From a virus, in the IMG/VR virus record IMGVR_UViG_3300043431_000379, positions 1 through 47,866 of that record: a stretch of DNA of 47,866 bases; one strand, given 5' to 3'. The translations under genes were made by a program, and so were the position numbers. Below are positions 1 to 47,866 of the stretch, in pieces (positions within the stretch are counted from its first letter, which is position 1; every line of letters starts with the position of its first letter). The notes beneath the pieces are model-generated. The model had not been told where the DNA came from and made no database searches. It saw only the letters and a program-made list of their open reading frames with translations.

Positions 1-1032
1 TCGGTCCGCCGCCTTCAGGTCCGGGGTGCGCGCTTCCAGCGTTTCCTTCTCGTTGTGGCCGAAGACCGATCCGGGCTTCGGGTTCGGCAGCGCCTTGACC
101 TTGGCCGCGATTTCGTCAGCCGTGGCCCCTTCCACTTTGTAGTCCCAGACGAACGAAGACAGCAGGTGCAGCCGTTCGACTTCCGCGAACAGGTACTGAT
201 CGTACAAGTCCAGCCAGTCCGCCAGCGGCAGCAGGGACGAACGCCCCCGGCTGCTGTTGGGCAGCTTGTTGATCCCCAAGTAGAACACTTCCCCTTCCAG
301 CATGCCGCTGACGGGGTTCTCGTGGATGATCCGCAGCCGCTGGCCGGCCGCCGTGCTGCCGGGTTCCGCCCGCAGCACCACGTATTCGGGCAGCAGGCTG
401 TTCATGGGGTTCAGGTCGATCGTAAGCACCATGCTGGGGTCGATGAACCCCAGCACCGGCCGCCCGGTCACGGGGTTCACTTCCACCGGCAGGATCAGTT
501 CCCCGTTCAGTTCCAGCGAATTGTGGAACTCAGGCAGCCGCGTGCGCAGCTGGTTGATCCGGTGGTTCCATGTCTGGTCGATCGCTTCCTGCACGCGGGG
601 ATCATCGGCCTGCACCGTGACGCCGCCGCCCAGAATCAGATCCGTGGAAAACGTGATCAGCCGCTTGGCGAAGGGGTTTTGTTCCCACAAATACCACGCA
701 ATTTCCAGCATCCGGTCTTGCTGGATCGGGGTCAGGTCACGCTTCCGGTTCTTGCTGCCGCTGCCCAGCCGCCTGTATTGGAAGTCGTCCGAGTCGATCG
801 ACAGGCCGGACGCCAGCGTCAGGGCTTCGCGCTTCTCTGCCGCCTGATGCAGGGCCACCGCGTCCGTGACCACCGCCCGCCGCTGCAGGGTCACTTCCTC
901 AGCCACCACCTGCCGGGTGGGCACGATCTGCAGGGGCAGGTCCATGACGGCATCGGACACCACAGGCACCGCCGCCGGCCCCGCCACACGAAGGCGCCCC
1001 AGTGCCGCCTGCAGTCTGTCGAACACGCCCAT
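1..1032 (-). CDS. Phage portal protein (C-terminus cut by window edge)
   Basis: Portal proteins form the ring at the capsid vertex through which DNA is packaged and to which the tail attaches. The ATG is at 1032-1030 and 344 codons are visible, open to the left edge. Visible portal-like features are an early segment reading LEIAWYLWEQNPFAKRL, which resembles the portal clip/stem entry region, followed by LGGGVTVQ. Later comes GEVFYLGINKLPNSSRGRS followed by LADWLDLYDQYLF, a typical portal central-domain signature. It lies 46 bp downstream of the large terminase, the standard terminase-portal order. The capsid morphogenesis genes that normally follow are outside the window. The family call is from recognised sequence style, not from a search. 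Confidence 0.85.
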   Translation of the reverse strand, partial: MGVFDRLQAALGRLRVAGPAAVPVVSDAVMDLPLQIVPTRQVVAEEVTLQRRAVVTDAVALHQAAEKREALTLASGLSIDSDDFQYRRLGSGSKNRKRDLTPIQQDRMLEIAWYLWEQNPFAKRLITFSTDLILGGGVTVQADDPRVQEAIDQTWNHRINQLRTRLPEFHNSLELNGELILPVEVNPVTGRPVLGFIDPSMVLTIDLNPMNSLLPEYVVLRAEPGSTAAGQRLRIIHENPVSGMLEGEVFYLGINKLPNSSRGRSSLLPLADWLDLYDQYLFAEVERLHLLSSFVWDYKVEGATADEIAAKVKALPNPKPGSVFGHNEKETLEARTPDLKAADR

Positions 1033-1078
1033 TCGTCCCCCCGTCCTTCGGTTGCTGATCACTTTGACGCCCCGGGGT

Positions 1079-2671
1079 TCAGCTTCCGGGCCGCCGCCAT
1101 TTCTGCCGCTTGCCTTCGGGCCGGGGTGGTTCGTGTTCCGGCGCCGGTGATTCGTTCGCCGCCTGCGCCGCTCGCCGGGCCCCCGCCAGACGCCCCAGTC
1201 GCGCAAGGTGTGGGGTGTCCGCCTGATCGTTGTTCGCCACCACGCTGGAAGGCACCGCCGACTTGGCCGCCCGCCACGCCAGCGCCGCCGCTGATATGGT
1301 ATCCGGCAGGTGGTGCGTGCCGGTGCCATCCTTCGAACCCTTGTACAGGTCTTCCCGGGTGGCGTACTTGTGTTCGGAATACGCCGCCTGCAGCGCCCGG
1401 CCTTCTTCGCTGTCGTCCCCGGGATCGGGCCGGGGCCAGACCAGATCCCCCTTCTCGATTGCCGCCACGTATTCGGACAGCAGGTCCGCCCGCTGAACGC
1501 CCACCATGTTGAACGGATCGCTGTCGTGGTCCAGCAGGTCGTGCACCACCTGCCCCAGCCCGGTGTTGTCGTGGCAGCTGGTGCCGCCGTACGTTGCCAC
1601 CTGCGCGTCCAGATAGCCCGCCATGGCCGGCCATGGTTCCTTGTTGGTGCGCTTGATTGCCACCACCCGCCGGGGCCGCACGTCCTTGCGGATCGTCACC
1701 ACCACCGTGTGGTTCTTCTTCTTCGCCCAGTCCGCGCCGGTGCCGTAGGCCGCCCCGGGTTCGTCGGACTTGGGTTCCAGCTTCGCGTCCGTGCTGAAGG
1801 CCGCTTCGGTCTTCTCGACTTCGATCGCCCGGCCCTGCGCGCTGGGCTCCTGCAGTTCGATTTCGGTTTCCCACATGGCCGTGGTCAGCACGCTGCGCTT
1901 GCGTTCGACCTCGGCCAGACTCAGCCACCCGTGGGGTTCTAGGTTCTCTCGGTAACACCACTCGAAAACCGGCCAGCCGCGTGCCCCCGCCCGCTTCAGC
2001 ACTTCCGCCATGGTGCCGTCTGCGTACTGGTGGGTGGACGACATCACCACCTGAAACTGGATCCAGCCCTTCGACATGGGCTGGCCCATGGCTGAGTCAA
2101 GGATCGACAGCTTCATTTCGTCCACTTCGTCCAGCCGCAGCCGCTGGGGGTGGGGGCCACGAACGGAAGTCTGACTGGCCATCAGGGCCACGATCCGGTT
2201 GCCCCATTTCAGCTTCTGCTTTTGGGCCCCGGGTTCAGACAGCAGCGCCCGCCGTGGCGCCGTGGGCAGTTCCCACAGGTTGCCGATCGACTCCACCACG
2301 CGTTTGGACTGCTCACCCGAACCGCCCAGAATGTTGACATCCGCCCGCAGCAGTACGGCTTCGGTCCACGCCAGCGCCGACAGCGTGAACGACTTGCCGC
2401 CCATGCCACGGCTGGCCTTCCAGACGGAAATGGGGTCCGCCGCGAAGAACGCGTTATGGAACGCTTCGTGGGGGGTGCTGTGGTTCTGGCAGCAGCGCAC
2501 GTTCGGCAGCTTGATCTTCAGCCGGTCCCGCAGGAACCGGTCCAGATCGTCGCCGTTCGATACCGTGGGCAGGTCCAGCCCGTCGTCTTCCGGGTTGCCG
2601 GGCTGTTCTTCCGGTGGGGCAATCGGCCAGATCAGGCCGTTCCGGATCGCATGTTCGAAGGCTGGAACCAC
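1079..2671 (-). CDS. terL: Terminase large subunit
   Basis: This is the packaging motor ATPase and headful/cos nuclease, about 530 residues. A Walker A-like segment reads KASRGMGGKS, a Walker B-like segment reads RLRLDEVDEM, and a nuclease-type acidic motif reads GTGADWAKKKN in the C-terminal half, followed by a late TISAAALAW helix. The frame is open upstream to 2785, but I place the start at the GTG at 2671: it follows the upstream stop (2683-2685) and has AGGGG eight bases before it. The C-terminus is proline and arginine rich. It sits directly before the portal gene. Confidence 0.9.
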   Translation of the reverse strand: MVPAFEHAIRNGLIWPIAPPEEQPGNPEDDGLDLPTVSNGDDLDRFLRDRLKIKLPNVRCCQNHSTPHEAFHNAFFAADPISVWKASRGMGGKSFTLSALAWTEAVLLRADVNILGGSGEQSKRVVESIGNLWELPTAPRRALLSEPGAQKQKLKWGNRIVALMASQTSVRGPHPQRLRLDEVDEMKLSILDSAMGQPMSKGWIQFQVVMSSTHQYADGTMAEVLKRAGARGWPVFEWCYRENLEPHGWLSLAEVERKRSVLTTAMWETEIELQEPSAQGRAIEVEKTEAAFSTDAKLEPKSDEPGAAYGTGADWAKKKNHTVVVTIRKDVRPRRVVAIKRTNKEPWPAMAGYLDAQVATYGGTSCHDNTGLGQVVHDLLDHDSDPFNMVGVQRADLLSEYVAAIEKGDLVWPRPDPGDDSEEGRALQAAYSEHKYATREDLYKGSKDGTGTHHLPDTISAAALAWRAAKSAVPSSVVANNDQADTPHLARLGRLAGARRAAQAANESPAPEHEPPRPEGKRQKWRRPGS

Positions 2672-2682
2672 GGCTGTGGCCC

Positions 2683-3102
2683 CTATTCTGACAGATCGCC
2701 AGCGATCCGGTGGTACCCCATCCAGCGGACCTTCCCGTCCGAATGGAAGGGATCGCTGGCTTCGTGGCCGGCGCCCCGGGTGCACGCTCGCCGCTCGCCG
2801 TCAGGGTAGCCCACCGCGCCGCACTCGGTGAATTCGTGGGGTGTCGGGGGTTCCGGTATCCCGCCGTTTGCCGTCACCGTGGCATGGCCCACCACCGTCA
2901 CCAGCTTGGCGTCCAGCGTCAGCCGCACTTCCCGGGTGCCGCTGCGCGTGTCCGCCGACACCTGCACCGCCACGACGTTCTGCACCTTCCGCCCATCCAC
3001 GAACACGCCGGCCGTGGGGTCAGCCAGCCCCGCCCCGCCGCCCAGATTCACGATGATCGCGCTTTCCAGCGCCTGCATTACCTTGGGGGTCTTGGGCTTC
3101 AT
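2683..3102 (-). CDS. Hypothetical protein, 139 aa
   Basis: No family recognised. The N-terminal half reads like a small beta-rich domain (VFVDGRKVQNVVAVQVSAD and RLTLDAKLVTVVG). The C-terminal part has two cysteines and two histidines around ECGAVGYPDGERRACTRG, possibly metal binding. The ATG at 3102 has a GGGGG tract upstream. The stop lies 12 bp before the large terminase start, so it is probably co-translated with packaging genes. It overlaps the preceding 95-codon frame by 83 bp. Confidence 0.6.
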   Translation of the reverse strand: MKPKTPKVMQALESAIIVNLGGGAGLADPTAGVFVDGRKVQNVVAVQVSADTRSGTREVRLTLDAKLVTVVGHATVTANGGIPEPPTPHEFTECGAVGYPDGERRACTRGAGHEASDPFHSDGKVRWMGYHRIAGDLSE

Positions 3103-3307
3103 CGGCCAGCAGCCCCCGCCAGCCCAGCACCATCGTGCTGAACTGCAGCATGGCCGCTGACTGTTCCGTCACCAGTCCGCTGCCGCTCACGTACCGGGGC
3201 CGCCGGTCTTCCGTGTCCCGCTGGATCCGCGCCACCAGCGCCGCGTGGTGCCGTTCGGCCTTCTGTTCTGGGGTTGATCGCGTGCGCTTCCTCGCCCGTC
3301 TGCCCAT
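3020..3307 (-). CDS. Small basic hypothetical protein, 95 aa
   Basis: A very basic N-terminus (MGRRARKRTRSTPEQKAERH) is followed by an amphipathic region rich in Gln and Arg. The ATG at 3307 has GAGGG six bases upstream, a good start signal. The last 25 or so residues overlap the next gene and are glycine and arginine rich, so the functional part is probably residues 1 to about 70. Function unknown; a small nucleic-acid-binding role is possible from charge alone. Confidence 0.45.
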   Translation of the reverse strand: MGRRARKRTRSTPEQKAERHHAALVARIQRDTEDRRPRYVSGSGLVTEQSAAMLQFSTMVLGWRGLLADEAQDPQGNAGAGKRDHRESGRRGGAG

Positions 3308-3620
3308 GGTCCACCCTCACGAAGTAGGCCGGCGCCACCGTGCCACCGCTTCCGCCGGCCCGGGGGCCACAGAAGGCCTGCAGCGCCGCCAGCGCAATCA
3401 GCAGCAGCCCCACCCGCAGCGCCACCGGTGACGTTCCGACCGTGATCGGGACCACCACCTGACTGGTAGGCCGCCGGCTGCGTTCTGCCTGTTCCAGCGT
3501 GGCAAAGCACCTGAACGTGATCACCGGGGGGTTCTGCCCGTCGTTCTTCGCCCGGGTCATCGCGCTGGGCCGGTCCACCACCGCGAACCACTGGCCGGCC
3601 GGGATCTGCACGTCCGTCAC
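3099..3620 (-). CDS. Single-pass membrane protein, C-terminus runs into next gene
   Basis: The start is a GTG at 3620 that overlaps the upstream TGA as GTGA, giving 173 residues. Residues about 1-65 look soluble (IPAGQWFAVVDRPSAMTRAK). Residues about 66-84 form one hydrophobic helix (ALRVGLLLIALAALQAF). The frame lacks a stop for a further 208 bp and overlaps the following 95-codon gene. That tail has the Gly/Ala/Arg-rich look of a shadow frame. Either the real protein simply runs on, or there is a sequencing frameshift near 3310. Function unknown. Confidence 0.55.
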   Translation of the reverse strand: MTDVQIPAGQWFAVVDRPSAMTRAKNDGQNPPVITFRCFATLEQAERSRRPTSQVVVPITVGTSPVALRVGLLLIALAALQAFCGPRAGGSGGTVAPAYFVRVDHGQTGEEAHAINPRTEGRTAPRGAGGADPAGHGRPAAPVRERQRTGDGTVSGHAAVQHDGAGLAGAAGR

Positions 3621-4366
3621 GACTGCCCCCCGCCGGCTTCCAGCACCGCGTCCACCATCACCCGGGCCTGCCGGACCTGCACCGCGTAGTGCTCGGGCAG
3701 GACTTCTTCCTGCAGCAGCGCCACCAGCGCCGCGCCGGCATCCAGCAGCACCGTGCGCACCATGGGATGGTCTGCGAACCCGTGCGCCTTCTCGCTTTCG
3801 ACGTGCACCGACAGGCCGCCGCCGGACACGTCCAGTGCGTGGCACATGTTGTTCATGGCCCGGAAGAACAGATCCCGCCCGCGTGCTGTCAATGGGCTAG
3901 TTGGCACCTTGTCCAAGCACGCCGTGGCGTACTTCAGCTGCGCCACCTGCGCCGAAGACTTCCCCAGCACGTCCATGTATGCCGGCCGCACGCCGGGAAC
4001 CGACTTCCACGCGTCCGGTTCCGTGGGGTCCGTGGGGTCCGGGCCAACCTCTACCCGCAGCGACACTTCCCGCCGATCACGCGCCCATCCCAGCACGTCC
4101 CCGCCCAGTGCCCGGATCAGGTGACTGGGCAGCGGGAGCTGGCCGGCCGCCATCGCGTCGAACCGCTGCAGATGGTCCTGCACGTCCTGCAGTGGGCTGC
4201 GTCCGACCGCCCCGCCCAGTGCCCGGATCAGGTGACTCAGGGACGCATCATCCAGCATCTTGCGCACGCCCGTGCCCAGCGCCATGATGCCGTCCCGCCG
4301 GCCCCTCTCGTACGCGTCCCGCTCGGCCAAGTTCGGCCACTCGCTTGCCGCCCGTGTCGTCTCCAT
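3617..4366 (-). CDS. Hypothetical protein with internal duplication, 249 aa
   Basis: I place the start at the ATG at 4366, which has a GGAAAGG ribosome-binding site and lies just after the upstream stop; an earlier in-frame start at 4438 would overlap the previous gene. The protein carries SHLIRALGG twice, 37 residues apart, matching a perfect 28-bp DNA repeat. The C-terminal third is helical and leucine rich (MVRTVLLDAGAALVALLQEEVL). No known family recognised. It is coupled to the next gene through a GTGA overlap. Confidence 0.7.
   Translation of the reverse strand: METTRAASEWPNLAERDAYERGRRDGIMALGTGVRKMLDDASLSHLIRALGGAVGRSPLQDVQDHLQRFDAMAAGQLPLPSHLIRALGGDVLGWARDRREVSLRVEVGPDPTDPTEPDAWKSVPGVRPAYMDVLGKSSAQVAQLKYATACLDKVPTSPLTARGRDLFFRAMNNMCHALDVSGGGLSVHVESEKAHGFADHPMVRTVLLDAGAALVALLQEEVLPEHYAVQVRQARVMVDAVLEAGGGQS
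4099..4237. repeat. Perfect 28-bp in-frame direct repeat
   Basis: Identical 28-base copies lie at 4099-4126 and 4210-4237, exactly 111 bp (37 codons) apart, inside the 249-residue gene. On the coding strand each encodes SHLIRALGG. Nucleotide identity rather than only protein similarity suggests a recent duplication or gene conversion. Confidence 0.9.
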
Positions 4367-4388
4367 CGCCGCCGCCCTTTCCGGCCCC

Positions 4389-4715
4389 CTACTTGGGCCG
4401 TTCGCTGTATGCCCGTTGCACTGCCCACCGAAGTTCACGCGCCCGCAGGTGCCGGCCGACTGCCCGCAACACCCCGATCACCAGCGACAGCCCGGCCGCC
4501 GCCAGCATCAGCCGCCCCGGGATCGTGGCCAGCAGCCACCACCCCAGCGCCGAACGCAGCTGGATGATCGCCAGATCGTCCTGCGCCAGCATCACCAGCA
4601 GCCAGACCAGCGCCACCAGCATGGCGCTGCTGCGCACCGTGGCCAGCAGCATGCTGACCACTTCGGCCGCCGTGGCCAGCGCCGCGTTCCACCGTTCCGC
4701 CCGCACCGTGGCCAT
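4389..4715 (-). CDS. Two-helix membrane protein, 108 aa
   Basis: The start at 4715 (MATVRAERWN) is preferred over the upstream in-frame ATG because AGAAAGGG lies six bases before it and it follows the upstream TAG by one base. Two hydrophobic helices are visible, about residues 28-46 and 66-85, separated by a loop with AQDD. The C-terminus is basic. It could be holin-like, but it is far from the lysis-like genes and beside packaging genes, so no function is assigned. Confidence 0.7.
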   Translation of the reverse strand: MATVRAERWNAALATAAEVVSMLLATVRSSAMLVALVWLLVMLAQDDLAIIQLRSALGWWLLATIPGRLMLAAAGLSLVIGVLRAVGRHLRARELRWAVQRAYSERPK

Positions 4716-4716
4716 A

Positions 4717-5310
4717 CTACACCCTTTCTGCCGCGTCACGGGCCGCCGCCGCCAGCTGACCGGGCCGGACTACCGAAGGGGTCCGGTGCCAATCATGCCG
4801 AACCGCCAGCGTGCTACCGGGCACGTACAGCGGGTGCTTGGGGGTGCCTGTCTTCGCCAGCGGGCCCAGACGCCAGATCGGCTTCCCCGTGGCCGTCAGG
4901 ATGCCCATGACCGTGCGATCGCGCCCCAGATGCCAGCCGCCCCCACCCCAGCCCACCACGATTTCCGCGCAGCGCCGGGCCGCTTCTTCGATCTGCTGGT
5001 TATTCGCCGGGCCCACCGGGTCCGCCGCTCGCTTCATCTTGTGCGGGTCCGTCGCCCTGAAGGCAAACAGGTTGCACACTTCCCAGTTCTTGAACCCCCA
5101 GCCGTTGCTGAACCCGCGCACCCGCCGCAGCGTGGGGTCCAGCTGCTGTTCGTCCGCCGTGCTGGGATTCAGCAGCACCCACAGGATCGACGGTTCGCCG
5201 GGTTCTTCCCGCCGCCACAGCTGGTAACGGAACAGGCCGTCTTCGCTGAACACCGCCCCCGCGTGCCCGTCCCCGCGCTGCACCTTCACTGCCGTGTTCA
5301 CTTTAGCCAT
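4717..5310 (-). CDS. DUF1643 family protein
   Basis: 197 residues from the ATG at 5310. The segment LWVLLNPSTADEQQLDPTLRR followed by GWGFKNWEVCNLFAFRATDP and a later GPANNQQI is the characteristic DUF1643 pattern, seen in many phages and plasmids. Biochemical activity is not established to my knowledge. The frame is open further upstream, but that part is a shadow of neighbouring genes. It overlaps the end of the preceding 74-codon gene by 13 bp. Confidence 0.8.
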   Translation of the reverse strand: MAKVNTAVKVQRGDGHAGAVFSEDGLFRYQLWRREEPGEPSILWVLLNPSTADEQQLDPTLRRVRGFSNGWGFKNWEVCNLFAFRATDPHKMKRAADPVGPANNQQIEEAARRCAEIVVGWGGGGWHLGRDRTVMGILTATGKPIWRLGPLAKTGTPKHPLYVPGSTLAVRHDWHRTPSVVRPGQLAAAARDAAERV

Positions 5311-5522
5311 GACCGCACCGCTTCGCCGTGTTTCGTGATCCCGCCCTGCACGTCGATGATCCCCCGCCGCCGCAGCGCCGTGAACGTGCGCCGTGGGTAG
5401 GACGCCACCACGTTGGTTCCGCCCAGTGTGGTGTCTATCGGGTGCCGTAGCATGTCCTTCTGCGCGTTCGATAGCGTGGCCGCCACCTGCCACGCCGGCC
5501 GCGCCGCTTCGTCAGTCGCCAT
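5298..5522 (-). CDS. Small hypothetical protein, winged-helix-like
   Basis: 74 residues. The ATG at 5522 has GGAGGG eight bases upstream. The body reads as helix, helix, then SYPRRTFTALRRRGIIDVQGG, which resembles the recognition helix and wing of a winged-helix fold, but this is only a shape resemblance. It overlaps both neighbours by a few bases, indicating translation in one operon with the candidate small terminase. Confidence 0.6.
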   Translation of the reverse strand: MATDEAARPAWQVAATLSNAQKDMLRHPIDTTLGGTNVVASYPRRTFTALRRRGIIDVQGGITKHGEAVRSWLK

Positions 5523-6117
5523 CTTCGCCGCCCTCCACCGGTTCCGCCGCCGGCCCCTGCGCCAGCAGCATCTGCTGCAGCCGCTGCTGGACTTCCCGCC
5601 GCTGCTTGTCGTCCGTGACGAATTCCCGGATCACTTCGGCCACCGCCTTCATGGTGGCCATGAACTGGGCCAGCGTCACCGTCTGCTGCAGCTGCACCAT
5701 GCGCCGGGCTTCTTCCGCGATCAGCATCCGGCGCCGGTCGATCAGGTTAGCGATCCGCCGTTCAAGGGTTTCCGGCTGCAGCCCCCGCTTCGGCAGCTTC
5801 TGAGTCAGCCCCGTCAGCATGGATTCGATCAGGGCCACGTCCTGCCTGATCTTCATCAGCTGCCGATCGTCCATCGCGTCACGGAACCGTTCCAGCGCGT
5901 CCCCTACCAGATACTTGGACCGCCGGCCGTGCTTGAACTGACCGGCCGCCATGCCCCCCAGCGATGCCCCGCCGTGCATCCGGCAGCGTCCGCCGGCCCC
6001 GCTGCCCGCCTTCTCGCACAGCTTCGGGCTGCCGTCCGCGTTCTTCTGCCGCGTCCGCGCCCCGCACAGTTTCCTGCCCGTGGCTGCCTTCCCTGTTTGG
6101 GGTTCGTGTTTCTTCAT
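5512..6117 (-). CDS. Candidate terminase small subunit (CRMHGG-type)
   Basis: 201 residues. The N-terminus has C18, C34, C45 and H48 in the arrangement LCGARTRQ, LCEKAG and GRCRMHGG, a pattern common in phage proteins encoded near terminase genes. The rest is highly helical with many Arg and Gln, compatible with a coiled oligomeric DNA-binding protein. Position upstream of the large terminase and a block of 10-bp-period repeats just before the gene support the small terminase guess, but there is no direct proof. The start at 6117 has only a weak ribosome-binding site. Confidence 0.55.
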   Translation of the reverse strand: MKKHEPQTGKAATGRKLCGARTRQKNADGSPKLCEKAGSGAGGRCRMHGGASLGGMAAGQFKHGRRSKYLVGDALERFRDAMDDRQLMKIRQDVALIESMLTGLTQKLPKRGLQPETLERRIANLIDRRRMLIAEEARRMVQLQQTVTLAQFMATMKAVAEVIREFVTDDKQRREVQQRLQQMLLAQGPAAEPVEGGEDGD

Positions 6118-6130
6118 GGGGTGGTGGAAT

Positions 6131-6190
6131 ATTCGCCCGCAGTCGCCCGCAACCGCCCGGAGTCTACCAGAATCACCCGCGTTTGCCCGG
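6131..6190. repeat. Helically phased CGCCCG-type repeats; possible packaging site
   Basis: Six consecutive 10-base units carry a related core: cgcccgc, cgcccgc, cgcccgg, a degenerate unit, cacccgc and tgcccgg. The exact 10-bp phase places them on one face of the helix. They cover the gap between the 79-codon gene and the candidate small terminase, including the former's last codons. Small terminase subunits often bind tandem repeats beside their own gene, so this is a candidate pac or cos-binding region. Confidence 0.5.
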
Positions 6191-6412
6191 TGCGCAGTCC
6201 CTGCTGGGTTTCTTCCCCGGCCAGTGTCCCGCCCCAGCGTGCAGCACCACCCGCGTGGCCAGTGCTGTGCCCCAGTTCCACAGCTGGCCTTCCGGGATCA
6301 CCGTGCCTTCGTAATCCATGATGAACGTGTCCGCCACCATGACGCCCGCCAGCTTCGGCCCGCCACGCTCGGTCTGATACCAGACCTGTTCGATCGTCAG
6401 TTCGTCAGCCAT
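6173..6412 (-). CDS. Small hypothetical protein, 79 aa
   Basis: Start at the ATG at 6412 with GAAGGGG nine bases upstream; the longer upstream frame belongs to a shadow. The protein has TIEQVWYQTERGGPKL and VADTFIMDYEGTVIPEGQLW, suggesting a compact beta-rich fold, and ends in a basic tail. No family recognised. It lies in a run of small genes between the methyltransferase and the packaging genes. Confidence 0.6.
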   Translation of the reverse strand: MADELTIEQVWYQTERGGPKLAGVMVADTFIMDYEGTVIPEGQLWNWGTALATRVVLHAGAGHWPGKKPSRDCAPGKRG

Positions 6413-6441
6413 CGCCCTGCCCCTTCCACCGCCGCCGCCTG

Positions 6442-6636
6442 TTACGGTTCGACCTTCCGCCACTTCCCGCCGATCGTGATGAACACCGAACCGGGCCGGC
6501 CGCGCAGTTCCACCGACAGGGGATCCGCGCCGCCGGTCAGCCACCCACCGCCCGCGACACGCACCGGCAGCGAACCCGCCGCCGGCTGCTGCCGCTCGAC
6601 TTCCGCGATCGCTGCCTTCAGGTCGTCCAGCGTCAC
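6442..6636 (-). CDS. Small hypothetical protein, 64 aa
   Basis: GTG start at 6636 shortly after the previous stop (6647-6649), with GGCGGGA upstream. N-terminal helix LDDLKAAIAEVERQQPA, then GSLPVRV and a strand-rich second half ending GKWRKVEP. No family recognised. Confidence 0.6.
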   Translation of the reverse strand: MTLDDLKAAIAEVERQQPAAGSLPVRVAGGGWLTGGADPLSVELRGRPGSVFITIGGKWRKVEP

Positions 6637-6646
6637 GGTGTCCCGC

Positions 6647-7099
6647 CTACTTCCCGCACAGCGCCCAGATGGGTTCGATCCCCACCGCCACGTCCGTGCC
6701 GCCGATCCGGCCCCAGCGTTCGACGTACACCCGCCACCCGGGCAGCGCGTCCCCGTCGATGTCCGGCGCCGGCCCGCGCATCCGCTCGGCTGGTTCCGAC
6801 TTCAGCCAGTCGCCGGCCATCTGCACCGCCGTCTTGCTGCTGACGCCGCCGGGCATGATCGGCCGCATCCAGTCCGGGGACTTCCGTTCATCGTACGGCA
6901 GCGCCGACAGCACCAGCGTGGGGTTGGGCTTCGACACCAGCCCGGTTTCCGCCATGGCCACGAAGATCACGCCCCAGCTGTGCACCCTGCTGATCCCCTG
7001 CATCAGCATGGCCAGTTCCAGCACCATGCCGAAGGACTCCGCGTCCGCGCCGTTCACGTTGAATTCCCGATTGTCGATCCGCGTCAGTCTGGTCACCAT
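6647..7099 (-). CDS. Hypothetical protein, 150 aa
   Basis: The ATG at 7099 has AAGGGGG about six bases before it, so I prefer it to a TTG at 7114. The sequence looks like a soluble alpha/beta protein (GMVLELAMLMQGISRVHSWG, then MAETGLVSKPNPTLVLS and GWRVYVERWGRIGG). No recognised motif. Neighbouring genes are also small and unknown. Confidence 0.65.
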   Translation of the reverse strand: MVTRLTRIDNREFNVNGADAESFGMVLELAMLMQGISRVHSWGVIFVAMAETGLVSKPNPTLVLSALPYDERKSPDWMRPIMPGGVSSKTAVQMAGDWLKSEPAERMRGPAPDIDGDALPGWRVYVERWGRIGGTDVAVGIEPIWALCGK

Positions 7100-7110
7100 C
7101 GCCGCCCCCT

Positions 7111-7353
7111 TCAACTAATCACCCACCGCCCGCTGGCATCGGTCACCATGAACGACACCGCCTGACCACAGTGCTGGCAAGGCACCGGGTCCACTTCCCC
7201 CACCCGGGGCTGCACCTTCCGGACCGCCACCTGCATGCACCACAGGCAGGTGACATCCACCGCCGGCCCCACGCTGATCGGTTCCGCGTCCTGCGCCAGC
7301 AGACGACGCAGCAGCCACGCCGCGCCTATGGCCAGCACCGACCAGAACATCAT
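7111..7353 (-). CDS. Membrane-anchored zinc-ribbon-like protein, 80 aa
   Basis: Start ATG at 7353 overlaps the methyltransferase stop as ATGA. Residues about 2-20 form one hydrophobic helix with trailing arginines. Two CxxC pairs follow, C36/C39 (CLWC) and C59/C62 (CQHC), giving a likely zinc ribbon. Function unknown; a membrane-tethered zinc ribbon is an uncommon combination in phage proteins. Confidence 0.65.
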   Translation of the reverse strand: MMFWSVLAIGAAWLLRRLLAQDAEPISVGPAVDVTCLWCMQVAVRKVQPRVGEVDPVPCQHCGQAVSFMVTDASGRWVIS

Positions 7354-7937
7354 GCCCCCCCGTTGCGCGCCATGGTCAGCAGGCCGGACCGAATGTCCGA
7401 ACCCACGCCGTGCCCCAGCGCCGACCACCCCGGCGCCTGACGCCGTGCGAACAGTTCAAGGTGGGTGCTTTTCCGTGCGTCCCCGGTCGCCTTTTCCATC
7501 AGCTGCCGGAACGCCGCCGGCTTGCCGCTGTGCAGGATCGATCCGTCGTCTTCGTTCTTCACCGGTGGGCAGCTGATGATATTGGGCAGCTGGCACCGAA
7601 ACGGGGGCATGTCGCCCCGGGTGAAGATCAGCAGTTCTTCTACCTGATTTCTGAACCAGAACCCCATGCCCATGCGCTGCTTGTTCCAGTACACCGTGGT
7701 TCTGTAGCTGTCGAACCCCCACGCGATCGCCGTGGTCTGGCCGTGTGAGAACTTCAAGGACGTGGGCACCCACAGCGCCAGCGCGCACATGTGGCTGCAA
7801 ACGGACTGCACCGGCAGGGACTGGATCTGATCCAGTTCCATGCAGGGGTACTTCTGGCTGGCGCCACTCGTGTGGCTGCCGCCGGTCTTCTCGTTCCGGA
7901 ACTTCCACGCGGGATCCGCATAGATCAGCGAAAACAT
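7350..7937 (-). CDS. MT-A70 family adenine-N6 DNA methyltransferase
   Basis: 195 residues. Members of this family transfer a methyl group from S-adenosylmethionine to adenine N6. The catalytic motif is YADPAW at residues 6-11, a DPAW variant of the usual DPPW. Family hallmarks follow: LALWVPT, then NKQRMGMGFWFRNQVEELLIF and the C-terminal LELFARRQAPGWSALGHGV, which belongs to the cofactor pocket. No restriction partner is adjacent, so it is likely an orphan methylase that protects phage DNA or marks it for regulation. The start follows GGGTGGGTGA and a long structured leader. Confidence 0.88.
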   Translation of the reverse strand: MFSLIYADPAWKFRNEKTGGSHTSGASQKYPCMELDQIQSLPVQSVCSHMCALALWVPTSLKFSHGQTTAIAWGFDSYRTTVYWNKQRMGMGFWFRNQVEELLIFTRGDMPPFRCQLPNIISCPPVKNEDDGSILHSGKPAAFRQLMEKATGDARKSTHLELFARRQAPGWSALGHGVGSDIRSGLLTMARNGGA

Positions 7938-8103
7938 TCACCCACCCCAAACCGGCCAAGTTCTTGGCCACCACAGTCAGTTCCTTGGCCGGTCCGGGCA
8001 TGCGCCGGCCGGGCCACCTTGCACGGATTCGTTCAGGGTTTCGTGTCCCGGGCCGGATCCGACAGCCGCCGCCGCCGCCAGATGCCCCTTCCACCTGAAA
8101 GTT
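7938..8103. other. 166-bp intergenic leader of the methyltransferase
   Basis: Among the largest gaps between genes in the window. No convincing short gene with a standard start fits it. It contains a 10-bp inverted repeat (7951-7960 with 7984-7993) and an internal competing copy of one arm, so it probably holds a regulatory leader or binding site. Confidence 0.5.
7951..7993. repeat. Inverted repeat with competing inner arm
   Basis: ACCGGCCAAG at 7951-7960 pairs perfectly with CTTGGCCGGT at 7984-7993. A third copy of the core, CTTGGCC at 7963-7969, can instead pair with GGCCAAG at 7954-7960 to make a tight alternative hairpin. Mutually exclusive hairpins just before a start codon suggest control of translation or a protein-binding site. 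Confidence 0.6.
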
Positions 8104-8244
8104 CTATGCCAACAGGCCGGCCAGCAGACGACACGCCCAGACCAGCAGGGCCACGCCGCCCACCGCGCACCCAGCCGCGCCGGCCACCGCGCCGACCATC
8201 AGCAGCGCACTGACGATGTGGCCCACCGCCGCGCCCCAGTTCAT
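8104..8244 (-). CDS. Small membrane protein, 46 aa
   Basis: ATG at 8244 overlaps the preceding stop as ATGA. Starts MNWGAAVGHIVSALLMVG and is hydrophobic for almost its whole length, enough for one or two membrane helices, with single Cys residues near positions 26 and 38. Function unknown. Too short for many gene callers, but the overlap with its neighbour supports it. Confidence 0.6.
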   Translation of the reverse strand: MNWGAAVGHIVSALLMVGAVAGAAGCAVGGVALLVWACRLLAGLLA

Positions 8245-8513
8245 GGCCGGGCCCTTGCCGTAGCTTCGCGCAGCACTTCACTGAACCGGCCGAAGGCCAG
8301 CGCCACATGCTGGCCCGCGTCACGCATCGCCTGCCCCAGCTTGGTGACCGCTTCGGCCGTCGCATCCATTCGCAGCCGCAGGGGCCGGGGCCGATACACC
8401 GGCCGGCCGGCCGTGCGTGACAGCCATGGGCACCGCGTGGCGCCGAAGACGTATTCAGGCGCCAGCCCCGGACGCAGCACCATCACCCACTCACCGATCG
8501 TTCGTCGCCGCAT
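8241..8513 (-). CDS. Hypothetical protein, 90 aa
   Basis: The ATG at 8513 shares one base with the preceding stop (TGATG); the longer upstream frame is a shadow. N-terminus MRRRTIGEWVMVLRPGLAPEY is compact and mixed, the C-terminal half (AEAVTKLGQAMRDAGQHVAL) is an amphipathic helix. No family recognised. Confidence 0.6.
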   Translation of the reverse strand: MRRRTIGEWVMVLRPGLAPEYVFGATRCPWLSRTAGRPVYRPRPLRLRMDATAEAVTKLGQAMRDAGQHVALAFGRFSEVLREATARARP

Positions 8514-9007
8514 CACTTCGCCCCTCGCAGCCGTGCCAGTTCCGCTTCCGCCGCGTCCGCCCGCAGTTCCGCCGCGTCCGCTTCCTGCCTCAGCCGGGTG
8601 ACTTCCGCCAGCGCCATGCTGGCCAGCATCCCGTCCGGCGCCCCGTCCGGGTCCGCCCCGGTCACCCGGTAACACTCGGCCAGCAGCGCGATCGGTCTGC
8701 GTGCCGGCTGCAGGGTGGTCAGCAGCGCCACCACTTCCGCTTCGGTGGTGATTTCCACCGCCAGCCCGCCGCGCCACTTCTCACGGAACAGCCGCTGGCG
8801 CTCTTTCCGTTCCCGCGTCTTCTTCGAAGGCTTCGCGTTCGGGTTCGTGACTTCCACCAGAATGGTCAGCCCTTCGAACCCCCACACCTGATCCGGGAAG
8901 TCGAACCCCACCCCCGTGGTTTGCGACACGGTGCAGCCCAGACGTTCAGCCGCCGCCGCGATCGCTGCGTTGTTCTTGTCCGGGTTGCCACCGCGTCGAA
9001 ACCGCAT
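8513..9007 (-). CDS. PD-(D/E)XK nuclease-like protein with altered lysine
   Basis: 164 residues. The N-terminus (RRGGNPDKNNAAIAAAAERLG) followed by GVGFDFPDQVWGF and LTILVEVTNP, then FREKWRGGLAVEITTEAEVV, follows the pattern of phage VRR-NUC or resolvase-like endonucleases. The acidic positions are D36 or D39 and E52, but the expected ExK lysine is Thr54, so catalysis may be lost or rewired. Residues about 125-164 are an acidic coiled coil. It precedes the MT-A70 gene by two small genes. Confidence 0.55.
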   Translation of the reverse strand: MRFRRGGNPDKNNAAIAAAAERLGCTVSQTTGVGFDFPDQVWGFEGLTILVEVTNPNAKPSKKTRERKERQRLFREKWRGGLAVEITTEAEVVALLTTLQPARRPIALLAECYRVTGADPDGAPDGMLASMALAEVTRLRQEADAAELRADAAEAELARLRGAK

Positions 9008-9020
9008 TGGGGTGCCCCTC

Positions 9021-9824
9021 TCAGTCGTCCGTGGGAGGCTGATCGTCGTCCATCGGATCAGCGCCCGCCATCACTGCGTCCAGCGGATCGCCGGCCAGCT
9101 GTTCGTCCCCGGCCGGTTCAGCCGCGCCGGCATCGGCGCCAGCGTCCGGGTCTGCGTCCGGGTCAGCGCCCTGTTCCTGTTCGCCGTCGCCGGGTTCCGG
9201 TTCGCCAGCCGCCAGCCGCCGGCCTTCTTCCACCTGCGCCGCCCGGTCCGCTTCCGGCGCCCGCTGTTTCTTCGGCCGGCCGCGCTTCTTGGGCACCAGC
9301 GCCAGCGCCGGCTGCTGCTCACCCGCCGGGGGCTGTTCGCCTTCGATCGTGGCGTCCACCGCCACCGGCTTCAGCGTGGGCTGCTGTTCCCGGAAGGACA
9401 GGTACAGCCCCAGCTTCAGCCGCTGGATCATCACCGTGACTTCCTCGGGCCGGCCCAGCGTCCAGTTGGCCACGAATCGCAGCACCCACGTAGTGCCGTT
9501 CTTCACCGCCTTGATCTTCCGCAGCGTAACGCCTTCCACCGACACTTCCGGATCCATTTCCGGGTGGTTGCGCGCTTCGAACACCTGCTGTGGTGGCGTC
9601 AGCGTGAAGATGGCTTCCTGCATTTCGGGCCGGGGCTCCATGCTGCCCTTCACCGAAATGAACAGATCCCGCGCCATCGCCGGCATGATTTCATGCGCCA
9701 GATCGAACGTCAGCGGGATTTCGAACCCGACTTCCACCAGATGGTTGCGATCGTGCTCTCGTTCGTCCTTCACCCTGACGCCGAACCCCTGCACGACGCC
9801 ATACACGTTCTGTTTCGTGAACAT
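9021..9824 (-). CDS. AT-hook protein with acidic tail
   Basis: 267 residues. Residues 1-150 form an unrecognised mixed domain (GVTLRKIKAVKNGTTWVLRF is strand rich). A classic AT-hook core KKRGRPKK lies at 179-186, which normally binds the minor groove of AT-rich DNA. The last 75 residues are disordered and strongly acidic (Asp/Glu/Ala/Pro). An AT-hook plus acidic tail suggests a DNA-associated architectural or regulatory protein, which is notable in so GC-rich a genome. Confidence 0.7.
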   Translation of the reverse strand: MFTKQNVYGVVQGFGVRVKDEREHDRNHLVEVGFEIPLTFDLAHEIMPAMARDLFISVKGSMEPRPEMQEAIFTLTPPQQVFEARNHPEMDPEVSVEGVTLRKIKAVKNGTTWVLRFVANWTLGRPEEVTVMIQRLKLGLYLSFREQQPTLKPVAVDATIEGEQPPAGEQQPALALVPKKRGRPKKQRAPEADRAAQVEEGRRLAAGEPEPGDGEQEQGADPDADPDAGADAGAAEPAGDEQLAGDPLDAVMAGADPMDDDQPPTDD

Positions 9825-9826
9825 CC

Positions 9827-10825
9827 CTAAACCCCTTCCCGTTGAATCGGCTGTGGGTATTCATCCCACAGCCGGCCGTTCAGTTCCCGCCCCGCCGCCG
9901 ACTTGCCCGCCCGGAACATGTACACCGCCCGCGTGTCGATCACTGCGTTGGGATGCGTGGGCACCACCCTGATCTTTTCCACGGACTCGCCGCCATCGTT
10001 CGGGGTCCACTCGCCCCACTGCTTGAACAGGAAGGGCACGCCGGCCGCGCTGCACTGGTCCGCGATCGACTGGAACCACAGGGGGTGTGCCGGCCGTGCG
10101 TTCGGGCCAGACTCGCCCCCGGCCACCACCCACGACAGCCCCGGGTAAAATTCCACACGCGTCTGGCTCTCGTCCCGCGCATGCGGCAGCCATCGGGTCA
10201 GGTTCAGCCCGCCCAGCAGTGGTTCCGCCGACAGCCACGCCAGCGCCATGTGGGGCAGCGCCCGGATCACATGGGGCATTCGGTCATCCAGCGTCTTCTG
10301 GTTTTCGCACGACACGCCCCACCAGACGTTTGGCAGGGGCCACGCCACCCGCGTGATGGTGCGCCGATCGACAGGGTGCACCACGTTCTGGTGGTCACTC
10401 ACGCCGCGCATTTCTAGGTACTGGGCCATGCGCTCGGGCCGCTTCGTCAGCACTTGGAATACGTGCTGCTTGGCTGTCGCCATCACCGCCACCACACGGT
10501 CCACCGCTTCGAACGGCAGCGATTCGTGGAACAGGTCCGACATGGAATTGACGAACACCCGCCGTGGCCGGCGCCACCGTAGCGGCTTCGTCAGGATGTC
10601 GCCGGCTGAGTGTTCGATCAGCACTACGTCCCCGGTCCACCGGGGCCCGCTGTTCGTCATCCGGGCCAGCCCTTCGTACGGCATGCCGGGCCCTGAAAAC
10701 CGCACCGCGTCCCGCGCCGCGTAGCAGTTCAGGCAGCCGCCCGTTTCGCTGCCCTTGGCCATGCTGCAGCCACGGATCGGGTTCCATGTTGCGTCGGTCC
10801 ATTCGATCTTCGTGTTGTCCGCCAT
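9827..10825 (-). CDS. DUF5131 (Gp37/Gp68 family) protein
   Basis: 332 residues. The opening IEWTDATWNPIRGC with C20, C31 and C34 (CxxC as CLNC followed by YAARDA) is the hallmark of the phage Gp37/Gp68 family, DUF5131. Later family motifs are VFVNSMSDLFHE, VLTKRPERM, WWGVSCENQ and LSAEPLLG, and the C-terminal WVVAGGESGPNARP and FKQWGEW. The cysteines and barrel-like repeats resemble radical SAM enzymes, but the activity is not established. It is flanked by a zinc protein and an ASCH protein. Confidence 0.9.
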   Translation of the reverse strand: MADNTKIEWTDATWNPIRGCSMAKGSETGGCLNCYAARDAVRFSGPGMPYEGLARMTNSGPRWTGDVVLIEHSAGDILTKPLRWRRPRRVFVNSMSDLFHESLPFEAVDRVVAVMATAKQHVFQVLTKRPERMAQYLEMRGVSDHQNVVHPVDRRTITRVAWPLPNVWWGVSCENQKTLDDRMPHVIRALPHMALAWLSAEPLLGGLNLTRWLPHARDESQTRVEFYPGLSWVVAGGESGPNARPAHPLWFQSIADQCSAAGVPFLFKQWGEWTPNDGGESVEKIRVVPTHPNAVIDTRAVYMFRAGKSAAGRELNGRLWDEYPQPIQREGV

Positions 10826-10828
10826 GAG

Positions 10829-11311
10829 TCACCGCCCCCGCACTTCGTCCCGCAGCACTTCCCGCGCCCGTGCCGTCAGCGTCAGCCGGCCGCCGGGTTC
10901 CTGCTGCTGCAGCAGGCCGATCGCCAGCAGCCGCTTCAGCGCCTTGCCGGCCACGCCGTAAATCTGGCCGCCGCGCCCGCCGGCTTCTGCCCGCGCCACC
11001 GCGTCCGGCCACCGCGCCGCTGCGAATTCGCGCAGCGTCCACGACTGCCGCCGGCCCAGCACCACCAGCGATTGTTCCAGCTTCTTGCTGGGCAGCTGGG
11101 CATGCGCCCGCGCCCGCTTGGCCTTGCGATATAGGACACGCTGCAGCCGCCGGTGCCGTTCCCGGCAGTCATCGCAGTCAGGGGGGTGCACTGGCCGGTT
11201 CTTCCCGCAGCGTCTGCACAGCCCGGCCTTGCGCTTGGCTTCCCGCCAGCGCGCTCGGGAATGTTCCAGCCGCTGCTGCCGCACCCATGCCGGCAGCTTC
11301 TTGCGCGCCAT
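10829..11311 (-). CDS. Zinc-binding protein with winged-helix-like C-terminus
   Basis: 160 residues. Very basic N-terminus with C32, C35, C46 and C49 (CRRCGK and CDDCRERH), a probable zinc ribbon found in many phage DNA or RNA binding proteins. Residues about 80-160 look like a helix-turn-helix or winged domain (WTLREFAAARWPDAV, then ALKRLLAIGLLQQQEPGGRL). Likely nucleic-acid binding. It sits four bases from the DUF5131 gene and four from the ASCH gene, so all three are probably one translational unit. Confidence 0.7.
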   Translation of the reverse strand: MARKKLPAWVRQQRLEHSRARWREAKRKAGLCRRCGKNRPVHPPDCDDCRERHRRLQRVLYRKAKRARAHAQLPSKKLEQSLVVLGRRQSWTLREFAAARWPDAVARAEAGGRGGQIYGVAGKALKRLLAIGLLQQQEPGGRLTLTARAREVLRDEVRGR

Positions 11312-11314
11312 CGG

Positions 11315-11806
11315 TCAGAAGGGCCCCAAGATCGTGCGCCCCTGCCCCTGCAGGTCTGCGTGGATCTCGGTTTCGGTGTGGATCGTCAGCTGCCAGATGC
11401 CCTGTGCCCCCCGGGCCATCACCGGCCGCTGCAAGGGGATCACTTCGGTGAACATCCAGCCGTGTCGCCCGGTGCCGTAGTCCCCAAAGGCCACTTCATC
11501 CGCCGTCAGACGCCCGGCCAGCGATGCCGTGGGCACCGATTCCTTGGCCAGCGCCACCGCCACGATCATGCCTTCCGGCAACGTGGCCGGATCGATCTTG
11601 TGCGCCTGCAGCGCCCGCCGGATTTCTTCGGACTGTGCCAGCGCCGACTGCACCCAGCCCCGTGGGGTGGTCAGCCGGCCGGCCGCGTGCAGCGCGATCC
11701 ACGCGCCCGCCAGCGTGCTGGGCATCGGCCAGCCCCGCGTTTCGATCTTCTTCGCGCCGATCGCCATCAGCGTGGCATGCGGCTGCCACAACGTCAGTGC
11801 CTTCAT
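11315..11806 (-). CDS. ASCH domain protein
   Basis: 163 residues from the ATG at 11806. The start MKALTLWQPHATLMAIGAKK, followed by IETRGWP, is the ASCH/PUA-like signature; the C-terminus has GWMFTEVIPLQRPVMARGAQ and GIWQL, also typical. ASCH domains are predicted RNA-binding modules; some members act as amidohydrolases on modified nucleosides. The upstream part of the frame is low-complexity glycine and is not included. Neighbours include a cold-shock protein and DUF5131. Confidence 0.85.
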   Translation of the reverse strand: MKALTLWQPHATLMAIGAKKIETRGWPMPSTLAGAWIALHAAGRLTTPRGWVQSALAQSEEIRRALQAHKIDPATLPEGMIVAVALAKESVPTASLAGRLTADEVAFGDYGTGRHGWMFTEVIPLQRPVMARGAQGIWQLTIHTETEIHADLQGQGRTILGPF

Positions 11807-11870
11807 GGTTCCACCACCGTTTCCACCATCGCCACCACCGGCCGGGCCCAGCACGGGCCCGCTGCCGTTC

Positions 11871-12077
11871 TTACGCGTGCGCCACGCTGACCGCCCGGGG
11901 GCCCTTGTCGCCCCGGCCGTCTTCGTGTTCGAACGTCACCCGGTCGCCAGCCTTCAGCGCCCCGAACGACTCACCCGGGGCCATCCCCGTCTTGTGGAAG
12001 AACCGATCGATCTGATCGTCTCCCTTGATGAACCCCCAGCCCTTCACCGCTTCCACCTTCTCCACCGTTCCGCCCAT
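11871..12077 (-). CDS. Cold-shock domain protein
   Basis: 68 residues. Single-stranded nucleic-acid chaperone. KGWGFIKGD is the RNP1 motif and RFFHKT is RNP2, followed by LKAGDRVTFEHEDGRGDKGP and the closing strand AVSV. I choose the ATG at 12077 because GGAGGGGG precedes it; the in-frame ATG at 12095 would place that ribosome-binding site inside the gene. Length matches CspA proteins. The preceding HNH frame overlaps it by 107 bp. Confidence 0.9.
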   Translation of the reverse strand: MGGTVEKVEAVKGWGFIKGDDQIDRFFHKTGMAPGESFGALKAGDRVTFEHEDGRGDKGPRAVSVAHA

Positions 12078-12561
12078 CGCCCGTTCCCCCTCCATCCAGC
12101 CACCGACAGGTGACGTTCCCCAGTTCGTCCGCGTTCGGCTTCTTGCCTTCCAGCCGCCCGGGCCAGTCGAAGATCAACCGGTTGCCGCCCACCCGCCCCT
12201 GCGCTGCATCGTGACACGCCCGGCAGACGCCTACCCGGTTCCAGCTTTCCCGGGGGCCACCGCGTCCCACCGGGATCAGTTCGTGCGGGTCTTGCACCCA
12301 GTGGGTGCAAACCATGGACACGCCGAAGGCAAAGCATACACCATTCTGGCGCTGGAACACCCGTTCCCTGTCCTTCCCCGCCACCTTCATCAGCGCCCGC
12401 CGCTTGCGTTCTCGCCGCTTGGCTTCGGGGCCCTTCACCCGCTTGCGCTTAGGCGCCGCCGCCTTGGCCAAGAACCCGCCGGCCGGACGCAGCGCCGTGC
12501 GCCGCCGCAGCCCCGCGCATGGTCGAAGGCTGGTTCGTCGCCGCAGTGGGGTGCGCTTCAC
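11971..12561 (-). CDS. HNH endonuclease family protein
   Basis: 196 residues. Basic N-terminus (MKRTPLRRRTSLRP) common in phage HNH proteins. The HNH core is DPHELIPVGRGGP with H93, then N108 and CRACH with C113, C116 and H117. An upstream partner cysteine pair is not complete (C76 and C85 are nearby). The last 36 residues overlap the cold-shock gene and are Gly/Asp rich, so the true functional end is probably near residue 150. It could nick DNA or assist recombination; it lies between replication loader and cold-shock genes. Confidence 0.75.
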   Translation of the reverse strand: MKRTPLRRRTSLRPCAGLRRRTALRPAGGFLAKAAAPKRKRVKGPEAKRRERKRRALMKVAGKDRERVFQRQNGVCFAFGVSMVCTHWVQDPHELIPVGRGGPRESWNRVGVCRACHDAAQGRVGGNRLIFDWPGRLEGKKPNADELGNVTCRWLDGGGTGDGRNGGEGGSGEGLGVHQGRRSDRSVLPQDGDGPG

Positions 12562-13241
12562 TTCTTCCGCCCGGCGCCGCGCAGCCGCCAGTCCTTGCCG
12601 TTCATCGGCACGATCCGGCAGTTCCCCATGATCCGGCTGGGCAACCGGTCATCGTTCAGGAAGGTGCCCAGTTCGTCCAGATCAAGGTTGCTGGTCCAGA
12701 TGGTCTTATGGCCGCGATCCAGCCGGGCATCGTAAATGGTCTGCAGCATGCGCCGCGCAAAGTCCGTGCCCTGATTGGCGCCCACGTCGTCCAGCACCAG
12801 CACCGACACGCCCACCATGGCGTCCCACACTTCGTTCGTGTCATCGTTCCCCGGCAGCAGCTGCACCAGCAGTTCGGGGCACCGCTTGAACCGCACCCCG
12901 ACACCACGCGCCCACAGGGTGCTGATGATGCTGCAGGCCAGCCGCGTCTTCCCGGTGCCCACCGTTCCGTGCAGGTACAGCCCGCTGTGGATCCCGTCCA
13001 TGAAGTACTGGGCATGCCGGATCGCGTCCCCGTTGTCCGTGGTCCGCTGGTAGTTGTCCAGCGTGCTGCGCGCTTCCGACTCGGGCACGCCCGGCGCCAC
13101 GCCCCGCTTCTGTTCGATGAACGGGCAGCTGACGCCGGCCGCGCCCTTGCAGCGCGCCACCGCGCCGCTGGGGGTTTCCCTGAACCCGGTATCGGAACAG
13201 ACCGAACAGGTAAACGTCCAGTTTTCGGGGGCCTGCGTCAT
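12558..13241 (-). CDS. DnaC/IstB-like helicase loader ATPase
   Basis: 227 residues. AAA+ protein expected to load the replicative helicase. Walker A is GTVGTGKT at 92-99 and Walker B is VLVLDD with D151 and D152. Sensor-like TSNLDLDEL follows, and RLPSRIMGNC near the C-terminus holds the sensor II or arginine position. An N-terminal zinc ribbon is suggested by C12, C15, C31 and C39. It overlaps the replication initiator gene by ATGA, the classical lambda O-P or DnaD-DnaC order. Confidence 0.9.
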   Translation of the reverse strand: MTQAPENWTFTCSVCSDTGFRETPSGAVARCKGAAGVSCPFIEQKRGVAPGVPESEARSTLDNYQRTTDNGDAIRHAQYFMDGIHSGLYLHGTVGTGKTRLACSIISTLWARGVGVRFKRCPELLVQLLPGNDDTNEVWDAMVGVSVLVLDDVGANQGTDFARRMLQTIYDARLDRGHKTIWTSNLDLDELGTFLNDDRLPSRIMGNCRIVPMNGKDWRLRGAGRKK

Positions 13242-14119
13242 TCGTCACCACCTTGCATCACCGCCGCGTACTTGCCTGCTGTCGGGGCCACTCGGCCCGC
13301 TGCGTTTGTCGAACCCACCGGCGCCTGCATCCGTTCCAGCGCCGCCCGCATCTTGCCGGGCTTCGTCAGGTAGTCCAGATCCAGCCGCCAATTCGCGTGA
13401 CTCCCGACACCCGGAGCATTCGCCCATGCCTGCGTATCGGCCCACCGGATCACCCGGGCCCAGTCGTTCAGGTCCGGTTCCGCCCGCAGGGCCGCCGCGT
13501 AGGCCTTCCGCCGGGCATCGGTGATCTTCGTGACCGCCGGGCCCTTCTTCCGGTTCGCCTGCCAGCACGCCACCAGCTGTTCCACGGTAGGGCCCGCAGC
13601 CGGCGGGGGGGTCAGCGACAGCTGGCCGCCTTCCCTTGGTGGTGTTGGTGGTGTCTGTACTGTCTTGTCTGTAAGGGCCAAACCGGGTGATTTTTCGCCC
13701 GGCTTCGCCCGCGCCGCCGGCTTTTCCCCCGCCGCCGCCCGCCCGCGCCCCTTCGATCTGGCGTACGCGTCCGCTCGCTTCGTCATCGCCGGCAGCACCA
13801 CCAGCCCCCGCGCCCATGCGTCAGGATCGATGTGCCGCTTTTCCGACAGGAACGCAAGGAACCGCTGCAGCTGTTCGACCGATTCGAACAGGCATTCGTC
13901 CGCCATTTCCTGAATGGGCAGCGGGTTGCCGTCCCCGTCCGCGCCGATGCCCGGATCGCCGCCGCCGTGGTTGGCGATATAGCACCACAACAGCAGCAGC
14001 GCGCCGGCCGCCGCCTGCCCCCCGTTCGGTTCCAGCAGGCCGCCCGACAGACCGCGCCGGATCGTTGCCTTGATCTTCGGATCGTCCGGGGTGTCTGAGT
14101 CTACCTGAAACCATTTCAC
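13238..14119 (-). CDS. Phage replication initiation protein (O/DnaD-like)
   Basis: 293 residues. The opening MKWFQVDSDTPDDPKIKA is typical of phage replisome organiser proteins, and residues 1-120 look like a winged-helix pair. A low-complexity linker of Pro, Ala and Lys follows (about 120-175). The C-terminal half (VEQLVACWQANRKKGPA and WRLDLDYLTKPGKM) matches the usual helicase-loader-interacting tail. The replication origin may lie within this gene, but no iterons are obvious. It is translationally coupled to the loader. Confidence 0.8.
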   Translation of the reverse strand: MKWFQVDSDTPDDPKIKATIRRGLSGGLLEPNGGQAAAGALLLLWCYIANHGGGDPGIGADGDGNPLPIQEMADECLFESVEQLQRFLAFLSEKRHIDPDAWARGLVVLPAMTKRADAYARSKGRGRAAAGEKPAARAKPGEKSPGLALTDKTVQTPPTPPREGGQLSLTPPPAAGPTVEQLVACWQANRKKGPAVTKITDARRKAYAAALRAEPDLNDWARVIRWADTQAWANAPGVGSHANWRLDLDYLTKPGKMRAALERMQAPVGSTNAAGRVAPTAGKYAAVMQGGDE

Positions 14120-14135
14120 CGCCGTGGCCCCGCTG

Positions 14136-14396
14136 CTACTGCGCCGCCGGCAGTTCCTGCAGCTTGCGTTCCAGCCACGCCAGCGTGGTTTCGTGGGGCC
14201 GCTGCGTCACGCCCCGGGTGATCTTGCCCAGCGTGGACGTGGACACGCCCAGCAGCTTGGCGTACTTGTCCCATGACAGCTTCCGCTTCAGCCGATCGGC
14301 CTTCAGCCGCGCCGGCAGCGTTTCGAATTGCTGCCGCAGGTCGTCCGGCGCCGCGCCGGCTTCCGTGGTCTTCGGTTCGTTCTGTTCTGCGCTCAC
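14136..14396 (-). CDS. XRE-type helix-turn-helix regulator, 86 aa
   Basis: Starts at a GTG (14396) that overlaps the upstream stop as GTGA. After an acidic N-terminus the helix-turn-helix is about residues 39-62, KLSWDKYAKLLGVSTSTLGK, followed by a basic wing. Size and fold suit a Cro-like or early-gene regulator. It is the clearest transcription factor candidate in the window and so a candidate binder of the repeated early promoters, although nothing in the sequence proves that link. Confidence 0.75.
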   Translation of the reverse strand: MSAEQNEPKTTEAGAAPDDLRQQFETLPARLKADRLKRKLSWDKYAKLLGVSTSTLGKITRGVTQRPHETTLAWLERKLQELPAAQ

Positions 14397-16192
14397 TGTC
14401 TCACCCCGTTGTCCTGTGTCAGGCGGACCACCTGCAGCCCGGGAATGTCCGGGCTGGCTTCCGCTTCGCCGCGTGCCATCGCCACGATCACCTGCGCCAC
14501 CGGCGCCGCCATGACCGTGCTGGTGAAGACCTGCCGATGCACGCCCACCACCGCTTCCGCCGCGTCCACCACCGCCACGTTCAGGCCGGACACCAGCGCC
14601 AGCGCCAGCTGGAACCCCAGCGCCGTCCACACCTGTTCACCAGCGGACAGCAGATCGAAGGCCACCGCGTGCCCGCCCCGCTCGACTTCGACGCGCCACG
14701 GATCCAGCGAGAACCGGACCGCGAACCCGAACGGCTGCAGTGCGTCGTTGATCAGCTGTTCGAACCCGCCCAGCTTTTCCTGCAGCGCCGTGGCCCGCAC
14801 GCCCTTGGGCCCCAGCAGGGACACCTGCGCTTCCGCCTGCACCAGTTCCGCCTTCAGCTTGCCGGCCCGTGCCGCAGCTTCGGTATGGGCTGCATGCTCG
14901 GCTTCATACGTGGCCATGGCCACCGCCGCGTTCTGTTCGGCTTCCATGGAGTCCCGGGCCTGCTGCAGTTCGCCGTCCATTTCGCCCAGCGTCTTCTGGG
15001 CCGCCGCCAGCCGGTCCCGCAGTTCCTGCGCCTTGGCCGCCAGCCCGTCGATCAGGGCCAGCTTGGCTTCCAGCTGTTCCAGCTGACCTTCGTGGTACGA
15101 CACCGTGCGTTCCGCCGCCTGCAGCTGTGCCTGCTGTTCGGCCTGCGCTTCGCGCTGGCTTTTCAGGTCCGACACCTTGCGTTCCAGCGCCAGCGCCTTC
15201 TTCTTCAAGGCCTTGACTTCGCCCGCGAAGTGCTCGGCGCCGGTCAGGCAGGGGATCCCCGCCGCCAGCACGCAGCCCCGCGTGCCATCGTGCCGCTGCA
15301 GTCGTTCCACCTGCAGCCGCAGTTCGGACGCCTGCGCCCCCATCCCGTCCGCGTTTCCCTCCACCGTCGTGGCTTCCGCCGCCAGCGCCTGCAGTTCCAC
15401 CACCTTGGCCTTGGCTTCGTGCAGCATGCCCTGATGCACCGCGATCCGACTGGCCAGACTCGGGCCGGCATCGATCTGCGTGGTGATGCTGGCCAGTTCA
15501 CGCTGGCAGGTCTGATCTTCGGCCGCCGCTTCCGCCTTCGACCGCGCCAGCATCTGGTACCGGTTGGCCGCCGCCCGCACCGCGCCGGGCACCAGCGTGG
15601 GCTGCGCTGCCGGCGCCGGGGGCACGTACGCCGCCGCCACCGCCTTCTTCAGGGCCGCCCGCCGTTCCACCGCCGCCGCGTAGTCCCGATCGATCTGCGC
15701 CAGCGTGGCCGGCTCCGTGTAGCCCATGCCGGGCAGCAGGTCCGGCGCCACCCGCACGTCCAGCAGCTGCAGCAGCAGCGCCTTGCCGTCCGCGTGCCCC
15801 ATGCTGAAGAACGTGCCGCCGTACAGCACCGCCAGCAGCATGCCTTCTGAAACACCCAGCTGGTTCAGGATCACGTCCGTGGGCACGTTGCTGACGGCAT
15901 GGCCGCCCAGCGCCAGCGAGCGTTCCACCCGCCCCAGCCCCTGCACGTCCAGCGCCACCGACATGGACGCCGCGCCACTCCGGATCAGATCCTTCTGGCC
16001 GCGCCCGGCGCCGTCCACGCCACGACACCGGCCGGTCAGGGCCCACGCGATCGCGTCCACCATCGTGGACTTGCCGGCGCCGTTCGGCCCCAGTACCAGC
16101 GTTCTGGGCTGGTCCAAGTCGAATGCCGCCAGTTCGAAAGACCGGAAGTTCACCAATTCGATCCGCTGAATCACCACCGCCGCCACCCCCAT
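14393..16192 (-). CDS. SMC/Rad50/SbcC-like ATPase
   Basis: 599 residues. Walker A LGPNGAGKST at 34-43, a long central coiled coil, a CVLAAGIPC pair near the middle resembling a zinc hook, signature LLSAGEQ at 514, and Walker B VAVVDAAEA near 543. It is short compared with SbcC, like many phage recombination ATPases. No SbcD/Mre11 nuclease is adjacent; the Cas4/RecB-like nuclease one gene upstream may serve instead. The ATG at 16192 has no ribosome-binding site, while GTG codons at 16177 and 16174 follow GGGGGTGG, so the true start may be there. Confidence 0.85.
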   Translation of the reverse strand: MGVAAVVIQRIELVNFRSFELAAFDLDQPRTLVLGPNGAGKSTMVDAIAWALTGRCRGVDGAGRGQKDLIRSGAASMSVALDVQGLGRVERSLALGGHAVSNVPTDVILNQLGVSEGMLLAVLYGGTFFSMGHADGKALLLQLLDVRVAPDLLPGMGYTEPATLAQIDRDYAAAVERRAALKKAVAAAYVPPAPAAQPTLVPGAVRAAANRYQMLARSKAEAAAEDQTCQRELASITTQIDAGPSLASRIAVHQGMLHEAKAKVVELQALAAEATTVEGNADGMGAQASELRLQVERLQRHDGTRGCVLAAGIPCLTGAEHFAGEVKALKKKALALERKVSDLKSQREAQAEQQAQLQAAERTVSYHEGQLEQLEAKLALIDGLAAKAQELRDRLAAAQKTLGEMDGELQQARDSMEAEQNAAVAMATYEAEHAAHTEAAARAGKLKAELVQAEAQVSLLGPKGVRATALQEKLGGFEQLINDALQPFGFAVRFSLDPWRVEVERGGHAVAFDLLSAGEQVWTALGFQLALALVSGLNVAVVDAAEAVVGVHRQVFTSTVMAAPVAQVIVAMARGEAEASPDIPGLQVVRLTQDNGVRQ

Positions 16193-16200
16193 GAATCCGA

Positions 16201-16209
16201 TTTATACCA
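16201..16209 (-). promoter_or_regulatory. Extended -10 promoter candidate for the SMC-like gene
   Basis: On the minus strand TGGTATAAA forms an extended -10 in a small AT-rich island within a GC-rich region. No good -35 is visible, which extended -10 promoters tolerate. Initiation would fall near 16194, too close to the ATG at 16192, which favours the downstream GTG starts. Confidence 0.4.
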
Positions 16210-16227
16210 CAAAGTGACTCGACTGGA

Positions 16228-16473
16228 TCAGTTTTCAGTGATCCGGGTCAGGCCGGCCGGCGCCGCCGGGGCCTGCCGCTTCTTCCAGCCCCATTCGATA
16301 ACGTGCTGATCGATGTGGTCACGCACCGACTGATCGATCTGGTCATCGGTCAGATCGGCTTCCACGTCCAGCGTGCCGCTGACCTTGCAGCCCACCAGCC
16401 CGTTGCTGACGTGCCACTCTACCGTGACCATTCCGGGATCGTCGTCCGCTGCCGCGTCATTCTTCGTCATCAT
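16228..16473 (-). CDS. Small acidic protein, DUF7167-like
   Basis: 81 residues. The core VTVEWHVSNGLVGCKVSGTL, then LTDDQIDQSVRDHIDQ and an EWGWKK ending, resembles small phage proteins grouped as DUF7167; this is a resemblance from memory. It overlaps the end of the nuclease gene by 17 bp, so it is probably coupled to it. Function unknown. Confidence 0.6.
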   Translation of the reverse strand: MMTKNDAAADDDPGMVTVEWHVSNGLVGCKVSGTLDVEADLTDDQIDQSVRDHIDQHVIEWGWKKRQAPAAPAGLTRITEN

Positions 16474-17572
16474 CGTCCGCCCCTTCGATTTCCCCGGCCT
16501 TCTTGTGCCTGAACGCCCACCGTGTGTTCGTCTGTTCCAGTTCGCCCAGCTTGTCCCGCAGGATCTTTAGCGGGTCCGCCTTCTTCACCGCCGTGGCCGA
16601 CAGGGACACCGTGTTGGCCTGATCCGTCAGTTCGGTGGGTGGGTAGGCTTCGCGCAGCTTGTCCACCAGCGCGCCCGCTGGGTAACTCACCGTGACGCTG
16701 GCACTGTGCGCGAATTCCTGCCCCTTCACCACCATGGGCCCTTCCTGATTGCACCAGCCTGACAGCGCCTTCTTCAGCACCTTCAGCCGCTGTTCCAGCG
16801 CCAGCACTTCGCCGGCCGCCGTCTTCGCGTCCACCGCGTTCGTGAACCGGATCGGCAGCCGCGCCGGGTTGTCCACGATCGGGCAGACCAGCCTGCACAG
16901 CGTGCAGTGGCTGCCCGGGATCGCCGGCCACGACTGCGTGCGTTCCGCTTCTTCCAGCGACTGGATGATCGCTTCCACTTCCGGCCTGAACTTCTCGATT
17001 TCCTCGGCCGTCAGCTTTACCGTCACTTCGTACCCCAGCCGCACGAAGTTGAACGTGAACGAATAGAACGGGAACCCGGGCCAAGTGTCGATCGCCTGCA
17101 GCAGGTAGAACTTCAGCTGGAATTCCTTGCGCGCCTGCGTTTCGGTCAGCCCCTTGTAATACGTCTTCCAGTCCTTGATTTCGACGCCAGAAGGCCGGAC
17201 GTACACCAGATCGGGCACCCAAGTGAACCGGTCCGATTCCAGCACTTCTTCCGCCGACATGTACGCGTCCAAGTCCAGTTCGAAGTACTCCGCGAACCGC
17301 TGCCAGATCCGCGCCACTTCGTCCACGATGTGCGCCGGCAGCTGGGTGTTGCTGATCCCGTCCTTGAACGCCAGTTCCGCTTCTTCGGCATCGGCCGGGG
17401 TGCGCTGCTGGACCAGCCGATCGATGTATCGGAACGCCGCTTCGTGGAACGCCACGCCGCGCTGCGATTCGTCGCCCCGGTCCTCCACGCCCTTGTTGTG
17501 CAGCTGGTCGTACCGGTGTGGGCACCCGTCGTACGATTCCAGCGCCGAACGCCGCCGCTTCTTGGTGGCCAT
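16457..17572 (-). CDS. Cas4/RecB-like PD-(D/E)XK nuclease with 4Fe-4S cysteines
   Basis: 371 residues from the ATG at 17572, with GAGGGG seven bases upstream; the longer upstream frame is a shadow. Catalytic pattern: H43 in GVAFHEAAF, D121 in WVPDLVY, and E131/K133 in VEIKDWKT. Cysteines C17, C223, C226 and C230 (CPHRY and CTLCRLVC) match the iron-sulphur cluster of Cas4 and AddB-type nucleases. Residues 240-371 are an extra helical domain ending in an acidic tail. Probably a DNA end-processing exonuclease that prepares single strands for the RecT-like protein. Confidence 0.88.
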   Translation of the reverse strand: MATKKRRRSALESYDGCPHRYDQLHNKGVEDRGDESQRGVAFHEAAFRYIDRLVQQRTPADAEEAELAFKDGISNTQLPAHIVDEVARIWQRFAEYFELDLDAYMSAEEVLESDRFTWVPDLVYVRPSGVEIKDWKTYYKGLTETQARKEFQLKFYLLQAIDTWPGFPFYSFTFNFVRLGYEVTVKLTAEEIEKFRPEVEAIIQSLEEAERTQSWPAIPGSHCTLCRLVCPIVDNPARLPIRFTNAVDAKTAAGEVLALEQRLKVLKKALSGWCNQEGPMVVKGQEFAHSASVTVSYPAGALVDKLREAYPPTELTDQANTVSLSATAVKKADPLKILRDKLGELEQTNTRWAFRHKKAGEIEGADDDDEE

Positions 17573-17598
17573 CTTCAGCCCCTCACTTTCGCGCCATC

Positions 17599-18429
17599 TT
17601 ACGCCGGCCCGTCCCGTTCGTCCAGTGGTTCCTGCATCGGGAACCGGCCGCCGATCGCCGCCTTCACGATCCGCTTCACGTCGTCCCCGAAGTCCTGCCC
17701 CAGCATCCAGCGCAAGAACCCCGGGGTGCAGTCCTGCAGGGCTTCGCCGCGTGACTCCCCGAAGTTCACGCAGGGCCGGCCGCCCATCCACGCCAGCTTC
17801 CCGTCTGCGTCGATCCACGAAGGATCGGCGGACATGTCGTGCAGCCCGCGCACCGATGCCGGCAGGTCCGGCCACGCGTCGATCTGCCCCATGAACCCCA
17901 GCACCATGGCGCCCACGTCCCGCCCGGCCCGGTGCTGGGTGGTGTCCTTGATGCCCCCGAACCGTTCCAGATACGCCGCCAGCGTCCGGGGTTCTCGCTT
18001 CGTCCACAGCTGGAACGGATCGATCAGCCGTGACGCGTCCAGCCCGTGCGGGATGCCGTGCCGCGCCATTTCGTTCTTCAGCAGGGGCAGATCGTAGCCG
18101 CGCCCTGAGTAGGCCACCAGATCGGAACCGGTCAGCCCGTGTGCCACCAGTGGGCCGATGCTGGCCCAGCCCGGGGCATCCTTCACCATGTCGTCCGTGA
18201 TGCCGTGCACCGCCGTCACCTGTGGCGGGATCGGCACGCCGGGGTTCACCAGCGTGCTGAAGACCTTGTGCGTACCATCAGGGAACAGCCGCAACACCCC
18301 GAAGTCCACGATCCGCGCCCGCCGGGGGTTCAGCCCCGTGGCTTCCAGATCGATGAAGGCCAGCGGCCGGTCCAGCGTCAGCCGTTCGGCCAAGGCCGCC
18401 AGCCGTTCGTCCACCGTGGGGGACTCCAT
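17599..18429 (-). CDS. DnaQ-like 3'-5' exonuclease with DUF3820-like tail
   Basis: 276 residues from the ATG at 18429, which overlaps the RecT-like stop by one base (TGATG). DEDDh exonuclease: FIDLEATGL gives D27 and E29, SGRGYDLPLLKNE gives D113, and HRAGRD gives H166 and D171. A C-terminal segment (FGESRGEALQDCTPGFLRWM) resembles the DUF3820 module often fused to such exonucleases. Likely removes 3' tails or proofreads during phage replication or recombination. Confidence 0.88.
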   Translation of the reverse strand: MESPTVDERLAALAERLTLDRPLAFIDLEATGLNPRRARIVDFGVLRLFPDGTHKVFSTLVNPGVPIPPQVTAVHGITDDMVKDAPGWASIGPLVAHGLTGSDLVAYSGRGYDLPLLKNEMARHGIPHGLDASRLIDPFQLWTKREPRTLAAYLERFGGIKDTTQHRAGRDVGAMVLGFMGQIDAWPDLPASVRGLHDMSADPSWIDADGKLAWMGGRPCVNFGESRGEALQDCTPGFLRWMLGQDFGDDVKRIVKAAIGGRFPMQEPLDERDGPA

Positions 18430-19619
18430 CAGAACGACACCCCGCCGCCGGCCGCCGCCTTCTTGTCGAATTTCGCCGCCAGCGCCTGCAGGCCGCCGGC
18501 CGCTGGCTGCGTCGTCTTCTCGGGGTAATCCGGGCGGATCGGCATCACTGTGGCCGCCACAGTGTCCGGGGCCACCGCTGCCGGGGGTTCCGCCACCGTG
18601 GCCGGCGCCGTCTGGACCGGCTGCGCCGCCGGGGCCGCCGGCCGTTCCACCGGGTGGCTGGCGCCGGCCTTCTTCGGTGGGGCCGCATCCGCCCCCAGCC
18701 GCTTGGCCGCTTCGTCCCGCAGCCACTGGTACAGCCCCTCGGGGTTGTCCCGGTACTGCGTCAGCATCTGCAGCTGGCGCCCGCGATTCATCGCCAGATG
18801 TTCGAACCCCGCCAGAATCTTGGTGGACAGTTCCGGGTCCGTTTCGCCGGCCCGCGCCAGCAGGGCTTCCACGTCATCCCCGCCGGCATCGTCCACCGCC
18901 GGCAGCACGTCCGCCACGATCGACGCCTGCCCGCCCTCCATGGCTTCCTGTGCCGGGATGTTCGCCAGCACGTCACTGAACAGCACCTGCAGGCCAGCGC
19001 CCCGGGCCCGCCGGGGGTACATGGACTGAGGGAAGTTCTTGTACGTCTGCTTTTCCGACAGCTTGATGTCCGACTTGATGCCGTCTTCCCATTCCGACGT
19101 TTTCACCCGCTCGGCATCCACCCAGCTGAAGACGTAGGTTCTGGGTTCCGTGTCGCCCACGCGCTGCAGCGTGCACCAGCCGTACGGCATGCCGGCAGGC
19201 ACCGCCGCCACCAGCTGCAGAACCTTGGCGCCGTCCCGGGCCCGGTCCGCGATCGACGTGTCAGACTGCCCGCGCAGTTCGAACCCTTCATCGTGATACT
19301 GCAGCAGGCCGGACCGGCGGACCAGCGCCAGCTGCAGGTCCGTCTTCATCGTCATGTTGCCGGAAATGATCGTGATCCCGTTCAGGGCCCGCAGGGGTGA
19401 CAGCCCCACTTCCATGCCGGCCAAGATCACCGCCAGCACCGCGTCCGGGGTCTTCAGCGCCTTGGGGATCACGCCGGACTTCGCCAGATAACTGGACAGC
19501 TGGAACGCTTCCCCCAGCGTGGTGGGCATCAGGCCGGCAAAGGCCTGCGCCATCGTGGCCGCCCGCGTGGCCGGCGCCAGCGCCGTGGTTGCCGCCGGGG
19601 CCGTTTTCTTATCGTCCAT
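18429..19619 (-). CDS. recT: RecT-family single-strand annealing protein
   Basis: 396 residues. RecT proteins anneal complementary single strands in phage recombination. The N-terminal core AFQLSSYLAKSGVIPKALK followed by LAGMEVGLSPLRALNGIT and MTMKTDLQLALVRRSG is characteristic, as is the later PQSMYPRRARGAGLQ with VLFSDVLANI. The C-terminal 100 residues are a Pro/Ala-rich disordered tail, common in annealases for binding host SSB. It is followed immediately by the exonuclease and then the Cas4-like nuclease. Confidence 0.88.
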   Translation of the reverse strand: MDDKKTAPAATTALAPATRAATMAQAFAGLMPTTLGEAFQLSSYLAKSGVIPKALKTPDAVLAVILAGMEVGLSPLRALNGITIISGNMTMKTDLQLALVRRSGLLQYHDEGFELRGQSDTSIADRARDGAKVLQLVAAVPAGMPYGWCTLQRVGDTEPRTYVFSWVDAERVKTSEWEDGIKSDIKLSEKQTYKNFPQSMYPRRARGAGLQVLFSDVLANIPAQEAMEGGQASIVADVLPAVDDAGGDDVEALLARAGETDPELSTKILAGFEHLAMNRGRQLQMLTQYRDNPEGLYQWLRDEAAKRLGADAAPPKKAGASHPVERPAAPAAQPVQTAPATVAEPPAAVAPDTVAATVMPIRPDYPEKTTQPAAGGLQALAAKFDKKAAAGGGVSF

Positions 19620-19869
19620 GCGCCGCCACCCGCCCCTTCAGAATTGCCGTCAGTGCGTCATCCGGCTGCCGCCACGCCATCGCCTGTTCCATGGGCAGCT
19701 TGGGGCTGCTGTCCACGTACGCCTGCCCGTCGTGCCCGCTGACCGTGATCCGCGTGGCCAGCCCGGTCTTGTGGATGGCTTCGAACGTGGCCACCAGCAG
19801 GGCTTCGTGCACGATCCCGTGCACCTGCGATCCGTCCCCACGCGTGGCGTAGATAACATGCGATTTCAT
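19609..19869 (-). CDS. Small hypothetical protein, 86 aa
   Basis: ATG at 19869 with GAAGGGAG upstream. Sequence MKSHVIYATRGDGSQVHGIV, then strands and a helix (PMEQAMAWRQPDDALTAIL). No family recognised. It overlaps the RecT-like start by 11 bp, so it is likely co-expressed with recombination genes. Confidence 0.65.
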   Translation of the reverse strand: MKSHVIYATRGDGSQVHGIVHEALLVATFEAIHKTGLATRITVSGHDGQAYVDSSPKLPMEQAMAWRQPDDALTAILKGRVAAHGR

Positions 19870-19883
19870 TACCGGTTCTCCCT

Positions 19884-20159
19884 TCAGATACGGCCGGCCG
19901 CCGGCCACGATTCCAGATACGCCGCATAGTCCGGCGGCAGCGGGGCTGCGTCCGCACGCGCCACCGCGTCTTTGGCTTCTTCGACCGTCAGGCGGACCTG
20001 TTCCCCGGGGCCACAGTCGAACGTCAGGATGGTCACTTCGTCGCCGCTGTAGCGGCTGTATTCGTATTCCCGGGACACCACCGTGGCGAAGAACGGGCCG
20101 TGCCCGTCCCCCAGATCCATCACCACCGCTTCGCCCGCGCCGAACGTTTCGCCCGCCAT
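19884..20159 (-). CDS. Small hypothetical protein, 91 aa
   Basis: ATG at 20159 sharing one base with the previous stop. The N-terminal part (FGAGEAVVMDLGDGHGPFFA followed by TVVSREYEYSRYSG) suggests a small beta barrel; the C-terminus is helical. It could be an SH3-like module, but no family is recognised. Confidence 0.6.
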   Translation of the reverse strand: MAGETFGAGEAVVMDLGDGHGPFFATVVSREYEYSRYSGDEVTILTFDCGPGEQVRLTVEEAKDAVARADAAPLPPDYAAYLESWPAAGRI

Positions 20160-20386
20160 CACCGCACCCCCACCAGCGCCATGCGAAGGCCGGCCAGTTC
20201 GTGCGCCGCCAGCGCCGAGTCCACCACGGTGCACCGGCCGGCATCCGCCACCCACTTGCCGCCGGACTTCCGGCCGTAGCTGTTGACGCCCTGCAGCACC
20301 GGATCGCCGTGCCGGCTGCCCACCACCACCGCCGGGGTGTGGTTCAGGTTCACCACGAAGGTGCCGATTTTCAGGGACTGCGCCAT
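20159..20386 (-). CDS. Small hypothetical protein, 75 aa, first gene of an operon
   Basis: Begins MAQSLKIGTFVVNLNHTPAV at 20386, with AAAGG eight bases upstream; in-frame ATGs at 20410 and 20461 are alternatives. Contains a short beta-rich fold (VVVGSRHGDPVLQGVNSYG). It is the first gene after the promoter at 20462-20518 and heads the run into the recombination and replication genes. Confidence 0.55.
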   Translation of the reverse strand: MAQSLKIGTFVVNLNHTPAVVVGSRHGDPVLQGVNSYGRKSGGKWVADAGRCTVVDSALAAHELAGLRMALVGVR

Positions 20387-20461
20387 GGTCTTGGCCTTTC
20401 GTTCCGGCATCGTGGCCGGCCTTGGGTTTGGCGTGGGCCCAATCGCCCCCGCCATTTCCAA

Positions 20462-20518
20462 AGACTACAGGAACAACCAAGCCGAGTCAAACACTTTCTT
20501 GCCGCCTGACTTACTTTC
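20462..20518 (-). promoter_or_regulatory. Early promoter P1 with paired GAAAGT half-sites
   Basis: Minus strand: distal GAAAGT at 20518-20513, proximal GAAAGT at 20498-20493 (20-bp period), -35 TTGACT at 20490-20485, 17-bp spacer, -10 TAGTCT at 20467-20462. It drives the operon beginning with the 75-residue gene and running toward RecT. Confidence 0.75.
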
Positions 20519-20524
20519 TATGCG

Positions 20525-20854
20525 TTAGCGTGCAAGTCCACGCAGGCGCCGGGGCACCGCCTGCTGCAGCAGGTGTTCGGCGCCGGTCAGCCGGGCTTCC
20601 AGTCGTTCCAGTTCCTGCCGCGTGGCTTCGATCGCCGCCCGGGCATCCACCACCACGCGCTGCGCTTCCATCACCGCCGCCGCCACCTGCGCGTCCCTGA
20701 AGGCCGCCCGGTGCCGATCGCAACAGAAGTCCTTGGTGACGTTCCGGCGCCGTGGGGGTTCCACCGGCCCGCCGCAGTGCCTGCACGGTTTCTGCTGCTG
20801 CGCCCCAGCCGCAGCTTCGGCAGCTGGCGCCATGTCCGCGCCGCCGGCCGTCAC
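20525..20854 (-). CDS. Zinc-ribbon plus coiled-coil protein, 109 aa
   Basis: GTG start at 20854 overlapping the previous stop as GTGA. A zinc ribbon is suggested by CRHCGG (C24, C27) and KDFCCDRHRAAF (C44/C45, H48), a pattern common in small phage proteins. The C-terminal half is a coiled coil (AAIEATRQELERLEARLTG). The stop is only seven bases before the distal half-site of promoter P1. Function unknown. Confidence 0.65.
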   Translation of the reverse strand: MTAGGADMAPAAEAAAGAQQQKPCRHCGGPVEPPRRRNVTKDFCCDRHRAAFRDAQVAAAVMEAQRVVVDARAAIEATRQELERLEARLTGAEHLLQQAVPRRLRGLAR

Positions 20855-21018
20855 AGGGCCGCCAGCGCCTTGTACGTGCCGCCAATGACCACCAGCGCGC
20901 CCAGCGCCGTGGCGCCCGCGTCACCCGTTGCCATCCCCGCCACCGCCAGCGCCGTGCCCACCACCGGAACCGCCGACCACAGCGCCACGTCCACCACCTG
21001 CCACAGGTTCGCCTTCAT
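20851..21018 (-). CDS. Small membrane protein, 55 aa
   Basis: ATG at 21018, ending in the GTGA shared with the next gene. Begins MKANLWQVVDVALWSAVPVV and contains two hydrophobic stretches separated by GDAGA, so probably two membrane helices. Below many gene-caller limits; kept because of the precise overlap and hydrophobic pattern. Function unknown. Confidence 0.6.
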   Translation of the reverse strand: MKANLWQVVDVALWSAVPVVGTALAVAGMATGDAGATALGALVVIGGTYKALAAL

Positions 21019-21178
21019 GATCCCCGCCCTTCTCTCGCCGCCGTAGTTCCTCGGCCGCTTCGTTCAGTAGTCGAAACAGGAAGGGGTATACCCGTGCCGC
21101 TGCTGCCAGTCTGGCATGCAGCGGCAGGGGCTCCCCGCCCACGCTGTCCAGCAGTGGAAGGTGGGCCACCGCCGTCAC
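20921..21178 (-). CDS. Small hypothetical protein, 85 aa, glycine-rich run-on tail
   Basis: GTG start at 21178 overlapping the collagen-like gene stop as GTGA. Residues 1-50 look helical (HARLAAAARVYPFLFRLLNE followed by AAEELRRREK). The last 33 residues are almost only Gly, Val and His and overlap the next gene by 98 bp, so they may not be functional. No family recognised. Confidence 0.45.
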   Translation of the reverse strand: MTAVAHLPLLDSVGGEPLPLHARLAAAARVYPFLFRLLNEAAEELRRREKGGDHEGEPVAGGGRGAVVGGSGGGHGAGGGGDGNG

Positions 21179-21738
21179 TTCATCAGCACGAATCCGGGCA
21201 TGGGCTGCCACGGCAGCGCCGTGTTCCAGCCTTCCGCCCACGCGTGGCCGCCGGTCCACCAGAACAGCGTGGACGTGCCCGGGATCCACGTCACCCCGTC
21301 GAAGTCCGATCCCGCCATGCCGTGCACCGTGAAGGGGTACGCCACCTGCGCCAGCCCCGTGGCCGGATCGACCAGCGCCGCCGCGCCGTGTCCGCCGACC
21401 TTGGCGTATACCAGCAGGTACGGCTTCCCCTGCAGCTGCAGGCCGGTGCGCACCGTGAAGGCCACGCCGCCCGTGACCAGATCGGACTTGGGCAGCTGCA
21501 CGGTCAGGTGCGTCAGGTCTTTGCCGTCCCGCCCGTCCTTGCCGTCCTTGCCGTCACGTCCGTCCTTGCCATCCCGTCCCGGGTCACCGGGGTCACCCTT
21601 CGGGCCCGGGTCACCCGGATCGCCCTTCTGGCCCTCACACGTTGCCGGGCAGGCCGTCTGCGTCCTGAACGTCTGCGCATTTGCCACCGCCGCCGCCAGC
21701 AGCACCACCAGCGCCACCACCATCGTTCTGATCTTCAT
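21175..21738 (-). CDS. Secreted collagen-like protein
   Basis: 187 residues from the ATG at 21738, with AGGGG upstream. A signal peptide (MKIRTMVVALVVLLAAAVAN, cleavage near AQ) is followed by C30 and C34 and 13 uninterrupted Gly-X-Y triplets at about 36-74, rich in GDP, GRD and GKD. A C-terminal domain of about 110 residues (ending WQPMPGFVLMK) may be a trimerising or binding head. Such repeats form collagen triple helices in phage fibres, but here the gene has an export signal and lies in the accessory region, suggesting a host-surface or secreted product. Confidence 0.75.
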   Translation of the reverse strand: MKIRTMVVALVVLLAAAVANAQTFRTQTACPATCEGQKGDPGDPGPKGDPGDPGRDGKDGRDGKDGKDGRDGKDLTHLTVQLPKSDLVTGGVAFTVRTGLQLQGKPYLLVYAKVGGHGAAALVDPATGLAQVAYPFTVHGMAGSDFDGVTWIPGTSTLFWWTGGHAWAEGWNTALPWQPMPGFVLMK

Positions 21739-21777
21739 TGGAATGTGTCCCCTGCAAAGGCCTTGGTAAAGGAAAGG

Positions 21778-21815
21778 AACCGGGCGGGGTGTAAGGCCGG
21801 CCACCCCGCCCGGTT
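21778..21815 (-). terminator. Rho-independent-type terminator after the DUF932 gene
   Basis: Perfect 14-bp inverted repeat, AACCGGGCGGGGTG at 21778-21791 and its complement at 21802-21815, with a 10-base loop. On the minus strand it is followed by CCTTTCCTTTACC, a pyrimidine-rich but imperfect T tract. It lies between the DUF932 stop and the collagen-like gene start. Confidence 0.7.
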
Positions 21816-21831
21816 CGTCACTCGCCGGCTG

Positions 21832-22953
21832 CTAGGCCGCCGCCGTGGCAATCTGCTGCCACGCCTGCCCGTCCAGCGCCAGCACCGCGCCGCCGGCCCG
21901 TTCCATGTCCGTGGCGCCTTCGTAATCCGGCCAGTCGTTCGCCGTCGCCGTGATGGCCGAAGACAGCCCCCACTTGGTGAGATCCCCACCTCGGGCCAGA
22001 TGGCCCAGAATGTTGTTCTGGCTGCTGTCCGGCAGCGCCAGCTTCTTAGTGGTCAGTTCCACCACGCGCTGCAGGTTCGGCGCCGTGATCGGTTCCTTGG
22101 CTGCGTCACGAATCTGCGCGATCGCCGCCTTGAACGTGTCGCCGTCGAAGGCCGCCTGCGTCACGTCCCGCACCTTCAGCCAGAAGGCGGCATCGTCCGC
22201 CTTGCGCGTGTCGTCCTTCAGAACGCCCCACGTCTGATCGGCTTCCCATGCTCGGCCTACGTGGTACTTCTTCATGGACGCCTGCGCCATGATCGCCATG
22301 TTGGTGCACCACGTCGTGAACACGCTGGGTTCCACCTTCAGCGTGCCGGCGCCCACGTCACTGTTGCTGATCGCGATCGCCGCCACCAGCCGGCCGGTGC
22401 GCCCCACCATGTGGTGCCCGTGCCCCCACGCCATGCCCTCGGGCAGTTCGTCCGACAGGCCGGGCAGGATCCCCTTCAAGTAGAACCGGGTTTCCGTCAG
22501 TTCGCAGGACATGACTTCCACGCCGTAGTTGATCAGCGTGGGCAGCACCGCGTTGGCCAGTTCGAAGTTGTCCAGCGGCCGGAACTTCGGGCTGAGGATC
22601 GCCCGGGCCTGCCCGTCCAGCGTGCGCACCATGCGCTGCGCGTCCGGTTCCGCGTGCAGCCATGTGTTGATGTTCTCCACCAACAGGTGGGGCTGTTCTT
22701 CGATCATCCGATCGTAGTAGCGCCGGGGCACGCCCAGATGGTCCGCCAGCTGCTGGTGCGCCAGCGACTTCAGGCCGACGTGCTGCCCGTTGAACCCGTC
22801 CAGCACCACCTGCTTGCCGGCCACGCCGGCTTCGTTCTTGGCGTCGATCACCTTGGCCACGATCTGGCCTTGCGGGGCCAGATAGTCCTTGCGCACCTGC
22901 GCCTGCCGTTCCAGTTCCGCCGCCAGCGCCTGAAGTGAACGTCCTGTCTTCAT
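21832..22953 (-). CDS. DUF932 family phage/plasmid protein
   Basis: 373 residues. The order of segments, HQQLADHLGVPRRYYDRM, HLLVENINTWL, FRPLDNFELANAVLPTL, SDVGAGTLKVEPSVFTTWC and then KKYHVGRAWEAD, is the DUF932 (phage/plasmid-like TIGR03299) pattern. These proteins are widespread on mobile elements and their role is unclear; proximity to recombination genes is common. It is the only gene between promoter P2 and a strong terminator, so it is a monocistronic unit. Confidence 0.88.
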   Translation of the reverse strand: MKTGRSLQALAAELERQAQVRKDYLAPQGQIVAKVIDAKNEAGVAGKQVVLDGFNGQHVGLKSLAHQQLADHLGVPRRYYDRMIEEQPHLLVENINTWLHAEPDAQRMVRTLDGQARAILSPKFRPLDNFELANAVLPTLINYGVEVMSCELTETRFYLKGILPGLSDELPEGMAWGHGHHMVGRTGRLVAAIAISNSDVGAGTLKVEPSVFTTWCTNMAIMAQASMKKYHVGRAWEADQTWGVLKDDTRKADDAAFWLKVRDVTQAAFDGDTFKAAIAQIRDAAKEPITAPNLQRVVELTTKKLALPDSSQNNILGHLARGGDLTKWGLSSAITATANDWPDYEGATDMERAGGAVLALDGQAWQQIATAAA

Positions 22954-23048
22954 CGTGTCCCCCGTTCCCGGTGTATCCAGCGGACTGCTGGCCTTGCCAC
23001 CGGCTTGGATGTGTCAGGCCGCCACCATGGCCGCCGACCATGCAAAGG

Positions 23049-23106
23049 ATCTTCGCATGGCCGGCCGCGCCACGTCAAGCACTTTCTAGCCTAGCCGCTC
23101 ACTTTC
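23049..23106 (-). promoter_or_regulatory. Early promoter P2 with paired GAAAGT half-sites
   Basis: Minus strand: GAAAGT at 23106-23101 and 23086-23081 (20-bp period), -35 TTGACG at 23078-23073, then an 18-bp spacer and a weak -10-like GAAGAT at 23054-23049. The distal half-site lies inside the last codons of the AAA+ gene. It serves the DUF932 gene. Confidence 0.7.
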
Positions 23107-24797
23107 GGTGCAGACTTGCGCACGGTAGGCTGGAACTGCCGCACGAACCGGATCGTATCCCGCGACACCCCGCCCGGGATCATGCGCGCCAGCTTCAGCA
23201 GGTTCTTCACGTCCCGCCCTGACAGCCCCGGGTTGTCCGCCACCAGATCCCCGATCGCGTCGTCCGACAGGTCCACCTTGTTCAGGTCCGCCAGCACGCG
23301 CCAGATCCGCGCCTGCTCACTGGCTGAAGGCGCCGAATACGACAGCCGGGCAATACACCGACTTGCGATCGCGTCGTCCACGTCGTCCGGCCGGTTGGTG
23401 GTCAAGAACAGGATGGTGTCCTGATATTCCAGCAGCCGCAGGAACACCCCCACGATCGCGTTCTGCTGCAGGTCGTTGCCGCGTTCGTGCACGTACACGT
23501 CAGCTTCGTCCAGCAGCATCACCGCCTTCCAGCGATTACCCCGCCGGAACACCCGCGCCAGTTCCGCTTCCAGCGTGTCGGGGTCCGTCCCCAGCTGACT
23601 GCACTGGACGCTATACAGGACTCGCCTTTCAGCTTCCGCGTACACTTCGGCCGTCAGCGTCTTGCCGGTGCCCGGGGGGCCACTCAGCAGCACCACCGCG
23701 CCGCCGCCCTTGCCCTTCACGATGTCCGCGTACCCGCCGCACTTCGTTTCGATCAGCAGCTTCACCAGCGCCTTGCGATCCGCGTCGATCACCAGACTGC
23801 TGCCAATTTCGTCATCGTAACGATACGGGGTCAGCTGATCGACGTGCACGCGCATGCGAAGATGCCGCGCCAGATCGAACACCACCAGCATGGGGTGCAC
23901 CGGGATCCGTTCGTTCACCACTTCGCCGGTGTTCGCCGTGTCGTCCCCGTCTTCGTCTTCGGACAGGTTGGCGCCGCCCGCGTCGAACGTGGCCCAGAAC
24001 CCCAGCTGGATCTGGCCTTCTTCGTTGTCCCGATCGCGTGCCTTTTCTGACTCGTAAAAGACATCCAGCACCACCTTGCTGGGGCCGGTTTCGCGCAGCA
24101 GCTGGTGCCGATCGCTGCGCCAGCGCCGCCAGCTGCGATCATCGTCTTCCGCGTCGTTGCCGTCCACGTCGTCCGTGCCGTACCCGGTGGCAAAGTACTG
24201 CGCGCCGATCGTGGCCCGCACTTCGTCCCAGCGCGCCACCGTGGCTTCGTGTTCCGCGATCCGGTCATCGGTGGCAGCCACGCAGCCGACCGCCCCCAGC
24301 GCCTGCGCGATCGTGCGCCCCCGGATCGTTTCGATCCCGAAGATGATCGCCGTTTGCGTCACCGCCCCCAGTTCCCTGTACGCCAGTTCCAGCGTGGTCT
24401 GGGGTGGGTGTTCGTTCCGTCCGCCGCCTTCCCTGAACTTCACGCCCACCACGTAGTACGGTTCCCAGTGCTCGCCCCGCTGCCGGAACACCCAGTGGGC
24501 CGCTGCGCCACTCAGATACTTGGCCAGCAGGGCCGCGAACGCTTCGACGCTGCGCGCCTTCAGGTTTCCCGCCGCGTTCCCCGGGGTCAGCCACGCGTCC
24601 ACGTCCCGCACAGCGTGGGCCACCTTGGGCCCGCCGGCCGCCAACAGCGCCCGCAAGGCCGCCACCGCCGATGGCTTCATGGTCTGCAGGTTGAACGTGT
24701 GCGTGTTCCGGTACATGAACGAATCGGGGCCGGCCAGTGCTTTCAGCTTGGCCTTGTCGATCAGGTCCGTCTGGTCAGCCGTCAGCCGGATCTTCAT
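23091..24797 (-). CDS. AAA+ ATPase (CDC48/FtsH-like module) with novel N-terminus
   Basis: 568 residues. The C-terminal AAA+ module has Walker A GPPGTGKT at 373-380, Walker B AVMLLDEAD with D430 and E431, sensor TTNRPDDVDDAI near 466, and a helical lid with GLSGRDVKNLLKLARM. Residues 1-360 are not recognised and include an acidic linker (DGNDAEDDD and SEDEDGDD). The fold suggests a protein-remodelling unfoldase, not a DNA helicase. It overlaps by ATGA a 93-residue helical protein that could be an adaptor. Confidence 0.85.
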   Translation of the reverse strand: MKIRLTADQTDLIDKAKLKALAGPDSFMYRNTHTFNLQTMKPSAVAALRALLAAGGPKVAHAVRDVDAWLTPGNAAGNLKARSVEAFAALLAKYLSGAAAHWVFRQRGEHWEPYYVVGVKFREGGGRNEHPPQTTLELAYRELGAVTQTAIIFGIETIRGRTIAQALGAVGCVAATDDRIAEHEATVARWDEVRATIGAQYFATGYGTDDVDGNDAEDDDRSWRRWRSDRHQLLRETGPSKVVLDVFYESEKARDRDNEEGQIQLGFWATFDAGGANLSEDEDGDDTANTGEVVNERIPVHPMLVVFDLARHLRMRVHVDQLTPYRYDDEIGSSLVIDADRKALVKLLIETKCGGYADIVKGKGGGAVVLLSGPPGTGKTLTAEVYAEAERRVLYSVQCSQLGTDPDTLEAELARVFRRGNRWKAVMLLDEADVYVHERGNDLQQNAIVGVFLRLLEYQDTILFLTTNRPDDVDDAIASRCIARLSYSAPSASEQARIWRVLADLNKVDLSDDAIGDLVADNPGLSGRDVKNLLKLARMIPGGVSRDTIRFVRQFQPTVRKSAPKVSG

Positions 24798-25075
24798 CGC
24801 CGGCCCCCGTCGTCTTCCCGGGCCTGCGTCTTGGCCAGCATGTATTCCAGCTTCGGGATCGCCCGTTCCACGTCATCGCTGGATGCCGCCGGCCGGCCCT
24901 GCACCACCAGCCGCAGCGCCTGCAGCACCGCGTGCAGTTCGTCGCTGGTCAGCATCACGCCGGGCTGCAGCGCCTGTTCGATCCGTTCGACGATGCCGCG
25001 CACGTCCCGATCGGTTTCCGCTTCCAGACGCGTCAGCACCTTGCGCGCCGCCTGTGGACTCATGGTGATCTTCAT
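24794..25075 (-). CDS. Small helical protein coupled to the AAA+ ATPase
   Basis: 93 residues; ATGA overlaps with both the ATPase downstream and the gene upstream. Helical throughout (AARKVLTRLEAETDRDVRGI, then LTSDELHAVLQALRLVVQG). The overlap at both ends implies equal expression with the ATPase. It may be a partner or adaptor; no family recognised. Confidence 0.65.
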   Translation of the reverse strand: MKITMSPQAARKVLTRLEAETDRDVRGIVERIEQALQPGVMLTSDELHAVLQALRLVVQGRPAASSDDVERAIPKLEYMLAKTQAREDDGGRR

Positions 25076-25275
25076 TTCGCCGCTGCCTTTCGCACCTTGG
25101 CCGCCACCGGCCCACTGATTGCCCTGCCGCGCTTCGACAGCGCCGCCTTCCGCACCAACCGGGACAGCAGCGCCTGATCGAAGTTCACTTCCACCAGCGT
25201 GTCCCGCTCGGCCACCACGCGCACGCCACCCCGACGCACGCCGATCACTTCGCCCGCGTTGATCTGATACACCAT
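25072..25275 (-). CDS. Small basic protein, 67 aa
   Basis: ATG at 25275 preferred over the GTG at 25281 because it gives a TGATG junction with the preceding stop. Sequence MVYQINAGEVIGVRRGGVRV, then a helix and a lysine-rich C-terminus (KVRKAAAK). Possibly nucleic-acid binding. No family recognised. Confidence 0.6.
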   Translation of the reverse strand: MVYQINAGEVIGVRRGGVRVVAERDTLVEVNFDQALLSRLVRKAALSKRGRAISGPVAAKVRKAAAK

Positions 25276-25973
25276 CACCACCGCCGCAGGGCCCCGTCCA
25301 GCCGGGCCCGTTCCATCTGCGCACTGCCCATGAAGGACGAACCGCCCCAGTAGCTTTCGAATTCCCGTTCAGCCGCCGCTTCGTTTTCGCGCTGTTCGTG
25401 TTCGTCCTTGCACTCGGTGCACCACGCTTCCCGGTCTTCGTCGATCAGCGTGGCCGGCCGCCGCTGGCAGTGATCGCACACGTCAGCATCGCAGCTGCCG
25501 CAGTCGCACACGTCATCCACCAGCGGGTGTTCCACCTTCGTGGGGGCCGCCATCACGCCCCCCCACGCCGGCAGTTCCCCGCCGATGATGGCTTCGCGTT
25601 CGGTCCGGCCGGTGGTCACGATCGTCCACGGGCCGATCTTGCCGAACCGCTGCCCCTTCGTCTGCATCCGGTCCGCGCCACAGAAGGCCACCAGCTGCAC
25701 CGCCACCCGATCGATGTAGCGCCACACCGCCGGCCGCGTCTTCGCCGTGTAGGTCAGCCGTACGCGCCGGCCGCCATCGTGCACCAGCGCCACTTCGTAC
25801 TTGGTGCTGCGCCCCTGCAGGGCCGTCAGCCGCTTGATCTTGGCGTCTTCGGCGCCGCCGTACCGCTTCCACCCGCAAAGGCTGCATGCGTCAGCCCCCA
25901 GCGCGAAGAAGTGCTGCGTGCCGCCGTCCTTGCACCGCGCCTGTTCGAAGACTTCCGCCGCCCCGCGCACCAT
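25275..25973 (-). CDS. Cysteine-rich zinc-binding-like protein, 232 aa
   Basis: Start ATG at 25973 in a TGATG junction. N-terminal CSLCGW (C30, C33), a central mixed domain (VRLTYTAKTRPAVWRYIDRV), then a cluster CDCGSCDADVCDHC and CTECKDEHEQRE, enough for one or two zinc sites, and an acidic helical tail. Domain family not recognised. Encoded immediately upstream of the AAA+ operon genes. Confidence 0.65.
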   Translation of the reverse strand: MVRGAAEVFEQARCKDGGTQHFFALGADACSLCGWKRYGGAEDAKIKRLTALQGRSTKYEVALVHDGGRRVRLTYTAKTRPAVWRYIDRVAVQLVAFCGADRMQTKGQRFGKIGPWTIVTTGRTEREAIIGGELPAWGGVMAAPTKVEHPLVDDVCDCGSCDADVCDHCQRRPATLIDEDREAWCTECKDEHEQRENEAAAEREFESYWGGSSFMGSAQMERARLDGALRRW

Positions 25974-26308
25974 CACTTGCCCCCCACCGTGACAATCACG
26001 TCAGTCAGGTCCACCACCGCTTTGCAGGACTCACACCACGGCAGCACCGCCGTGACATCCTTGGGCCACGCCGCGTCTTCTGGCATCGTCACCACCGTGC
26101 GCCTGACGTGCACCACCGCGCTGCCGCACCGGTGCGCCAGCCCGATCCGCTGGCTTTCCACCCAGTGGCTGCCGGCCGGGGCCGCTGGCGCCGGCTGAAC
26201 GCCAGCGATCAGGTTTGCCAGTTCCACCAAGTCGCCGGCCGTGCGCGTCTGGGCATCTTCGTACCCAAGACGCGCCAGCATGTCCCGCGCTGCCTGTTCC
26301 GCTGACAT
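25973..26308 (-). CDS. Hypothetical protein with cysteine pairs, 111 aa
   Basis: ATG at 26308 sharing a base with the previous stop. N-terminal helix MSAEQAARDMLARLGYED, then AHRCGSAVVHVRRTVV and LPWCESCK in the second half; the cysteines may coordinate zinc. No family recognised. Confidence 0.6.
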   Translation of the reverse strand: MSAEQAARDMLARLGYEDAQTRTAGDLVELANLIAGVQPAPAAPAGSHWVESQRIGLAHRCGSAVVHVRRTVVTMPEDAAWPKDVTAVLPWCESCKAVVDLTDVIVTVGGK

Positions 26309-26853
26309 CACTGCACCCCCTGCGCGATTTCCGCCCGGTCCACGCTGTCCATGCCGTTGGCGTCCACCGGCAGCTTGGGCCAGCCGGCCACCAGCCCCAT
26401 GCGTTCGCTGCAGTCCGGGCCGAACCCCGACACGATCGATTCCGGGACCGTCAGCAGCCGCCCGCAGCGCCCACAGCGCCCTTCGTGGTGCACCGCGTAG
26501 CCGGCCGGCAGCGCCTGCGCCTGCCACAGCTTCGCCATGGCCCAGCGGACCACCAACACCGCCGTGGTCTTGTCGGTGTAGCGGCTGGCCCGGGTCAGCT
26601 TCACTTCGCCGGTGGCCCAGCTGAGGATCCCCATGTAGGTGTAATCCGATTCGTTGTCCGCGCCGGTCAGCAGGGACACGAAGAACGTGGGGGTGGTGTA
26701 GCGGCTGCCTTCTTCCGGATCCTTGCGGGTCACCTTGAACGTGTAGCGTTCGCCCGTGGGGTTCGACACCGTGAAGATGGCCCGGCCGCCCAGCACGAAG
26801 TCCTTGGTGATCTGGTGGGTGCTGTTCGCCGCCGCCGTGTTCGTTTTCGTCAT
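26308..26853 (-). CDS. DUF6011 domain protein
   Basis: 181 residues from the ATG at 26853; GGGAG lies upstream, so the in-frame codon at 26862 is less likely. The C-terminal GRCGRCGRLLTVPESIVSGFG followed by PDCSERMG is the DUF6011 zinc-like motif common in actinophage and other phage proteins. The N-terminal part (YTFKVTRKDPEEGSRYTTPT, then SDYTYMGILSW) is strand rich. First gene of the operon driven by promoter P3. Confidence 0.75.
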   Translation of the reverse strand: MTKTNTAAANSTHQITKDFVLGGRAIFTVSNPTGERYTFKVTRKDPEEGSRYTTPTFFVSLLTGADNESDYTYMGILSWATGEVKLTRASRYTDKTTAVLVVRWAMAKLWQAQALPAGYAVHHEGRCGRCGRLLTVPESIVSGFGPDCSERMGLVAGWPKLPVDANGMDSVDRAEIAQGVQ

Positions 26854-26907
26854 CGCCGCCACTCCCGTCTGCTTGGCCGGAACGTGCCGGCCGGGTTGAT
26901 GAATGGA

Positions 26908-26965
26908 AGTCTACGCCCGGCGCCTGTTCCGGGTCAAGCACTTTCTGCCCGGGTCACTCACTTTC
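26908..26965 (-). promoter_or_regulatory. Early promoter P3 with paired GAAAGT half-sites
   Basis: Minus strand: GAAAGT at 26965-26960 and 26945-26940 (20-bp period), -35 TTGACC at 26937-26932, 18-bp spacer, -10 TAGACT at 26913-26908. The spacer carries an inverted repeat CCCGG-N8-CCGGG also present in P4. The distal half-site encodes the last residues of the upstream gene. Confidence 0.75.
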
Positions 26966-27245
26966 CGTGCAGGTCTGTGATCATGAAGGCGCCGGTGCCC
27001 GCGTGCAGGGACGCCAGCATGGCCGGGTGCACATAGATCACATTCCCGACCACCAAGGCCTTGCGGCTGGGCACCTTCGGGATCGTCGTGACGGACGCCA
27101 CCCAAGGCCGCCAGTCCACCGCCAGCAGTGGGAACCGACACACCACGCGGGGGATCAGTCGTTCACGCCACGATCGGTGGACCGTGACCGGGGGGCCGTC
27201 TTCGGTCAGCCACGCTGATGTGCGAAATTCGAACCCGCCGATCAT
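26958..27245 (-). CDS. Hypothetical protein, 95 aa
   Basis: ATG at 27245 in an ATGA overlap with the previous gene. Soluble, strand rich (VTVHRSWRERLIPRVVCRFP, then KALVVGNVIYVHPAML). Its last codons and stop form the distal half-site of promoter P3. No family recognised. Confidence 0.6.
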   Translation of the reverse strand: MIGGFEFRTSAWLTEDGPPVTVHRSWRERLIPRVVCRFPLLAVDWRPWVASVTTIPKVPSRKALVVGNVIYVHPAMLASLHAGTGAFMITDLHGK

Positions 27246-27439
27246 CGCTTGCCCCCTTTGCCGCTCACCTTTTTCGCCAGTTCACCGTACGCTGCCGCGC
27301 AGCTGTCGAATGCCGCTTGGGCCTGATCCATCAGCTGCTGGTCAGCCGCTGCCGCGCCGCGTTCGTGGCCCACGGCTACGCCCACCACGAACGCCCCCAG
27401 CATCGCCGGGAAGAACAGCAGGGCCAGCGCCCGGTTCAT
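27242..27439 (-). CDS. Small exported or membrane protein, 65 aa
   Basis: ATG at 27439 overlapping the previous stop as ATGA. Residues 3-23 (RALALLFFPAMLGAFVVGVA) form a membrane helix or signal anchor; the rest is a helical, alanine- and glutamine-rich tail with one Cys, ending in Lys and Gly. Function unknown. Confidence 0.6.
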   Translation of the reverse strand: MNRALALLFFPAMLGAFVVGVAVGHERGAAAADQQLMDQAQAAFDSCAAAYGELAKKVSGKGGKR

Positions 27440-27972
27440 CGCCCGCCCCCTTCCAGTACCCAGTACCCGTAAACGCACCGGCCGCCGCTCACCGACAGCA
27501 CCGGGTTGCCGAAGGTTCCATCCGGCAGCTGCACCGGGTTGCCCGCGTAGGTGGTCACCGGATCGCGCTGGGGATCGTGCGTATCCCGGATCACCCCGTC
27601 GATCACCGCCGTGTAATGCTTGCTGACCGCCACCACCAGCCGGCCGTGCGGTAGTTCCCCGGGGGCCAGATGCACCGTGCAGCCACTGCCGATCTGCATC
27701 GTGGCCACCCACCGGAACCCCAGCCGGCGCATGTAGTCCTTGAACCACTGCCGCGTGGTGTTGATGCCCCGGGCCGCCGTGGCGCCCTTGCGCTTGCCGT
27801 TGCGCCCCACTCGCTGCGCCCCGGTGCCGGCCGCCAGCGCCGCGTATACGTCCGCGTAGGGCTGGCCGCTGGCGATCGCCACCGACCGCGCCACGCAGTC
27901 CCCGGTGCGTCCCTTGAACCCCGCCGCCGCCCGGCCCCCATCGTCCACCATGAACGGAAGACGCGGCGCCAT
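27436..27972 (-). CDS. Conserved phage protein with papain-like peptidase pattern
   Basis: 178 residues from the ATG at 27972 in a TGATG junction. The motif FKGRTGDCVARSVAIASG (C26), the middle TRQWFKDYMRRLGFRWV, and VAVSKHYTAVIDGVIRDTHD (H119, D125 or D130) form a Cys-His-Asp arrangement, as in papain- or NlpC-like folds. This family recurs in phage genomes, usually as a hypothetical protein. A peptidase or isopeptidase role is an inference. Confidence 0.65.
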   Translation of the reverse strand: MAPRLPFMVDDGGRAAAGFKGRTGDCVARSVAIASGQPYADVYAALAAGTGAQRVGRNGKRKGATAARGINTTRQWFKDYMRRLGFRWVATMQIGSGCTVHLAPGELPHGRLVVAVSKHYTAVIDGVIRDTHDPQRDPVTTYAGNPVQLPDGTFGNPVLSVSGGRCVYGYWVLEGGGR

Positions 27973-28310
27973 CACAGCCCCGGCTTCCGCTCGGCCACAG
28001 CCAGCGCCGCCGCCAGCGTCAACACCGCTTCGTCCGTCAGCTTGCCCCACTCGGCATCACGCAGCGCCTTGCGCGCCTGCCTGATCGCCACTTCGCGCCG
28101 CACCGCGTCCGTGGGTTCTTCCAGCACCGGGCTGCTGTACGAATATCCCACAGCGTCCCCGTTCTTCCGCCAGTAGCGCGTGCCGTCCACGATGATCGTG
28201 GTTTTAGTGGTCCGTTCGACCTTCGCCAGCCGCACGCCGCTGTTGAAGTCGTACCGCACCGCCACCGGATCGCCGGCCTTCAGCCCTTCCGCCCACTCCC
28301 TGCGCGTCAT
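27972..28310 (-). CDS. Hypothetical protein, 112 aa
   Basis: ATG at 28310 in an ATGA overlap. N-terminal half is strand rich (AGDPVAVRYDFNSGVRLAKV, then TTIIVDGTRYWRKNG), resembling a small barrel. C-terminal half is helical (VRREVAIRQARKALRDAEWG). No family recognised. Confidence 0.6.
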   Translation of the reverse strand: MTRREWAEGLKAGDPVAVRYDFNSGVRLAKVERTTKTTIIVDGTRYWRKNGDAVGYSYSSPVLEEPTDAVRREVAIRQARKALRDAEWGKLTDEAVLTLAAALAVAERKPGL

Positions 28311-28870
28311 CGCCCACCGCCATTCAGCCACCGCTGCGCTTCCTGTTCCGCCGTTTCCGTGCTGCTGTTCCCGAACATGGTCACCCGCTTGGTGCCCACG
28401 TAGCCGTACCAGTTCCCCCAGACCGTGCACCGGATCCTGCGCTTCCCGCGCCCGAACGCCGCGCTGCCGCAGTCGTGCCCGGACCGGCAAGCGTTGCAGA
28501 CCTGCCGCCGGCAGCCGTAGCAGCGCCACAGGTCCGCCGACAGGTGCCGCGTGCCGCACGCGCTGCACGGGGTGATGGCCCAATCCGGCGCCGCTTCCGC
28601 CGGTTGCTGCGCCACCCACTGGTCCAGCTGTTCGAACGTCAGCCCGGTCACTTCGTTCTGGCACTGCCACACCAGACGATTGCCCAGTGCATCGCACGCG
28701 ATCGGCGCCACGCGCACCAGCGTGATCCGGCCGTCATCCTGCAGCCACGCCTGCAGCGCGTACGGCAGCGCCTTGGTGGCGCCCTGCCCCCATTCGCTGG
28801 CGTACACCTGCACGCCGGGCAGGCTGTGAATGTTGGTGGTGCTGACGTGGTAACCGGTGGGGATCTTCAT
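28307..28870 (-). CDS. Zinc-finger-like protein, 187 aa, first gene after P4
   Basis: ATG at 28870 with GAAAGGA upstream; the in-frame ATG at 28948 lies upstream of the promoter and is rejected. Residues 1-90 are mixed. Then cysteines C102, C105, C117, C120, C125, C128 and C134 (CSACG, CYGCRRQVCNAC, HDC) suggest a double zinc site of RING- or FYVE-like spacing. The tail is basic. Function unknown. Confidence 0.65.
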   Translation of the reverse strand: MKIPTGYHVSTTNIHSLPGVQVYASEWGQGATKALPYALQAWLQDDGRITLVRVAPIACDALGNRLVWQCQNEVTGLTFEQLDQWVAQQPAEAAPDWAITPCSACGTRHLSADLWRCYGCRRQVCNACRSGHDCGSAAFGRGKRRIRCTVWGNWYGYVGTKRVTMFGNSSTETAEQEAQRWLNGGGR

Positions 28871-28914
28871 CGTGTGGTCCTTTCGTGGCGGGGGCATGCC
28901 CGCGAACAAGAACG

Positions 28915-28972
28915 ATCCTACGCCCGGGCCGCTGTCCGGGTCAAGCACTTTCTGTCCGCCCTACGCACTTTC
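28915..28972 (-). promoter_or_regulatory. Early promoter P4 with paired GAAAGT half-sites
   Basis: Minus strand: GAAAGT at 28972-28967 and 28952-28947 (20-bp period), -35 TTGACC at 28944-28939, 18-bp spacer containing CCCGG-N8-CCGGG, -10 TAGGAT at 28920-28915. Confidence 0.75.
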
Positions 28973-29251
28973 AGTGCAAGGCCGGGAAACCGTTTCCAGC
29001 TTACGGCTGCACCGCATGCAGGGCTGCGTGGCTGCCAGTCGTGACCGGACCAGCCGATCCCACCCGGGCCCCGGCGCCGCCGGCTGGCACTCCGCGCACA
29101 GATGCCCCCGGCCCTTGACCGTGCCGGCCGCCGGCTGGCACCAGCCCACGAAGTCCGGCAGGGGTTCCGCCGGTAGGGCCAGCCCCATCAGGTAGCCCGT
29201 GCGCGCCACCGCGTCCAGCTGCTGCTGCAGTTCCTTGCCGTCCATCGCCAT
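28961..29251 (-). CDS. Small zinc-ribbon-like protein, 96 aa
   Basis: ATG at 29251 overlapping the previous 32-codon gene by one base. Cysteines C38, C52, C55, C78 and C81 (LCAEC and PCMRC) suggest a zinc-binding site. N-terminal helix KELQQQLDAVARTGYLMG. The last codons form the distal half-site of promoter P4. Function unknown. Confidence 0.6.
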   Translation of the reverse strand: MAMDGKELQQQLDAVARTGYLMGLALPAEPLPDFVGWCQPAAGTVKGRGHLCAECQPAAPGPGWDRLVRSRLAATQPCMRCSRKLETVSRPCTESA

Positions 29252-29349
29252 CACCACCACCCCATGGCCATGCCGATCAGGCTGGCCAGCGCCACCAGCG
29301 CCGCCGACAGACCGACCATGGCCCGCTGGACGCGCTGCTGGACCGTCAC
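29251..29349 (-). CDS. Membrane microprotein, 32 aa
   Basis: GTG start at 29349, GTGA overlap with the gene before and TGATG overlap with the gene after. One helix, AMVGLSAALVALASLIGMAM, after a basic start. Below standard gene-caller limits; the exact overlaps on both sides support it. Confidence 0.55.
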   Translation of the reverse strand: MTVQQRVQRAMVGLSAALVALASLIGMAMGWW

Positions 29350-29480
29350 CGGCCCACCTGCCCGATCGACTCCACCACCGTCTGCAGCCGGCTGGCCACC
29401 GCCAGCCCGATGAACGCCGCCACGCCCAGCGCCGCCGCTGCCGCCACGATGATCCCCGCACGGTTCCACGTTGTCACCAT
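29346..29480 (-). CDS. Membrane microprotein, 44 aa
   Basis: ATG at 29480, ending in GTGA shared with the next microprotein. One membrane helix, AGIIVAAAAALGVAAFIGLA, then an amphipathic SRLQTVVESIGQVG tail. Paired single-helix microproteins could form a complex. Function unknown. Confidence 0.55.
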   Translation of the reverse strand: MVTTWNRAGIIVAAAAALGVAAFIGLAVASRLQTVVESIGQVGR

Positions 29481-29493
29481 GATGCCCCCTGCC

Positions 29494-29775
29494 CTACTTC
29501 GACGCCGCCGCGCCGGCCACCGCTTCCAACATCCGGTCTTCGCATTCTTCGCAGTCCGGTGCGCACTCGGCCAGCCCCAGCGCCATGCACTCGGCCAGCG
29601 CCTTGCGCGCTTCCGGCAACGTCAGGCCGCGCCGGCCCAGTCCTTCAGACAGCGAATGCGAACCCCTGCCCGTCCAGTGATACCCCATCGGGGCATCCAC
29701 CACCAGTAGCCCGTCCAGATGATCCACCGTCGCGCCGCACGCTTCCACCCGCGCCATGAACGTGTCCCGCCGCAT
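29494..29775 (-). CDS. Small hypothetical protein, 93 aa, first gene after P5
   Basis: ATG at 29775 preferred over 29790 because GGAGG sits eight bases before it. Reads MRRDTFMARVEACGATVDHL then a helix (PEARKALAECMALGLAECAP) with CAPDCEEC (C71, C75, C78). Possibly metal binding. No family recognised. Confidence 0.6.
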   Translation of the reverse strand: MRRDTFMARVEACGATVDHLDGLLVVDAPMGYHWTGRGSHSLSEGLGRRGLTLPEARKALAECMALGLAECAPDCEECEDRMLEAVAGAAASK

Positions 29776-29817
29776 GATCGCATCCTCCATTCGTTGCCAG
29801 TTCGTGCTGGCCAGCCG

Positions 29818-29856
29818 ATCCTAACACCGCCGCCCTGTGCCCTGTCAAGTCCTTTC
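29818..29856 (-). promoter_or_regulatory. Early promoter P5, degenerate member
   Basis: Minus strand: one altered half-site GAAAGG at 29856-29851, -35 TTGACA at 29848-29843 overlapping the upstream stop, a 19-bp spacer and -10 TAGGAT at 29823-29818. A distal half-site is not recognisable, so it may be weaker or differently regulated. Confidence 0.55.
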
Positions 29857-30123
29857 GGGCCGCCCTGCGCCGCGTGCGCAGTCGTGGCATATGTGCACCG
29901 TGTCGCCGCCGATCGTCTGGGGCACGGCATCCAGTGCCGGCCGCTGGCACGCTTCGCACGTCACCAGCGTTTGCCCGGTCACATGGCAGATGGTCCGCCC
30001 GTCGTCCATGTCTTCCTGACAGCGTGCGCTGTGCGTGCCGCAGGCCGGGCAGTGCTTGCCCACGAAGGTGTGCACCGGCAGCCGCAGCGCCGGCAGGCTA
30101 GAACGGGATGATCTGATCGCCAT
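29845..30123 (-). CDS. Zinc-ribbon protein, 92 aa
   Basis: Starts at the ATG at 30123, inside the end of the preceding small gene. Cysteines C25, C28, C35, C46, C56, C59, C79 and C82 (CPACG, CEACQ, CHDC) give room for two zinc sites. The start is uncertain, as the ribosome-binding site is weak and a downstream GTG is possible. Function unknown. Confidence 0.6.
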   Translation of the reverse strand: MAIRSSRSSLPALRLPVHTFVGKHCPACGTHSARCQEDMDDGRTICHVTGQTLVTCEACQRPALDAVPQTIGGDTVHICHDCARGAGRPERT

Positions 30124-30250
30124 ACAGGATCCGGGTCTGGTGCGTCTTCGCGCAGTGACGCGCCCACCGCTGGGCATTCCGCTTGCGCGCAAGTAACCGG
30201 CTGACGAACGGGCCGCCGGCCAGCTGGATTTCCACCGCGTAGAACGACAT
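30098..30250 (-). CDS. Small hypothetical protein, 50 aa
   Basis: ATG at 30250 with GGAAGGA upstream, a strong signal. Reads MSFYAVEIQLAGGPFVSRLL then a basic helix (ARKRNAQRWARHCAKTHQTR) and ends at TAG. Below usual length limits; kept for its good start and different frame from shadows. Function unknown. Confidence 0.6.
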   Translation of the reverse strand: MSFYAVEIQLAGGPFVSRLLARKRNAQRWARHCAKTHQTRILYGDQIIPF

Positions 30251-30285
30251 CGTGCGTTCCTTCCGTGAGGATGGGCCGCCGGGGC

Positions 30286-30309
30286 CGGCCGGGGCTCACC
30301 CCCCGGCCG
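30286..30309 (-). terminator. GC-rich hairpin between two small genes
   Basis: Perfect 9-bp inverted repeat CGGCCGGGG at 30286-30294 with 30301-30309 and a six-base loop; further partial pairing extends outward. No T tract follows on the minus strand, so it may be a processing or attenuation hairpin instead of a terminator. Confidence 0.4.
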
Positions 30310-30323
30310 CCGGCCGCCGCGTT

Positions 30324-30641
30324 TCAGATGGTGGCGCCGGTGGCCACGTCCACGATCGCCACCGTCCGGTAAAGACGCCCCAGACGCCCGGTGGCCACTT
30401 TGCGCGCCAGCTGCAGGGAACCGGACCAGCCCAGCACGCCAGCCACCGCGCCGTCCGTGATCTGCTGTTCGACCTTTTCGGCAGTCCACCAGCTGTCACC
30501 GGTGGCTGCCAGTGCGCGCAGCTTCGCCTGATATGCGTCTGAGTAGTCCTGCACCACCACGACGTGGGTGTAAGTGCGCGCCGTGGTCCGGGTGAAGGTG
30601 CCGTATTCGGTGGTGACGGTCAGGGTCTGCTTCTTAGCCAT
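30324..30641 (-). CDS. Small hypothetical protein, 105 aa, first gene after P6
   Basis: ATG at 30641 with GGAG eight bases upstream; the in-frame codon at 30680 overlaps the promoter and is rejected. Begins MAKKQTLTVTTEYGTFTRTT, strand rich, then a helix containing WWTAEKVEQQITDGAV. A GlySerLeu-type region follows (VLGWSGSLQLARKVATGR). No family recognised. First gene of the rightmost accessory operon. Confidence 0.65.
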   Translation of the reverse strand: MAKKQTLTVTTEYGTFTRTTARTYTHVVVVQDYSDAYQAKLRALAATGDSWWTAEKVEQQITDGAVAGVLGWSGSLQLARKVATGRLGRLYRTVAIVDVATGATI

Positions 30642-30679
30642 TGGGTTGTCTCCGTGGTCAGTTCGTGCTGACAAGGACA

Positions 30680-30736
30680 ATCCTACAGGACACGCGATCG
30701 CGTGTCAAACACTTTCTTGCCTTCTCGCTTACTTTC
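30680..30736 (-). promoter_or_regulatory. Early promoter P6 with paired GAAAGT half-sites
   Basis: Minus strand: GAAAGT at 30736-30731 and 30716-30711 (20-bp period), -35 TTGACA at 30708-30703, 17-bp spacer, -10 TAGGAT at 30685-30680. This is the closest to consensus of the six and carries a long palindrome in its spacer. Confidence 0.8.
30690..30705. repeat. 16-bp palindrome between -35 and -10 of P6
   Basis: ACACGCGATCGCGTGT is a perfect 16-bp palindrome lying between the promoter elements, ending inside the -35. This is a typical place for a repressor operator. None of the other promoters has the same palindrome. Confidence 0.65.
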
Positions 30737-30753
30737 GGTGCAACACCGTGAAT

Positions 30754-30828
30754 CCCCCGGCCGGCGGCATCTGTTTGGCGTATGTACGCCGGGGCCCATG
30801 CCGGGCCCTACTGACAGCCGGCCGGGGG
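30754..30828. repeat. Branched inverted-repeat structure at the end of the late gene block
   Basis: Outer arms CCCCCGGCCGGC (30754-30765) and its perfect complement (30817-30828) enclose two further hairpins: GGCGTA/TACGCC (30777-30790, loop TG) and GGGCCC/GGGCCC (30792-30808, loop ATGCC). This gives a three-way or cloverleaf-like fold of about 75 nt, between the last late gene (stop near 30835) and promoter P6. It may be a terminator, a structured RNA or a recombination or origin element. Confidence 0.6.
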
Positions 30829-30834
30829 TAACGG

Positions 30835-31122
30835 TTACGCCCCGGAGTTCCCAGCCCCCGGTGCGAACGGTGCCGGGGCGTATTTGCTGAGAAGTTCGGC
30901 CGCCCGCGTCTGCAGCGCGTCCGAATCCTTGGCCAGCAGATCGATCAGCTGGGCATCTTCCAGCCAGCCGCCCCGGTCATCGGGCTGGCCGGGGTTCGAT
31001 TCCCGCCACGCTGCCCGCATTCCCTTGTACAGCGCCACCAGCTGGATGATGCCGCCGATCGCCAGATTCGACTGGCTGATCACCCCCAGCACCAGCCCCG
31101 CCTTGCCGCTCACCTGTTCCAT
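30835..31122 (-). CDS. Small membrane-associated protein, 95 aa
   Basis: ATG at 31122. Residues 8-31 (AGLVLGVISQSNLAIGGIIQ and following) form a hydrophobic helix; the rest is acidic then helical (AQLIDLLAKDSDALQTRAAE). It lies last in the lysis-like block, downstream of the lipoprotein gene, and could be a lysis accessory protein. No family recognised. Confidence 0.65.
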   Translation of the reverse strand: MEQVSGKAGLVLGVISQSNLAIGGIIQLVALYKGMRAAWRESNPGQPDDRGGWLEDAQLIDLLAKDSDALQTRAAELLSKYAPAPFAPGAGNSGA

Positions 31123-31134
31123 GTGGTCCCCCTG

Positions 31135-31698
31135 TCAGCGCCCGTACACCGGTTGCGGCAGCGCCATGGCCACGTTCAGCAACAGGTCCGTGACCTGCTG
31201 CAGCATACCCGTGATCGTGCGCCGCAGCGTGTCGTCCTTCACCTTCACCGTGCCGTCCGTCACCAGCCGCTGCAGCCCCAGCACCATCTGCCGGGCCGCT
31301 TCGATCTTCGGGTTCCGGTCCAGCCGCTTCGTTTCCATGTCGATCGCCTGCAGCGTTTCGGCCAGCGCCGTGCCCCCCTGCCCGATCTTCTGCACGATGT
31401 CGATCACCATCCGGGCATCGGCCTTGATCGATTCGGCCTTGTCGTACGCCTGCCGTTCGGTCAGCCGGCCCGCCAGCTGTTCCAGCTGCACCGCCTGCAG
31501 CCGCTGTTCGGTCAGCACGTCCGTGCTGGTCAGCACGCTGTTGGCCACCACGATCACCTGCCGGCCGTAGATGGCCAGCCGGCCTTCCGGGCTCATGCCG
31601 GGCGGCAGCTTCACAGCGCAGCCGGTCACCACCAGCAGCGCGATCACCAGAAACAGCAGCGGCAGCAGGCCGCCGGGCTTCGTCGAAATGAACTTCAT
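31135..31698 (-). CDS. Phage lipoprotein, 187 aa
   Basis: Start at the ATG at 31698, eight bases after GGGGG. A signal peptide with lipobox VTGC (C27) follows residues GLLPLLFLVIALL, so the product should be lipid anchored. The mature part is an extended helical coiled coil (LEQLAGRLTERQAYDKAESI and LNVAMALPQP). Lipid anchor and coiled coil resemble an outer-membrane spanin subunit, but no inner-membrane partner is evident, so this is only a candidate. Confidence 0.7.
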   Translation of the reverse strand: MKFISTKPGGLLPLLFLVIALLVVTGCAVKLPPGMSPEGRLAIYGRQVIVVANSVLTSTDVLTEQRLQAVQLEQLAGRLTERQAYDKAESIKADARMVIDIVQKIGQGGTALAETLQAIDMETKRLDRNPKIEAARQMVLGLQRLVTDGTVKVKDDTLRRTITGMLQQVTDLLLNVAMALPQPVYGR

Positions 31699-31776
31699 GG
31701 ACATGTCCCCCGTTTGGGTGCTTGGTTTGGGTGGCCCATTGGCGCCGTGTTGAACGATGCCGCCGGGCCCCCGGTT

Positions 31777-32004
31777 CTACTTGCGATCGCCCAGCTGTTC
31801 GCCGGGCGGGGTGGTGCCCATGGCGCGGACAAGGACGATCATCTGTCCCACGAACCCCGCCACGTATGAAGGCTTCGACATGTGTTCCCAGATGCCGGGC
31901 CATGTGTCGCCCGCTTCCCCGCTGGCCAGCCCGGCCACCTGCACGCACACCGCGCCCACGAACAGGCCGATCAGCGTCCAGTGCCGCCCCTGAAGTCCCA
32001 ACAT
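31777..32004 (-). CDS. Two-helix membrane protein, holin candidate
   Basis: 75 residues, ATG at 32004. Helix one about residues 9-28 (WTLIGLFVGAVCVQVAGLA), helix two about 46-63 (YVAGFVGQMIVLVRAM), short charged C-terminus GDRK. Size and topology fit class II holins and the neighbouring genes look lytic, but sequence similarity to a holin family is not evident. Confidence 0.55.
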   Translation of the reverse strand: MLGLQGRHWTLIGLFVGAVCVQVAGLASGEAGDTWPGIWEHMSKPSYVAGFVGQMIVLVRAMGTTPPGEQLGDRK

Positions 32005-32037
32005 CCCGCTGCCCCTTTCCCTCGCTGTGGCGCCGCC

Positions 32038-33651
32038 CTACTGCAGACGCCCGACGAACACCCGCCCACGCCGGAACGACACCGGTTCACGCTCGCCGGC
32101 CTTGCCGGACACGTCCACGCAGCTGCCGGCGCCGGCATCACAGATCCGGCCCACGAACCCGCGTTCCACGCGCAGCTGCTGGTTGGAAACCGCCGGCCCG
32201 TCGATCGTGCAGACGAACCGCCCATCCGGGTGGGCCGCGCAGTCCACCCGCGTTTCCCCCTCGGCCGCCAACACCCGCACGTCCCGCCAGCTGTCGCCGC
32301 CATGGTGCAGCACCGGGAACGCCATCACGTCCTTGGGCAGCAGGTCCACCGCCTTGGGGGTGGTGTAGAACCCGGGTTCCGACTTCAGCCCGCGCTGCAG
32401 CTTGACGCCTTCCCCAGAGAACCACACGAAGGCCTGACGCCCGATCATGGATGCCACCGCCAGCAGGGGCACGGATTCATCGTCCAGTTCGTGCTTGTTC
32501 GCCGTGACGCTGACCAGTTCGCCGCCGCCCGGGGGTTCCGAACCGATGCCGAACCGCCGCACCGGCTTCACTTCGTACGGAATGCTGAAGATGTGGCGCC
32601 GCTTGTCCCAGCTGTGGTTATCCCGGAACGTGTGCACGTCGAAGACCTGCGCCGGATCGATGCTGAACCGGTCCAGTTCGTCCTTGCCTTCCCCGGGCGG
32701 GGAAGTCAGCGAACGGATCGCACGCCCACCGGCCTGCTGGTAGTAGCCGACGCACTGCGCCAGCCGCCCCGGGTCCGGCTCGCCGGTCTGCCACGCTTCG
32801 TTCCCGCAGTCCAGAAAGTCGATGAACGGGGCCGCCAGATCGACCTGCGCCAGCTGCGTCATGTAGCCGCGCCGATCGCGTAGCTGGCCGATGTCGCCCT
32901 GTGACCAGACCGCCCGCAGGCCACGGGCCCGCAGCGCGTCCGCGAATGCCCGCACCTGCCCCCAGTAGTCCGGGGTTATCTCGGGGCCGACTTCGCGCCC
33001 CTTCCAGTAGGCGCCGCCGGGGCAGCCGGCCGGGGTGTTGGGCCCACAGCCCAGCGCCGCCCACGTCCTGACGCCCTGATACCCCGCCGCCGCCACGTCG
33101 TTCAGTTCGGATTCCGCCCGGGCCCGGTCCGTCGTGAACAGCCAGAACAGATCGCCCGCGTGCGCGTACAGCGGCAGCACCGGGCCGCTGTCGTCCGCGT
33201 AGCCGGCTGCCGTCAGCCGCAGCTGGCCGGACCGGGCATTCCGGCTGACCTGCACCGGCTTGGCCGGCGGGGGCTGGCCGGGCTTCTTCGTCAAGGACGC
33301 GCCCACCGGGTCTTCGGCGCCGGGCAGCACGCCGATCTGCGTGTCCCTGTATCCGTCCTTCGTGATCGTGCAGTCCTGCTGTTTGGCCTGCAGCTGCAGC
33401 GTGGCCCGGCCGTCCGCGTCCGTGGTGGCCGGCGCCGCGTCCGGGCAGCTGATCTGCGCGTCCGCGATCCACTCGGCCGGCTGCACGAAGTCGTGCACGC
33501 GGAAGTTCACCGCGACGATGGCCGGGGGTTCGGGCGGGGGTGGCACCACCGGACCGCCGCCACCGCCGCCGCCCAGACTGATGCAGCCTGCCACCGTCAC
33601 CAGCGCCAGCGCCAGCGCGCCGGCCCACGTCCACTTCGTCTTCGTCACCAT
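32038..33651 (-). CDS. Lipoprotein with glycoside-hydrolase-like domain
   Basis: 537 residues, ATG at 33651 with AAGGGG upstream. Lipobox TVAGC (C23) follows a hydrophobic signal. Gly- and Pro-rich linker, then a carboxypeptidase-regulatory-like domain at about 45-115. Residues about 140-420 look like a TIM-barrel glycosidase: GYQGVRTWAALG, ADALRARGLRAVWSQGD, CGNEAW with N284-E285 (the acid/base position of clan A enzymes) and later DVHTFRDNH. The C-terminal domain has strand-rich repeats. A host-surface polysaccharide target is plausible; a lipoprotein form is unusual for a phage enzyme. Confidence 0.65.
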   Translation of the reverse strand: MVTKTKWTWAGALALALVTVAGCISLGGGGGGGPVVPPPPEPPAIVAVNFRVHDFVQPAEWIADAQISCPDAAPATTDADGRATLQLQAKQQDCTITKDGYRDTQIGVLPGAEDPVGASLTKKPGQPPPAKPVQVSRNARSGQLRLTAAGYADDSGPVLPLYAHAGDLFWLFTTDRARAESELNDVAAAGYQGVRTWAALGCGPNTPAGCPGGAYWKGREVGPEITPDYWGQVRAFADALRARGLRAVWSQGDIGQLRDRRGYMTQLAQVDLAAPFIDFLDCGNEAWQTGEPDPGRLAQCVGYYQQAGGRAIRSLTSPPGEGKDELDRFSIDPAQVFDVHTFRDNHSWDKRRHIFSIPYEVKPVRRFGIGSEPPGGGELVSVTANKHELDDESVPLLAVASMIGRQAFVWFSGEGVKLQRGLKSEPGFYTTPKAVDLLPKDVMAFPVLHHGGDSWRDVRVLAAEGETRVDCAAHPDGRFVCTIDGPAVSNQQLRVERGFVGRICDAGAGSCVDVSGKAGEREPVSFRRGRVFVGRLQ

Positions 33652-33672
33652 GTCGCTGTCCCCTTCCCCGTG

Positions 33673-34083
33673 TTACGCCTGTTCGATCGTGATCGTGTGC
33701 CGCCCATCCCCCAGCAGCGCCACCAGCGCCGCTTCCATGGGGGTGCTGCCGCCCACGAAGTCCGCTTGCCGGGTCTGCCCCACGATGATGCAGCCCTCGG
33801 TATCTTCCGCCGTGTTGCCCCGGTGCATGCGCACGCCTTCGAACCCGGGCACCCCCTGCAGCAGCGGCAGCATGCGCTTGAACCGCGCCGACAGCGTGAC
33901 CTGAAGGCCGTAGGTGCCCACCGGGATCGCCGTCGCCCCGGGCACCTTCCACGCAGCCACCGGCTGCCCGGGCTTTTCCCTCACGATGTCTTCCAGCGTC
34001 CAGCTGAAGAACCTGCCGTCCACGAACAGCACGCCGATCGTGCTGCGCGCCCCGGACCGCTCACGAATCAGCCGCAGCTTCAT
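33673..34083 (-). CDS. DUF5675 family protein
   Basis: 136 residues. Pattern LIRERSGARSTIGVLFVDG, SWTLED, KVPGATAIPVGTYGLQVT, then PGFEGVRMHRGNTAEDTEGC with H87 and C98, characteristic of DUF5675. The His-Gly-Asn and Gly-Cys arrangement recalls L,D-transpeptidases, so activity on cell-wall peptides is plausible but unproven. It lies next to the holin-like gene, as many DUF5675 genes do. Confidence 0.85.
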   Translation of the reverse strand: MKLRLIRERSGARSTIGVLFVDGRFFSWTLEDIVREKPGQPVAAWKVPGATAIPVGTYGLQVTLSARFKRMLPLLQGVPGFEGVRMHRGNTAEDTEGCIIVGQTRQADFVGGSTPMEAALVALLGDGRHTITIEQA

Positions 34084-34087
34084 GCCG

Positions 34088-34435
34088 TCAGCCGTCCATC
34101 CGGTTGCCGTGTCGTGCGTTCTGTTCCTGCGCCCGCGCCAGCCGCGCCGTGGTGGCTTCCAGCTTCTGCATGGCCGCCACGTTGCCCTGCACTACCTGCA
34201 GCAGCGCGCTGGACTGGGCCTGTTGGTGCTGGGACGATGTGCGGAAGTCGCGCCGGTAGAAGTACAGCACCACCAGCACCACCACGAACATGCCCCCTTC
34301 CTTCAGCGCCCACTTCACGAAGTCCATTTGCTGCGCGTCCGGTTCGGGCACCTGCAGACTGAACACCCGGGCAGTCATCACCGCCCCCGATGCCCCGACA
34401 GCAGCCGCCAGATCCACCACTTTCTGCAGGTCCAT
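34088..34435 (-). CDS. Holin-like membrane protein, BhlA-type topology
   Basis: 115 residues from the ATG at 34435 (AAAGGAACC upstream). One membrane helix at about 47-61 (EGGMFVVVLVVLYFY) followed by a basic and amphipathic coiled coil (SALLQVVQGNVAAMQKLEAT). That layout matches BhlA/XhlA-type phage holins. The first 20 residues are a second, weaker hydrophobic segment (VVDLAAAVGASGAVM). Located at the tail-lysis border. Confidence 0.65.
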   Translation of the reverse strand: MDLQKVVDLAAAVGASGAVMTARVFSLQVPEPDAQQMDFVKWALKEGGMFVVVLVVLYFYRRDFRTSSQHQQAQSSALLQVVQGNVAAMQKLEATTARLARAQEQNARHGNRMDG

Positions 34436-34534
34436 CCTTCGGGTTCCTTTGTCTGGCCGTGCCGGCGCCCAGTCCTGTGGCCGCCGCCGTAGCTTCGCCG
34501 TGTCGTGAACGTTTGCCAGTGCGCCCATGGTTGG

Positions 34535-35017
34535 CTAGGCCGTGGCGAATATTTCCACGTAGCCGATGCCGTAACAGGGGTGTGTGGTGTTCGAAGGGGT
34601 CAGCTGCAGCCGGTACTTCTTCACCCCGCTGGCCAGCGTCACCGTGATCGTTTGTTTCTGGTTTGCCCCAAGGTAGTCCGCGCCAGTCGCTGAACAGGCC
34701 ACGCCCACGCCCGCGTCCGTGCTGTCCGTGACGTTCCGCAGCTTCGGGGTGACCGATGTGGCCGCGTTCGCCGTGCGGACTTCCACCCGCAGCTGCTTGG
34801 TTAGGCCGGCCAAGTTCGTGCCGTCCAGTTCGATGTCCACCCAGTCGATCGCGTCCTGCGCGCTGGCCACCTGTGGAACGTTCGTCTGCCGGCTGCCCCC
34901 AAGGTGGTAGGTCCGCCGCGCACTGGCCAGCGCGATCAGGTTTTCGCGCAGCAGGTTGGCGGACTGATACCCGAAGGGATCATCTTGGACTTTGGCAGCG
35001 ATCACATTCCACGGCAT
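34535..35017 (-). CDS. Small tail-associated protein, 160 aa
   Basis: Mostly beta-strand sequence (DWVDIELDGTNLAGLTKQLR, then KKYRLQLTPSNTTHPCYGIG), with two cysteines near the C-terminal half. Follows the long tail-tip genes and has the look of a small structural or receptor-binding domain. No family recognised. Confidence 0.55.
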   Translation of the reverse strand: MPWNVIAAKVQDDPFGYQSANLLRENLIALASARRTYHLGGSRQTNVPQVASAQDAIDWVDIELDGTNLAGLTKQLRVEVRTANAATSVTPKLRNVTDSTDAGVGVACSATGADYLGANQKQTITVTLASGVKKYRLQLTPSNTTHPCYGIGYVEIFATA

Positions 35018-35068
35018 CCGGTGTTCCTGTCCCCTTCTCTACCTTCGACGAACGCAAAGGCCGCCGCG

Positions 35069-37672
35069 TCACCGCAGCCGCTTGATGCTCGCCCCGTCGC
35101 TGAACGTTCCGCTGACTTCATCGGCCACGTAGCCGTATTCCCGATCGGTCACCGATGCCGCCGCCCAAGTGCTGGCGATCGCCGTCTCATCCCCCAGAAT
35201 GAAGGCGCCCGCGAACAGCCGCGCCACGTCCATGGCTTCGAAACGCACCGTCTTCTTGTTGGCGTCGAATTCGTGCCGCACCACGAACAGCGGCTGACGG
35301 ACGTAGCCCGCCGGCCCGATCCCCTCGGCATGCGTCATCAGCACCACATCCCCCAGATCGTTGTTCATGCCGTACAGGCCGGCTTCCCATTCGACCATCC
35401 GGGGGGGGATCTTGTTGCGCGTCAGGCGCCGCTGCACCACGTCACCGGCCACGGTGCCGTTGCGCACGAACCACAGTTCCAGAAGTTCGGCCGTCTTTTC
35501 TTCGCCGTAGTTGGTGATCGACGTGTCATCTTTGACGAACAGTTCACCGCTGCGCCATGTCGCCCGTGAGTAGTCCCGCCCGTACGTGTAGGGCAGCCGG
35601 TTTTCCAAGGCTTCGATCACGTCCCGCACCTTGAAACTGCCCGCCAGCACGTCCCGGATCTGATCGTATTCCTGACTCCCCGCGCTGGACGCCACCGTGT
35701 CCGGCAGCAGCCAGACCGCGTATTGGCCCAAGTGATCGATCCCGGACATGGCATCCGTGGACAGGTTCCACTTCCGCAGCACCGCCCGCAGCGTGTCGTG
35801 CTGGCCTTCCCCGCCGATCACCCCGCCGCCCACGTAGCCGCCAGCGATCCGGACTTCCGCCGCCGCCTTGGCCGCCGCGAAGGCGGCATCGTTGATCGTT
35901 TCGATCGCCGGGGTGACATCCGGCCACGCGGGGCCCGTCGTGGCCCACGCGCCGGACTGGTAGTCCCCAAACCCGAAGTTTCGCAGGAAGTGCAGGTACT
36001 GATCGAACATGTCGGTGATCAGGGTGCCGGTGCCGTCGCCGGCTGATTCCACTCCCTTCACGTTCACGCTGGCCTTCTTCTGGCCGCCGTGCACTTCCGC
36101 CGACACCGTGCCCCGGCCGTACACGAACGTATACCGCCGCCCGTTGATGTCCCGATACTGGGGGCTCCCGGTGTTCGGGAAGTAGGTGCTGTACCCCGCC
36201 TGCCCGGGCACGCACGCGAAGACGCCGTACGCCGACGCGTCCACGCGTTCCCCGTCCACGAACAGGCCGCTGATTTCCTTGACGGCATGGCAGGCCACCA
36301 TGAACCGGTGCCAGTTGGAACCGTCGCTGGCCACTTCCATGCCGCAGGGGATCAGGGGCACCGCGCCGTTCACCGCGCCGGTGCCGGTCACCATCGTCAC
36401 GCCGGTGTCCAACATGTCATCGTCAAAGAACGTCACCGCTGACGACACCGACCAGCGCCGATCCCAGTTGGCCGTATCCGTTGCGTTCGGGGTCACGCCC
36501 TTGGTGCGCATGTTCCGCCGGTAGACGTAGTACCCCAAGGCGCCGGCCACCGCCTGCCATTCCAGCCGCAGGGGCCGCCGGTAGGGGTGGGACTTCCCCA
36601 GCGCCTGCTGGCTGATCACCGTCTCCCCGTCCGCCATCAGCGCCGAAACCGCGTACACCCACGATTCCGTGAACGTGACCAGATTGGCGCCGGGGGTGAT
36701 GTTCGCCGCCGTGGCCGCTGTGCCATAGCCCGGATCCGCCGTGAATGAACAGGACGTGCCCGCCGTCTGAATGAACTGGGTAGCGCCCACGTCCAGAAAC
36801 GAGTACCCCATATACACGCGGTACGCCGTCGCGCCGCCGACCGCCGACCATGCCACGTCGATCTTCTTGTTGTCGCCGGTCAGCGTCACGCCCGTGGCGC
36901 CCACGAAGGTGTGCGGATCGCTTTCGGCGCCCGTGCCGGTCACCGCCGTGACCAGCACGAAGAATGTATCCAGTGGCACCTTGCCGCGCACCAGCGTGCC
37001 GCCGCCGGCTTCCGTGGCCGTCACCCCGGTGGGGGCCGACAGCACGCCGGTGGGCCCAAACCCCATCAGCCAGTACTTCTGACCGTTGCCGAACAGGTCT
37101 TGGAACACCGCCCCGTCCGCAGGGTCCAGCGCCAGCACCGGCGGGGCCGTGGCAGACGCCTGACTGGAACAGTCGCCGTACACGATCGGCGCCGGCTTCC
37201 CCACCTGTTCCGATGGCAGATCCGCGAAGTCATCCCGCGTCAGGCTGCGCTTGGGGATCTGCCGTTCGTCCTGTTCCAGCCCCGTGAACTTGGACAGGTA
37301 GTCCTGACACGTCAGCCTGAACTGCATGCCGGGTTCGGGTGCGTAGTCCCGGATCAGCCCCACCCCGATCGTGCGCGCCGATTCCAGCGCCCGCCGGCCT
37401 TCGTCCGTGATGGTCCGCGCCACCACGGTCTTGTTGATCAGGTACTTGGATGTGACGCCCGCCAGCTTGCCGCGCATCAGCCGCGTGGTGCTCACCCCGT
37501 ACATGTCGGAAATGGTCACCGCGAAAGACGACAGGATCACTTCCCCGCGCCGGTCCGACAGGGCCCGCCGGAACACGCCGGCATCCAGCAGGCGCCCTTC
37601 CTTGAACCCGCCGTAATACGTGCCGGGGTCAGCCAGATCGTGCGTGGACCAGTTGTGCTGCGTGATGGCCAT
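35069..37672 (-). CDS. Large tail tip or baseplate protein, 867 aa
   Basis: Follows the next tail gene by three bases. N-terminal domain (residues 1-200) resembles phage tail tip proteins (LRLTCQDYL-like segments and FADLPSEQVGKPAPIVYGDC). Fibronectin-III-like repeats are visible in the middle: GGATAYRVYMGYSFLDVGAT and AGALGYYVYRRNMRTKG. The C-terminal third is strand rich with DYQSGAW and FVVRHEFDANKKTVRFEA. Likely a host-contacting tip or hub. Confidence 0.7.
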   Translation of the reverse strand: MAITQHNWSTHDLADPGTYYGGFKEGRLLDAGVFRRALSDRRGEVILSSFAVTISDMYGVSTTRLMRGKLAGVTSKYLINKTVVARTITDEGRRALESARTIGVGLIRDYAPEPGMQFRLTCQDYLSKFTGLEQDERQIPKRSLTRDDFADLPSEQVGKPAPIVYGDCSSQASATAPPVLALDPADGAVFQDLFGNGQKYWLMGFGPTGVLSAPTGVTATEAGGGTLVRGKVPLDTFFVLVTAVTGTGAESDPHTFVGATGVTLTGDNKKIDVAWSAVGGATAYRVYMGYSFLDVGATQFIQTAGTSCSFTADPGYGTAATAANITPGANLVTFTESWVYAVSALMADGETVISQQALGKSHPYRRPLRLEWQAVAGALGYYVYRRNMRTKGVTPNATDTANWDRRWSVSSAVTFFDDDMLDTGVTMVTGTGAVNGAVPLIPCGMEVASDGSNWHRFMVACHAVKEISGLFVDGERVDASAYGVFACVPGQAGYSTYFPNTGSPQYRDINGRRYTFVYGRGTVSAEVHGGQKKASVNVKGVESAGDGTGTLITDMFDQYLHFLRNFGFGDYQSGAWATTGPAWPDVTPAIETINDAAFAAAKAAAEVRIAGGYVGGGVIGGEGQHDTLRAVLRKWNLSTDAMSGIDHLGQYAVWLLPDTVASSAGSQEYDQIRDVLAGSFKVRDVIEALENRLPYTYGRDYSRATWRSGELFVKDDTSITNYGEEKTAELLELWFVRNGTVAGDVVQRRLTRNKIPPRMVEWEAGLYGMNNDLGDVVLMTHAEGIGPAGYVRQPLFVVRHEFDANKKTVRFEAMDVARLFAGAFILGDETAIASTWAAASVTDREYGYVADEVSGTFSDGASIKRLR

Positions 37673-37675
37673 GGG

Positions 37676-39844
37676 TCAGTCCGGCAGGTAGGCTTCCACC
37701 CACACCAGCCCCACCTGCGCCAGTGTCGGGGTGAACGGGTATTGTGGTGGCACGCCAGCGATCACCGCCGCTTCCGCCAGCGCCACCCATATGGCATCGG
37801 TGGTGCCGGACAGCAGCGCGCCCCCGGTGATCGTGAACGCCCCGCCGGACAGCGCCGTGAATTCGTTGGGGGTGGTGTTCGCCGCCGCGCTGGGCCACTG
37901 CGATGAATTGGCGCCGGCATGCAGGCCGGACCGGCGCCAGATCGGCTGATTGCCCGGGGTCTTCGCCCGCCCCCACAGCTGGAAGATGGTGATCCCGGTC
38001 AGCGTCACGTTCTGCGCCACCGCGCTGGCCGCCACCAGCCCGTGCTGCACCGCCGCCGCCATGGCCGTGTCCGTGGTCTTCCACGCCACGAACCACGAAG
38101 GCCGCGTGCTGCTGGCCGCCTGCACGCCGCTGCCGGTGGTGAATCCGTTGGCGTCCAAGGACGGGATCGTGTCCGTGGCCGGAACAGCGTTCAGCATCGG
38201 GGTGGCCGTGGTTCCCATGCTGCTGGTCTTCAGCAGCTGGCGCTGGCCCGCCGTCGAATCCGCCGGCCACAGCATCAGCAGATCCGCCTGAAACCCGGTC
38301 ACCGGGAACGCGTGCGCGTAGCCGCTCGGGGTGGGCACCACGCTGCCGGTCAGGAACCGCCGGCCGCCCACCGCGTTGCCGTCATCCCGAACGCACAGCA
38401 CGGTATACACCACGCCGGATTCGTTCAGCCCGTTGGCCACGCCTTTCACGACGCTGAACCCGTCCGCGTCGATCGTCGCCACCGCTTCGTCCTGAATGCC
38501 ACCGTTCCCGCCCACAAACGACGTGCCGGGCGGGGCCCCGTCGATCGCCGCGATCGGGTGGCTGGTGGACGTGCCGCCGGTGTGCGCGAAGAACAACAGG
38601 AACTGTGGCCGGAACCCCACGCCGGTCACCGCCTGCAAATACGCCCCGTTCCCGGTGTACTGCACGTACTTGTGCTGGTACCCGCCGGTCCCCAGCAGGT
38701 GGGGGGGGGTGGTGTCCCCGTTGTGCAGCACTTCCGCGTGCACGCCGTTCAGGGTGTGCGCCACCGCTGCCGATGTCTGGAACCCGACTTCGATCGCGTC
38801 GAAGGCCGATCGCGTCCAGCCCGCAAATGAAGTCAGCCATGGCCGGCTGACGTTCGCCGTGACGCCCACCGAACCGGTGACCGCCGCCGTCAGGGCATCC
38901 ACGATGCCGTTGATCGCGCTGCCGCTCGCCCGGGTGCCCGTGTGGTACAGCGTGATCGCGCCCACCGTCGAACCAGCCGACAGCCCCAGTTCCGCCCCGG
39001 TCTGCAGGGTGAACGTGCTGGACTGCCCGCTGGCTGATGTCGATTGCCCATCTACGATCGTCACCCCGGAATACTGGGTGTGCAGCGTGCGTTCCCAGCT
39101 GTTCGTCCACTGCTGCAGGCTGCCGGCGCCCGTGGGGAACGCCAGCGCGTGGTGCGTCTGCGTGGGCAGCGCGCCCATGCCCGCCACGTCCGCCTGCGAC
39201 GTGGCCCAAAAGGTGAAGTCGTCCACGTCGATCCAGCAGGTTTGATTTGAAAACGAACCGGCGCCGCTGGTCTGGAACAGCGAGAAGTCCGCGAACCCCG
39301 CATTGGTGAAGCTGTACGTGATGTTCTGGGTGAGGGTTTCGGACTGCCCGCTGGCATTCGTCAGCGTCACCGAAAGGTTCTGGGTGACAAGGCTGCTGGT
39401 GGTCAGTTCAGCAAACGCCTCCACTTCGATCTTGTTCCACTCGCCCAGCGTGGCCACCACCGTGGACGTGCTGCCCGCCCCGCCTGCGCCCCCGTTGCCG
39501 GTGTTGTAGGTCTTGATCGCCCCGGCCGCCGTCAGCGCCCCCACCAAGTACCAAGTGCTTTTCGTAATCGAGAAGATCGGCACTTCGCCGGACGATGCGA
39601 CCATGGGCCGGACGAACCACCGGGCCTTCACCTTGATCGCGTCCCCCACCGTGGTCAGCGCCGATGCCAGCAGCAGGTTGTTGGCCGTGGTGACACGCGG
39701 GAACGTGCCGGACACCTGATTCCGAAACTGCAGGTAACTGGCGCCGCTGCGCGCTTGCCGCCAGTCGTTCACCCAGACCGCCCGCGTACTGTCGCTGACG
39801 ATCAGGGGCAGTTCGAACCCCGTCGTAAACTTCAGGTCAGCCAC
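37676..39844 (-). CDS. Tail fibre or tip structural protein, 722 aa
   Basis: Ser, Thr, Gly and Ala rich, strand dominated, with no catalytic motif. The N-terminal part (FTTGFELPLIVSD and a WIDVDDFTFW segment) is consistent with a lectin-like jelly roll. ATG at 39844 overlaps the next gene by one base. The size and order, after the 267-residue tail protein and before the tip protein, suggest a tail-tip or fibre component. Confidence 0.65.
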   Translation of the reverse strand: MADLKFTTGFELPLIVSDSTRAVWVNDWRQARSGASYLQFRNQVSGTFPRVTTANNLLLASALTTVGDAIKVKARWFVRPMVASSGEVPIFSITKSTWYLVGALTAAGAIKTYNTGNGGAGGAGSTSTVVATLGEWNKIEVEAFAELTTSSLVTQNLSVTLTNASGQSETLTQNITYSFTNAGFADFSLFQTSGAGSFSNQTCWIDVDDFTFWATSQADVAGMGALPTQTHHALAFPTGAGSLQQWTNSWERTLHTQYSGVTIVDGQSTSASGQSSTFTLQTGAELGLSAGSTVGAITLYHTGTRASGSAINGIVDALTAAVTGSVGVTANVSRPWLTSFAGWTRSAFDAIEVGFQTSAAVAHTLNGVHAEVLHNGDTTPPHLLGTGGYQHKYVQYTGNGAYLQAVTGVGFRPQFLLFFAHTGGTSTSHPIAAIDGAPPGTSFVGGNGGIQDEAVATIDADGFSVVKGVANGLNESGVVYTVLCVRDDGNAVGGRRFLTGSVVPTPSGYAHAFPVTGFQADLLMLWPADSTAGQRQLLKTSSMGTTATPMLNAVPATDTIPSLDANGFTTGSGVQAASSTRPSWFVAWKTTDTAMAAAVQHGLVAASAVAQNVTLTGITIFQLWGRAKTPGNQPIWRRSGLHAGANSSQWPSAAANTTPNEFTALSGGAFTITGGALLSGTTDAIWVALAEAAVIAGVPPQYPFTPTLAQVGLVWVEAYLPD

Positions 39845-40647
39845 TACAGCACCAGCCCCCGGGACACTTCGTCCAGCGCGATCGGCATCTGGTTACGATC
39901 GTTGATCAGCCGGGTGGGATCGATGGAACCCTGCCACCGCGCCACGATCGCTTCGTTCACGTCTTCGTCCAGCACGAACGCGAACGGGTACACCCGCCCC
40001 CGGGTGTTCTGCCACCATGCGCGCACCGCCGCCAGCCCTGCGTCCGTGGTGTCCAGCTGCCCGCTGAACTTCCGCAGGGTGGTGCCCAAGTCGTAGATCA
40101 GTTCCACGCCGCCATCCGTCCGGTTCGACTTCACCAGCCGTTCTTCCGGTTCCTGCCCGCCCCATGACACGTTCGGGTTCAGCGTGCGCTTCGTGGACAG
40201 GATCAGTACTTCCCCGATCTTCACCGCTGCGCTGTTGGTGCCCACCACCACCACCCGCAGGAACTGATACCCGCCGACCAGATAGCCGCCCACGCCGGTC
40301 AGGTCCACCCAGCTGCCCACCGGCAGCCCGTCGCCCCGGTGGGCCGGAATGGCGATCGTGGTGTTCAAGGACGGACTGCCCCAGCTGTTCGATGCGTGCA
40401 TCTGGATCCGCACTTCCAGCCCCGCGTCCAGATTGTGCATGGGGATCTGCACCCAGTCCACCCGCTGCGCCGCGCCCCAGTCGAATACCCAGCTGCCGGT
40501 GGCTGTGGTCAGCTGCGCCGGCTTCGCCGTGTTCTGGTCGTTGATTCCAGCGGCTGGGTAGTCCGGATCTTCGGTGCCGGTGTTCACGGTCACCGTGGCT
40601 TGCGGGGCCACGTTGTCCGTGTAGTGCGCGTAAATGGATCGGCCCAT
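39844..40647 (-). CDS. Distal-tail-like protein with galactose-binding-like fold
   Basis: 267 residues. The N-terminal half (GSWVFDWGAAQRVDWVQIPM, then LVGGYQFLRVVVVG) resembles a discoidin/galactose-binding fold; the C-terminal half (GVELIYDLGTTLRKFSGQLD, then DEDVNEAIVARWQGS) resembles distal tail (Dit) domains. It follows the tape measure directly, the usual Dit position. Confidence 0.65.
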   Translation of the reverse strand: MGRSIYAHYTDNVAPQATVTVNTGTEDPDYPAAGINDQNTAKPAQLTTATGSWVFDWGAAQRVDWVQIPMHNLDAGLEVRIQMHASNSWGSPSLNTTIAIPAHRGDGLPVGSWVDLTGVGGYLVGGYQFLRVVVVGTNSAAVKIGEVLILSTKRTLNPNVSWGGQEPEERLVKSNRTDGGVELIYDLGTTLRKFSGQLDTTDAGLAAVRAWWQNTRGRVYPFAFVLDEDVNEAIVARWQGSIDPTRLINDRNQMPIALDEVSRGLVL

Positions 40648-40651
40648 GGTC

Positions 40652-43600
40652 TTACCTCAGTACAGCCTTCAGATCGGACATGACGCCGCCCGCGTTCGTG
40701 CGCAGCGCGTCCTTCAGCAGTGGAATGATCTGATTCAGGAACACGTCCCGCACGTTGGCGCCGTCCAGCGCATTGATCGTCACCGACAGGTTCACCACGC
40801 TGCCGCCGGCCCCACTGCCGCCCGCGCCAGCCGTGGGCACGCCCAGTTCGTCAAACACCTGTTTGAAGAACGATTTAGGGCCGCCCACTTCCTGTTCCCC
40901 GCCTTCACCGAACAGCACCAGCCCGGGCCGGTTGGCAAACACGCCGCCGGCCGCGCCGCCCTCGGGCACGATCGGAATGCTGGTGCTGCCGCTTCCCACC
41001 GGCGCCCCGGGGATCGACCGCATGGCATCGGCCAAGTTCAGGGCTTCCCGCTCGGCATCACGGATCGTGTTCCACAGATCCCGCATTTGCCGATTCAGCC
41101 CGCTGATGTCGCCGCCCTCGGCGCCCACCGCGTCGATCTGTTCCTGCAGTTCGCCGGACTGTTCCTTCAGGTCACGAACCGTCCGGATCGAATCCTTGTA
41201 ACGCTCGGTGAAGGACTCACCGCCGTCCGCCGCTTCGGTCGTGGCGTCTGCCACTTCGGTGGTGGCCGTCTTGGCCTGCGCCATCGCCGCCGTGACCGCC
41301 TTAACCGCCGCTTCCAGCGATTTCAGATCCTTGGCGCCGATCAGGTTCTTGAACAGCGATCCGCCGCCCTCGCCGCCGCCGACTTCGGCGCCCAGCTTGG
41401 ACAGTTCCTGCGCCACCGTCAGGAACCCGGATCCTTCCCCGGTGCCGGCCCCGCCGAATTGGGCCAAGAACTTATCCCGAACGTCGTTTGTCTTCTCGCC
41501 CTGCGTCTTGCCGATCGCGCCGGAAAGCGCCCCCGCCAGCCCGCCAATGATCGCGCCCACCGCCGTGCCCAGCCCGGGCACCACGCTGCCGATCAGCGCC
41601 CCGGTGGCCGCGCCGCCGCCCGCGCCGAACGCCCCCGCCTTGACGCCTGCGCCCCCAAACAGTTCTTTGCCAAGGAACCCCAGCCCCACGCCGGCCGCAC
41701 CCGCGCCCAGCCCGCCGAAGATGCCGGCCGCACCCAGTCCGCCGATGCCGCCCGCGCCGGCCGCGCCGCCGCCGCCCGGGAACCCCAGACCGGCCGCCGC
41801 AATCTGGGGGCTGTTACTGGCCGCGCCGCCGCCGAACAGGCCGCCAAGAATGCCCCCGTTGCCGAAGATGCCCCCGCCACCACCCACCCCGGGCACGCCA
41901 CCGCCACCACCGAACAGCCCGCCGAAGGCCTTGGAGAATGCCCCCTGCTGGCCACTCAGTGCGCCCATGAGTCCCTTCAGGAACCGGCCCGTGAAGTCCT
42001 GCAGAATTTCGGTGAAGACCTTGGCCGCCGATGCTTTGATGGATTCCCAGATGTCTTTGAACCCGTCACCGAACCCCTTAGCGCCCAGCAGCATCTGCGC
42101 GAACGTGCCCTGAATCGCTGTCCCCAGCTGTTCCACCGTCCGCTGGATGATCGGCGCCACTTCGGTCTGCCAGTAGCTGGGCAGCTTACCCGTAGCTTCG
42201 CGCTGGGCTTCAATCATCGCCGCGTACGCAGCCTTCAGGGTCTGCGTGCTCGCCGTGCCGCTAGAAACAAGAATGGCGTAGTTCTGTTCCGCCGCCGCTG
42301 CCGCCTTCCGCAGGTCTTCCGGGGTCTTGATCCCGAAGGCCGCGTACGCATCGGTCAGCTGCTGCTGCGCCACGATCTGGTCCCGGGTGGTCTGCAGCAG
42401 CCCCTGCGTGTCCCGGTTCACCGTGGCCACCGGGTAGGCCGTCAGCGTCTTGCTGAAGTCCCGGGTGGTGGCCACCAGCACGCCGGACGATTCGGCCGCC
42501 TTCTTGTACACCCCATCCAGATCGGCCACCGCCAGATTGCTGGCCACCGCCTTGGCCCGCAGTTCTTCGAATTCATCCGACAGGTTGCGCGTGGCCGTGG
42601 CCAGCGCCGGGCTGCCGTTCTTGGCCGCCAGATCCAGCAGTACCTGCAGCTTCTTCAGTTCTTCGTTGTATCCGCCCTGCGTCAGCACCCCGGCCGTGCT
42701 GGCCAGCTGATCGGCCAGCTGTTTCTGCTGGTCCGCCAGTTCCTTGGCCGCCGCCGTGTTCTTCTTCTTCTGGCCCTCGGCATCCTTCAGCGAGTCCTTC
42801 AGCCGCTTCACGGTGCTGTCCGACAGCCCCACGGTCTTGGCCCACGCTTCGAACGCGTCTTCGTTCTGCGACAGGGCCACCAGCAGCTGGCCCTGACTCT
42901 GCCCGGTGCTGGTGATTTCGTCCCTGTACTTCTTTTCCGCTTCGACCAGTGACGCCCGCAGCGCCAGCCCGCGCTGGGTAACCACCTGCCGCTGTTCTTC
43001 GGCGCCCAGCGCCAACACGTCCGCGTCGTACTGCGCCTTCGTGATCTGACTCAGGGCCAGCTTGGCGTCCAGCATGCGCCGCTGCGCCGCTGTGGACTTG
43101 TCGGTGTTGGCGATTCGGATCGCTTCGATCTGCTGGTTGTACTGGATCGCCTGCGTGTACTGGATCGTGGCCTGCGCCCCGTTGGCGATCGCCCGGTTGA
43201 TCACGTCCTGCTTGGCGCCGGCCACCTGTCCGGCCATGTCGCCATATCCCAACAGCTTGGCCGTCAGGTTGCTGATCTTCGTGTCCAGATCGAACGTTTC
43301 CGCGATCACGCGCCCGATCTGCCAGCCCGCGAACGCCGCGCCGGCCACTGCCACCGCCATCTGCAGCTTGCCGAAACTGCCGGCCGCCGATGCCGCCGCC
43401 GTGCCGGCCTGTGTGGTTTGGCTGGCTGCAGTGGTGAACACGTTGGTGCGCAGCGCCGTGTTCACGCCGGTGATCGCCGTGCCCATGTCCTTCAGGCTGG
43501 GGATGCCCAGCGCCGCCGCCGCCCGCATGGCCGCCAGCGGGCCCAGCGTGGCCGCCACCAGCGTGGCCAGCGGGATCAGCACCGGCGCCGCCGTGCCCAG

Positions 43601-44446
43601 CGCCTGCACGAATGGCAGCAGGGCATCCAGCGCAGCCGCCAGCGCCGGCTGCAGCGCCTTGCCGATCTTCTGCTGTGCGATTTCGACCTGCGCCGAGAAC
43701 TGCGCCTGTTTGCCGGCCGCCGTGTCCAAGAACTTGGCCGCGTCCCCCAGCTGGGGGTTCGTCTCTTTCACGATCCCCTTGAACAGGGCCATTCTAATGT
43801 TCACGTCACCGCTGGCCTTGCTCAGATCCTGCGCACTGAACCCCGCTTCCACCAGAATCTGGGACAGGTTCTTGGTAACGCCCGCGTTGTCCACCAGAAT
43901 GCTGTTCCCGTTTTTGATGCCTTCGGTTGCGCTGGACACTGCCTGACCGAACCCCAGCGCCGCCTGCCGGCCGAACGCTGCCGAGTCCTTGAACCGTTCC
44001 ACCAGCGTGACCGCTTCGGGCAGGCCGAACCCCGCCGCCAGCAGGTTCTTCAGACTGGTGGCCGCTTCGCCCACCGACAGCAGGCCGTCCGCCGCCAGCT
44101 TCTTGGCCGCTTCTTCCGCCGCGCCGGCATCCTGCTTGAACGCTGACGCCACCGACTTCAGGCCGATCAGCCCAGCGTCCAGCCGGTTGGCTGCCGCGAT
44201 CGTGTCCTGAAAGGCCGTCACCAGCCCGCGCCCCACGCGTTCCGCCAGCAGGCCGAACGCCACGCCGGCCGCGCCGGCCGCCACGCCCCCGTCCCGGGTC
44301 TTCCGCTGCAGCTTGTCCATGCCCTCGGTGGCTTTTTCGGACTCGCCGGTCACGGATTTCACCTGCTTGTTCAGCTGATCGAATGCCCCTTGGGCTTCGT
44401 TCCGCGCTTTGATCAGCAGTTCGATTTCGGCTTTACTCAGGGCCAT
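40652..44446 (-). CDS. Tape measure protein, 1264 aa
   Basis: Long coiled and helical protein that sets tail length. Start MALSKAEIELLIKARNEAQG is typical of tape measures. It contains a long helical body, alanine-rich stretches, a glycine-rich block near residues 850-970 (PGVGGGGGIFGNGG), and a C-terminal helical domain. By the known rule of about 0.15 nm per residue it implies a tail of roughly 190 nm. It follows the chaperone pair, the conserved order. Confidence 0.93.
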   Translation of the reverse strand: MALSKAEIELLIKARNEAQGAFDQLNKQVKSVTGESEKATEGMDKLQRKTRDGGVAAGAAGVAFGLLAERVGRGLVTAFQDTIAAANRLDAGLIGLKSVASAFKQDAGAAEEAAKKLAADGLLSVGEAATSLKNLLAAGFGLPEAVTLVERFKDSAAFGRQAALGFGQAVSSATEGIKNGNSILVDNAGVTKNLSQILVEAGFSAQDLSKASGDVNIRMALFKGIVKETNPQLGDAAKFLDTAAGKQAQFSAQVEIAQQKIGKALQPALAAALDALLPFVQALGTAAPVLIPLATLVAATLGPLAAMRAAAALGIPSLKDMGTAITGVNTALRTNVFTTAASQTTQAGTAAASAAGSFGKLQMAVAVAGAAFAGWQIGRVIAETFDLDTKISNLTAKLLGYGDMAGQVAGAKQDVINRAIANGAQATIQYTQAIQYNQQIEAIRIANTDKSTAAQRRMLDAKLALSQITKAQYDADVLALGAEEQRQVVTQRGLALRASLVEAEKKYRDEITSTGQSQGQLLVALSQNEDAFEAWAKTVGLSDSTVKRLKDSLKDAEGQKKKNTAAAKELADQQKQLADQLASTAGVLTQGGYNEELKKLQVLLDLAAKNGSPALATATRNLSDEFEELRAKAVASNLAVADLDGVYKKAAESSGVLVATTRDFSKTLTAYPVATVNRDTQGLLQTTRDQIVAQQQLTDAYAAFGIKTPEDLRKAAAAAEQNYAILVSSGTASTQTLKAAYAAMIEAQREATGKLPSYWQTEVAPIIQRTVEQLGTAIQGTFAQMLLGAKGFGDGFKDIWESIKASAAKVFTEILQDFTGRFLKGLMGALSGQQGAFSKAFGGLFGGGGGVPGVGGGGGIFGNGGILGGLFGGGAASNSPQIAAAGLGFPGGGGAAGAGGIGGLGAAGIFGGLGAGAAGVGLGFLGKELFGGAGVKAGAFGAGGGAATGALIGSVVPGLGTAVGAIIGGLAGALSGAIGKTQGEKTNDVRDKFLAQFGGAGTGEGSGFLTVAQELSKLGAEVGGGEGGGSLFKNLIGAKDLKSLEAAVKAVTAAMAQAKTATTEVADATTEAADGGESFTERYKDSIRTVRDLKEQSGELQEQIDAVGAEGGDISGLNRQMRDLWNTIRDAEREALNLADAMRSIPGAPVGSGSTSIPIVPEGGAAGGVFANRPGLVLFGEGGEQEVGGPKSFFKQVFDELGVPTAGAGGSGAGGSVVNLSVTINALDGANVRDVFLNQIIPLLKDALRTNAGGVMSDLKAVLR

Positions 44447-44488
44447 GTGGTGGCGTCCTTCTTCACAGTTCGACGGTTCAGCCCATCG

Positions 44489-45489
44489 TTACCGCTTCCC
44501 CGCCGCCACCACCCCCGCCACGGCTGCCGCTGCTGCCGCCTGTGGCGCCGCCGCCGCCTTCCGGCTTTCGATCATCCGCATTTCCGATTCAAAGATCGGG
44601 AACGCTCGCCGCACCAGCAGGTGCTGATCCACCCAGCCGCCCGTTTCAGGGAGACACCCCATCATCCGGCAGTCATGCCACAGCTGCAGCAGGTCGAACG
44701 CCACATCAGGGATCGCACTCACCGGGCACTGGAACATGACTTCCCGCGTGCGCGCCGCGCCTTCCCCGGGCCCGTAGCTGTAGGCCGGCAGCATGGACTT
44801 GCCGGGCACCGCCGCGAAGATGCCGCCCAGTGGTTCGACCACTTCGGCCACCTTCCCACCGGGCTGCATGCGTTTCAGGACTACGACTTGCGCCGGGATG
44901 TGGTACGGGGCCGGCTTCCCGCCTGCGTCGTTCCGTCCGCAGTTGCGCCGCCTTCTGACTGCTGGGGGGCAGGTGTGGCACTCGTACCCGTGACCGGGCC
45001 GGCCGTCACCGGCGGCAGCGAACCAGAAGGCTGCGCGAAAAAACGGGGATCCACCTGCAGCTTGTTGGACAGCTTCAGGATTTCGGCCGCCAGCTGCATG
45101 GTCAGGGTCATCATTTCCGAGAACCCGCACACCTTGCTGAAGTCGTACCCGGTCACCACCGGAACGTCCGTCTGGCCGTCCTGCACCGGCAGCCCCACCC
45201 GCTTGGCCATGGCCACCGGGACGGACAGGCCGTGCACGCGTTCCACGGTATTGACGAAGGCCGGGGCCCCGGTTTCGAACGCCCGGATCACTGCCGCCTG
45301 ATCGCCGGCCGCCCAGCCGTCAGCCACCAGACCGGCCACCGCCACCAGAATGGACTTCATGCGCGCCAGATCCGCGCCTTCTGCTGGGGCCAGTTCGAAC
45401 CGTACGGGGTTGGATGCTGTGGAGTTCCCCGGGATGAAGTCATCCGTGGGGGTGTAGGTGTTCTGATGGTAGGACAGTTGCAGCGCCAT
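44489..45489 (-). CDS. Tail assembly chaperone fusion made by -1 frameshift (G-T type)
   Basis: The two frames 44881-45489 and 44489-45130 overlap in a -1 relation. A canonical slippery site T TTT TTC occupies codons 149-151 of the first frame. A -1 shift there yields a 333-residue protein: 151 residues of the shared N-terminus plus 182 from the second frame, ending in an alanine-rich tail. In siphophages the G and G-T products assist tape measure assembly. The T part contains FQCPVSAIPDVAFDLLQLWH. The overlap of about 155 bp is longer than usual and the early T segment is Pro/Arg rich, so an independent start is possible. Confidence 0.65.
44881..45489 (-). CDS. Tail assembly chaperone, short (G) form
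   Basis: 202 residues. N-terminal domain (LSYHQNTYTPTDDF, later ARMKSILVAVAGLVADG) and a second helix-rich region (FSEMMTLTMQLAAEILKLSN) resemble tail assembly chaperones. The C-terminal 50 residues after the slippery site are low-complexity Pro, Thr and Ser, typical of a frame that mainly provides a stop. Placed between the tail tube gene and the tape measure. Confidence 0.75.
   Translation of the reverse strand: MALQLSYHQNTYTPTDDFIPGNSTASNPVRFELAPAEGADLARMKSILVAVAGLVADGWAAGDQAAVIRAFETGAPAFVNTVERVHGLSVPVAMAKRVGLPVQDGQTDVPVVTGYDFSKVCGFSEMMTLTMQLAAEILKLSNKLQVDPRFFAQPSGSLPPVTAGPVTGTSATPAPQQSEGGATADGTTQAGSRPRTTSRRKS
45037..45043 (-). promoter_or_regulatory. Programmed -1 frameshift heptamer T TTT TTC
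   Basis: The minus-strand heptamer is in the X XXY YYZ arrangement, with the zero frame reading CGT TTT TTC (residues R149, F150, F151). Six consecutive T bases stand out in a GC-rich gene. Both P- and A-site tRNAs can re-pair after a -1 slip. Confidence 0.7.
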
Positions 45490-45532
45490 GACTTGGGTTG
45501 TTCCCTTTCCGTGCTCGTTCAGTTGTGAAAGT

Positions 45533-45576
45533 CCGGGCCGAATCGGCAGGCATCGCGCCTGCCCGATCCAGCCCGG
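45533..45576 (-). terminator. Long imperfect hairpin between tail tube and chaperone genes
   Basis: CCGGGC (45533-45538) pairs with GCCCGG (45571-45576), and inside it ATCGGCAGGC (45542-45551) pairs with 45557-45567 with one bulged base; loop atcgc. It may partly terminate transcription or protect the abundant tail tube transcript. There is no strong T tract. Confidence 0.5.
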
Positions 45577-45594
45577 TGCATCTGTCGCCGGCCG

Positions 45595-46758
45595 TTACAG
45601 TTCGGCCAGAAACAGCTGATCGTTGCCGGCCGTGGCCAGCGCCGTGCCTTCGATCGTGATCTCTTTCGGCCCCACTTCGTTGCCGATGTCCGGGATCTCG
45701 AATTCGACTTTGGGCAGCACCGCCGCCAACATGCTGCCGTTCGTCTGCCCGACAAGGCAGCGCAGCGTGGCCGTGGTGATGGTGTTGGCCTTCCCCAGCA
45801 GGTTGGTGTCTTCCATGTAGAACGTGACCGCCACGCCCACCTTGCGCATGGCCGTGCGCCCCGCGATCCCGCTGGCCCACGCCGTGCCCAGTTCCTTGTT
45901 GCGCAGTTCGATCGCGTTGTTGCAGGTGATCTTCGCCGCGATCACGAGGAAGGCCGCGCCGTCCACCATGAAGTTGCCCACCAGACCGCTGGCCGGGCTG
46001 CCCACCGTGACATGGGTGGCCGGCTTCGTCTGGGGGGCTGCGCCGCCCATGGTGCCGTCCGCGTACCGGCCGCTGGGGCCCTGCAGCGCCAGCAGCACTT
46101 CCCGCGTGCCGTCGAAGTTCACTTCCAGCTGGTCGATCACCGAACCGTACGCCGCCTGCGAGAACCCGCCCGCGTTGTAGTACTTGTACAGCGCCAGCGT
46201 TTCGGTCAGGTTGCTGGTGGGCTTGAACGTGATGCCGATCACCGCCGCGCCCGGGGTGTCCGGCGCCGCAGACAGCGTATCGAACGTGACATCGGCGCCC
46301 GCCACGGTCTTAATCCGGGTGGCTTCACGCCGCGCACCGCTGGCCACCGTGAACACCGCCACGTCCCCGACTGCCACACCCGTGGCGGAAGTCAGCGTGG
46401 CGCTGCTGGTGGTGCTGGCCGTCACCGTGGTGTTCAGCGTCAGGGCATGGCTGGAACCCATGCCGGCCTTGATGAACTTGCCCACGTTGCTGATGGTGCC
46501 CAGCGTGCCGCTGGGTTCCCACATGATGCTGGACAGGTTCCAGTTGGTGGTCTGGCGCCGGGGCAGCCGCTGCTGCACGTCCGGGGTGCCGCGCTTTTCC
46601 GGGCTGTCTTCCCGGTTCTTCTTGCTGGTCAGCGACAGTTCCAGATGTCGGATCGCGTCCGTGCCAGACAGCACTTCGCCGCCGGTGTCCGCGCTGGCCG
46701 CGTAGGTGGTTTCCACCTTGGCGTACGCCTGTTCAAGGGCTCCCGTTTCGATCGTCAT
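45595..46758 (-). CDS. Major tail tube protein
   Basis: 387 residues. Strand-rich body (LEVNFDGTREVLLALQGPSG and VGVAVTFYMEDTNLLGK) with the C-terminal NEVGPKEITIEGTALATAGN, the usual end of tail tube proteins. A Thr- and Ser-rich insertion is visible around residues 110-170. Its place before the chaperones and tape measure, and hairpins on both sides, suit a highly expressed tube protein. ATG at 46758 with GGAAGGA upstream. Confidence 0.8.
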   Translation of the reverse strand: MTIETGALEQAYAKVETTYAASADTGGEVLSGTDAIRHLELSLTSKKNREDSPEKRGTPDVQQRLPRRQTTNWNLSSIMWEPSGTLGTISNVGKFIKAGMGSSHALTLNTTVTASTTSSATLTSATGVAVGDVAVFTVASGARREATRIKTVAGADVTFDTLSAAPDTPGAAVIGITFKPTSNLTETLALYKYYNAGGFSQAAYGSVIDQLEVNFDGTREVLLALQGPSGRYADGTMGGAAPQTKPATHVTVGSPASGLVGNFMVDGAAFLVIAAKITCNNAIELRNKELGTAWASGIAGRTAMRKVGVAVTFYMEDTNLLGKANTITTATLRCLVGQTNGSMLAAVLPKVEFEIPDIGNEVGPKEITIEGTALATAGNDQLFLAEL

Positions 46759-46800
46759 GTGTATGCTGTCCTTCCGCGTCCCCGAAGAATGCGAAACGGG

Positions 46801-46842
46801 CCGGGCCGGACAGGGCCCCGCCCTATCCTTGCGCCGGCCCGG
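46801..46842 (-). terminator. Hairpin upstream of the tail tube gene
   Basis: Perfect 9-bp inverted repeat CCGGGCCGG (46801-46809) with 46834-46842. On the minus strand it follows the 102-codon gene and precedes CCCGTTTCGCATTCTT, a weak T-rich stretch. The loop contains another GC-rich mini-hairpin. It may partly terminate or process the transcript. Confidence 0.5.
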
Positions 46843-46898
46843 TTGTTCCGTTCGCCGCTTGAACTGTCAGCTGACCGCCGCCGCCGGCCGCGCCCGCG

Positions 46899-47207
46899 TT
46901 ACGCCGGGTCTGCGTCGGTCTTCTTCTTCTTCTTCGACGCGTCCACCACTTCGGCAGGGGCCACCACCGTGTCCGTGACCGGCCCGGGCAGCGCCGGATC
47001 GCACGCGAAGTGCACCGCCAGCCCGTGGTCTTCCATGATCGCCCGCGCCTGCTGTTCGTCCAGCTGCTGGGTGTCGCCGTCTTCGCCGGCCGGGCTGAAG
47101 AAGAACGTGCCGCCCGCCGCCAGTCCCGCTTCCCCGCTCGCCGGCTGGCTGATCTGCACCCGCAGCGCCGTGCCCGGTTCCTTCGTGATCCGCTTGATCT
47201 TGTACAT
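46899..47207 (-). CDS. Small hypothetical protein, 102 aa
   Basis: ATG at 47207 with GGGAG eight bases upstream is preferred to the GTG at 47216. Begins MYKIKRITKEPGTALRVQIS, strand-like, then Gly-rich and an acidic/Lys-rich tail (SKKKKKTDAD). Sits between the tail-completion-like gene and the tail tube gene. No family recognised. Confidence 0.6.
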   Translation of the reverse strand: MYKIKRITKEPGTALRVQISQPASGEAGLAAGGTFFFSPAGEDGDTQQLDEQQARAIMEDHGLAVHFACDPALPGPVTDTVVAPAEVVDASKKKKKTDADPA

Positions 47208-47222
47208 CGTCGCCACTCCCGT

Positions 47223-47738
47223 TTACTGCGTGCGCCCGGTGAAGGCCACGCCGATCCGTGCGTAGTGTAGCAGGGCCCAGCCCGCCACGAACGCGTACCC
47301 GAATTGTTCCACGTCCGCCGGCAGCTGCATGGTGATGCCGGTGATCCCCAGCGCGCCGTACCCGTTCAGCCGGTTGGCCACCGACCACGCCAGATCACTG
47401 AACACCTGTTCCGTGTCGTTGGCGTCATCGATCCCGAAGTAGCCTTCGATCTGCCACTGAAAGGTGGTCAGGTTGTTGCCGCCGCCGGAAATGCCGATCC
47501 CCGCGTGCCCCGGGTTCCTGACCGTCACCGTGGTGTTGGCCCCGGCCGGGCTGACCATCCAGCCGTTGATCCAGCCGGCCCGCCCGCCCACCGTGGTGGT
47601 GGGGTTGAACAGCACCGCCTTCACGCCTTTTTCGTCACGCATGATCCGCCGCTGCTGGTGGATCCGCCCGATGTCTGGCACCGTGGCCAAGAACGCCGCC
47701 AGTCCCGCCCGGCAGCCGGCCGAAGTCATCACAGCCAT
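47223..47738 (-). CDS. Tail-completion-like protein, 171 aa
   Basis: ATG at 47738, GGAAGGG eight bases upstream. Helical N-terminus (TSAGCRAGLAAFLATVPDIG), then strand-rich core (TFQWQIEGYFGIDDANDTEQ) and a C-terminal segment (FGYAFVAGWALLHYARIGVA). Its place between a joining protein and the tail tube suggests a tail terminator or completion protein, inferred from order only. Confidence 0.55.
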   Translation of the reverse strand: MAVMTSAGCRAGLAAFLATVPDIGRIHQQRRIMRDEKGVKAVLFNPTTTVGGRAGWINGWMVSPAGANTTVTVRNPGHAGIGISGGGNNLTTFQWQIEGYFGIDDANDTEQVFSDLAWSVANRLNGYGALGITGITMQLPADVEQFGYAFVAGWALLHYARIGVAFTGRTQ

Positions 47739-47742
47739 TTCG

Positions 47743-47866
47743 TCAGCCCTTCCGCGTGCGCGCCCGGGTCAGCGCCACGCCCAGATTCACGTTGCGCCGC
47801 TTGCCGGTCTTCGTCACCAAGGCGCCGGCCACTGCCTGCGCCATCGCCGTGAACATCTGATCGATC
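47743..47866 (-). CDS. C-terminal fragment of a head-tail joining gene (cut by window edge)
   Basis: Only the last 40 codons are visible: IDQMFTAMAQAVAGALVTKT, then a basic end (RRNVNLGVALTRARTRKG). The short basic C-terminus and location are consistent with an HK97 gp10-like connector, but the fragment is too short to name. Its stop lies five bases before the next start. Confidence 0.45.
   Translation of the reverse strand, partial: IDQMFTAMAQAVAGALVTKTGKRRNVNLGVALTRARTRKG

Follow-up and report, generated by a model that had tools for sequence, protein, structure and literature searches.

Five phage promoters with a two-turn GAAAGT pair, probably host-sigma70 promoters with helically phased UP-like subsites

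Five minus-strand promoters of a GC-rich phage carry two direct copies of GAAAGT, 20 bp apart, abutting a TTGAC -35 box. We consider it probable, from comparison with other phages, that these are early promoters for the host sigma70 polymerase with helically phased, UP-like subsites for alpha-CTD, which were multiplied and homogenised within each phage. The family is real and non-random, and probably of an ordinary kind (host-sigma70 promoters with upstream elements of the alpha-CTD type); its unusual traits are the two-turn layout of the GAAAGT pair and the homogenisation within the phage.

An exact GAAAGT pair precedes five promoters

The analysed DNA (the window) is a whole linear virus record of 47,866 bases, for which no near relative was found in a phage database. 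It is nevertheless a partial genome, because some 20 kb of a syntenic relative, G001, lying between the homologues of 1079–2785 and 47223–47738, are absent from it. The features discussed below are as follows.

Promoter 1, 30680–30736, minus strand (pair at 30711–30736): GAAAGT-N14-GAAAGT-GT-TTGACA-N17-TAGGAT, preceding ORF 30324–30641
Promoter 2, 28915–28972, minus strand (pair at 28947–28972): GAAAGT-N14-GAAAGT-GC-TTGACC-N18-TAGGAT, preceding ORF 28307–28870
Promoter 3, 26908–26965, minus strand (pair at 26940–26965): GAAAGT-N14-GAAAGT-GC-TTGACC-N18-TAGACT, preceding the gene for a DUF6011 protein (26308–26853)
Promoter 4, 23049–23106, minus strand (pair at 23081–23106): GAAAGT-N14-GAAAGT-GC-TTGACG-N18-GAAGAT, with a weak -10, preceding the gene for a phrog_1362 protein (21832–22953)
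Promoter 5, 20462–20518, minus strand (pair at 20493–20518): GAAAGT-N14-GAAAGT-GT-TTGACT-N17-TAGTCT, preceding ORF 20159–20386
Degenerate relative, 29818–29856, minus strand: GAAAGGAC-TTGACA-N19-TAGGAT, lacking the distal GAAAGT
XRE/HTH_3 protein of 86 aa, 14136–14396, minus strand: proposed regulator of the pair

An exact scan of the whole window for GAAAGT-N14-GAAAGT returned five matches, all on the minus strand, as against none in 100 dinucleotide shuffles. The longer pattern GAAAGT-N14-GAAAGT-NN-TTGAC returned the same five sites at 0 mismatches, and no further copies in the window at up to three. This confirms the five sites with a -10 described in the first-pass annotation, which, acceptably, locates each by the end of its -10 hexamer. 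GAAAGT occurs 12 times on the minus strand of the window, 10 of them inside the five pairs, and three times on the plus strand. With respect to a sigma70 arrangement of -35 and -10 hexamers at 16–19 bp, four promoters have TTGAC and TAnnnT at 17–18 bp and the fifth has GAAGAT.

All six bases of GAAAGT are kept in the 10 half-sites, and a G and a GG between the half-sites are also conserved, as is a TGCAC upstream of the pair in four of the five promoters; over the 42 bp upstream, identity among the five is 0.76. Common letters in spacer and flanks define two sub-lineages, one with the promoters at 30704 and 20486 and the other with those at 28940, 26933 and 23074. These sub-lineages, together with the part of the leader that the 30704 promoter has in common with the promoter at 29848, would fit a set of recent duplicates of one cassette in which the upstream repeat merely hitch-hikes and only the proximal element matters; we hold this highly improbable, because the sequence between the half-sites and the leaders have drifted while both GAAAGT copies stayed exact, and because other phages space the pair in phase with the helix (see below).

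A matrix built from the five sites recovered all of them with 53–60 bits and gave only 5.6 bits to the place at 29848 (-10 ending at 29818), which had been taken for a sixth, degenerate copy. This place keeps a -35 and a -10 and, of the pair, only a degenerate proximal copy; its predicted leader, CCAGCACGAACTGG, is similar to that of the 30704 promoter. It is thus a promoter-like relative, outside the pair family.

A short hairpin opens several leaders (e.g., GTCAGcacgaaCTGAC and GCCAGcacgaaCTGGC); a 5′-terminal hairpin was dropped as a defining part of the family, its z-scores being modest (mean about -1). Terminators ahead of the promoters showed no excess over shuffles.

The five sites are confined to a block of small non-structural genes at 20–31 kb, where they stand directly before ORFs, and no GAAAGT-pair site was found among the structural genes of the window. 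ORF 20159–20386, behind Promoter 5, leads into RecT-like, exonuclease, SbcC-like and replication genes, including a helicase loader, while the genes headed by the five promoters are dispersed, non-structural and mostly of unknown function. The proposal of a dispersed early regulon of such genes is supported as regards a promoter-like family at their heads, but its switching by a dedicated activator is not supported, for the reasons given next.

A syntenic relative keeps the operon heads and carries other promoters

G001 (L142–L146) is a 70.7-kb record syntenic with the window, in which about 40 window proteins have matches, largely in order, with 31–72% identity. Five promoters stand at the matching operon heads of this record; the gene order from the first to the third is partly shuffled, so we do not regard all five as strict one-to-one orthologues.

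L146:4342, after the homologue of 30835–31122: same place as Promoter 1
L146:5543, ahead of a gene encoding a product similar to that of 28307–28870: counterpart of Promoter 2
L146:7880, ahead of the DUF6011 gene: same place as Promoter 3
L143:2018, before the phrog_1362 gene: counterpart of Promoter 4
L143:4820, between the phrog_1362 gene and the RecT-like gene

The resemblance at L146:5543 includes a stretch NIHxLPG, seen by eye, that its first product has in common with the product of 28307–28870.

The 20-bp GAAAGT pair is absent from all five G001 promoters. Four of them read AAAAAAAGTAAAAAAAGTGCTTGCGT-N16-TATACTAGGAACAT, with small changes, and the fifth GAAAGTGAACAAAAGTAAAAAAAGGACTTGACG-N17-TATCTTAGGAACAT; their upstream elements, AAAAAAAGTAAAAAAAGTGCTTGC or GAAAGTGAACAAAAGTAAAAAAAGGACTTGAC, carry A-tracts in the textbook position of an UP element (AAAAAAAGTAAAAAAAGTGCTTG). 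In all five the A-tracts abut the -35 in the same register as in the window (AAAGTnCTTG in four) and recur further up. If the -35 hexamer is taken to start at -36, the A-tracts of four promoters lie at about -47 to -41 and -56 to -50, corresponding to both subsites of a canonical UP element. Within these four, the 42 bp upstream are 0.68 identical, and the value is 0.33–0.52 for matching pairs of window and G001 promoters (0.43 overall between the sets). Each phage thus carries its own homogenised promoter set, which probably arose by copying of promoter cassettes plus selection.

These results bear directly on the dedicated activator postulated in the first-pass annotation, which had named a relative that keeps the genes and loses the paired half-sites as evidence against it: G001 is largely such a relative, at all five promoters. 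The XRE protein suggested as regulator has a syntenic homologue in G001 (49% identity over 61 aa), and nothing ties 14136–14396 to the sites; with its retention in both phages despite a complete change of the sites, the protein is no obvious reader of them. More generally, a phage or host activator, AraC-like in its geometry, or the XRE protein itself, could bind both repeats, recruit the polymerase at the -35 and switch the five operons together. Both half-sites and their 20-bp spacing are indeed strictly conserved, and the promoter sets are uniform within a phage and different between relatives, as if a regulator co-evolved with them. In activator sites of the AraC/XylS type, a pair of direct repeats separated by about two turns abuts the -35, a layout that the window pair reproduces. 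However, no AraC-family protein was found in the ORFs scanned, among which there is a single HTH protein, 6 kb from the nearest site; the -35 and -10 boxes are good enough for use without an activator in four of the five promoters; and the same pair is found in phages of no evident relation, such as L006, described below. We therefore regard a dedicated regulator as unlikely.

Another relative, L136, has two promoters with a different element in common, with AAA near -62, and both also have an inverted repeat, TGTCAAC...GTTGACA, over the -35, which looks like an operator. It is one of the observations that would suit a phage repressor covering the GAAAGTGCTTGAC box, a 13-bp asymmetric site overlapping the -35, plus the second copy upstream, as in cluster A mycobacteriophages. 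Every site is oriented along transcription, and with a repeat unit of GAAAGTGnkTGAC, which is a possible reading, the proximal copy takes in the -35 box; operators and stoperators of cluster A phages are likewise short, asymmetric, directed along transcription and, at promoters, overlapping them (PMC9283540). Unlike stoperators, the window sites occur in pairs and at promoters only, with no copies elsewhere in the window at up to three mismatches. Additionally, the scanned ORFs yielded no homologue of a repressor, and Pfam and PHROGs searches of most of the larger ORFs revealed no integrase, partition genes or typical immunity repressor in a record that is about 20 kb short with respect to G001. 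Single GAAAGTGCTTGAC promoters are also widespread among phages at large. Repression through these sites thus seems to us improbable.

GAAAGT is phased with the helix in diverse phages

When 2.9 million viral contigs were scanned for GAAAGTGCTTGAC followed by a -10, at least 120 loci with single GAAAGTGCTTGAC promoters and a good -10 emerged; most of the matches listed look like genuine sigma70 promoters, and the phages that carry them are very diverse. In these listed matches, AAA upstream of the hexamer peaks at about -11 and at -20 to -22, i.e., about one and two turns up. The pair was discarded as a general feature of GAAAGTGCTTGAC promoters, a near-GAAAGT at -20 being present in only 3 of 98 of the matches listed. 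The 20-bp pair is one of several phased options at these promoters.

We also scanned IMG/VR with GAAAGT-N{3..33}-GAAAGT-NN-TTGAC-N18-TAnnnT, which yielded 68 sites, or 44 after removal of near-copies. Spacings clustered near one turn (9 bp in three sites, 10 bp in nine and 11 bp in three; 15/44), two turns (19 bp in three, 20 bp in eight and 21 bp in two; 13/44) and three turns (29 bp in four and 30 bp in one; 5/44), and none of the 44 sites had a spacing of 16–18, 22, 27–28 or 31–34 bp. In-phase spacings (9–11, 19–21 and 29–31 bp) account for 33 of the 44, against 29% expected; when those under 13 bp are left out, 18 of 28 are in phase, against 22% expected (binomial p of about 2e-6), with phase windows that follow from the helical repeat yet were fixed after the histogram was seen. 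A Rayleigh test of spacings above 12 bp with a period of 10 gave only p of about 0.05. In the same scan with a shuffled hexamer, GATAGA, 2 of 18 sites were in phase.

In IMG/VR, the 20-bp pair with its -35 and -10 was found in about nine other phages. Of these, the one compared with the window phage by protein, L006 (66% GC, -10 TAGGAT), showed no match to window proteins at E<1e-4. Among 84,980 bacterial and archaeal genomes the exact pattern gave eight hits, in unrelated phyla and at about the chance level by estimate (a few). Several hits of a relaxed pair scan were discarded as promoters, being conserved peroxiredoxin-like coding sequence. In a narrow literature search, no publication describing a GAAAGT pair came up.

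Discussion

The same GAAAGT geometry recurs in helical register in many phages, which points to a reader that they share, most simply RNA polymerase itself. We thus favour a model in which GAAAGT is a predicted docking subsite for alpha-CTD and no special phage switch protein is required. The proximal copy places its AAA at about -43 to -41, in the proximal UP-subsite position directly upstream of the TTGAC, and the distal copy at -63 to -61, two turns up, which offers a possible contact for a second alpha-CTD on that face of the helix. Alpha-CTD sits on a flexible linker, so a second site at -62 should be within reach. With the host polymerase alone, the pair would make for stronger promoters, and a GC-rich phage would thereby capture polymerase on entry. 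For the five promoters, alpha-CTD binding, early timing and strength are all read from the sequence and are to be taken as predictions.

The proximal half of this model agrees with published work. The proximal alpha-CTD site has the consensus AAAAAARNR at -46 to -38, as quoted from Estrem 1999 in PMC2801614, and mutation of the adenines at -41, -42 and -43 sharply lowers activity (PMC4390567). With the -35 hexamer again taken to start at -36, all five window promoters have adenines at -43 to -41 inside this subsite, which reads AAGAAAGTG, CAGAAAGTG or TAGAAAGTG. As in the UP element of rrnB P1 and in the Estrem et al. consensus, an A-tract lies directly upstream of the -35 in exact register and the upstream A-tracts occupy the same helical face, and G001 has both canonical subsites. 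The window differs in that its A-tracts are short AAA runs within a strictly kept GAAAGT, the second subsite is at -62 instead of about -52, and the intervening DNA is G+C-rich. An A/T-rich distal subsite at about -57 to -47 is found in G001 but not in the window, with its second A-tract at -63 to -61 and a G-rich -52 region, and we therefore class the window promoters as a UP-like variant, short of a full canonical element.

Several observations count against the UP-like reading: the position of the distal copy itself, with the G-rich region around -52; conservation beyond the A-tracts (the six bases, the G and GG, and TGCAC), since more drift would be expected of an alpha-CTD site unless the promoters were copied recently; and the operator-like inverted repeat around the -35 in L136. 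The strict conservation of ten half-sites and of the GG and TGCAC around them leaves room for a specific regulator, with recent cassette copying as the cheaper explanation. It is also conceivable, though rather doubtful, that GAAAGT is a widely used and undescribed modular element of phage promoters with sequence specificity beyond generic A-tracts, which sits at -42, recurs at whole turns (-52, -62, -72) and is read by alpha-CTD as a strength code or by an unnamed conserved host factor; the two-turn version would then define the homogenised five-promoter regulon of the window.

Among phage systems, early promoters of T4 contain UP elements (PMC2988021), and like them the window would have multiple strong host-sigma70 promoters capturing the host polymerase, their strength being inferred for the window; however, the latter lack an extended -10 (TGn), have the repeated GAAAGT pair and belong to a GC-rich unclassified phage. 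Corndog, of cluster O, likewise has several SigA-like promoters per genome and a genome-specific repeated motif, with some predicted leaderless mRNAs (PMC4351075), but its repeats are 17-bp palindromes spread genome-wide, whereas those of the window are direct repeats fixed to the -35.

Docking of the polymerase alpha-CTD offers a simpler and testable replacement for the postulated phage activator. Likewise, phages of the same lineage that keep their operon heads and yet rewrite all their promoters together provide a clean case for the question of how promoter sets are homogenised. The most useful outcome is the helical phasing of GAAAGT over many phages: sequence data alone, from tens of phages, here indicate that promoters place their upstream subsites at whole turns of the helix.

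Completeness and gene content

About 20 kb of G001, a syntenic relative with a 70.7-kb record, is absent from the window (ends at 1 and 47866), which is therefore a partial genome; the missing part presumably holds the terminase and head genes. Genes in the leftward non-structural region include:

4717-5493, DUF1643 protein
7350-7937, MT-A70 adenine methyltransferase
9827-10825, DUF5131 protein
11871-12095, cold-shock-domain protein

In the relaxed scan of viral contigs for GAAAGT pairs, a conserved coding stretch, VIVYYPKDFTFVCPTEI, as in bacterial peroxiredoxins, was read by eye in L203, L206-L209, L211, L212, L217, L219, L223 and L224, all classed as viral, and possibly reflects host contamination within the collection.

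Predicted transcript starts and promoters of relatives

Short hairpins lie at or near the 5′ start of predicted transcripts at four places in the window, two of them (GTCAGcacgaaCTGAC and GCCAGcacgaaCTGGC) being compensatory variants of each other:

30673-30656, short hairpin
29811-29796, short hairpin
28910-28890, short hairpin
26900-26882, short hairpin

Two promoters of the relative L136 (L136:3218 and L136:9906), as well as L137:4418, share an element unlike the GAAAGT pair of the window, which includes AAA near -62, GTGTCAnC, GTGCAG and an operator-like inverted repeat, TGTCAAC/GTTGACA, across their -35.

Two G001 promoters (L146:4381 and L143:4862) read TATACT-AGGAAC-ATG and precede ORFs of 45 and 75 codons. 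The predicted start site is the A of the start codon, and these mRNAs may be leaderless.
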